Assembly (NCBI GenBank): GCA_013152435.1
Contig: JAADGJ010000067.1
Location: forward strand, 1-33,571
Origin: Chloroflexota bacterium
GTDB taxonomy: Bacteria > Chloroflexota > Anaerolineae > DUEN01
DNA: 33,571 nucleotides
Direction: 5' to 3'
Shown piece by piece: positions 1 to 33,571 of the stretch; position 1 is the first letter of the stretch, and every line of letters starts with the position of its first letter. A model generated the notes under the pieces. The model saw only the letters and a program-made list of their open reading frames with translations, was not told the DNA's origin and did not search any database. The position numbers were made by a program, and so were the translations under genes.

Positions 1-945
1 GCGATCCCGCACGCTCTGTTACGCGTGGAGGTGCCCGGATTGGGAGAGCGGATCGAAGGCAAGGTGCGGGACATCTACGTGGTGGACGGGCAGCGCGTGC
101 TCATCACCACGGATCGGGTGTCCGCCTTCGATCGGGTGCTGGGGGCGATCCCCTTCAAGGGGCAGGTGTTGAACCAGCTCAGCGCCTGGTGGTTCGAGCA
201 GGTGCAGGATATCGTACCGAATCACGTCATCTCGGTGCCCGACCCCAACGTGACCATCGCTCGCGAGGCGGAGCCACTGCCGGTGGAGGTGATCGTCCGC
301 GGCTACATCACCGGTGTCACGTCCACGGCGTTATGGACGCTGTACAGCCAGGGGGTGGAGCGGCCGTATGGTCTAGATCTGCCGCCCGGCCTGCGCAAGA
401 ACGACCCGCTGCCGGAGCCGGTGATCACGCCGACGACGAAGGCCACCGGTGGCGCCCACGACGAGCGGCTGACCTCGGCCGAAGTCGTGGAGCGCGGCCT
501 GGTGCCCGCCGACCTGTGGGAGGAGATTCAGCGGGCCGCCCTGGCCATCTTCAAGCGCGGCCAGGAGGTCGCCCGGCGGGCCGGGCTGATCCTGGTGGAC
601 ACGAAGTACGAGTTCGGCCTGATCGACGGCCGGCCGGCCCTGATCGACGAGATCCATACCCCGGATTCCAGCCGCTACTGGGTGGCGGAGAGCTATGAAG
701 CGGTGCGAGGGACGGACCAGGAGCCGGAGAACTTTGACAAGGAGTTCCTGCGGCTATGGTTCGTTCGCCAGGGCTACCGGGGCGAGGGCGAGCCGCCGAA
801 GATGCCGCCGGAGTTCATCGCACAGGTGGCACAGCGGTACATCTCCGCCTATGAACGTCTCACCGGGGAGACATTTATACCGGGGGAGCAGCCAGCGGCC
901 GAACGCATTCGCGCCGCACTACAACCGCTAATCTCCAATCGCTAA
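1..945 (+). CDS. purC: Phosphoribosylaminoimidazole-succinocarboxamide synthase (SAICAR synthase), 5' end outside the window
   Basis: PurC joins CAIR and aspartate with ATP to give SAICAR in purine synthesis; it is cytosolic. The protein shows the family landmarks in order: GKVRDIY near the N-terminus (ATP-binding strand), TDRVSAFD, VRGYITG, the PTTKATGGAHDE segment, and LVDTKYEFG followed by DEIHTPDSSRYW near the C-terminus. The frame is open to base 1, reading AIPHALLR before the GTG at 25, which fits the usual PurC N-terminal extension, so the true start probably lies upstream. From the GTG the length is 306 residues, the longer type seen in fungi and many GC-rich bacteria. It is the first visible gene of a one-strand pur operon. 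The last codons and the spacer (931-950) contain the repeat word AATCTCC, discussed in the findings. Function is near certain. Confidence 0.96.
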   Translation, partial: AIPHALLRVEVPGLGERIEGKVRDIYVVDGQRVLITTDRVSAFDRVLGAIPFKGQVLNQLSAWWFEQVQDIVPNHVISVPDPNVTIAREAEPLPVEVIVRGYITGVTSTALWTLYSQGVERPYGLDLPPGLRKNDPLPEPVITPTTKATGGAHDERLTSAEVVERGLVPADLWEEIQRAALAIFKRGQEVARRAGLILVDTKYEFGLIDGRPALIDEIHTPDSSRYWVAESYEAVRGTDQEPENFDKEFLRLWFVRQGYRGEGEPPKMPPEFIAQVAQRYISAYERLTGETFIPGEQPAAERIRAALQPLISNR

Positions 946-970
946 TCTCCACATGAGGAGGAACACATCG

Positions 971-2005
971 ATGTCAGACAAAGTCCGAGTGGGCATCGTC
1001 GGCCTCGGGAGGAGTGGCTGGAACATCCACGCGAAGCTCCTGGCAACGCTGCCTGATCAATATCAAATTGTGGCCGTGTCCGATCTGGATGCGGGACGTC
1101 GTCAGGAGGCCAAGGATCAGTTCGGCTGTAATACATATGAAACGATCGAGGACCTGTTGGCGGACCCGGCGGTGGAATTGGTCGTCGTCGCCAGCCCCAG
1201 CCATTTGCATGCCGAACACAGCATCATGGCGCTCAAGGCGGGGAAGGCGGTCGTCTGCGAGAAGCCTATGGCGGCCACGCTAGCCGAGGCGGACGCCATG
1301 ATCGAGACCTCTCGGGAGACTGGGAAGCTCTTGACGGTGTTCCAGAACCGGCGCTATGCGCCACACTTCCAGAAGGTCAAGGAGGTGATCGACTCGGGCA
1401 AGCTGGGTCGCATCCTGCTGATCCGGAGGGCCGAGTATCGGTTCAGCCGCCGCTGGGACTGGCAGACCTTGAAGAGATTCGGAGGGGGAACTCTCCGGAA
1501 TACGGGACCCCACCTCATCGATCAGGTGTTGCAGTTGCTGGGTCCCGCCGAGCCGGAGATCTTCTGCGATCTGCGGCTGGCGCTGACGCTGGGCGATGCC
1601 GAGGATCATGTGAAGGTCGTGATGAAGGCGCCCGATGCGCCGCTGATCGACATCGAGATCACCAGCGCCTGCGCGTATCCGCAAGATCAGTGGTTGATCA
1701 TGGGGACGGGAGGAGGCCTGGCGGGCTCTACTCGCCATCTGCGCTGGCGTTATTACAGGCCGGAGGAGCTGCCGCCGCGGCAGTTGGAGACAGCTCCCAT
1801 GCCGGACCGCAGCTACAACCGGGACGAGATCAAGTGGTATGAGGAGGAGTGGACGGAGGATCAGTACACGGGGCCGGGGCAGGCCGGGTTCTATCTCGAC
1901 CTGTACGAGACCCTGCGAAACGGCGCTCCGCTCGTCATCACGCCGGAGAGCGCCCGCCGGGTTATGTGGGTGATCGAGACGTGTTATCAGCAGTGTCCTG
2001 TGTAG
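971..2005 (+). CDS. Gfo/Idh/MocA-family NAD(P)-dependent oxidoreductase
   Basis: A 344-residue protein with the two-domain build of the Gfo/Idh/MocA family. The N-terminal Rossmann fold shows GIVGLGRSGW at about residues 8-17 (dinucleotide binding) and the family signature CEKP with Lys98. The C-terminal alpha/beta domain holds the sequence NTGPHLIDQVLQLLG, matching the conserved GxHxxD region. The ATG at 971 is chosen over the in-frame ATG at 953 because GAGGAGGA lies at 955-961, where it can act as ribosome binding site. The substrate cannot be read from sequence; family members oxidise sugars, inositols or related polyols. It lies between purC and purE on the same strand with spacers of 25 and 54 bp, so it is probably co-transcribed, but no purine role is known to me for this family. 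Confidence 0.9.
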   Translation: MSDKVRVGIVGLGRSGWNIHAKLLATLPDQYQIVAVSDLDAGRRQEAKDQFGCNTYETIEDLLADPAVELVVVASPSHLHAEHSIMALKAGKAVVCEKPMAATLAEADAMIETSRETGKLLTVFQNRRYAPHFQKVKEVIDSGKLGRILLIRRAEYRFSRRWDWQTLKRFGGGTLRNTGPHLIDQVLQLLGPAEPEIFCDLRLALTLGDAEDHVKVVMKAPDAPLIDIEITSACAYPQDQWLIMGTGGGLAGSTRHLRWRYYRPEELPPRQLETAPMPDRSYNRDEIKWYEEEWTEDQYTGPGQAGFYLDLYETLRNGAPLVITPESARRVMWVIETCYQQCPV

Positions 2006-2007
2006 GC

Positions 2008-2047
2008 GTGGGAGATTGGGGACAGGGATGAGATATTTGGATATGAG
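2008..2047 (+). repeat. Degenerate GAGATTGGG/GGATGAGAT low-complexity spacer
   Basis: The short spacer before purE is built from near copies of GAGATTGGG, GGGATGAGAT and GGATATGAGAT. It resembles the AATCTCC words at 931-950 (read on the other strand) and the hairpin inside purD. No function is visible beyond providing a purine-rich leader for purE. Confidence 0.4.
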
Positions 2048-2059
2048 ATGGAGGTGGGG

Positions 2060-2542
2060 ATGGCCGGGCTGGTCGTGATCATCATGGGCTCGAAGTCGGA
2101 CCTGGGACATGCGCGGGCCATCGCAGAGGGATTGGAAGCGTTCGGCATCGAGCATGAGATGCGGGTGGCGTCGGCGCACAAAGCGGCCCGGTATCTGTTG
2201 GATCTCCTGGCGGCGTACGAGGCCGATCCCCGGCCGAAGGTGTATATCACGGTGGCCGGGCGCTCCAATGCGCTGAGCGGGATGGTGGATGCCAACGTCG
2301 CTGCGCCCGTGATCGCCTGCCCCCCGTATTCCGATCGTTTCGGCGGGGCGGATATCTTCTCGTCGCTGCGCATGCCCTCCGGCGTGGCCCCGGCGGTGGT
2401 GTTGGAGCCGAAGGGAGCGGCTCTGCTGGCCGCGAAGGTGTTGTCCCTGGCCGACCCATCACTGCGGGAGCGCATCGCGCAATCGCAGAGGGCGGCCACG
2501 CAGCGGATCCTGGACGATGATCGGGCGCTTCGGCGCGAATAG
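2060..2542 (+). CDS. purE: AIR carboxylase, class II type PurE
   Basis: PurE makes CAIR. The 160-residue protein has the P-loop-like MGSKSDLGHA at the N-terminus, SAHK at about residues 41-44, AGRSNALSG, and CPPYSDRFGGADIFSSLRMPSG. The SAHK (not SAHR) motif, the AGRSN segment and SSLRMPSG match the CO2-using AIR carboxylases of animals (PAICS) and some bacteria, rather than the class I N5-CAIR mutase of E. coli. That class does not need PurK, and no purK is present here. The ATG at 2060 follows GGAGG at 2050-2054 with 5 bp spacing; an in-frame ATG at 2048 is less well placed. The stop codon lies inside a palindrome (2542-2561). purE sits between the oxidoreductase and purF in the operon. Confidence 0.93.
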   Translation: MAGLVVIIMGSKSDLGHARAIAEGLEAFGIEHEMRVASAHKAARYLLDLLAAYEADPRPKVYITVAGRSNALSGMVDANVAAPVIACPPYSDRFGGADIFSSLRMPSGVAPAVVLEPKGAALLAAKVLSLADPSLRERIAQSQRAATQRILDDDRALRRE

Positions 2543-2564
2543 GGCGACGCATGCGTCGCCCCTA
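2541..2564. repeat. Palindromic repeat, core GGGCGACGCATGCGTCGCCC
   Basis: A perfect 20-bp palindrome occupies 2542-2561, flanked by A on the left and CTA on the right, so that the outer pairs form only if one extra C in the right arm bulges. A second palindrome with the same outer arms, the same bulge and a different, compensated core lies at 23918-23948. It overlaps the stop of purE and could form a hairpin in the purE-purF spacer. There is no T-tract, so termination is not supported. Confidence 0.75.
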
Positions 2565-2632
2565 CCTTCTCCGCGTCTTTGCGGTGAATCCTTGGTGTAT
2601 CCTCCGGCAGATCCCGAGGGGGAGGGGAGCCG

Positions 2633-4132
2633 ATGATGTCGCCTGTGTGGAACCGGACGTGCGATGAATTGGACCGTCCACGGGAGGCGTGTGGTGTGTT
2701 CGGCATCTATGCGCCGGGTGTGGATGTGGCGCGCATCGCGTTCTTCGCCCTGTACGCCTTGCAACATCGCGGCCAGGAGAGCGCCGGGATCGCCACCAGC
2801 GACGGCCGCGCGGCCTACATCCACAAGGGGATGGGGTTGGTCTCCCAGGTATTCCACGAGGAGAACCTGCGTCCCTTGAAGGGACACCTGGCCATCGGGC
2901 ACAATCGCTACTCGACCACCGGCTCGTGTCATATCCGCAACGCGCAGCCATATCTCATCGAGACGATGCATGGGCCGTTGGGCGTCGGGCATAATGGGAA
3001 TCTGACCAACGCGGCCACGCTGCGCCGCAAGCTGCTGGAGCGTGGCGTGGGGCTGACATCGTCCAGCGATAGCGAGGTGATCACGCAGATGTTGGCCGCC
3101 CCGCCGCCCGGAGGCGAGCCCAACGGCCCCGATTGGGAGGCTCGCATCGCCGCCTTCATGGCCGAGGCCGAGGGGGCCTACTCGCTGGTGATCCTCACCC
3201 GGGACGCCGTCTACGCCGTGCGCGATCCCTGGGGGTTCCGACCGCTGTGCCTGGGCGAGCTGCCGGGCGATGATGGCAGGCCCGGGTATGTGGTGGCCTC
3301 CGAATCGTGCGCGCTGGGCACCATCGGCGCCCGCTACCTGCGGGAGGTGCGGCCGGGCGAGATCGTGCGCCTGGACGCCAGCGGTGTGCATAGCCTGCAA
3401 GGGTGTGCGCCTGCCCCCCGGGCGGCGCTGTGCGTCTTCGAGTATGTGTACTTCGCCCGTCCCGACTCGGTGCTGGAAGGACAGACGGTCCACCGGGTGC
3501 GTCAGCGGCTGGGGGAGGAGCTGGCGCGGGAGGCTCCCGCCGAGGCGGATCTGGTGATCGGCGTGCCGGACTCGGCGACGCCGGCGGCCATCGGATATGC
3601 GCGGGCGTCTGGGATCCCCTACAGCGAGGGGTTGACCAAGAACCGCTACATCGGGCGTACCTTTATCCAGCCGGACGATCGATTGCGCCGGGCGGGGGTG
3701 TACCTGAAGTACAACCCGCTGACGGCCAATCTGGCGGGCAAGCGGATCGTGCTCATCGACGATTCCATCGTGCGCGGCACCACGGCGGGGCCGCTGGTGC
3801 GCCTGCTACGTGAAGGAGGCGCGGCGGAGATTCACGTGCGCATCTCCTCTCCGCCCGTGCGGTATCCCTGTTTCATGGGGGTGGACATGGCGACTCACGA
3901 GGAGTTGATCGCCTACCAGAAGTCCGTCGAGAAGATTCGGCGTCACATCGGCGCGGACAGCCTGGCCTACCTCTCCTATGAGGGGATGATGCGCAGCGTG
4001 ACGGCCGAGGTCGGCCAGGATCGAGGGCATTGCAGCGCCTGCTTCACCGGAGAGTACCCGATCCCATTGGATGAATGGTGGGAGTATAAGGCCCACGAGA
4101 AGATGGCCTTTGAGGGGATTTGGGGGGCGTGA
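2633..4132 (+). CDS. purF: Amidophosphoribosyltransferase (glutamine PRPP amidotransferase), Fe-S type
   Basis: PurF transfers ammonia from glutamine to PRPP, the first step of purine synthesis. The 499-residue protein has an Ntn glutaminase domain beginning at Cys20 (EACGVFGIYA), so a 19-residue propeptide must be removed, then HNRYST and HNGNLTN motifs. The C-terminal phosphoribosyltransferase domain carries the PRPP loop VLIDDSIVRGTT. Four cysteines at 267, 413, 467 and 470 (the last two as CSAC) match the 4Fe-4S ligand pattern of the Bacillus-type enzyme and suggest propeptide processing and oxygen sensitivity as in that group. GGAGGGGAG at 2621-2629 precedes two adjacent ATGs (2633 and 2636); the second has the better spacing. 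It is followed by purD after a 59-bp repeat-rich spacer. Confidence 0.96.
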   Translation: MMSPVWNRTCDELDRPREACGVFGIYAPGVDVARIAFFALYALQHRGQESAGIATSDGRAAYIHKGMGLVSQVFHEENLRPLKGHLAIGHNRYSTTGSCHIRNAQPYLIETMHGPLGVGHNGNLTNAATLRRKLLERGVGLTSSSDSEVITQMLAAPPPGGEPNGPDWEARIAAFMAEAEGAYSLVILTRDAVYAVRDPWGFRPLCLGELPGDDGRPGYVVASESCALGTIGARYLREVRPGEIVRLDASGVHSLQGCAPAPRAALCVFEYVYFARPDSVLEGQTVHRVRQRLGEELAREAPAEADLVIGVPDSATPAAIGYARASGIPYSEGLTKNRYIGRTFIQPDDRLRRAGVYLKYNPLTANLAGKRIVLIDDSIVRGTTAGPLVRLLREGGAAEIHVRISSPPVRYPCFMGVDMATHEELIAYQKSVEKIRRHIGADSLAYLSYEGMMRSVTAEVGQDRGHCSACFTGEYPIPLDEWWEYKAHEKMAFEGIWGA

Positions 4133-4135
4133 AGC

Positions 4136-4180
4136 GGAAAACGTAAAACGTATTGCGTGTTGCGTAATGCGTGTTGGGTG
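4136..4180 (+). repeat. ACGTATTGCGTGTTGCG-type low-complexity spacer, copy 1
   Basis: The purF-purD spacer consists of overlapping variants of ACGTAAAACG, TATTGCGTGTTGCG and TAATGCGTGTTG. The same vocabulary recurs in the purD-purM spacer (5508-5580) and the purN-purH spacer (7312-7375) and nowhere else that I noticed in the window. Confidence 0.7.
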
Positions 4181-4191
4181 ATGGAGGAGAT

Positions 4192-5523
4192 ATGGCAGAG
4201 CGTATGAAGGTCCTGGTGGTGGGAAGCGGGGGGCGTGAGCACGCGTTGGCGTGGAAGCTGGCACAGTCGCCGCGGGTGGCTCACGTCTTCGTCGCGCCGG
4301 GCAATGGGGGGACGGAGAGAATGGAGACTGGAGATCAAAGAGAGCAATCCCCGATCTCCAATCTCCGATTGCCGATCGATGCAGGAAGTGACTTTGCGGA
4401 GTTGATCTCCTTCGCCCGGCAAGAGGGCATATCCCTGACCGTCGTTGGCCCGGAGGCACCGCTGGCGGATGGGATCGTGGACGCGTTTCAGGCGGCCGGG
4501 CTGCGCTGTTTCGGCCCCGCGCGGGCTGCGGCGCAGATCGAGGCGTCCAAGTCGTTCGCCAAGGCGTTCATGGCCCGCCACGGGATCCCCACCGGGCGTT
4601 ATGCCACGTTCACCGATTACGAGGAGGCGCTGACCTATCTGCGGAACGCCGAGTTCGACGTGGTGGTCAAGGCGTCGGGGCTGGCGGCCGGCAAAGGGGT
4701 GATCGTGCCCGACTCGCAGGAGGAGGCGGAGGCGGCGCTGCGGCAGATCATGGTGGAGCGTGCCTTCGGATCCGCCGGCGACGAGGTGGTCATCGAGGAG
4801 CGGCTGTACGGGCAGGAGGCGTCGGTGCTGGCCTTCACCGATGGCCGCACCGTGGCGCCGATGCCGGCTGCGCAGGATCACAAGCCGGTGTTCGACGGCG
4901 ATCGCGGGCCGAACACGGGTGGCATGGGGTGCTACGCCCCGGCGCCATTGGTGACGCCCGAGATGATGGACGAGGTCGTTCGCACGGTCTTGCAGCCGGC
5001 GGTGGACGGCATGCGGGCTGAGGGGACGCCGTACGTGGGGGTGCTCTACGCCGGCCTGATGGTCACGGAGGAGGGGCCCAGGGTTCTGGAGTTCAACTGT
5101 CGCTTCGGCGACCCGGAGACGCAGGTCATCCTGCCGTTGTTGGAGAGCGATCTGGTGGATGTGCTGGAGGCTTGCCTGGACGGCACGCTGGATCAGGTGG
5201 AGGTGCGCTGGCGGCCGGGCGCGGCCACGTCGGTGGTGGCGGCATCGGAGGGATATCCGGGCTCGTATCCCAAGGGGCGCGAGATCACCGGCGTGGAGGA
5301 GGCGGAGTCGCTGCCGGGCGTGGTGGTCTTCCACGCGGGCACGAAGCGGCTGGATGACGGCCGGCTCGTCACCAATGGCGGGCGCGTGCTCAACGTCACC
5401 GGCATCGGCCGCGATCTGCGGGAATCCATCGACCGAGCGTACGAGGGCATCCGCCGCATCCACTTCCAGGGCATGCACTACCGGCGTGACATCGGCGCCA
5501 AAGCCTTAATACGCAATACGTAG
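4192..5523 (+). CDS. purD: Phosphoribosylamine-glycine ligase (GAR synthetase) with an inserted repeat segment
   Basis: PurD joins phosphoribosylamine and glycine with ATP to give GAR. The 443-residue ATP-grasp protein has MKVLVVGSGGREHALAWKL at the N-terminus, VVGPEAPLADG, KASGLAAGKGV (ATP loop), GPNTGGMG, and EFNCRFGDPETQ (metal-binding end of ATP-grasp). GGAGGAG at 4183-4189 supports the ATG at 4192; ATG 4204 is the alternative. Two oddities: residues about 42-64, between GNGGT and DAGSDF, are encoded by a repeat hairpin (4323-4366) and look like an insertion in the N-terminal domain; and the last residues (LIRNT) and the stop codon are encoded by the start of the ACGCAATACG repeat. The catalytic regions are intact, so the enzyme is probably active. 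Confidence 0.95.
   Translation: MAERMKVLVVGSGGREHALAWKLAQSPRVAHVFVAPGNGGTERMETGDQREQSPISNLRLPIDAGSDFAELISFARQEGISLTVVGPEAPLADGIVDAFQAAGLRCFGPARAAAQIEASKSFAKAFMARHGIPTGRYATFTDYEEALTYLRNAEFDVVVKASGLAAGKGVIVPDSQEEAEAALRQIMVERAFGSAGDEVVIEERLYGQEASVLAFTDGRTVAPMPAAQDHKPVFDGDRGPNTGGMGCYAPAPLVTPEMMDEVVRTVLQPAVDGMRAEGTPYVGVLYAGLMVTEEGPRVLEFNCRFGDPETQVILPLLESDLVDVLEACLDGTLDQVEVRWRPGAATSVVAASEGYPGSYPKGREITGVEEAESLPGVVVFHAGTKRLDDGRLVTNGGRVLNVTGIGRDLRESIDRAYEGIRRIHFQGMHYRRDIGAKALIRNT
4323..4366 (+). repeat. Inverted repeat inside purD (GGAGACTGGAGATC / GATCTCCAATCTCC)
   Basis: The left arm at 4323-4336 and the right arm at 4353-4366 are complementary at 13 of 14 positions across a 16-base loop. The right arm continues the AATCTCC vocabulary found in the purC-oxidoreductase spacer. 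It is read in frame within purD and encodes a polar segment that replaces what is normally a short loop. Confidence 0.8.
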
Positions 5524-5580
5524 TACGTGTTACGTATTGCGTGTTGCGTATTGCGTGTTGCGTGTTGCGTGTTGCGTAAG
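5508..5580 (+). repeat. ACGCAATACGTA hairpin and GTGTTGCGTATTGCG tandem repeat, copy 2
   Basis: ACGCAATACGTA (5511-5522) and TACGTATTGCGT (5531-5542) form a perfect 12-bp stem with an 8-base loop. The purD stop codon TAG is within the left arm. The right side continues as several imperfect tandem copies of GTGTTGCGT/ATTGCGT up to about 5578. It fills the purD-purM spacer and could act as a processing or attenuation hairpin, although no T-tract follows. Confidence 0.8.
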
Positions 5581-5598
5581 TTGGTGGAGCGAACACGA

Positions 5599-6621
5599 AT
5601 GCCTTTGAGCTATCGTGAGGCGGGGGTGGATATTGAGGCCGGGGCGCGAGCCGTCGAGTTGATGAAGGAGGCGGTCCGGGCGACCTATGGCCCCGAGGTG
5701 CTGTTGGGCATCGGCGCCTTCGGCGGGCTGTTCGATGTCTCGGCGCTGAAGGGGATGGAAGCCCCGGTACTGGTCGCCTCCACCGACGGCGTGGGCACCA
5801 AGACGAAGATCGCGACTGCACTGGGCCGGTTCGACACCATCGGCCACGACATCGTCAACCACTGCATCAACGACATCCTGGTGCAGGGTGCCCGTCCCCT
5901 CTTCTTCCTGGACTACATCGCCTCTAGCAAACTGGATCCGGAGATGGTCGCCGAGGTGGTACGCGGCTGCGCGGAGGCATGCAAGGCCGCCGGGTGCGCG
6001 CTGCTGGGCGGCGAGACGGCCGAGATGCCGGGCGTCTACGCGCCGGACGAGTTCGACCTGGTGGGCACCATCGTCGGTGTCGTGGATCGCCATGAGATCG
6101 TGGACGGCCGCTCCATCATCCCGGGCGATGCGATCATCGGGCTGGCGTCGTCCGGCCTGCACACCAACGGCTACTCCCTGGCCCGTCGCGTCTTCCGGGG
6201 CTGGGATCTGCGCGCCGTCGTCCCGGAGCTGGGCCGCCCCCTGGGCGAGGCGCTTCTGGCGCCGCATCGCTCCTATCTGGCGGAGGTGCGGCGACTGCGG
6301 GAGGCGGGCGTCGTCATCAAGGGCATGGCGCACATCACCGGCGGCGGCCTCATCGATAACCCGCCGCGGATCTTCCCTGAAGGGGTGGCGGCGCGCATTC
6401 AGCGTGGGAGCTGGCCGGTGCCTCCCATCTTCCAACTGATCCAGCGGGTTGGCGGGGTCAGCGAGGAGGAGATGGCCCACGTGTTCAATCTGGGCCTGGG
6501 CATGTTGCTCATCGTCCCGGCTGAGCAGGCCGACGAGGCGCTGCGTGTGTTGGGCGATGACGCATGGCAGGTGGGGGAGATGGTCCCCTGCGGCGGTGGG
6601 CCGGTGGTGCAGATAGAGTGA
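5599..6621 (+). CDS. purM: Phosphoribosylformylglycinamidine cyclo-ligase (AIR synthetase)
   Basis: PurM closes the imidazole ring of FGAM with ATP to give AIR. The 340-residue protein carries [66 protein letters not shown] and [16 protein letters not shown], the standard conserved blocks in order, and has the usual length. The ATG at 5599 ([11 protein letters not shown]) with GGAG at about 5585-5588 is preferred; reading from 5527 would add 24 residues translated from repeat DNA and is not credible. Its product AIR feeds PurE and PurC encoded upstream in the operon. Confidence 0.96.
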
Positions 6622-6688
6622 CGACAGACGACGGACGACCGACGAAAGGCTTCTGTCCTTCGTCTGTCGTCTTCCGTCGATCGCCATT
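6621..6688 (+). repeat. GACGACAGACGACGGACGAC inverted repeat between purM and purN
   Basis: The spacer reads as GACGAC/GACGGACGACC units on the left and as TCCTTCGTCTGTCGTC on the right, giving an imperfect hairpin with GACGAAAGG pairing to CCTTCGTC around the loop CTTCTG. It is a third type of low-complexity spacer in the operon, distinct from the ATTGCG and AATCTCC types. Confidence 0.65.
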
Positions 6689-6705
6689 TGTGAGAGCGAG
6701 GGCCT

Positions 6706-7311
6706 ATGAGCGAGCGTGCACGATTGGCTGTCTTTATCTCCGGCTTTGGCTCCAACCTGCAGGCCATCATCGATGCTGTACAGGCGGGCGAGTTGGACGC
6801 GGAGATCGTGGTGGTCGTCTCGAATCGCAAGGCCGCCTATGGGCTGGTGCGGGCCGAGAAGGCGGGGATCCCCACGTTGTATTTCCCGTTGAAGCCGTAT
6901 CGGGATGCGGGCCGCTCCCGCGAGGAGTACGACGCGGATCTGGCCGAGCGGGTGGCGGCCTATGAGCCCGATCTGATCGTGCTGGTCGGATGGATGCACG
7001 TCCTGAGCCCAGCCTTCCTGGATCGATTCCCGAATCGGGTGATCAACCTGCATCCGGCGTTGCCCGGCCAGTTCCCCGGCACCCACGCCATCCAGCGCGC
7101 CTATGAGGCGTTCCAGCGGGGCGAGATCGACCACACCGGCGTGATGGTGCATTACGTCGTCCCCGAGGTGGACGCCGGGCCGGTCATCGTTTCGGAGGAG
7201 GTCCCCATCCACCCATCGGACACGCTGGACGATCTGGAGGCGCGCATCCATAAGACGGAGCATCGGCTGATCGTGGAGGCGATTCGGCGGTGCGTTCAGC
7301 GTGGAGCGTGA
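6706..7311 (+). CDS. purN: Phosphoribosylglycinamide formyltransferase (folate-dependent)
   Basis: PurN transfers a formyl group from 10-formyl-tetrahydrofolate to GAR. The 201-residue protein has the N-terminal FISGFGSNLQAI phosphate-binding loop, VSNRKAAYGL, LVGWMHVLSP, INLHPALPGQFPGTHAI with the catalytic Asn and His, and VVPEVDAGPVI with the catalytic Asp. Length is typical. The start ATG is preceded by GAGCGAGGG. It is placed between purM and purH, separated from each by a repeat spacer, and is probably translated from the common operon message. Confidence 0.95.
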   Translation: MSERARLAVFISGFGSNLQAIIDAVQAGELDAEIVVVVSNRKAAYGLVRAEKAGIPTLYFPLKPYRDAGRSREEYDADLAERVAAYEPDLIVLVGWMHVLSPAFLDRFPNRVINLHPALPGQFPGTHAIQRAYEAFQRGEIDHTGVMVHYVVPEVDAGPVIVSEEVPIHPSDTLDDLEARIHKTEHRLIVEAIRRCVQRGA

Positions 7312-7376
7312 TTACGTTTTACGTGATACGCAACACGTAACACGTAATTCGTAATGCGTATTGCGTGTTGCGTACT
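7312..7376 (+). repeat. TACGCAACACG ... CGTGTTGCGTA inverted low-complexity repeat, copy 3
   Basis: TACGCAACACG (7327-7337) and CGTGTTGCGTA (7364-7374) are perfectly complementary over 11 bp, with further ACGTAA/TTCGTA words in the loop. The vocabulary is the same as in the spacers before purD and purM, but here both orientations of the word are present. Confidence 0.75.
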
Positions 7377-7401
7377 CTTCGGAGAAGGGAGACAAGGTAC
7401 C

Positions 7402-8922
7402 ATGAGCCCACGTGCTTTACTGAGCGTATATGACAAGACGGGGTTGGTCGAGTTCGGGCGGGGCCTGGCGGAGCTAGGGTTCGAGCTGGTGGCCTCCGGC
7501 GGGACGGCTCGGACGCTAAGCGAAGCCGGGCTGGCGGTGACACAGGTGGACGAGATCACCGGCTTCCCAGAGATCCTGGGCGGCCGCGTGAAGACGCTGC
7601 ATCCGGCGGTGCACGGCGGCATTCTAGCCCGGCGCACGCCCGAGCATCTGGCCGAGCTGGAGAGCCACGGGATCACCCCCATCGACCTGGTGGCCTGCAA
7701 CCTGTACCCGTTCGTGGAGACCGTCCGACGGCCCGATGTGACGGAAGCTCAGGCGGTGGAGGAGATCGACATCGGCGGTGTGACGCTGCTGCGCGCCGCG
7801 GCCAAGAACTTCGAGTCGGTCACCGTCGTGTGCGATCCGGCCGACTACGGTCGGGTGCTGGAGGCGCTGCGGACGGGTGAGGTCCCGGCGGACGAGCGCC
7901 GCCGGCTGGCGCTGAAGGCGTTCCGGCACACGGCCGCGTACGATGCCGCTATCGCCACCTGGCTGGCCGGGCGGGTCGAGGCCGACGAGCCCATGCCGGG
8001 CGCGCTCAACCTGGCGGCCGAGCGGGTGCAGCTGCTGCGCTATGGCGAGAATCCCCATCAGCAGGCCGCCCTCTATCGGTGGGTGGGCGCCTCCCCCGCG
8101 TTCGAACAGCTTCAGGGCAAAGAGCTGAGCTACAACAACATCGTGGACCTGGAGGCCGCGTGGGCCATGCCGCAGGAGTTCGACGAGCCGGCGGTGGCCA
8201 TCATCAAGCACACGAACCCCAGCGGCCTGGCCGTGGCGGATACGTTGGTGGATGCGTACAGGCTGGCGCTGGCGTGCGATCCCGTCTCCGCCTTCGGGTC
8301 CATCATCGCCGTCAATCGTGAGGTGGACCTGGCGCTGGTGGAGGAGATCGGTTCCCTCTTCGTGGAGGTGTTGGTGGCTCCATCGTATACGCCGAAAGCG
8401 CTGGAGTGGCTGGCCCAACATAAGAAGAACTGCCGAGTGATGGTGGCGAAGCCGGGTGGGGAGGAGGACCTGGTCATCCGATCCGTGCGCAACGGCCTGC
8501 TGGCGCAGACGCCTGATCTGCGCGGCGTGGACGAGAGCAAGTGGAAGGTGGTGACGAAGCGGCAGCCCACCGAGGCCGAGCGGAAGAGCCTGGCCTTCGC
8601 CTGGATCGCGGTGAAGCATGTGAAGTCGAATGCCATCGTCTTCGTGCAGGGGACGGCCACCGTGGGCGTGGGCGCCGGGCAGATGAACCGGGTGGATTCC
8701 GTTTATCTGGCGGCGCGGCGGGCCGGCGATCGGGCGAGGGGAGCGGTCATGGCCTCGGATGCCTTCTTCCCCTTCCCGGACGGGATCGAGGCGGCGGCGG
8801 AGGCTGGGGTGACGGCCTGCATCCAGCCGGGCGGATCCATTCGAGATGAGAAGGTCATCGCCGCGGCCGATCGGTTGGGCATGGCCATGATCTTCACCGG
8901 CGAGCGCCACTTCCGGCACTGA
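7402..8922 (+). CDS. purH: Bifunctional AICAR formyltransferase / IMP cyclohydrolase
   Basis: PurH carries out the last two steps to IMP. The 506-residue protein has the N-terminal MGS-like cyclohydrolase domain ([50 protein letters not shown]) followed by the AICAR transformylase domain ([74 protein letters not shown]). KHTNPSG contains the catalytic Lys-His pair. The ATG at 7402 starts at the conserved [11 protein letters not shown]; an upstream start at 7354 would translate the repeat spacer. Length is typical. It is the last pur gene and is followed by a hairpin terminator. Confidence 0.96.
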
Positions 8923-8952
8923 AGCACAAGCATCTGAATATCCATATCATGT

Positions 8953-8999
8953 GGGGCGAGGCCGTTGCAAACGGGAGCGGCGGCCTCGTCCTCTTATTT
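8953..8999 (+). terminator. Rho-independent terminator after purH
   Basis: CGAGGCCG (8957-8964) pairs with CGGCCTCG (8981-8988), with outer G-C and G-T pairs, and is followed by CTCTTATTT. It lies 31 bp after the purH stop and closes the operon. A sequence-related hairpin with compensated differences occurs at 19482-19526. Confidence 0.7.
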
Positions 9000-9089
9000 G
9001 GAGGTTGGCCTGTTCATCGCGGTATACATGCTCGACGTTTCCCTCAGGTGCGAGCCTTTGGCGCCTGATCCGAAAGTACGACAAGGACG

Positions 9090-9235
9090 AAAGGGGAAGA
9101 GGATAGCCTGCAGGGCTTGGTTTTGGGTGGAAGCAGCGCCGTCGAGTTCGACGGCCAAATGGGTGAGGAATGCTTCGACCTCAGAAGGTCCCTCTCCCTG
9201 GGATGGCGCTTATTGTGGAAAAGGATAAGGCGCTT
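9090..9235 (-). pseudogene. Relic of a tyrosine recombinase (integron-integrase-like), N-terminal core-binding part
   Basis: Read on the minus strand from 9235, the DNA gives KRLILFHNKRHPRE in one frame and then GPSEVEAFLTHLAVELDG and AASTQNQALQAILFPF in the next frame. These match the conserved N-terminal domain of integron-type and related XerC-like recombinases (WI..FI.FH.KRHP...MG...V.AFL..LAV...VAASTQNQAL.ALLFLY). A single frameshift lies between the two parts, and everything after LFPF is unrelated. The upstream end abuts exactly the left inverted repeat of the insertion sequence at 9236, so the element appears to have landed in this gene or its relic. No N-terminal remainder was found on the far side of the element. 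Confidence 0.72.
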
Positions 9236-9259
9236 AATCGAGACCTGGTCATAAATCGA

Positions 9260-9330
9260 GCCGCGCCCACTTGACGGGGCGCGGCTGCCTCGGTAGGTTC
9301 GTGGTGCTCAACCCCACCTACCGGAGGCAG
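9260..9330 (+). promoter_or_regulatory. Double hairpin covering the transposase ribosome binding site
   Basis: GCCGCGCCC (9260-9268) pairs with GGGCGCGGC (9277-9285). Immediately after, the segment from 9285 to 9298 pairs with 9316-9330 (CTGCCTC/GAGGCAG and GGTAGGT/ACCTACC) with one bulged base. The 3' arm contains GGAGG (9323-9327), the ribosome binding site 7 bp before the ATG at 9335. This arrangement would block translation on transcripts that read in from outside, as known for IS10 and IS50. Confidence 0.6.
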
Positions 9331-9334
9331 CCCC

Positions 9335-9987
9335 ATGATATCACGGAACGCCCTTCTTGTCAGGTTGCTGTCTCTGGTTGATCAAGTGCCTTTACCAGGC
9401 GAATATCGACGGCGTCGTCGGGGACGGCCTTACGTCTATCCCACGCGGTTGATGGCCTTCCGGCACATCCGCAGCGGATACGCCCTTTGGCGCTTCCTGG
9501 CCCAGCCCGTGCCGGAAGCGGTGATGTTGCGCCAGGCGCTGTTCCATGGCGGCCCCATGCCTTCGCGACGGACCATTGAACGGCGCTTGGCGGCTCTGCC
9601 TACGGCGCTGGAGGCCGAGATTGCTGTGTTGGGACAGCTGCTGCTGGAGCGCTTGCAGGTGTGGGCCAAGGAGGCGGCGGCTGCAGCCATCGACAGTGCC
9701 CCTTTCCACGGGTCACTCCACGGCGAGGAGGCCCCCATCCCCGCACCGGCTCTGGAGCGGTCGTGCGCTGGGTGCTGCACACCGTCCGCAATACCACCGT
9801 TGAGCGCTTCTTTGCTCATTACAAGAAGGTGTTTGAATTGTTGGGCCAAGTCCCCACTCGGGGACAGCAGAAAACCTGCTTGCTTCTGGCGGGCAGTGTA
9901 TATGTTTACCAACTGGTGTTGCTCCTCCAATTGGAGTTAGACCAGCAACCCGGGCAAGGCCTTAAGGCCCTACTCCAGGCCATCTGA
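9335..9987 (+). pseudogene. Transposase with deleted catalytic core and frameshift
   Basis: From ATG 9335 the first frame encodes a typical DDE transposase N-terminus with the RRRGRPYVYP segment, LMAFRHIRSGYALWRFL, SRRTIERRLAALP and VWAKEAAAAAIDSAPF, where the Asp of AIDS should be the first catalytic residue. The C-terminal part continues in a second frame (from about 9750) as VVRWVLHTVRNTTVERFFAHY and GSVYVYQLVLLLQLE, ending at a TGA at 9985-9987 directly before the right inverted repeat. Between the two, the roughly 100-150 residues that carry the remaining catalytic residues in full-length relatives are absent. It cannot be active itself. Confidence 0.75.
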
Positions 9988-10118
9988 TTTGTGACCAGGT
10001 CTCGATTAGTTTCCTGCCTTGCGAGACCGTACCACCTTCATGCGCCAGGCCACCAACCAGTGGCATGCGAAGGTGCGCGTTCAGCGACTCCTTATTATCT
10101 ATCCTCTCGGGTGCTTTG

Positions 10119-10265
10119 CACGATGATATTCAAATCATTGACACCCTGCCTCTGACCGAACGCTTCGACATTGAACGCACCCGAGCCCGTGACTTATGGC
10201 ATTATCAACATCGACTGATACGGAGGATCTTGGCGCATACCATTTGTGTGTTTATCAACTTATAG
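10119..10265 (+). pseudogene. C-terminal relic of a second DDE transposase
   Basis: The reading HDDIQIIDTLPLTERF, then DIERTRARDLWHYQHRLIRR and ILAHTICVFINL, ending in a stop, resembles the C-terminal end of IS4/IS5/IS982-type transposases (V...LTERFG...PRARSLWG...R...K..AYN....LN). Nothing upstream in the same frame continues the family, so only about 49 codons remain. The likeness is short and the family assignment is tentative. Confidence 0.45.
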
Positions 10266-10658
10266 CTCGGCTGCCTTCCCTTGGACTTGGCTGGTTTGGT
10301 CACCTTATAGAAAGTTGCACATCGGGTTCATATTCCTTTTGACTCAACGATGCGGGTATGGTATTCTTCGTGTTAGGAGTCATGGGGATCCTTCTTCATT
10401 GATGATTTTGTCGTTACCCATTGAGGATGTTCGGATCTTGCTTTTTACCAAGATTCAGTATACCACCGCGGCGGGTGAGCTTTCTCGTTGGGTGGGTTTT
10501 TTTGAGAGGTTTTCAATAACTCGTTATTGGTAATTGTACGCTTTCCCGGAGGTTCAGACGTTTCTTTGAGAAAAATTCGGAGTCGATACTTTTAATTTGC
10601 TTGCAAGAGGTTTGGTTGAGTAGTTGTCGAGATTCAAACATTTGAAATAGGAGAGAGC
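10266..10658. other. 393-bp gene-free, AT-richer stretch before the vWA lipoprotein gene
   Basis: No convincing gene is visible. The composition is visibly poorer in GC than the purine operon, and a T7 tract occurs at about 10497-10503 without a convincing stem before it. It should contain the promoter of the following gene, but no hexamer pair stands out. GGAGAG near 10650-10655 is the ribosome binding site of that gene. Confidence 0.4.
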
Positions 10659-12857
10659 ATGACTACAAATCAGTTAAGAGGTAGGCTGTATAGGTTGAGA
10701 GTATGGATACTTATCCTCGTTTTAATTTCAAGTTTAACTGGCATAGCCGCCTGTGGATCACCGAGCGGAAATGATACAGACACCGGTGCGAGTAACAGTG
10801 TGACTATAGAAAGCGGCAGTGAAACAACAATCGACAGTGGCTCAAGCGATGAATCTGGCAGCGCGGCAACCCCGGCCAGTAAAACTGGCGACGTATCTGT
10901 AACTGAAGAGGCCAACGCACCTCCCCCGGCTACCGAACCGCTCCCCACCATCGAACCGTCCCCTACTACTGGACCGCCTCCCATCCCCGAACCAACCTCC
11001 ACCCTCGAACCAGAACCTACGGAAACCATTGCCCTGGAAACAGCAACCGATACGGAAGAATCGACTGAGGTTGATGAGCCGGTCCCGGATTCAACATCGA
11101 CGGATGACATCTCTTCTGCTGTCGCAGTTCCGAAGAACATCAACACCGCTTTCATCCTCGATGCCTCCGGTTCTATGCTGGCTGACCTGGGCAGTCGCAC
11201 CCGGCTGGCAATCGCTCAGGATGCCATCGGTAACCTCAGTGCCGGATTACCCGCCTCCATCAATGCCAGTCTATGGGTTTATGGTCACCGGGTGGAGAAG
11301 GACAACAAGGCCGAGTCCTGCCGAGATATTGAGCAGGTGATTGAACTGGGACCGGTCGACTCGAAGCAGTTTGATACGGTCGCTCACAGCTTTGCGGCCA
11401 AGGGCTATACCCCCATCACCGATGCCCTGCTGCAAGCGGCATCTAGCCTGCCCGTTGGTCTCAACGAACGCAATACGATTGTGCTTGTTTCTGATGGGGA
11501 AGAGACTTGCGGCGGCGACCCCTGCGCTCTGGCCGCCGAGCTGGCCGCGAGCGATAGCAAGCTTGTGATACATACCATTGGTTTGGCCGTGGACGACGTT
11601 ACACGTGCCCAACTGCAATGTATTGCCGACGTGAGCGGCGGGACCTACACCGACGCCGATAGTGCCGAGGATCTGAGCCTGGCCCTGGAAGAGGCAGCCG
11701 AAGCGGCCGCGGATGATACGTTCAGTATTGTCGAAGGTCTGGGCCGGCCCAGCGTGGTGGTTGTTAGCCCTGATGGACGAAATGTGTACGTTACCGGAGC
11801 AGGGGCCGGGTCGGTGGTGGTTTTCAGCCGTGAGCCAGATACAGGGCAATTGACCTTCCTTGAAGTGCATGTGAACGGGATTGATGGCGTTCTGGGGCTT
11901 AGCTCCCCCCAGGGTTTAGCGATCAGCCCTGATGGGAAGCACGTATACGCCACAGGCGGCGATGACCTAGCTATGGCTATCTTTAGCCGCAACCCGGACA
12001 CAGGCTCGCTCACCTTTGTGGAAGCGGTCGATGTCTTTGGCAGCGTAGCCGGTGTGGACAGTGCCCGCGCAGTGGCGGTCAGTCCCGATAATCTGAGCGT
12101 CTACGTGACAGGCAAAGACGATGCCAGAACAGACGACGCTATTGCCGTCTACAGTCGCAATGCAGATACAGGACGACTCTCCCCGGTCGAGATGGTTCAA
12201 GAAGGTGTGAATGGAGTGGCCGGTCTCAACGCGTTGACCGGGATCACTGTGAGTCCCGATAATCGCAACGTGTACGCGGCGAACATCTGGCACACCATGG
12301 CCGTTTTTAACCGTGACCCGGACACCGGCGCCCTGACCTTTGTCCAGGTGTTGGAAGATAAAGTTGATGTCGCAAACAACGGCTTGCTGGGGGCGCATGT
12401 GGTGGCCGTCAGCCCCGATAACCGGCATGTCTACGTGACCGGACGTCGCGGCGATACGGTCACGGTTTTTGGCCGGAACCCGGATACAGGCGCCTTGACT
12501 TTTACGGATCAGTTGCGGGGCAAAATTGGAAACACTACGGCCAACCTAGATGGGGCACACGGCCTGGCCATCAGTCCTGACGGCCAACACGTCTACGTCG
12601 CGTCAGACAATATCGACATGCTCTTGAACCTCAGCCGCGACCCACAGGCCGGAACACTGGCCTTAATGGAGGAATTCACCGACAATATGGCCGGAGTGGA
12701 CGGTTTGGAAAACGGCTGGTCGATTGCTGTTAGCCCCGACGGTCGCAACGTCTACGTGGCCGGCTTTGATGACGACTCACTGTCCGTCTTCACCCGTGAC
12801 GTGGCCTCGGGGTCGCTCGCCTTTACCGAGGTCATCAGAAACAAAGTAGGTCAGTAG
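10659..12857 (+). CDS. Lipoprotein with vWA domain and seven-bladed lactonase-like beta-propeller
   Basis: A 732-residue exported protein. The N-terminus has a basic stretch, a hydrophobic segment and a lipobox ending at Cys32 (GIAAC-GSPSG). Residues about 33-150 form a Ser/Thr then Pro/Glu/Thr-rich linker. The vWA domain (about 160-345) keeps the MIDAS residues: DASGS at 168-172, the Thr in YTPITDALL, and the Asp in LVSDGEE. It is followed by seven repeats of the type VSPDGRNVYVTG...VVFSRDPDTGxLTF, the YVTN/6-phosphogluconolactonase-like propeller. The vWA part predicts metal-dependent binding of a protein or surface ligand; the propeller is a second binding platform. Enzyme activity is not supported. 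It stands alone, with transposon relics on both sides, and its DNA is less GC-rich than the pur genes, suggesting recent transfer. Confidence 0.88.
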   Translation: MTTNQLRGRLYRLRVWILILVLISSLTGIAACGSPSGNDTDTGASNSVTIESGSETTIDSGSSDESGSAATPASKTGDVSVTEEANAPPPATEPLPTIEPSPTTGPPPIPEPTSTLEPEPTETIALETATDTEESTEVDEPVPDSTSTDDISSAVAVPKNINTAFILDASGSMLADLGSRTRLAIAQDAIGNLSAGLPASINASLWVYGHRVEKDNKAESCRDIEQVIELGPVDSKQFDTVAHSFAAKGYTPITDALLQAASSLPVGLNERNTIVLVSDGEETCGGDPCALAAELAASDSKLVIHTIGLAVDDVTRAQLQCIADVSGGTYTDADSAEDLSLALEEAAEAAADDTFSIVEGLGRPSVVVVSPDGRNVYVTGAGAGSVVVFSREPDTGQLTFLEVHVNGIDGVLGLSSPQGLAISPDGKHVYATGGDDLAMAIFSRNPDTGSLTFVEAVDVFGSVAGVDSARAVAVSPDNLSVYVTGKDDARTDDAIAVYSRNADTGRLSPVEMVQEGVNGVAGLNALTGITVSPDNRNVYAANIWHTMAVFNRDPDTGALTFVQVLEDKVDVANNGLLGAHVVAVSPDNRHVYVTGRRGDTVTVFGRNPDTGALTFTDQLRGKIGNTTANLDGAHGLAISPDGQHVYVASDNIDMLLNLSRDPQAGTLALMEEFTDNMAGVDGLENGWSIAVSPDGRNVYVAGFDDDSLSVFTRDVASGSLAFTEVIRNKVGQ

Positions 12858-12982
12858 CCGCGTGCAACGCGGGTAAATAACTGAGGCTTCCCGATTTCAA
12901 CCTCCGGGAGGTGGCCAGGATCACTCTGCTTACTAGAGAATTTCCGGCTACTTCCTGGAGGGTATTTCTAGACGCGTCCTAG

Positions 12983-13888
12983 AGCCTGTTATGCACTTTG
13001 AGGAGCGAGGGTCATGGCTCTGACCAAACGCTGCAGCATCAAGATAGCAAATGCCACGACATGAAGCCCGCATAGCACCTCAGCAGTGCGTTCATAGTCT
13101 CGCACCGTCGGAACCGGGTGAGCCAGGCGAAACTGCGTTCGACGACCCACCGTTTGGGCAACAGCACGAAGCCCTTTCTCGTTGCTGGCAATTGGACGAG
13201 CACCAACTCCACTCCGTTATGGGCTGCGTCCTGAGCCGCCTGCTCTCCTGTGTATCCCTGGTGGGCGGACGCAACTTCTATGGAGTGCCCTGTGGCACTC
13301 TGAGCGTCTTTCATCAGCGGTGCTACCTGCGCATGTTCCGCTTCATGGGCAGGAGTGACATGCAAAGCCAGCAGGTAGCCCACGGTATCCACGGCCAGAT
13401 GAAGTTTGCTGCCTTTTCGGCGCTTATAGCCGTCATATCCCGCCCGTGCGCCGCTCTCCGGCGTGGATTGGAGCGTGCGACTGTCCAGAATGGCCACTGT
13501 GGGATGCGGTTCCTTGCCTTGTGCCAAACGCAAGAGCGCTCGCAGATCATGGATCATGGCGACAAACACACCTGCCTTCAGCCACTGACGCGTTTGCTGA
13601 TAGACCGTATGCCAGGGAGGTAAATCGTTGGGCATCATGCGCCATTGGGACCCGGTTTTCACGATCCAGCGCAATCCGTTGTACACTTCCCGCAGGTCGT
13701 GTTCCCGTTGTGGGGCATCCTCTCGCATCAGGGTCAGATAGGGCTTCATGAAGGCCCATTCTTCATCGGTTACGTCACTTGGGTATGGCTTCTTGTTCAT
13801 GACGGAGAGATTACCACGGAAGCATATGATTTCCGCCGTGACAGTATGTGATTTTCGTATGAACGAGCACAAAAGTGCATAACAGCTT
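12983..13888 (-). mobile_element. IS5-family insertion sequence, 906 bp, with CTAG target duplication
   Basis: The ends are imperfect inverted repeats: the left reads AGCCTGTTATGCACTTT and the complement of the right reads AAGCTGTTATGCACTTT. CTAG occurs directly outside both ends (12979-12982 and 13889-13892), the target duplication expected for IS5-like elements. The insertion lies between the vWA lipoprotein gene and the cupin gene, 38 bp before the cupin start. One transposase gene fills the element on the minus strand. Confidence 0.85.
12989..13800 (-). pseudogene. IS5-family transposase, frameshifted near the C-terminus and lacking one catalytic Asp
   Basis: The ATG at 13798-13800 opens MNKKPYPSDVTDEEWAFM, the usual IS5 start, then RWIVKTGSQWRMMP, AILDSRTLQSTPESGARAG (first catalytic Asp), KLHLAVDTVGYLLAL and WVVERSFAWLTRFRR (catalytic Glu). 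Two defects are visible. Where relatives have DQGYTG or DGGYAG with the second catalytic Asp, this copy reads AHQGYTG (CAC instead of GAC, near 13246). After FRR the frame shifts: the reading ends at 13039, whereas a neighbouring frame continues VRDYERTAEVLCGLHVVAF and AILMLQRLV to a stop at 12989-12991, just inside the element end. The copy is very probably inactive. Confidence 0.8.
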
Positions 13889-13926
13889 CTAGGCGGCTTA
13901 TCAAAGCGACTAGGAGGGGCTTTGTT

Positions 13927-14289
13927 ATGAAGAGTGTGGATGGTAAACCACGAGTCTTTCACATCTTGCGTCAGGACGCATTGGAGATCAAAGATACACC
14001 GTTTGGTAGCGTTGGAAAGGTCTTCAGCGGCGAAGGGATAGAGGCCGTCTGGGTAAGGAAACAGAACGAAGATATTGATGCTGATTGGTTCTCGCAGCCA
14101 CTGGTAGATCTCATTCTCGTTGTGCAAGGGAAACTCAAGGTGGAGTTTGAACGATCCGATCTATCACCTCGCGTGCTCGAACCCGGCGATCTTCTAGTCC
14201 TTCCGGCAAACACGCGTTGCCGTGCGTACCGCTGGCCACGTGACGCCAAAGAAGCGACTGTGTTTGTTGCCGTGTATCCTGTGACCTGA
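13927..14289 (+). CDS. Small single-domain cupin
   Basis: A 120-residue cytosolic protein with a cupin-like barrel: LVDLILVVQGKLKVEFE (first motif without the usual HxH pair) and RVLEPGDLLVLPANTRCRAYRW (second motif, G-D-x-x-x-x-P). The metal-binding histidines of classical cupins are not clearly present, so a metal enzyme is doubtful and a binding role is possible. AGGAGGGG at 13910-13917 is a good ribosome binding site. Its upstream region was cut by the IS5 element 38 bp before the start, so its present promoter may be altered. The substrate cannot be predicted. Confidence 0.8.
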   Translation: MKSVDGKPRVFHILRQDALEIKDTPFGSVGKVFSGEGIEAVWVRKQNEDIDADWFSQPLVDLILVVQGKLKVEFERSDLSPRVLEPGDLLVLPANTRCRAYRWPRDAKEATVFVAVYPVT

Positions 14290-14314
14290 AGCATAGAAAT
14301 GCATACAACAGGAG

Positions 14315-14782
14315 CTAAGGATTCGTTTGCGGGCTACCGCTCGTCGTGGATTTCGATAACATCAGGCCGATCAGGCGCAATGCCGCTGCGGCCTCGGCCG
14401 ACTGTTGCCGGGCCGCCTCCCGATTCGGCTGAGCGAAGATCGTCCGGATGGCCGCCGCCACGATCGCCTTGTCCCCCTTGGGCACGTGCGCCAGCACATT
14501 GCGCATGAAGTGCACCCGGCATCGCTGCCAGGCAGCACCGGCCAGCACCTCCCCAATGGCCTCCTTCAGCCCCTGATGCGCATCGCTGATCACCAGCTCC
14601 ATCCCCTGCAGCCCACGAGCCATCAGGCCACGCAGAAAGGCCACCCAGAATGCTTCTTCTTCACTGGCCCCCATGTCTACCGCCAGCACCTCTCGCTCTC
14701 CCGTATCCCGTACTCCCGTTGCGCAGATGCTCTCGCCCTGATCACGAAGTCGGAGTTGATGATACATGGGGTGGATGTCCAT
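14315..14782 (-). pseudogene. IS256-family (Mutator-type) transposase fragment
   Basis: Minus-strand reading gives ATGVRDTGEREVLAVDMG, EEEAFWVAFLRGLMARGLQG, LVISDAHQGLKEAIG, GAAWQRCRVHFMRNVLAHVP and AAIRTIFAQPNREAARQQ, the conserved middle of IS256-type transposases including the second catalytic Asp (SDAH). The N-terminal third with the first Asp and the C-terminal third with the catalytic Glu are missing, and a few residues are lost between RLRDQG and ATGVRD. It is a relic without visible element ends. Confidence 0.85.
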
Positions 14783-14893
14783 AATGCTTGACCGTCCTCC
14801 AGGGAAGCGGTTATACTGGAGCTGGCCTCTTCGTTGCGGTATGATAGTGATGGCGGCGGCCTCTCTTCACTGGTATCGAGATCCTCGGGGGGA

Positions 14894-16180
14894 ATGAGCA
14901 GAGTGAAAATCGCCATACTAACCGCTGGTACTCGGGGAGATGTGCAACCCTATGTTGCGGTTGGGGTTGGCCTGCAGGCAAAGGGGCATCGGGTTCGGAT
15001 CGCCACGCATCGAAACTTTAAGTCCATGCTCGACCAGTACGGGCTTGACTTTTCCCCGGTTGAAGGTGATCCGCGCCAAATCCTCATGGGAGATGTGGGG
15101 CAGAAGCTCCTGAGCACCGAAAAGAATCCGATAGCGATGATGCGGCACACTGTTGCTGCTGCAGAGCCCGTTCTGCATCAGGTGTTCGATGACTATTGGG
15201 AAGCCAGTCAGGGTGCCGATGTGATTCTGTTTCATCTCCTAGCGGCGTTGCCGGCGGCCTCCATTGCCGAAAAACGGAATGTTCCAGCCTTTCCTCTGTA
15301 CCTCCAACACGTGCATCACACCTGGCACTATCCGAGCGCAGCTGCAACTCCGCTGCTGCTGGGCATTCCATTCCTGGCAGGTCTGTACAATCGCCTTACG
15401 TATAAGCTGGAAGATTGGGCGTTTTGGCACTTTATTCGGTCGGTTATCAATCACTGGAGGGAGCATGTCCTGGGCTTGCCTGCTTACAAGGCCAACCCTT
15501 TTTTAAGCCGGGAATGGCAGCAGCGCCCTTTTCTCTACGGTTTCAGCCCTCGGGTTGTTCCGAAGGCGCCTGACTGGGGAGACAATATCCATATAACCGG
15601 ATACTGGTTTCTTCCAATGGTTGAAGATTGGCGTCCCCCGAAACGGCTGGTAGATTTTCTACAATCGGGCTCGCCGCCTGTGTATATTGGCTTCGGGAGT
15701 ATGGTTCATCGTGACGCCGAAGAGATGACGGAGATCGTGTTGAAGGCATTGCAGATGACGAACAGGCGGGGAGTTCTGGCCGCGGGCTGGGGTGGGCTCA
15801 GCGATAGCGATCTTCCGGACCATGTGATAAAAATAGACTTTGCACCCCATGACTGGCTTTTCCCGAGAATGGCCGCCGTGGTGCATCACGGCGGAGCCGG
15901 GACCACGGCGGCAGGCTTGAGGGCCGGAGTGCCCTCTGTCATTGTACCGTTCTTCGGTGATCAGCCGTTTTGGGGATGGCGGGTAGCGGCATTAGGGGTA
16001 GGGCCTCCGCCCATTCCCCGCAAGAAACTCACGGCGAAGTCGTTGGCGAAAGCCATGGAGTTTGCCGTCAACGATGAGGACGTGAAAAGGCGGGCTGAAA
16101 AGTTAGGCGAGGCGATTCGCGCCGAGCGAGGCGTTGATCGTGCTGTGGAGATACTGACTGAGTACTTCGCCAGCAGCTAG
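14894..16180 (+). CDS. GT1-family glycosyltransferase (sterol glucosyltransferase / MGT type)
   Basis: A 428-residue GT-B fold enzyme that transfers a sugar from a nucleotide sugar to a small hydrophobic acceptor. The N-terminal domain starts KIAILTAGTRGDVQPYVAVG and GHRVRIATH, as in sterol 3-beta-glucosyltransferases and macrolide or calicheamicin transferases. The C-terminal donor site shows VYIGFGSM, FAPHDWLFPRMAAVVHHGG, GAGTTAAGLRAGVP and PFFGDQPFWG, with the conserved HHGGAGTT and D-Q pair. The ATG at 14894 starts at the conserved strand; a start at 14834 would add 20 unlikely residues. A G-rich run (14886-14892) is a poor but possible ribosome binding site. The gene stands alone, so the acceptor (lipid, carotenoid, hopanoid or natural product) is unknown. 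Confidence 0.88.
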   Translation: MSRVKIAILTAGTRGDVQPYVAVGVGLQAKGHRVRIATHRNFKSMLDQYGLDFSPVEGDPRQILMGDVGQKLLSTEKNPIAMMRHTVAAAEPVLHQVFDDYWEASQGADVILFHLLAALPAASIAEKRNVPAFPLYLQHVHHTWHYPSAAATPLLLGIPFLAGLYNRLTYKLEDWAFWHFIRSVINHWREHVLGLPAYKANPFLSREWQQRPFLYGFSPRVVPKAPDWGDNIHITGYWFLPMVEDWRPPKRLVDFLQSGSPPVYIGFGSMVHRDAEEMTEIVLKALQMTNRRGVLAAGWGGLSDSDLPDHVIKIDFAPHDWLFPRMAAVVHHGGAGTTAAGLRAGVPSVIVPFFGDQPFWGWRVAALGVGPPPIPRKKLTAKSLAKAMEFAVNDEDVKRRAEKLGEAIRAERGVDRAVEILTEYFASS

Positions 16181-16185
16181 TATAA

Positions 16186-16330
16186 GCGCGTGTCTGAAAA
16201 TTGATCGGCAAGGTGTCTGAGGGGTCTCCCTCAACGACCGGCTTCACAGGGGGATGTGTGGAGGGGACCTCCTCTCCACGAAAACCCCGCTTTTCCGGCC
16301 TGCACCTGCCTTTCTCGGCCCTTCCCGATG
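16186..16330 (+). repeat. MITE-like element, truncated copy A
   Basis: Starts GCGCGTGTCTGAAAA like the left end of the complete copy at 19146 and stays collinear with it through GGTCTCCCTCAACGACC, AGGGGGATGTGTGGAGGGG and GCACCTGCCTTTCTCGG before similarity stops near 16330. The right half and right inverted repeat are absent. It begins only 5 bp after the glycosyltransferase stop codon. Confidence 0.75.
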
Positions 16331-16525
16331 ATCTTCGCGTGGTGAAAGAAACGTGCGGGCCGCGTCATTCGTTTCGGATAAGTCGGGGCGACCCGCCGGG
16401 TTGCCTTACGGAACTATTCTCTGAAGACCAGGGTTCCTATGTTGCTTTATTTGAGCGAAGATCAATAAGGCGAGCCTTTCTATGAGGTCCAAGGATATCC
16501 TGAATCTTGGTGGTATTGATAGGTG

Positions 16526-17044
16526 ATGAGGAAATTCTCTCCATGGATAGGGCGCCTCTTGTTCGCAATGCCCTTTGCTGGCTTTGGCGTCTTTGTTCTC
16601 CTCACCCTTTTAGGGGCACGGCCCAAGATATTTCTGGGGGGACAATGGACGGTTCCAGCAAAATGGTCCGTGGATTGGTGGCTATTTTGGGGCGTGGGAT
16701 GGGCATTCTTGGGTGCTGCGGCCTTCATCCTATTGAGTGGTGATGACTGGTTGCGTGATCAGGTTGTCCTGCGAACATGGATTCAGGATCTGGCCTTTGT
16801 AGTGCTTTTCGTGCTGTTCCTGATATCCCTAAATCTGTTGCTGGTTTCTCCATTGGCGAAGGGTGAGGCTACTTTCCAAGTGCTCTTCCTGACATACTCT
16901 GGGCCGGGGGCGGGACTGCTCAACCGCTTGGCGATCGGGTTGGTCGTCCTCGTTTTTGACTTGTTTGGCATTGCATTGATCCGTCGCCTTGTTCGGCGGA
17001 CGAGACGCCTGCTGCAGGCTCCCAACGGGAAGCCTGATGGTTGA
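16526..17044 (+). CDS. Four-helix membrane protein of unknown function
   Basis: A 172-residue integral membrane protein. Hydrophobic segments lie at about 10-30, 50-71, 87-108 and 132-152; the C-terminus after the last helix is strongly basic (RRLVRRTRR), predicting that it faces the cytosol. I do not recognise the family and see no catalytic motif. The start is uncertain between GTG 16523 and ATG 16526, with a weak ribosome binding site. It is an isolated gene between a truncated MITE-like copy and another one. Confidence 0.65.
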   Translation: MRKFSPWIGRLLFAMPFAGFGVFVLLTLLGARPKIFLGGQWTVPAKWSVDWWLFWGVGWAFLGAAAFILLSGDDWLRDQVVLRTWIQDLAFVVLFVLFLISLNLLLVSPLAKGEATFQVLFLTYSGPGAGLLNRLAIGLVVLVFDLFGIALIRRLVRRTRRLLQAPNGKPDG

Positions 17045-17114
17045 CAATCGTTTGGAATGACGTTAGTGTCGGTTTGGGGAATCTGTTGTGTGGCTGAAGG
17101 GAGCGGCCCAATAG

Positions 17115-17172
17115 CTACCAGTTCCACAGGGGGAGGTGTGGAAGGGAGATCCCCCCACGGAAATCCCACCTT
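17115..17172 (+). repeat. MITE-like element, short fragment B
   Basis: ACAGGGGGAGGTGTGGAAGG followed by CCACGGAAATCCCACC is collinear with the left-central part of the complete copy at 19146-19400. Both ends are missing. It lies 60 bp before the start of the delta-60 repeat protein. Confidence 0.65.
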
Positions 17173-17232
17173 TGTCGCTCCGATGGCGGTTTGCTGGAAT
17201 CGGCGTGTTCCGTATTATCGGGAGTCATCCTA

Positions 17233-18621
17233 ATGAAGAAACCCATTCCCTTTTTCAAAATGGCAAGTTGGATTGTGGTGCTGGGCCTTCCCGTTGCCCT
17301 GATCATCCTGATGCTGCGCCTGGCGAGCGCGGCGACAGCCCCGGCCGCCCCGGCCGCGGCGGGCTTTCTGGACCCTGACTTTGGCAATGGCGGCCGTGTC
17401 ATTATCCCCATCGCCGGTACGAACCAGATCGCCAGGGACGTCGCCATCCAGCCGGATGGCAAGCTGATCATTGCGGGCTATGACAAATGGGGGACGAGCG
17501 ACCACGACGCCATCCTGGCGCGTGTCAACCCGGATGGTAGCCTGGACGGGACCTTTGGCACTGGCGGCATCGTCACCACAGCTCTCTCCGCTGGTGATGA
17601 TGCCATTTACGCCATCGCCTTGCAGCCGGACGGTAAAATCGTGGCCGCTGGGCTGACGAAGGAAGGCGGTCGCAGTGTGGCGGCCCTCATGCGTTACCGT
17701 TCGAACGGTACTCTGGATGCCGATTTCGGCAATAACGGTGTCGTCACGGCCAGTTTGCAGCCAGCCGAGTCGTTTTTCCTGAGTGTGGCGGTGTTGGATG
17801 ATGGCCGCATTGTAGCGGGTGGTACCGTGGTCCCGCCCGCAGCATCATCTTCGCCTCGGGCATTCCTTCTCGCCCAGTACCGGCCCAACGGCGCGCCAGA
17901 TCCCTCGCTGGGCGGCGGGGGCGTCGTGACCACCACTATCCCTGGCGGAGATGCCAATAGTTGGGATATGGCTGTGCAATCGGATGGCAAAATCATCCTG
18001 GCCGGTTACGTTAGGGCGCCCGGAGGCGGAACGGATTGGGCTCTGGTCCGCTACAACGCGGACGGCGGCTTGGATACCGGCTTTGGTGCGAACGGCGTTG
18101 TCACTCAGAACGTGGGGTTTCGTGACTATAGCTATGGTGTGAGTATCCAATCCGATGGCAAAATTGTGCTGGGCGGCCTGACAGGAAGGGCGGGAGGCCT
18201 GGCGCGATACCATGCCGATGGCAGTTACGACAACAGTTTCGGCTCCATCACCGGCGCCAATTTTGTGACCATGGTCGTTCCCGGGTATAACACATCCGTT
18301 TTCATCGAGACGGCCTTGCGGGCTGACGATGGAATCGTGGCTGCCACTCGAATGAGCGGGGGCGATGGGCCGTCGGCCGTGGGCATAACCGGCTTTGACC
18401 GGAACGGCCATCCCGACTCGCGCTTTGGCCCATACGGTGTGATCACCACGACCGAGGGCACGCATACGGTGTCCTGTTACGCCCTTCTGACGCAACCTGA
18501 CCGGAAAATCGTCCTGGCCGGGCACGTGGATATGGACGATACCGACAGCTACGAGATGGATCTGGCGCTATGGCGGTTCGTGCCGCGGGGCAAAGTTTAC
18601 CTGCCGATCGTCGCCAGGTAG
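17233..18621 (+). CDS. Exported delta-60 repeat protein ending in YLPIVAR
   Basis: A 462-residue secreted protein. The N-terminus is a signal peptide or anchor (KKPIPFFKMASWIVVLGLPV, then hydrophobic, ending near SAATA). The rest consists of seven delta-60 repeats of the pattern xxDxxFGxxGxVTTxxxxxxxxxxAxxQPDGKIxxAGxxxxxxxxxLxRYxxDG, expected to form a beta-propeller-like fold. It ends FVPRGKVYLPIVAR. A similar KVYLPLV-type end is, from memory, frequent on secreted Chloroflexota proteins and could be a sorting or anchoring signal. GGAG at 17221-17224 sets the ATG at 17233 rather than the upstream one at 17191. No catalytic residues are visible; the role is probably binding at the cell surface. 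Confidence 0.85.
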   Translation: MKKPIPFFKMASWIVVLGLPVALIILMLRLASAATAPAAPAAAGFLDPDFGNGGRVIIPIAGTNQIARDVAIQPDGKLIIAGYDKWGTSDHDAILARVNPDGSLDGTFGTGGIVTTALSAGDDAIYAIALQPDGKIVAAGLTKEGGRSVAALMRYRSNGTLDADFGNNGVVTASLQPAESFFLSVAVLDDGRIVAGGTVVPPAASSSPRAFLLAQYRPNGAPDPSLGGGGVVTTTIPGGDANSWDMAVQSDGKIILAGYVRAPGGGTDWALVRYNADGGLDTGFGANGVVTQNVGFRDYSYGVSIQSDGKIVLGGLTGRAGGLARYHADGSYDNSFGSITGANFVTMVVPGYNTSVFIETALRADDGIVAATRMSGGDGPSAVGITGFDRNGHPDSRFGPYGVITTTEGTHTVSCYALLTQPDRKIVLAGHVDMDDTDSYEMDLALWRFVPRGKVYLPIVAR

Positions 18622-18732
18622 CGTCGCTGGCGATGACTGGCCACGTGTGCAGCGGGCTGACTCCCCGCGCCTTGCCCGGCTCGCCGGCCGCTGCTCCGAT
18701 CGATAGCCGCTATGGTTCATGGAGGAGACGCT

Positions 18733-19104
18733 GTGCTCGTTCTCTATCTGCTTCCTGTGGTTTTGAGCGCTTTGCTGCTGGGGGCGCATTTCCTTCGGAT
18801 GGGGATGTTGCCGCTGGTGGCTCTTTCCGTGGCGCTTCCTTTCGTCCTGTTGCTCAAGCGGGCGTGGGCAGCGCGACTGGTGCAAATCCTTCTCGTGTTA
18901 GGAGCGCTTGAGTGGATCAGGACCTTGACGGTCCTCGCCGCTGCGCGGTGGGCGAGTGGACAACCCTGGATCCGGCTTGTGGTGATCCTGGGGGTGGTTG
19001 CTGCATTCACCGGCGGCTCGGCGTTGCTCTTCTCCTGGAACCACACGATCAGGAAGTGGTATGGATTGGAGGAGACACTGGCCGAAGAAAGAGCGCAGGG
19101 GTAG
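18733..19104 (+). CDS. Small four-helix membrane protein
   Basis: A 123-residue, Leu-rich membrane protein with hydrophobic segments at about 2-20, 25-41, 46-70 and 79-101 and a charged C-terminal tail (RKWYGLEETLAEERAQG). GGAGGAG at 18721-18727 is 5 bp before a GTG at 18733, which starts LVLYLLPVVLSALLLGAHFL; the in-frame ATG at 18712 lies upstream of this site and is less likely. The sequence, with its conserved AHFLR, LLKRAWAARLVQ and GALEWIRT segments, looks like a widespread uncharacterised family, but I cannot name a function. It follows the delta-60 gene by 111 bp. Confidence 0.75.
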   Translation: MLVLYLLPVVLSALLLGAHFLRMGMLPLVALSVALPFVLLLKRAWAARLVQILLVLGALEWIRTLTVLAAARWASGQPWIRLVVILGVVAAFTGGSALLFSWNHTIRKWYGLEETLAEERAQG

Positions 19105-19145
19105 CTGGCATGGGGTTGTACCGGATGGGGGTTGGATAGCTGCTG

Positions 19146-19400
19146 AGAGCGTGTCTGAAAATTTACCGGCAAGATGTTCTGCGGGTCTCCCTCAACGACC
19201 AGCTACAGGGGGAGGTGTGGAGGGGGCCTCCCCTCCACGGAAATCCCACTTTTCCGGCCTGTACCTGCCTCTCTCGATCCTTTCCGCAGGACCCAGGCCG
19301 AGGCCAGGCAAGTGGAGGGCAAAAGAAGGGCTTTTCCCGGAGGGGGGGGGCCTCCGGGCCTCCCCCCAACAGAAGCAATGGCATTTTTCAGACACACTCT
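19146..19400 (+). mobile_element. MITE-like element, complete copy C (255 bp)
   Basis: The ends AGAGCGTGTCTGAAAA (19146-19161) and the complement of 19385-19400 (AGAGTGTGTCTGAAAA) match at 15 of 16 positions. The interior has no credible gene and contains a G-rich hairpin (GGAGG...CCTCC near 19340-19360). Partial copies of the same sequence occur at 16186, 17115 and, reversed, at 24561. These are the marks of a non-autonomous inverted-repeat transposable element. The parent transposase is not in the window; neither IS here shares these ends. Confidence 0.85.
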
Positions 19401-19481
19401 GAGTAAGGGAGCTTGACCAGGTGAAGGGGGAAAATCCGCCTGGCGTGTAGAGGCGGGGAGTCTGAAGATTCGTATCGCATT

Positions 19482-19526
19482 GGGCGAGGCCGTCGCAGCA
19501 GGAAACGGTGGCCTTGCCCTCTTTTT
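19482..19526 (+). terminator. Rho-independent terminator related to the one after purH
   Basis: GGGCGAGGCC (19482-19491) pairs with GGCCTTGCCC (19510-19519) with one G-T pair, followed by TCTTTTTG. The sequence from about 19461 (TCTGAAGAT...TATC) through the hairpin resembles 8933-8997 base for base in many positions, with stem changes that preserve pairing. It would end transcripts coming from the small membrane protein gene. Confidence 0.7.
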
Positions 19527-19632
19527 GTGGGCGACTCCGCTCGCCGCAAGGAGCGCAAAGGAGGCCGGGGTAGACCATATGGATGTGTCCCGGATGGCTT
19601 GTCCGCCTTTGAGCAGCGCTACCCACGATGGG

Positions 19633-19652
19633 CAGGCGTCCGTTGACGCCTG
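19633..19652. repeat. Palindrome CAGGCGTC-CGTT-GACGCCTG
   Basis: A perfect 8-bp stem with a 4-base loop, followed after a few bases by GTTTTCT. It lies between the terminator at 19482 and the promoter at 19732 and may be a second terminator or a dispersed palindrome. Confidence 0.55.
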
Positions 19653-19731
19653 GGATGTTTTCTGCTGTAGGTGACATACTGAATTAGGGAGAGCAGTTTA
19701 GGGTGATAGAACCGGGGTGGGCGTATAAGGG

Positions 19732-19761
19732 TTGACAGGCCCGGAGAGGGGCGATTATACT
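19732..19761 (+). promoter_or_regulatory. Near-consensus sigma70-type promoter for the SARP-ATPase-SBP regulator
   Basis: TTGACA at 19732-19737 and TATACT at 19756-19761 are separated by 18 bp. Transcription would start near 19768, leaving a leader of about 130 bases before the GTG start at 19897. The presence of the promoter also shows that the upstream in-frame TTG at 19732 is not the translation start. Confidence 0.75.
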
Positions 19762-19896
19762 GTTGGCGAACAGCGTCGTTCCCCTGTCCCTGTTCTCCTC
19801 CATAACATGCTGCCGGTTGGTGACCTGGTTCGTGTCCTCGTGAGCCGGCGGCCGTTCGTAAGAAATCATCCGCGTGCGCTTGAAGGAGATTCTGCC

Positions 19897-22800
19897 GTGC
19901 CCGCCCTGCGCTTGTATCTGCTGGGCACTCTGAGGATCCAATATGATGATCGGCCGCTGCCCCAGCCCCCTACACTGAAATCCCAGTCCCTACTGGCCTA
20001 TCTGGTCTGCCATCGCGATCGGCCACAGCCACGTGACAGGCTGGTTCACCTGTTCTGGGGCGATCGGCCGGAGCGCAACGCGCGCCGCTCCCTCAACACC
20101 GCCCTGTGGCACATCCGCCATCGTTGCCTCCCCCATGCCGACCTCATCCTGAGCGATGCCCGCATGGTGCAGTTCGATCCCGAAGCGGACCTCTGGCTCG
20201 ATGTGGAAGCCTTCGAGGCCCTGGCATCCCGCGATGATCTGGAGAGCTTGCAGGCCGCCGTGGCGCTCTATCGAGGGGATTTCCTCGAGGGTTTCTACGA
20301 TGATTGGGTGATCAACGAGCGCTATCGGCTGGAGGCGCTGCTCTTCGAAGTGTTGGAGCGGCTGATGGTCGGCTATGAAGCGCGAGAGGAACATGAGGCC
20401 GCGCTGGCCACGGCCCTCCACCTCCTGAATCGCGATCCGCTGCGGGAGGAAGCCCATCGAGCGGCCATGCGCGCCTACTGCCGGCTGGGGCGGCGCAATG
20501 CCGCCCTGGAACAGTACCGCCGCTGCCAGAGGATCGTGCAGGCGGAACTGGGCACGGAGCCGATGGTCGAGACCACCGAGCTTTACCGGGCTATCCTGGA
20601 GGGGCGCATCGAGATCGGGCGCGTGTCCGGGGTTCGAGCGTCCCTTGTGGAAATGCTTCCTGAGACGCCCCCGCCGTCAGGGCGCACGCCGTTGGACGTG
20701 ACCGCAGCCAGCCCGTTGGTGGGGCGGGAAGAGGAGCTGGCGTGTCTGCACCGCTGCTGGCGGGAAGCACAGGCCGGTCGCGGTCGCCTGATCCTCATCG
20801 GCGGCGAGGCGGGCATCGGCAAGAGCCGCCTGATCCAGGCCTTCGCCGATCACCTGCGCTGGCAGGGAACACGAGTCCTGCAGGGCCGCTGTTATGAATT
20901 CGAGCGCCTTCTGCCTTACCAGCCCTTTGTCGAAGTGCTGCGGACGGCGCTGCCCACCCTGACATCCATTGCTATGTCCAACCTGCCCGCCTGGGTTCTG
21001 GGGGAGGTGGCCCGCTTGGTGCCGGAGGTGCTGGAGCAGCCTGCTCAGCGCGTTTCCTCCACGATCCGCTCCGACCAGGAACGTGGCCACCTCTTCGACG
21101 GTGTGGCTCGCTTCCTGTCCACGCTGGCCACGCACGGCCCGCTCCTTATCGTCCTGGAGGATCTGCACTGGGCCACTGAGACCACATTGCAACTGCTTCA
21201 CTATCTGGCGCGCCGCCTGGCCGGACATCCGGTGCTCCTGGTGGGCTCCTATCGGATCGGGGAGGTGGAGCCGCAACACCCCTTCCACGGCCTCAGGGAG
21301 CAACTGCATCGGCAGGGGCTGGCCGTATCGCTACGCCTGCCGCCGCTGTCGGTGGCGGCCGTGGAGGACATGGTGGCGCGAATGTCCGGGGCGGGCGCGG
21401 CGGCGGTCCCCCTGGCCCGGCGGCTGCACCACAAGACGGAAGGCAATCCCCTCTTCATCATCGAGATCGTCAAAGAGCTCTTTGAGGTGGGCACATTGCG
21501 CCTGGTGCAGGGGCGCTGGCAGGGCGATTTCGACCGCCTTAGCGAGGCGGATCTCCCCTTGCCGGCGGGCGTGCGCCAGGTTATCCAGGGCCGAGTGCGT
21601 CGGCTGGATGAAGACAGCCGGATGGCGCTGCAACAGGCGGCCGTCATCGGTCAGGAGTTTGACTTGGAGTTGCTGAATGCCCTGCGGGACGAGGATGAAG
21701 GGGCGACCCTGGAGGCTATCGATGCACTGCTGCGCCACAGGTTGATCGTGGAGGGGGCGGGGGCGATGGGCCGGGATTACGCCTTCTCTCATCACCTCAT
21801 TCAGGAGGCGGTCTACGCCGGGATTCCGCAGCGCCGCCGGCAGTACGTGCACGCGCGGGTGGGGATGGCGATGGAGCGTCTGTACGGCCCGCAGATAGAG
21901 GAATTGGCCGGCGAGCTGGCGTTTCACTTCCAGCAAGGTCGGCTGTTGGACGAGTCTCTGACGGAGAAGGCGATCGCCTACCTGCTGCAGGCGGGGGATC
22001 GGGCGCGCGGGCTGTACGCCCACCGTGAGGCGATTCACTTTTACCAGCAGGCGCTGGCGCTCCTGAACGAGCAAGGTGAATATGAACGGGCAGCGCGGAC
22101 GTTGATGAAGCTGGGGCTTACCTATCACAACGCCTTTGACTTTAAGCGAGCGCGCCAGGCTTATGATGAAGGTTTCGCCCTGTGGCAGCGGGCGGGAGCG
22201 GTTCGGCCGGCGGCCCCCCACGCTCTGAGGGTGCTTTGGAGTGATCCTCTGACCCTGGACCCGACCATGGCCGACGACGTCGTTTCGGTGAGTGTGATCG
22301 ACCAACTCTTCAGCGGGCTTGTGGAGCTGAGTCCGGAGACGGACGTGATACCCGATGTGGCCCGAACCTGGGAGGTTTTGGAAGACGGCCAAAAATATGT
22401 CTTTCACCTGCGGGACGACGTGCGGTGGAGTGACGGAAGCCCGGTAACGGCGGCGGACTTCGAGTACGCCTGGAAGCGGTTGCTCGATCCGGCGATCCGT
22501 TCGCCCATTGCCCGCTGGCTCTTCGGCATCAAAGGTGCCAGCGCCTTCCATCGGGGTGAGGCTGGCAGGGAAGACGTAGGGGTACGGGCCATAGATGAGG
22601 TCACCCTGGTGGTGGAGCTGGAGGGGCCGACCAGCTACTTCCCCCATCTGCTGGCGAGCAGCGCCGCTTATCCCGTGCCCCGGCATGTGGTGGAAACGCA
22701 CGGGGCGTCCTGGACGAAGGTGGAGAACATCGTCACCAACGGTCCTTTCCGGCTGGAGGCCTGGAACCGGGATGAGTACATTTTCCTGTCTCGTAACCCC

Positions 22801-23700
22801 GGGTATCATGGCCGGTTCGAGGGGAACGCTCAGCAGGTGGAGCTGTTCCTGATCCAGGATCCGTATGCCCAATTGGAGATCTACCAGGCCGATGGTCTGG
22901 ACGTCGTGGATCTTTGGGCCCTGCCGGCATCCGAGATGGACCGCGCAAGGCAGCGGCACGCCACGGAGTATATCTCGGTCCCCGTGCCGCGCACCCACTA
23001 TGTGGGATTCAACGTCAGCCGGCCTCCCTTCGACGACCTCCGGGTCCGTCGGGCTTTTGTTCTGGCCACGGACCGGGAGAGTCTGGCGGGGATGGCCATG
23101 AGAGGCCGTCGTTTCCCGGCTACGGGAGGGTTCGTGCCGCCGGGGGTGCCAGGGCACTCATCGGGGATTGGCTTGCCGTATGACCCTGGCTTGGCGCGCC
23201 AACTGCTGGCTGAGGCCGGCTACCCGGGTGGCCGTGGCCTTCCCGCTGTCGAGTCCCTGACGGGGGACGACGATGCCGTGAGGGAGTACCTGGGGGCTCA
23301 ATGGCGAGAAAACCTGGGGGCAGAGATCAAGTGGGAGACGGCGGAGTATGGGGTACTTCGCGATAGGGTAGATCGGGAGCCACCACACATGTTCATCTTA
23401 AGCTGGGGGGCCGCCTATCCCGACCCCGACTTCTTCCTGCGGGTGAGTCCCGCCCGGCGTGACAGCCGGTGGAGGAGCGAAACCTACGATGGACTGGTAG
23501 AACAGGCCAGGAGGGTGACGGATCAGAAGGAGAGGATGAGGCTGTACAGGCAGGCGGACAGAATTTTGGTCGAAGAGGCAGTGATTATGCCCCTCACATA
23601 TGGGCGGATGCACCTGTTGGTGAAGCCATGGGTGAGGAAGTTCCCCACGTCAGCGATCAGGCAGTGGTTCTGGAAGGATGTCATCATCGAGCCGCATTAG
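19897..23700 (+). CDS. SARP-type regulator: winged helix, BTAD, AAA ATPase and TPR fused to an SBP_bac_5 ligand-binding domain
   Basis: A 1267-residue predicted cytosolic protein. Residues 1-105 match the OmpR-like winged helix of SARP regulators (LYLLGTLRIQYDD, LLAYLVCHRDRPQPRDRLVH, RSLNTALWHIRH). The BTAD region (about 105-240) ends QYRRCQRIVQAELGTEP. The STAND/AAA-type ATPase starts SPLVGREEELA (272), with Walker A GGEAGIGKS (302-310) and Walker B LLIVLEDLHWA (about 414-424). TPR-like helices follow (about 690-765). From about 770 to the end is a complete family 5 solute-binding protein (LTLDPTMADDVVSVSVIDQL, LRDDVRWSDGSPVTAADFEY, VRRAFVLATDRESLA) with no signal peptide. GTG 19897 follows GAAGGAG (19882-19888) with 8 bp spacing. 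The closest known logic is SgrR, a DNA-binding domain joined to SBP_bac_5; here the ligand (perhaps a peptide or sugar conjugate) would switch a SARP activator. Confidence 0.92.
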   Translation: MPALRLYLLGTLRIQYDDRPLPQPPTLKSQSLLAYLVCHRDRPQPRDRLVHLFWGDRPERNARRSLNTALWHIRHRCLPHADLILSDARMVQFDPEADLWLDVEAFEALASRDDLESLQAAVALYRGDFLEGFYDDWVINERYRLEALLFEVLERLMVGYEAREEHEAALATALHLLNRDPLREEAHRAAMRAYCRLGRRNAALEQYRRCQRIVQAELGTEPMVETTELYRAILEGRIEIGRVSGVRASLVEMLPETPPPSGRTPLDVTAASPLVGREEELACLHRCWREAQAGRGRLILIGGEAGIGKSRLIQAFADHLRWQGTRVLQGRCYEFERLLPYQPFVEVLRTALPTLTSIAMSNLPAWVLGEVARLVPEVLEQPAQRVSSTIRSDQERGHLFDGVARFLSTLATHGPLLIVLEDLHWATETTLQLLHYLARRLAGHPVLLVGSYRIGEVEPQHPFHGLREQLHRQGLAVSLRLPPLSVAAVEDMVARMSGAGAAAVPLARRLHHKTEGNPLFIIEIVKELFEVGTLRLVQGRWQGDFDRLSEADLPLPAGVRQVIQGRVRRLDEDSRMALQQAAVIGQEFDLELLNALRDEDEGATLEAIDALLRHRLIVEGAGAMGRDYAFSHHLIQEAVYAGIPQRRRQYVHARVGMAMERLYGPQIEELAGELAFHFQQGRLLDESLTEKAIAYLLQAGDRARGLYAHREAIHFYQQALALLNEQGEYERAARTLMKLGLTYHNAFDFKRARQAYDEGFALWQRAGAVRPAAPHALRVLWSDPLTLDPTMADDVVSVSVIDQLFSGLVELSPETDVIPDVARTWEVLEDGQKYVFHLRDDVRWSDGSPVTAADFEYAWKRLLDPAIRSPIARWLFGIKGASAFHRGEAGREDVGVRAIDEVTLVVELEGPTSYFPHLLASSAAYPVPRHVVETHGASWTKVENIVTNGPFRLEAWNRDEYIFLSRNPGYHGRFEGNAQQVELFLIQDPYAQLEIYQADGLDVVDLWALPASEMDRARQRHATEYISVPVPRTHYVGFNVSRPPFDDLRVRRAFVLATDRESLAGMAMRGRRFPATGGFVPPGVPGHSSGIGLPYDPGLARQLLAEAGYPGGRGLPAVESLTGDDDAVREYLGAQWRENLGAEIKWETAEYGVLRDRVDREPPHMFILSWGAAYPDPDFFLRVSPARRDSRWRSETYDGLVEQARRVTDQKERMRLYRQADRILVEEAVIMPLTYGRMHLLVKPWVRKFPTSAIRQWFWKDVIIEPH

Positions 23701-23917
23701 CCGCTGGCCTGATGAAGAGAGTTCCCTCCCCGAGCCGGACCGGGATGTGCAGTCCCCTCGCCATCCCTGGAGGCGATTTTTCCCCGTTGATTGATCCTCC
23801 TATGGCAGACCGCCACCATGAGGCCAGAGCCGAAGGGGCCAGGCATAGCTTCGTCTTCGCTCCCTTTGGGTAGCGCTGGTTAGCGCTCCACGGCAGTCTC
23901 CCTCATGGGTGTTGCCG

Positions 23918-23948
23918 GGGCAGGGCGATTCATGAATCGCCCCTGCCC
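23918..23948. repeat. Palindromic repeat, core GGGCGATTCATGAATCGCCC
   Basis: A perfect 20-bp palindrome at 23923-23942, with outer arms GGGCA and TGCCC that pair across one bulged C at 23943. The outer AGGGCGA...TCGCCCCT and the bulge are the same as in the copy at 2541-2564, while the core differs symmetrically. Confidence 0.75.
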
Positions 23949-24140
23949 ACGGGTAGGCGGCAGATCAATCCTCCGTCTGGGGAAAGGCCCAAAGGAGGCG
24001 CCATGCATGCAGCGCTGCGCACAAAATGTCTCCTGTGGGCTCACCAACACGGGACAGGGAGACCACCTGCCCACGGTAGCCGGGAAACAATGTCCTCGAT
24101 TCCAAAATGAGCATTTGATGAAGTCGAGGCTGAGCGGCGA

Positions 24141-24183
24141 TTTGACGGCTGATTTGATGCTCTGTTGATAGCTGTGTCATATG
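24141..24183 (+). promoter_or_regulatory. Candidate SARP operator: direct heptamer repeats in front of a -10-like element
   Basis: TTTGACG (24141), TTTGATG (24153) and GTTGATA (24164) are direct repeats with start-to-start distances of 12 and 11 bp; a further TTTGATG occurs at 24114. A weak -10 candidate CATATG (24178-24183) begins 8 bp after the last repeat. SARP activators are known to bind heptamer direct repeats at about 11-bp intervals, the last one 8 bp from the -10. The site lies between the SARP fusion gene and the 73-residue ORF at 24298. Confidence 0.5.
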
Positions 24184-24297
24184 CTGCCATCGTAGGATGG
24201 CGGACTTTTGCACGCGGAGTACAGAGGCCGAGGGTCGTGGGGGGCTGGGGAATGTCTCTCCGGCTCCCCCCTGGCTGGAGATCGAGAGGAGCCCTAT

Positions 24298-24519
24298 ATG
24301 ACCGAGGAATCTCTACACCCACCGAACAGCACCTTCGTCGTCCGCTTCTGGCAGGCGTGGTCGGACGCCGGGCCTATCTGGCGAGGCCGCATCGAGCACG
24401 TGCAGAGCGGCAAAAGTGCCACGTTCCTTCAGCTTGAAAAGATGGTGGACTTCATGCGAGGTTTCGGCATCATGGCGGTTGAAGGCGGCCCTGCCCAGGG
24501 TGAGGAGAGCCGCGAGTAG
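24298..24519 (+). CDS. Small 73-residue hypothetical protein
   Basis: MTEESLHPPNSTFVVRFW is followed by WRGRIEHVQSGKSATFLQLE and KMVDFMRGFGIM. The ATG at 24298 is preceded by GAGAGGA at 24284-24290, with good spacing; an upstream ATG at 24208 would add 30 residues without support. The compact Trp/Arg-rich centre suggests a small folded soluble domain. From memory, similar short proteins with WRGRIEHVQSG occur in Chloroflexota, but no function is known to me. It is the first gene downstream of the SARP fusion and follows the candidate SARP operator, so it may be its target. Confidence 0.7.
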   Translation: MTEESLHPPNSTFVVRFWQAWSDAGPIWRGRIEHVQSGKSATFLQLEKMVDFMRGFGIMAVEGGPAQGEESRE

Positions 24520-24560
24520 GGCTCGGTCCTCATTGCGCCGTGGACAGGGTTCCGCATCTG

Positions 24561-24755
24561 AGAGTGTGTCTGAGAAATGCTGTTGCTTCTGCGAGCCCCT
24601 CCGGAAAAAGTCTTTCTTCTGCCTTCAGCTTGCCTGGCTTCGGCCTGGGCCCTTCGGGAAGGGCCGAGAAAGGCAGGTGCGGGTCGGAAAAGCGAGATTT
24701 CCGTGGAAGGGAGATCCCCTCCACACCTCCCTCTGTGGGGTTGGTGGTTAGTGCC
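24561..24755 (-). repeat. MITE-like element, copy D, reversed and lacking one end
   Basis: Starts AGAGTGTGTCTGAGAAATGC and is collinear with the reverse complement of the complete copy (19146-19400) through CTTGCCTGGCTTCGGCCTGG, AAAGGCAGGTGCGGGTCGG, TTTCCGTGGAAGG and CTCCACACCTCCCTCTG. The final 45-50 bp with the other inverted repeat are missing. It ends about 20 bp before the start of the propeller-hydrolase gene and therefore occupies that gene's promoter region. Confidence 0.8.
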
Positions 24756-24775
24756 ACCCGTGAGGCGTTTGCGCT

Positions 24776-27700
24776 ATGAGCGCACGATCTCTTCTGCTCA
24801 CATTGGCCGTGATGCTGTGGGCGGGGATGTGCACCCCCGCGCCCCAAGGTGCTACGTTGATCGCGGGCGACGGTGCCGGAGCTGCTCCGGTCGCTTCTCC
24901 CGCCGTCCCCCCATCCGATGCCGCCCCTGTCGGCCGCCATCTCCGCCTGTGGGCGCGCTCGGGCGATCTGCCCCGCATCTTCCTGCCAGTCGTCATGACC
25001 GGGATTCCAGCCCGCGCTGACGGCGCTCAGCCTCTCATCAGACCGCCGTCGGGAGCCAGCGACCAAAACCCCGCCTTCTCGCCGGATGGCCGCTTCCTCG
25101 TCTTCACCCGCTTTGAGAACGGCTACAACAGCGGCCCGGCGGGCATCTTCCGGCTGGATCTGTCGAGCGGGAAGATCATCCGCCTGACGCCAGAGGAGGA
25201 CCAGGACCATGTCAACCTGCCCGGCTCGGCCTGGAATCCCGTCAAGGACCGCATCGTGTTCGCCTCCGACCGCGCCGACCGTGATGATTTGTGGCAGATC
25301 GCTCCTGATGGCTCGGATCTCACCTCCGTGACGGCTCACGACGGCCCGCCCTGGTACATCGAACCGAGCTGGTCTCCGGACGGGGAGTGGATCGTGTTTG
25401 AGGTGAGGGACGGTGTGCCCGATGGCCGGCAACGGGGGAGCATCTGGAAGGTACGGGCGGACGGGACCGGGCTGACCGTCCTCACCGATGGCCCGGCAGA
25501 GGGAATGGACAACCGCCAGCCGAACTGGTCGCCCACTGGAGGGCGGATCTTGTTCCAGCGCCGCGATCCCGGCAGCGATGGTTGGGACATCTACACGATG
25601 GCCCCGGATGGGACGGATGTCCGCCGGGTTACCGGTCCATCCTCCAGCGATACGGATGCCAGCTGGTCCCCGGACGGTCGGTACATCGTCTACTCCTCCG
25701 ACTATGGGGGCCTGCCCACGTCCAGCATATTCGTCGTCCCAGCAGAAGGGGGGACGCCTGTCCGCGTCACTTTCAGCGATGTCCACGAAGACAGCGCGCC
25801 CTCCTGGTCGCCCGATGGCAGGTGGATCGCGTTCGAATCACGCTTAGGGGAGGGCGAGGACTCGCCGGCCTCGTTGTGGCGCGTGCCCGCGCCCGCTGCG
25901 ACCACTTTCACCTGGCCTGAGTGGGCGTATGAGGCCCGCCTGGCCGGCGTTTCCTTTGAGCCTGACATGAGCGACGCCGAGATCGAGGCCCGGCTGCAGC
26001 GGGCCGTCGAGGATGGTGTCAGCGTATTGGTGGTGGACGCGCCCACCGGCTGGAGTTACATCGCCTGGGTGGACGACGTCGCGTTCAACCGGGTGCTGAC
26101 CCTGATGCGCGATCGCGTCTTCCCCCGTGCCCACGCGAAAGGGCTCAAGGTGATCTGGTACCTTGCTGGCCTGGAGCTGGTGTGTGAGGGGTGTGTGCAG
26201 ACCGGTCGGGACCCGGCGACGGAACATCCTCAATGGATGCAGATCGACCGCGGCGGCGATCCCGTCCAGTTCAGCGGCGTGCAGGGAGTCTTCTGGCTGG
26301 GGCCGGATGATCTGGACGCCTGGCTTTCGCCCGAGTCGCCTTACCGGGACTTCTACATCGGCCGCATTGAGGAGATCGCGGCCGCGGGCGCGGATGGCCT
26401 GTGGATGGATGTCGCCTACCTGCTGAACGGCATCGGCCAGTTCGACGACCTGTGGCCCTCATACGACCCATACAGTCAGGCCGCGTTCCGCGCTGCGTAC
26501 GGCTATGCGGACATCCCCGCCAAGGATTGGGAGGACCCGGCCTGGCGCCGTTTCGTGCGCTGGCGCCAGATCTCCATCGCCCGTTTCGTGCGGGATGTGG
26601 CTGCGGCCGCGCAGCGGCGGACGCCTGGCCTGCTCTTCTTCACCGAAAACTGGGGCGTGGACTCCAATTTCGTCACCCAATACGCGCAAGATCCCCTCGA
26701 TTTCATCACCACCTCCTTCGTGGCCACGGCCCATGAGCTGGAGCCGGTGGATCAGGACGATACGGGCATGGCCGATGCCACCCTCAAGCAATGGCGCGAC
26801 TATGTTCTCATGGTGAAATTCGCAGCCGCTGCGAACAAGGGCAAGCCGGCATGGGTGCTAACCTACGCCGGCGGCGTGGATGACAGCCTGCGCGAGGGAG
26901 GCGTGCACCTGGCTGAAGGGGCGAATTTCTATGAGGCCAAAGGGCCGGAGATGGTGGATGACTCCACCGGCAGCCGCCCCGTCCTCTTTCCCTGGCTGGC
27001 CGCCAACGCGAAGCAGGCTTATCACAGCGACTCCATGGCCGAGGTGGCGGTGTGGTATAGCCCCCGCACGCGCGATTTCATCGACGGCGAGAACGCGGGA
27101 GACAGCAAGTTCGACTACGCGGCCACCACCTATCTCAGAGCGTACCGGAATCTCGGCCAGGATCTGCTCGAGGATCAGGTCCCCTTCGATATCGTCACCG
27201 GCCAATGGTCGCTGGCCGAGTTGAAGCGCTATGCCTGGCTGGTGCTGCCCAACGCCGTCTGCCTGAGCGCGGGAGAGGCCGCTTTACTGCGGGACTACGT
27301 CGCAGCGGGGGGGAAGCTGGTCGTGACCGGGGACACGGGCGAGCGGGACGCATGGTGTCGGCCGCGGTCGGACAACGCCCTGGCCGGGGTTCCCACTTAT
27401 CCCCTCCGCGCCGTGAGCAGTGACCTGCTGCGCACCGACCTCGCCGATGCGGATAAAGGACGGGTGCTCATCGAGCCCCGCCGGGGGGAGGACGAACAGG
27501 GCCCTTTCCTCCTGCTTACCCTGGTGAATTTCGATGCCGGGCGTGATGTCATGGACATCGGCGTCGATCTTCGCCTGCCGGAGGCGTTCCGCCTGGCATC
27601 GGTCGTCTGGAGCGCGCCTGACGCCACGGGCGGCAACCTGGATTTCACCCTCGGAGCCGGCCGTGTGCGTTTCACCCTGCCCGTCTTGCACACCGCGGCG

Positions 27701-27814
27701 GCGATCATTCTCCGCGATGCTGCCCTCCGCCCGACAGGCGGTTTCGGATATCAGTCGGGGATTCCCCCATCCCCTCGCTGCGGTGCCACGCCGCTACATG
27801 CACAGGAGGAGTGA
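24776..27814 (+). CDS. Exported protein: TolB-like PD40 propeller fused to a glycoside-hydrolase-like barrel
   Basis: A 1012-residue protein. Residues 1-25 are a signal peptide (SARSLLLTLAVMLWAGMC), possibly a lipoprotein with Cys19. A short linker contains LPRIFLPVVMTG. Residues about 85-385 hold six PD40/WD-like repeats (SPDGRFLVF, SPDGEWIVF, SPTGGRILF, SPDGRYIVY, SPDGRWIAF). Residues about 390-720 look like a TIM barrel of the clan A or hypothetical glycosyl hydrolase type: KGLKVIWYLAG, AAGADGLWMDVAYL with a candidate acidic residue, and LLFFTENWGVDS with a second one. A Rossmann-like domain (RYAWLVLPNA, LRDYVAAGGKLVVTGDTG) and a C-terminal beta domain follow, as in GH42-like enzymes. Function is probably carbohydrate hydrolysis or binding at the cell surface; the substrate is unknown. 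The next gene starts 1 bp after its stop. Confidence 0.82.
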   Translation: MSARSLLLTLAVMLWAGMCTPAPQGATLIAGDGAGAAPVASPAVPPSDAAPVGRHLRLWARSGDLPRIFLPVVMTGIPARADGAQPLIRPPSGASDQNPAFSPDGRFLVFTRFENGYNSGPAGIFRLDLSSGKIIRLTPEEDQDHVNLPGSAWNPVKDRIVFASDRADRDDLWQIAPDGSDLTSVTAHDGPPWYIEPSWSPDGEWIVFEVRDGVPDGRQRGSIWKVRADGTGLTVLTDGPAEGMDNRQPNWSPTGGRILFQRRDPGSDGWDIYTMAPDGTDVRRVTGPSSSDTDASWSPDGRYIVYSSDYGGLPTSSIFVVPAEGGTPVRVTFSDVHEDSAPSWSPDGRWIAFESRLGEGEDSPASLWRVPAPAATTFTWPEWAYEARLAGVSFEPDMSDAEIEARLQRAVEDGVSVLVVDAPTGWSYIAWVDDVAFNRVLTLMRDRVFPRAHAKGLKVIWYLAGLELVCEGCVQTGRDPATEHPQWMQIDRGGDPVQFSGVQGVFWLGPDDLDAWLSPESPYRDFYIGRIEEIAAAGADGLWMDVAYLLNGIGQFDDLWPSYDPYSQAAFRAAYGYADIPAKDWEDPAWRRFVRWRQISIARFVRDVAAAAQRRTPGLLFFTENWGVDSNFVTQYAQDPLDFITTSFVATAHELEPVDQDDTGMADATLKQWRDYVLMVKFAAAANKGKPAWVLTYAGGVDDSLREGGVHLAEGANFYEAKGPEMVDDSTGSRPVLFPWLAANAKQAYHSDSMAEVAVWYSPRTRDFIDGENAGDSKFDYAATTYLRAYRNLGQDLLEDQVPFDIVTGQWSLAELKRYAWLVLPNAVCLSAGEAALLRDYVAAGGKLVVTGDTGERDAWCRPRSDNALAGVPTYPLRAVSSDLLRTDLADADKGRVLIEPRRGEDEQGPFLLLTLVNFDAGRDVMDIGVDLRLPEAFRLASVVWSAPDATGGNLDFTLGAGRVRFTLPVLHTAAAIILRDAALRPTGGFGYQSGIPPSPRCGATPLHAQEE

Positions 27815-27815
27815 G

Positions 27816-29060
27816 ATGTCCGTCAAGAGGATGCTGCTTACCGGGTTGGCCGTTAGCATCGTCATGCTCGTGGCGATCGCCAGCGCTCATTCCGCTGGCG
27901 TCGCCTATGCACGACCCTCGGCAGGGACTTCGGATTCCGGGGTGACGATTCCGTACGCGGGGCGCCTGGAGCGCGCCAATGGACAGCCGGTCGCAGATGG
28001 TGTCTATGATCTCGCCTTCGCCTTGTATAGCGAGCCATCCGGCGGCGATCCCCTGTGGACGGAGACGCAGAGGGATGTGGCCGTGCAGGGGGGCTCGTTC
28101 GCCACGCTGTTGGGTAGGACGAACGCGATCCCGACAGAGGTGCTGGATTCCGGCGCGGGTTGGCTGGAGGTGAGCGTGCGAGGGCCGGGTGAGGATCGCT
28201 TTAACGCTTTGAGCCCTCGGCTGCGGCTGTCCAGCGTAGCATCCGCATCTTCCGCCAGCCCATCGGCAGGTTCCGCCTGCCCACATGACCACCTTGGAGA
28301 GCTTTGGACCGGGAGTGGGGTTTGGGGGCTGTCCGTGGTCAACAACTATTCTCTCGGTAATGCCATAGGTGTCTCGGGCTTTGCTCCAAAGGGTGTTGGA
28401 GTGCTCGGATGGAGCACGAACGGCTACGGCGTGAAGGGCTCCAGCACGAACAGCTTTGGGGGCTGGTTTGAGAGCGATGACGATCATCTTGATCTGGGGT
28501 TAGGCGGCCATGTCGGTCGGATCAACACGGACGGTAGCGACCAGGAGAGCATGTTGATCCTCTCCAGCAATGCCGATATCATCGCCAGGCTGGACAACGA
28601 TGGCGGGGAGGATCATCAGTTCCGCATCCTCAACTCGGGGGGGAGCAACGCCTGCACTGTTGACGAGAGCGGGAACTTGAACTGCGCTGGCAGCAAGTCA
28701 GCCGTGGTGCAGACCGCCAACCATGGCCAGCGCCGGCTCTATGCCATGGAGAGCTCCGAGGTCTGGTTCGAGGACTTCGGCAGCGCCTCATTGGTTGAGG
28801 GAGAGGCCAAGGTGGGCTTCGATCCCATCTTCGCCGAGACGGTCAATCTGGAGGTGGCCTATCACGTCTTCCTGACCCCGGTGTGCCAGGAGCCGGTGTT
28901 GTTATTCGTCACCGACAAGGGCGCCACAGGGTTCTCTGTGCGGGGCGTCACCCTGGACGGCCAGCCTTCCCAGTGCGCCTTCGAGTATCGCATCGTCGCC
29001 AAACGGCTGGGGTATGAGAACGTGCGCCTGGAGGCGGTGAATTGGCAGGAGGAGGATTGA
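27816..29060 (+). CDS. Exported tail-fibre-like repeat protein
   Basis: A 414-residue protein with a signal peptide (MSVKRMLLTGLAVSIVMLVA, cleavage near AYA). The N-terminal module IPYAGRLERANGQPVADGVY and DLAFALYSEPSGGDPLWTE, ending at SFATLLG, is a recurrent unit of secreted bacterial proteins. The centre has Gly-rich repeats (SGFAPKGVGVLGWSTNGYGV, KGSSTNSFGGWFES) like phage-tail or adhesin stalks. The C-terminal part (AVVQTANHGQRRLYAMES onward) is a beta-rich head with several cysteines. AGGAGG at 27804-27809 and a 1-bp gap to the preceding gene show translational coupling. It probably acts as a surface adhesin or structural fibre; I see no catalytic motif. Confidence 0.8.
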   Translation: MSVKRMLLTGLAVSIVMLVAIASAHSAGVAYARPSAGTSDSGVTIPYAGRLERANGQPVADGVYDLAFALYSEPSGGDPLWTETQRDVAVQGGSFATLLGRTNAIPTEVLDSGAGWLEVSVRGPGEDRFNALSPRLRLSSVASASSASPSAGSACPHDHLGELWTGSGVWGLSVVNNYSLGNAIGVSGFAPKGVGVLGWSTNGYGVKGSSTNSFGGWFESDDDHLDLGLGGHVGRINTDGSDQESMLILSSNADIIARLDNDGGEDHQFRILNSGGSNACTVDESGNLNCAGSKSAVVQTANHGQRRLYAMESSEVWFEDFGSASLVEGEAKVGFDPIFAETVNLEVAYHVFLTPVCQEPVLLFVTDKGATGFSVRGVTLDGQPSQCAFEYRIVAKRLGYENVRLEAVNWQEED

Positions 29061-29341
29061 TGAAGAGGACAACTTGGGTCATCGCCATCGTCGTCCTGGC
29101 CTGCCTGTTGCTGGCCGGCGTCGTGCTGGCCCAGCCCAGCCGTCAGTCTGGCTCGCCCACGCTGTACACCATCGGGCCAGGGGTGGCTTCCAGCGATCTC
29201 TATCGCTTGATCGGCGTATCCTGGGACGTGGATGGCACGGCCAGCGGCGGGGGCTACCGCCTGTTGGATCCGTCCGGACCTGCGCTGCGGGGCAACGGCT
29301 GTTGCTGCACCTATCTGCCCTGCGTGTTCGGCGGCCGTTAG
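29060..29341 (+). CDS. Small exported protein with Cys-rich C-terminus
   Basis: A 93-residue protein whose ATG overlaps the preceding TGA (ATGA), with GGAGGAGG just upstream. It has a clear signal peptide (MKRTTWVIAIVVLACLLLAG, then VVLAQ). The mature part of about 65 residues contains YTIGPGVASSDLYRLIGVSW and ends GNGCCCTYLPCVFGGR, with four cysteines in seven residues. I do not recognise the family. Coupling to the fibre-like protein suggests that it is exported with it and may be joined to it by disulphides. The gene is followed by a strong terminator. Confidence 0.78.
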   Translation: MKRTTWVIAIVVLACLLLAGVVLAQPSRQSGSPTLYTIGPGVASSDLYRLIGVSWDVDGTASGGGYRLLDPSGPALRGNGCCCTYLPCVFGGR

Positions 29342-29393
29342 CCTTGAACGTTTCTCCGATTTATTCTGAGTACTGTCCGATTATGAAGCGGAA

Positions 29394-29430
29394 GGTGCCC
29401 GGTATCGCGAATGCCGGGCACCGCTTTTCT
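29394..29430 (+). terminator. Rho-independent terminator of the exported-protein operon
   Basis: GGTGCCCGG (29394-29402) and CCGGGCACC (29414-29422) form a perfect 9-bp stem with an 11-base loop, followed by GCTTTTCT. It lies 52 bp after the stop of the small Cys-rich protein. Confidence 0.85.
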
Positions 29431-29621
29431 CTATCATTTTCGCATCCCAACGGCAAGTTCAAGTTATGGAAAGACCATCTCCCGTTCATCCCTTGTGCGT
29501 GATGCAACCTCATGACTCGCTACTTGTTCGCTCGAAGGCGCCCTGGCAGCCCGGGATATGGGCGTGGGGGGCGAGAGGCGCTGCCCTTCGCTACCCAAAG
29601 AGCCAAGCGTTATAGGCCACG

Positions 29622-29651
29622 TTGACCTGGTTTCATAGACGGTGGTAGACT
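29622..29651 (+). promoter_or_regulatory. Possible promoter for the C69 hydrolase gene
   Basis: TTGACC (29622-29627) and TAGACT (29646-29651) are 18 bp apart. It is the best hexamer pair in the 29342-29777 gap, but the -10 is only a 4 of 6 match, so this is tentative. Confidence 0.35.
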
Positions 29652-29777
29652 TGGATGAAAAGGGCGAGAGGACGCTTACTCCCATGGCCCCCTGAACAGG
29701 TGAAGGAGCCTGATGATGTGGGCTGCAGAATGGCTGCAAGAGCCATTGGGATATGGGAGAGCTTAGGGGGAACGCTC

Positions 29778-31118
29778 ATGTGTGATACATTCGTGGCCCT
29801 GCACGACGCCACCGCCGATGGCTCGGTGATCTTCGGCAAGAACAGCGATCGGGATCCCAACGAGGCCCACGAGTTGGTGCTCATCCCTCACAGTCGCCAC
29901 CCGCCAGGCAGCACGGTCAAGCTGACCTATGTCGAGATCCCGCAGGTGGAGGAGACCTGCGCGGTGCTGCTGGCCAAGCCCTTCTGGATCTGGGGATGCG
30001 AGATGGGGGCCAACGAGCACGGCGTGGTCATCGGCAACGAGGCCGTGTTCACCAAGGTGCCCTATGAGAAGGAGCCGGGTCTGATCGGCATGGATTTCAT
30101 CCGCCTGGCTCTGGAACGGGCTGATACGGCCCGGGCCGCACTGGACGTGATCACCGGGCTGCTGGCTCAGTACGGCCAGGGTGGGAATTGCGGCTTCGCC
30201 AGGAAGCTCTACTACCACAACAGCTTCATCATCGCCGATCCGTCGGAGGCCTGGGTGCTGGAGACGGCGGGGCAGGAATGGGCCGCCGTCCGGGTGACCA
30301 GCGGCGTGCGCAGCATCTCCAACGCCATCACCATTGGCTCCGAGTGGGATCTGGCTTCCGATGGACTGGTGTCGTATGCTGTTGAGAGAGGCTGGTGCAA
30401 AGGCCGGGAGGATTTTCACTTCGCCCGCTGTTACTCCGACTTCCTCTATACCCGCTTCAGCGCCGCTCGTTTCCGCCAGAGCTGCACCACGCGGCGGTTG
30501 CGCGAGAAACAGGGCCAGCTCACCGTCGCCGATGCGATGGCGATCCTGCGCGATCACGGGCCGCAGGCCGGGCCGGACTGGACGCCCGCCCGGGGGGTGA
30601 TCGGGTCGACCGTCTGCATGCACGCCGGCTTCGGTCCGGTGCGGGTCAGCCAGACCACCGGCTCCATGGTCTCGCGCCTGACGCCGGAGAGCCAGACCCA
30701 TTGGCTGACTGGGACGGCCGCGCCGTGCACGGGCATCTTCAAGCCGGCGTGGATCGACGCCGGCCTGCCGGATCTGGGCCCGGCTCCCACCGGCACGTAT
30801 GACGAAGCGACTCTCTGGTGGCGGCATGAGGCGTTGCATCGCGCCGTGCTGCGGGACTATGCCGTTCGGCTATCCGCCTATCGGGAGGAGCGGGACGAGC
30901 TGGAGGCGGGCTTTATCGCCGCGGCGATGGAGCATCTGGACGCGCCACCGGATCAACGCCTGGCCTTCTCCGCCCAATGCTTCGCCGAGGCTGCTCAAGC
31001 CACCGGGCGTTGGACGGAGCGGGTCCGCTCCACGCGCCCCAGGGGGCGGCTACCGTGGTATTATGCGCTCGCCTGGCGACGGTTTAACCGGCAAGCCGGG
31101 TTCCCGGAGCCCCAATAA
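29778..31118 (+). CDS. Peptidase C69 / secernin-like Ntn hydrolase
   Basis: A 446-residue predicted cytosolic hydrolase. It starts MCDTFVALHDATADGSVIFG, followed by KNSDRDPNEA, the hallmark of the C69 dipeptidase and secernin group; Cys2 becomes the N-terminal nucleophile after Met removal. Further blocks are WGCEMGANEHGVVIGNEAVF, EPGLIGMDFIRLALERA and IADPSEAWVLETAG, and STVCMHAG later. The ATG at 29778 is fixed by the nucleophile position, since longer starts would bury Cys2; its ribosome binding site is the weak AGGGGGAA. Family members cleave dipeptides or acylated amino acids. The stop overlaps the amidase ATG at 31118, so the two are probably co-expressed. Confidence 0.9.
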   Translation: MCDTFVALHDATADGSVIFGKNSDRDPNEAHELVLIPHSRHPPGSTVKLTYVEIPQVEETCAVLLAKPFWIWGCEMGANEHGVVIGNEAVFTKVPYEKEPGLIGMDFIRLALERADTARAALDVITGLLAQYGQGGNCGFARKLYYHNSFIIADPSEAWVLETAGQEWAAVRVTSGVRSISNAITIGSEWDLASDGLVSYAVERGWCKGREDFHFARCYSDFLYTRFSAARFRQSCTTRRLREKQGQLTVADAMAILRDHGPQAGPDWTPARGVIGSTVCMHAGFGPVRVSQTTGSMVSRLTPESQTHWLTGTAAPCTGIFKPAWIDAGLPDLGPAPTGTYDEATLWWRHEALHRAVLRDYAVRLSAYREERDELEAGFIAAAMEHLDAPPDQRLAFSAQCFAEAAQATGRWTERVRSTRPRGRLPWYYALAWRRFNRQAGFPEPQ

Positions 31119-31153
31119 TGCACCTAGAGAGCCTGCATCAGGAGCGCGCACGG

Positions 31154-32476
31154 ATGGAAGAGTTGGTATACGCCTCGGCCACCACACTGGCCCGTCGGAT
31201 TCGTGATCGAGAGATCTCCTCGGAAGAGGTCGTCCAGGCCCACCTCCAACAGATAGAGCGGGTCAATCCCCACCTGAATGCCATCGTCCAGCTGGTAGCT
31301 GAAGAGGCCCTTGAACAAGCCCGTGCTGCTGACGCGGCACTCATGCGGGACCAGCGGATCGGCGTGCTCCATGGCGTCCCCTTTACCGTCAAGGACTGGA
31401 TCGACGTCGCCGGATTACCCTGCACCGGGGGAGACCCTCGCTTCAGAGATCGCCGACCACAGGAAGATGCCACAGTCGTCGCCCGGATGCGCCAGGCGGG
31501 AGCTATCCTATTGGGCAAGACCAATGTGATGGTTGAAAACCCGGTCTATGGACGCACTAACAATCCCTACAACCTGGCCTATAGTCCTTGCGGAAGTAGC
31601 AGTGGTGAAGCAGCACTGATCGCCGCCGGTGGGTCTCCCCTTGGCTTGGGATCGGACTCTGGCGGCAGTATCCGCCAGCCGGCCCACGCCTGCGGCATCG
31701 CCGGGCTCAAACCAACAACGGGCCGGATCCCGCTGACCGGTCACTTCCCCTTCATCAGTGCTATGAACGACCCACGCACCACGATTGGCCCCATGGCCCG
31801 CTACGTGGAGGACCTGGCGCTGGCGCTGCCCATCCTCTCCGGGATGGACTGGAAGGATGCGAGTGTAATCCCGATGCCCCTCGCAGACTGGCGAGCTGTC
31901 GATGTGCGGTCACTTCGGGTCGCATTCTATACGCATCATGCGGAGGCCGAGCCCACTCCCGAGACGGTTGAAACGTGCCATCGGGCGGCCCAGGTTCTGG
32001 CGGAGGTGTGTGCGAGCGTGGAGGAAGCCCTGCCGCCGCGCATCGAGGAGGCCTACTTCATCACGCGCCAGTACTGGCAGCGACCAGAGTCTATGTGCGC
32101 GGAGGAGTGGGTGCCGGATGGGGAAGTCAGGCTCAGCAGCGAGGAGGTCGAACAGCACCTGTTTATGTGGGATCGCTTCCGCCGGGCGCTCATTGGTTTT
32201 ATGGCACACTACGATGTGATCCTGACGCCCGTTGCTGAGCGTCCGGCAGTGCCGCATGGCACGGATAGCGGTCGCATTCCGTACACCTTGCCCTATAGCC
32301 TGACCGGCTGGCCGTGCGTGGTCGTGCGCGGTGGGACGTCACCTGAAGGATTGCCCATCGGGGTGCAAGTCGTCGCGCGGCCTTGGCAGGACGATGTAGC
32401 ACTCGCCGTGGCCCGGGAGCTTGAGCGGGAGCTCGGCGGGTGGCAGCCACCCCCTATCTCCCATACAACCGTGTAG
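31154..32476 (+). CDS. Amidase-signature-family hydrolase
   Basis: A 440-residue amidase with the Ser-cisSer-Lys triad: Lys in VPFTVKDWIDV, and the Ser pair in SPCGSSSGEAALIAAGGSPL and GSDSGGSIRQPA. The rest (GLKPTTGRIPLTGHFPF, GPMARYVEDLALAL) is typical; length is slightly short for the family (about 450-500). The ATG at 31154 follows AGGAG (31140-31144) by 9 bp; the alternative ATG at 31118 overlaps the stop of the C69 gene. Signature amidases hydrolyse carboxylic amides, from small nitrile-derived amides to peptide amides, or act as GatA; the lack of gatB/gatC nearby argues against GatA. With the C69 gene it may form a small amide or peptide salvage unit. Confidence 0.9.
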   Translation: MEELVYASATTLARRIRDREISSEEVVQAHLQQIERVNPHLNAIVQLVAEEALEQARAADAALMRDQRIGVLHGVPFTVKDWIDVAGLPCTGGDPRFRDRRPQEDATVVARMRQAGAILLGKTNVMVENPVYGRTNNPYNLAYSPCGSSSGEAALIAAGGSPLGLGSDSGGSIRQPAHACGIAGLKPTTGRIPLTGHFPFISAMNDPRTTIGPMARYVEDLALALPILSGMDWKDASVIPMPLADWRAVDVRSLRVAFYTHHAEAEPTPETVETCHRAAQVLAEVCASVEEALPPRIEEAYFITRQYWQRPESMCAEEWVPDGEVRLSSEEVEQHLFMWDRFRRALIGFMAHYDVILTPVAERPAVPHGTDSGRIPYTLPYSLTGWPCVVVRGGTSPEGLPIGVQVVARPWQDDVALAVARELERELGGWQPPPISHTTV

Positions 32477-32487
32477 CCCACGAAATA

Positions 32488-32919
32488 TCAGCGGTTGTCC
32501 TCGCCAGGCATCCGTACGGTAATCCCTTGCAGGCGGGAAAAATGCTTGCGATCGAAGGTGTAGATTGTGTCGATGCCTTGGGATAGCATCCAGGTGGCGT
32601 TGTATGCGTCAATGAAATCTATGTTCTCCTCTACATAATACTCAATGGCTTGTAAGATGAGATGGCCATTCGCAATCTCCAGGCCGGGCGTATTGAGGAT
32701 GGCCAGTACCATGTCTCTGATGTCTGGGCGAGGCAGTTTATAGAAGGATTCGAGTGTCCAGACGATCTCTGCTATGACAAGGCCATTCGTGACCAGGCGT
32801 ACCTCGCCTATCGCGGCACGACGTAGGATGCGCTCGACATGATCGGCCTGCGTCGGCACGTCGTTGGTCAGATAGCGCAGAAAGAGGTTTGTATCCATGA
32901 AGATGCGTTCACTCATCAC
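32488..32919 (-). CDS. vapC: PIN-domain ribonuclease toxin, VapC type
   Basis: A 143-residue PIN-domain protein, minus strand, convergent with the amidase. The acidic active-site residues are visible: Asp in FMDTNLFLRYL, Glu in IAEIVWTLE, Asp in FIDAYNATW and Asp in YTFDRKHF. VapC toxins cut tRNA or rRNA and are blocked by the partner antitoxin. The start overlaps the antitoxin end by 11 bp, the usual toxin-antitoxin arrangement. The target RNA cannot be read from sequence. Confidence 0.9.
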   Translation of the reverse strand: MMSERIFMDTNLFLRYLTNDVPTQADHVERILRRAAIGEVRLVTNGLVIAEIVWTLESFYKLPRPDIRDMVLAILNTPGLEIANGHLILQAIEYYVEENIDFIDAYNATWMLSQGIDTIYTFDRKHFSRLQGITVRMPGEDNR

Positions 32920-33163
32920 TTTGGGCGACCTCGCGGGCGTGGGATTCTATGACCTGGCGGCGAACAGCTGTGAAGTCTTGAGGCTCGGAGACGGGCACGC
33001 TACCTCTGAGATCGAGCAGAGTACGTGTGAGAGGCTGGAGGATGACCTCACCCCCTCGACGTATAAACGCTACCCGATCTCCCTCGCGTAGATTGAGCCA
33101 ATGGCGTACTTCCTTTGGAAGAGTGATCTGTCCACGACGGCCGACTTTGCTAATCGTCATCAT
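32909..33163 (-). CDS. vapB: AbrB/MazE-type antitoxin partner of the PIN toxin
   Basis: An 84-residue protein with an N-terminal swapped-hairpin DNA-binding domain (KVGRRGQITLPKEVRHWLNL, REGDRVAFI) and a C-terminal tail (about 48-84) expected to wrap the toxin. GGAG lies just upstream of two adjacent ATGs; the second (33160) has the better spacing. It is expected to bind its own promoter and repress the pair, more strongly together with the toxin. It overlaps the toxin gene by 11 bp. Confidence 0.88.
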   Translation of the reverse strand: MMTISKVGRRGQITLPKEVRHWLNLREGDRVAFIRRGGEVILQPLTRTLLDLRGSVPVSEPQDFTAVRRQVIESHAREVAQSDE

Positions 33164-33207
33164 CCTCTCTCCTTGTCGTCCATTTTATTCATGGTGTGTC
33201 ATTTACG

Positions 33208-33236
33208 ATTATGCATGTTAAATAAGGATTTGTCAA
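33208..33236 (-). promoter_or_regulatory. Sigma70-type promoter of the toxin-antitoxin pair
   Basis: On the minus strand TTGACA (33236-33231) and CATAAT (33213-33208) are separated by 17 bp. It lies 45 bp upstream of the antitoxin start in a locally AT-rich stretch. Confidence 0.75.
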
Positions 33237-33292
33237 GCAAATTGATCTTTGCTGGGTAGAAAGAGGGTTTGATGGCGCACCGGGTGGATTCA

Positions 33293-33301
33293 TGCTATAA
33301 T
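33293..33301 (+). promoter_or_regulatory. Extended -10 promoter element TGCTATAAT
   Basis: A perfect TATAAT preceded by TGC, without a good -35. It points to the right, towards the amidase-tail remnant, and no gene start follows within the window. Confidence 0.35.
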
Positions 33302-33330
33302 CTGAAGGTGTCCGCATTTCAAGACAGAGG

Positions 33331-33397
33331 GCTCAGCGGGTGGCAGCCGCCAGGCGAGTATGGAAACCTGCTCCCCATCTTCCATACAACCGCGTAG
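33331..33397 (+). pseudogene. Remnant of an amidase 3' end, duplicate of 32431-32476
   Basis: The reading GLSGWQPPGEYGNLLPIFHT, then TA and stop, parallels the amidase end ELGGWQPPPISHTTV-stop. GCTCxGCGGGTGGCAGCC is shared at 32431-32448 and 33331-33348, and CCATACAACCG at 32461-32471 and 33382-33392. Nothing upstream at 33240-33330 resembles an amidase, so only the tail is left. The two copies flank the toxin-antitoxin module. Confidence 0.65.
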
Positions 33398-33506
33398 GGC
33401 GGTTTCCCATGGCTTCCGCTGTCATGCTCGATGCTCACGGCCTCGGCACCAAGGTAGCTTTCCATTCCAAGCGCTCTGGCTGCAGGCGACCCTCATCCCC
33501 CCGACC

Positions 33507-33532
33507 ATCTTCTCCCTGGCCAGGGAGAAGAT
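33507..33532. repeat. 26-bp perfect palindrome (TCTTCTCCCTGG / CCAGGGAGAAGA)
   Basis: The palindrome is uninterrupted, with its centre between 33519 and 33520, and is preceded by CCCTCATCCCCCCGACC. The pyrimidine lead plus CTCCC...GGGAG palindrome resembles dispersed intergenic palindromes that I recall from many GC-rich genomes. No gene follows before the right edge of the window. Confidence 0.75.
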
Positions 33533-33571
33533 AGCTTGGTTGGGCTTGTGGTGGCGGCGCAGCGAAGCTGC

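Follow-up and report, generated by a model that had tools for sequence, protein, structure and literature searches.

The locus raises a simple question: what is a solute-binding domain doing at the end of a large transcriptional regulator? The window, a stretch of 33,571 nucleotides from a Chloroflexota bacterium (contig JAADGJ010000067.1, positions 1 to 33,571, forward strand), holds a gene whose product carries a DNA-binding domain, a STAND-type ATPase, and a domain of the SBP_bac_5 family. STAND ATPases act as bacterial regulators and as plant and animal immune receptors, and they have been described with repeat arrays as sensors. For many of them, AfsR included, the inducer is unknown (PMC10936776). 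Is the gene genuine, could its C-terminal half be a sensor, and how far does the arrangement extend?

Domain composition of the 1267-residue protein

The open frame runs from GTG19897 to a stop at 23698-23700 and encodes 1267 residues. The features of the gene are as follows.

19732 to 19761, forward strand: predicted sigma-70-like promoter, TTGACA-18-TATACT
19882 to 19889, forward strand: Shine-Dalgarno-like GAAGGAGA, read from the sequence, 7 bases before the GTG start
19897 to 23700, forward strand: whole gene, SARP-STAND-TPR-SBP_bac_5 in one frame, with homologues recovered
19897 to 20616, forward strand: SARP output domain (winged helix and BTAD, residues 1-240)
20713 to 21966, forward strand: STAND ATPase core and arm (residues 273-690)
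20803 to 20826, forward strand: Walker A motif of the ATPase core, GEAGIGKS
21142 to 21174, forward strand: Walker B motif of the ATPase core, LLIVLEDLHWA
21967 to 22206, forward strand: connector of two TPR repeats (residues 691-770), first part of the shared cassette
22213 to 23697, forward strand: SBP_bac_5 domain (residues 773-1267), the proposed sensor

The promoter, which the sequence-only reading had called near-consensus, holds up as a pattern, with 11 of 12 matches against a mean of 0.0 in shuffled sequences. The N-terminal part of the protein has the make-up of a SARP, an OmpR-type winged helix followed by BTAD. Pfam places BTAD at residues 114-234 (E 1.7e-25) and gives the Trans_reg_C winged helix a sub-threshold score (17.3 bits; cut-off, 26.2 bits); the solved SARP domain of AfsR matches residues 3-235 (5.3e-8), longer solved AfsR chains align to residues 3-314, and EmbR is matched as well. 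The middle part is a STAND module, in which a NOD (AAA+ nucleotide-binding, helical, and winged-helix domains) is followed by an arm; its AAA_16 match covers residues 273-449 (E 2.2e-30). The TPR region, where Pfam gives only a sub-threshold TPR_12 match (residues 709-764), amounts to about two repeats. Thus, the order of winged helix, BTAD, ATPase, TPR, and SBP proposed from the sequence is right and lies in one frame, but the TPR part is a connector rather than a sensor array.

The C-terminal half belongs to SBP_bac_5 (PF00496) by both score and fold: the Pfam match spans residues 817-1182 with E 2.3e-76 and 257.8 bits (gathering cut-off, 32.4 bits), and OppA aligns over nearly the full length of this half (7e-66). 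A 19-residue hydropathy scan found no signal peptide or transmembrane helix in the 1267-residue protein; the highest peaks of the whole stop-to-stop frame were 1.46, upstream of the GTG, and 1.42. Other fusions of this kind have peaks of at most 2.1, the strongest ones lying inside their output or ATPase parts. Because of the continuous frame and the hydropathy profile, we place the SBP domain inside the cell, in one chain with the DNA-binding domain, a placement read from sequence alone. The earlier claim of a complete SBP_bac_5 domain without a signal peptide is therefore borne out by Pfam, by the OppA alignment, and by hydropathy.

Structure models agree with these assignments domain by domain, whereas the relative placing of domains is unreliable both in the model of residues 265-1267 (mean pLDDT 85.4, pTM 0.67) and in that of residues 1-690 (pLDDT 82.3, pTM 0.52). 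The SBP part resembles unliganded, open Bacillus DppE (TM 0.90, rmsd 2.7; in a second comparison, Z 38.9 and rmsd 2.1 over 483 residues), and the predicted fold is complete, two-lobed, OppA/DppE-like, and in the open form. In the model of residues 1-690, the SARP part matches AfsR, while the ATPase part matches CED-4 (Z 17.8, rmsd 5.8 over 332), MalT (Z 15.6, rmsd 16.7 over 349), PH0952 (Z 14.5, rmsd 17.0 over 314), and Apaf-1.

Reality and distribution of the fusion

The source assembly is a draft of 149 contigs, and a join between unrelated halves, or a missed frameshift, was the first alternative to consider. Searched across Chloroflexota, as the sequence-only reading had proposed, the architecture recurs: removing four duplicates from 65 frames left 61 distinct ATPase-SBP_bac_5 fusions, all from Chloroflexota and some on megabase contigs, and the Walker A pattern is kept in 58 of them. 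A junction query (residues 691-900) run against 396 genomes of the class gave two kinds of match. In the first, the TPR connector and the SBP are matched together, nearly always in long frames; about 45 of the 396 genomes have such a match. In the second, the match is to the SBP only, begins after the connector, and lies mostly in frames of about 500-700 residues, like free SBPs. Among the matches listed from these 396 genomes, the homologous junction was never split into two genes, contrary to the refuting condition of homologues that are always two genes. Many independent assemblies have this junction in one frame, for example on a 1.9-Mb contig and on the single 5.35-Mb contig of one genome (G616), which has four junction-spanning copies, one of them with a run of N in the SBP, and two partial matches. 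The homologues rule out an assembly join or frameshift, to which we assign next to no probability, and the gene stands as a real single gene, as first read.

An even sample of the phylum gave a junction match in 9 of 400 genomes, from six families. A peptide-pattern scan of 84,980 species, which reaches close relatives only, found loci matching both the ATPase and SBP parts only in Chloroflexota.

A probable sensor cassette combined with different STAND proteins

The N-terminal parts of the 61 fusions, classed by comparison with Pfam-confirmed examples, are diverse. SARP outputs are the most common (30), followed by class III cyclases (22); a SARP with a Ser/Thr kinase was found in 2 proteins, a kinase in 2, CHAT with a cyclase in 1, and HTH_31 in 1, whereas 1 protein has no recognised output and 2 are truncated. 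At least five output types thus sit on a single SBP clade. A tree of 80 SBP sequences unites the SBP domains of the fusions in one clade (support 100/99, present in all bootstraps) with no free SBPs inside it, although sampling began from similarity to the SBP of the 1267-residue protein, so some clustering near it is expected. In a larger SBP tree, a quick one in which several forks are weak, output type needs 14 changes (minimum, 3).

The ATPase halves tell a different story. They are scattered among STANDs that have no SBP, with 13 changes, at least 7 of them forced by supported branches (12 changes when the truncated L051 is left out), and a constraint that unites them is rejected (p-AU 4.3e-66, with a log-likelihood lower by 769). 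This conflict between the SBP and ATPase trees rules out intact inheritance of one whole-protein fusion. It is matched by a sharp break in similarity near residue 691. Members with distant ATPases are mostly 20-45% identical to the 1267-residue protein up to residue 690, about 40-85% identical over residues 691-770 (in ten-residue steps), and mostly 40-65% identical through the SBP. STANDs without an SBP resemble the protein moderately in the first TPR (25-55%) but scarcely over residues 731-770 (7-27%); past the equivalent of these residues, the six such relatives tested carry TPR arrays, several of them MalT-like.

Tree conflict, the similarity break, and the changes of output type together indicate that residues 691-1267 and the N-terminal halves have recombined many times. 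Given one SBP clade, scattered ATPases, the break near 691, and varied outputs, we regard residues ~691-1267 as a sensor cassette, a unit of TPR connector and SBP that, by these comparisons, is joined to different STAND ATPases with different outputs. The earlier label of "sensor-activator" thus describes one version of a unit that also occurs with cyclases and kinases. On balance, we lean towards the view that the cassette has a single origin and is a cytosolic receptor that can be exchanged between proteins; it would probably bind peptides, imported or internal, and has been fitted to many STANDs with gene-activation, cyclic-nucleotide, kinase, and CHAT-linked outputs; these would make up a class of STANDs with a two-lobed sensor instead of a repeat array.

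The putative ligand pocket

The residue of OppA that holds the amino end of the peptide is Asp419, and the alignment gives its equivalent here:

23413 to 23415, forward strand: Ala1173, at the place of OppA Asp419

Among the scorable fusions, Asp is kept at this place in 40 of 56, compared with 48 of 50 free SBPs, and the equivalent of Trp416 is kept in 48 of 56; another residue in place of Asp, as in the Ala1173 protein, is a feature of a minority of relatives. Since Trp416 and Asp419 are mostly kept, the alignments suggest peptide-like ligands in most members of the family, probably small peptides or peptide-like metabolites of the cytosol. The aligned residue sets the Ala1173 protein apart from OppA-type peptide binders. 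With the Asp419 equivalent absent, its ligand may differ: it may be without a free amino terminus, or be bound only weakly.

The pocket also bears on two alternatives. In one, the SBP senses no ligand and is a docking or scaffold piece, put in place of the TPR array to hold partner proteins or to set the geometry of the oligomer. Protein binding is common for TPR arrays, Asp419 is lost in the Ala1173 protein and in roughly one in four of the scorable fusions, and many SBP positions, lobe positions included, are freer than in free SBPs. On the other hand, the two-lobed fold is complete, Trp416 and Asp419 are kept in most members, and some residues across both lobes are more conserved in the fusions than in free SBPs, so we consider the scaffold role unlikely. 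In the other alternative, to which we give little credence, the SBP is a decaying passenger on an ordinary ATP-controlled SARP. The lost pocket residue would fit decay, as would two related loci with a broken or fragmentary SBP (L055/L157; there are also the partial matches in G616); against this, a full-length SBP has been kept over deep divergence, in many copies and in one clade, with no stops.

Genomic neighbourhood

Tests of 20 window proteins turned up neither an ABC permease nor an ABC ATPase, which confirms the earlier statement that transporter genes are not adjacent. The SBP part has neither the export signal nor the partner permease of an ABC-importer SBP and is in frame with a DNA-binding domain. 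It might still work with a membrane permease, docking from the cytosol or being held inactive by it, so that the protein would read transport flux instead of free ligand. MalT held by MalK is a parallel for such a reading, and the genome has many ordinary family-5 SBP genes. Nonetheless, it is the outer face of an importer to which SBPs dock, and there is no adjacent permease gene, which makes a transporter-coupled role improbable.

The neighbouring genes offer one candidate target:

24776 to 27814, forward strand: next long co-directional gene, with PD40 propeller repeats and a weakly hydrophobic N terminus

It is only a possible target of the regulator. Within 1.5 kb downstream, 11 of 27 fusions and 9 of 19 TPR-type STAND controls have a gene in the same direction whose N terminus is signal-like (a control with no match, L205, was left out). 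Because such a gene is equally common beside the controls, it says nothing about the SBP, and it may be a typical neighbour of STAND regulators in this class, whatever their sensor. A single target shared among the downstream genes was also considered and rejected, as Pfam assigned them to exported proteins of several kinds (FG-GAP, CBM96, beta-helix, subtilase, and sortilin). A peptide-derived signal would be natural for the regulator; genes for a C69 peptidase and an amidase (29655-32476) are suggestive but lie 6 kb away, and the neighbours otherwise give no pointer to a peptide pathway.

How the SBP domain could control the ATPase

In STANDs, the arm and sensor keep the NOD closed on ADP until an inducer, which in known cases binds the sensor, brings about release, ATP binding, and multimerisation (PMC6468293). 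In AfsR, the SARP domain is restrained by the NOD and TPR until ATP binds (PMC10936776). By analogy, a ligand would close the cleft of the SBP, the simplest counterpart of inducer binding in MalT, and the TPR connector would pass the movement on to the arm. The ATPase core, until then closed on ADP, would open, take ATP, and multimerise, and the SARP domains could bring RNA polymerase to the promoters of the target genes.

Gating of the STAND by the SBP gains strong indirect support from the position of the SBP at the place of the sensor and from its being joined to many STANDs and outputs; ligand binding and gating are our inference. Taken together, we think it fairly probable that the protein is a cytosolic one-component STAND regulator in which a peptide-binding-protein fold has replaced the TPR sensor array and its ligand gates the ATPase.

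We found no paper on STAND-SBP fusions in the literature, although InterPro architecture tables may already list the combination without comment. The parts are known and the pairing of sensor and switch is new; there is good evidence that it is modular and recurrent. A sensor whose ligand-binding fold is among the best understood in bacteria offers a practical route to the inducer of a STAND, and such a STAND could show how the switch is driven by a simple movement from open to closed. That this sensor has been exchanged in nature among gene-activator, cyclase, and kinase outputs gives a ready plan for biosensors. Our results also suggest that Chloroflexota proteins of 1000-1500 residues with SBP_bac_5 should be interpreted as signalling proteins instead of components of transporters.

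Comparison with known systems

TOMM kinase/cyclase fusion proteins (TIGR03903) share the AAA_16-TPR middle, and their kinase and cyclase outputs are also found in relatives of our protein; however, it scores 197 bits against a curated cut-off of 705.75, over residues 245-736 only, and is not a member of that family. OppA, DppE, and MppA share the whole fold with the SBP part and differ from it in export, in having a permease partner, and in the Asp419 position.

SgrR and DsvR, the latter described with an HTH and SBP_bac_5 (PMC13060122), also use SBP_bac_5 inside the cell on a transcription factor. The sequence-only reading had compared the protein with SgrR, which is apt in the sense of working alike but does not extend to membership: in SgrR and DsvR the SBP is joined directly to the HTH part, whereas here an ATPase lies between the domains and the DNA-binding part is that of a SARP, with no SgrR-type HTH.

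The closest systems are STAND regulators. The SARP output and the STAND core are shared with large SARPs of the AfsR type (SARP-NOD-arm-TPR; PMC10936776), in which the tentative sensor is made of TPRs, whereas here two TPRs lead into an SBP. MalT and PH0952, STANDs with TPR sensors (PMC6468293), share the NOD, winged helix, and arm by fold and have their sensor in the same place, although the output of MalT is LuxR and not SARP. In place of their C-terminal TPR array, the 1267-residue protein has about two repeats and then SBP_bac_5. As judged from the alignments, the cassette occupies the place of the TPR array in MalT/AfsR-type proteins, and the sensor there would be a two-lobed binding protein instead of a repeat array.

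Fusion copies in the genome and its genus mate

The window's own genome (G000) encodes 17 BTAD matches, 12 of which are strong, and SBP_bac_5 is fused to only one of the 17. Three junction-spanning fusions, that is, proteins whose match to residues 691-900 of the window protein covers the TPR connector and the SBP domain together, are found in the genus mate (G400). In the window itself, an adjoining pair of transposase genes or remnants, one IS4/5-type and the other Mutator-type, occupies positions 13039-14782 (-), flanked by a VWA/lactonase-propeller gene on one side and a glycosyltransferase gene on the other.

Variation in domain architecture

At one locus of the relatives, L272, a single fusion frame (625-4638, -) carries a tandem SBP_bac_5 pair C-terminal to the TPR connector:
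residues 333-827, first SBP_bac_5 copy
residues 846-1334, second SBP_bac_5 copy

The SBP of the kinase-type copy at L055/L157 (4108-7754, +) is divided over two overlapping frames, which reflects either a frameshift or a sequencing error. Several outputs can share one chain: SARP, Ser/Thr kinase, STAND and SBP_bac_5 are joined at two loci (L047:8977-13560 and L053:9046-13299), and a CHAT domain, class III cyclase, STAND and SBP_bac_5 form a single frame at L160 (7995-13016, -), which overlaps a downstream frame of 2260 aa by 61 bases.

The protein at L170 (271-3114, -), which runs from a Ser/Thr kinase through a single strong TM helix (at 379, with a hydropathy of 2.58) into SBP_bac_5, is a receptor kinase whose SBP is apparently extracellular; this SBP is placed outside the fusion clade. 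In the 1505-aa frame at L168 (4373-8887, -), a Peptidase_C25 match lies C-terminal to SBP_bac_5.

Downstream genes

Just downstream of the class's SARP/STAND regulators, whether their sensor is TPR or SBP, there is often a co-directional gene whose N terminus looks signal-like: within the two sets of loci compared, this holds for 11 of 27 SBP fusion loci and 9 of 19 SBP-less, TPR-type controls (L203-L222).
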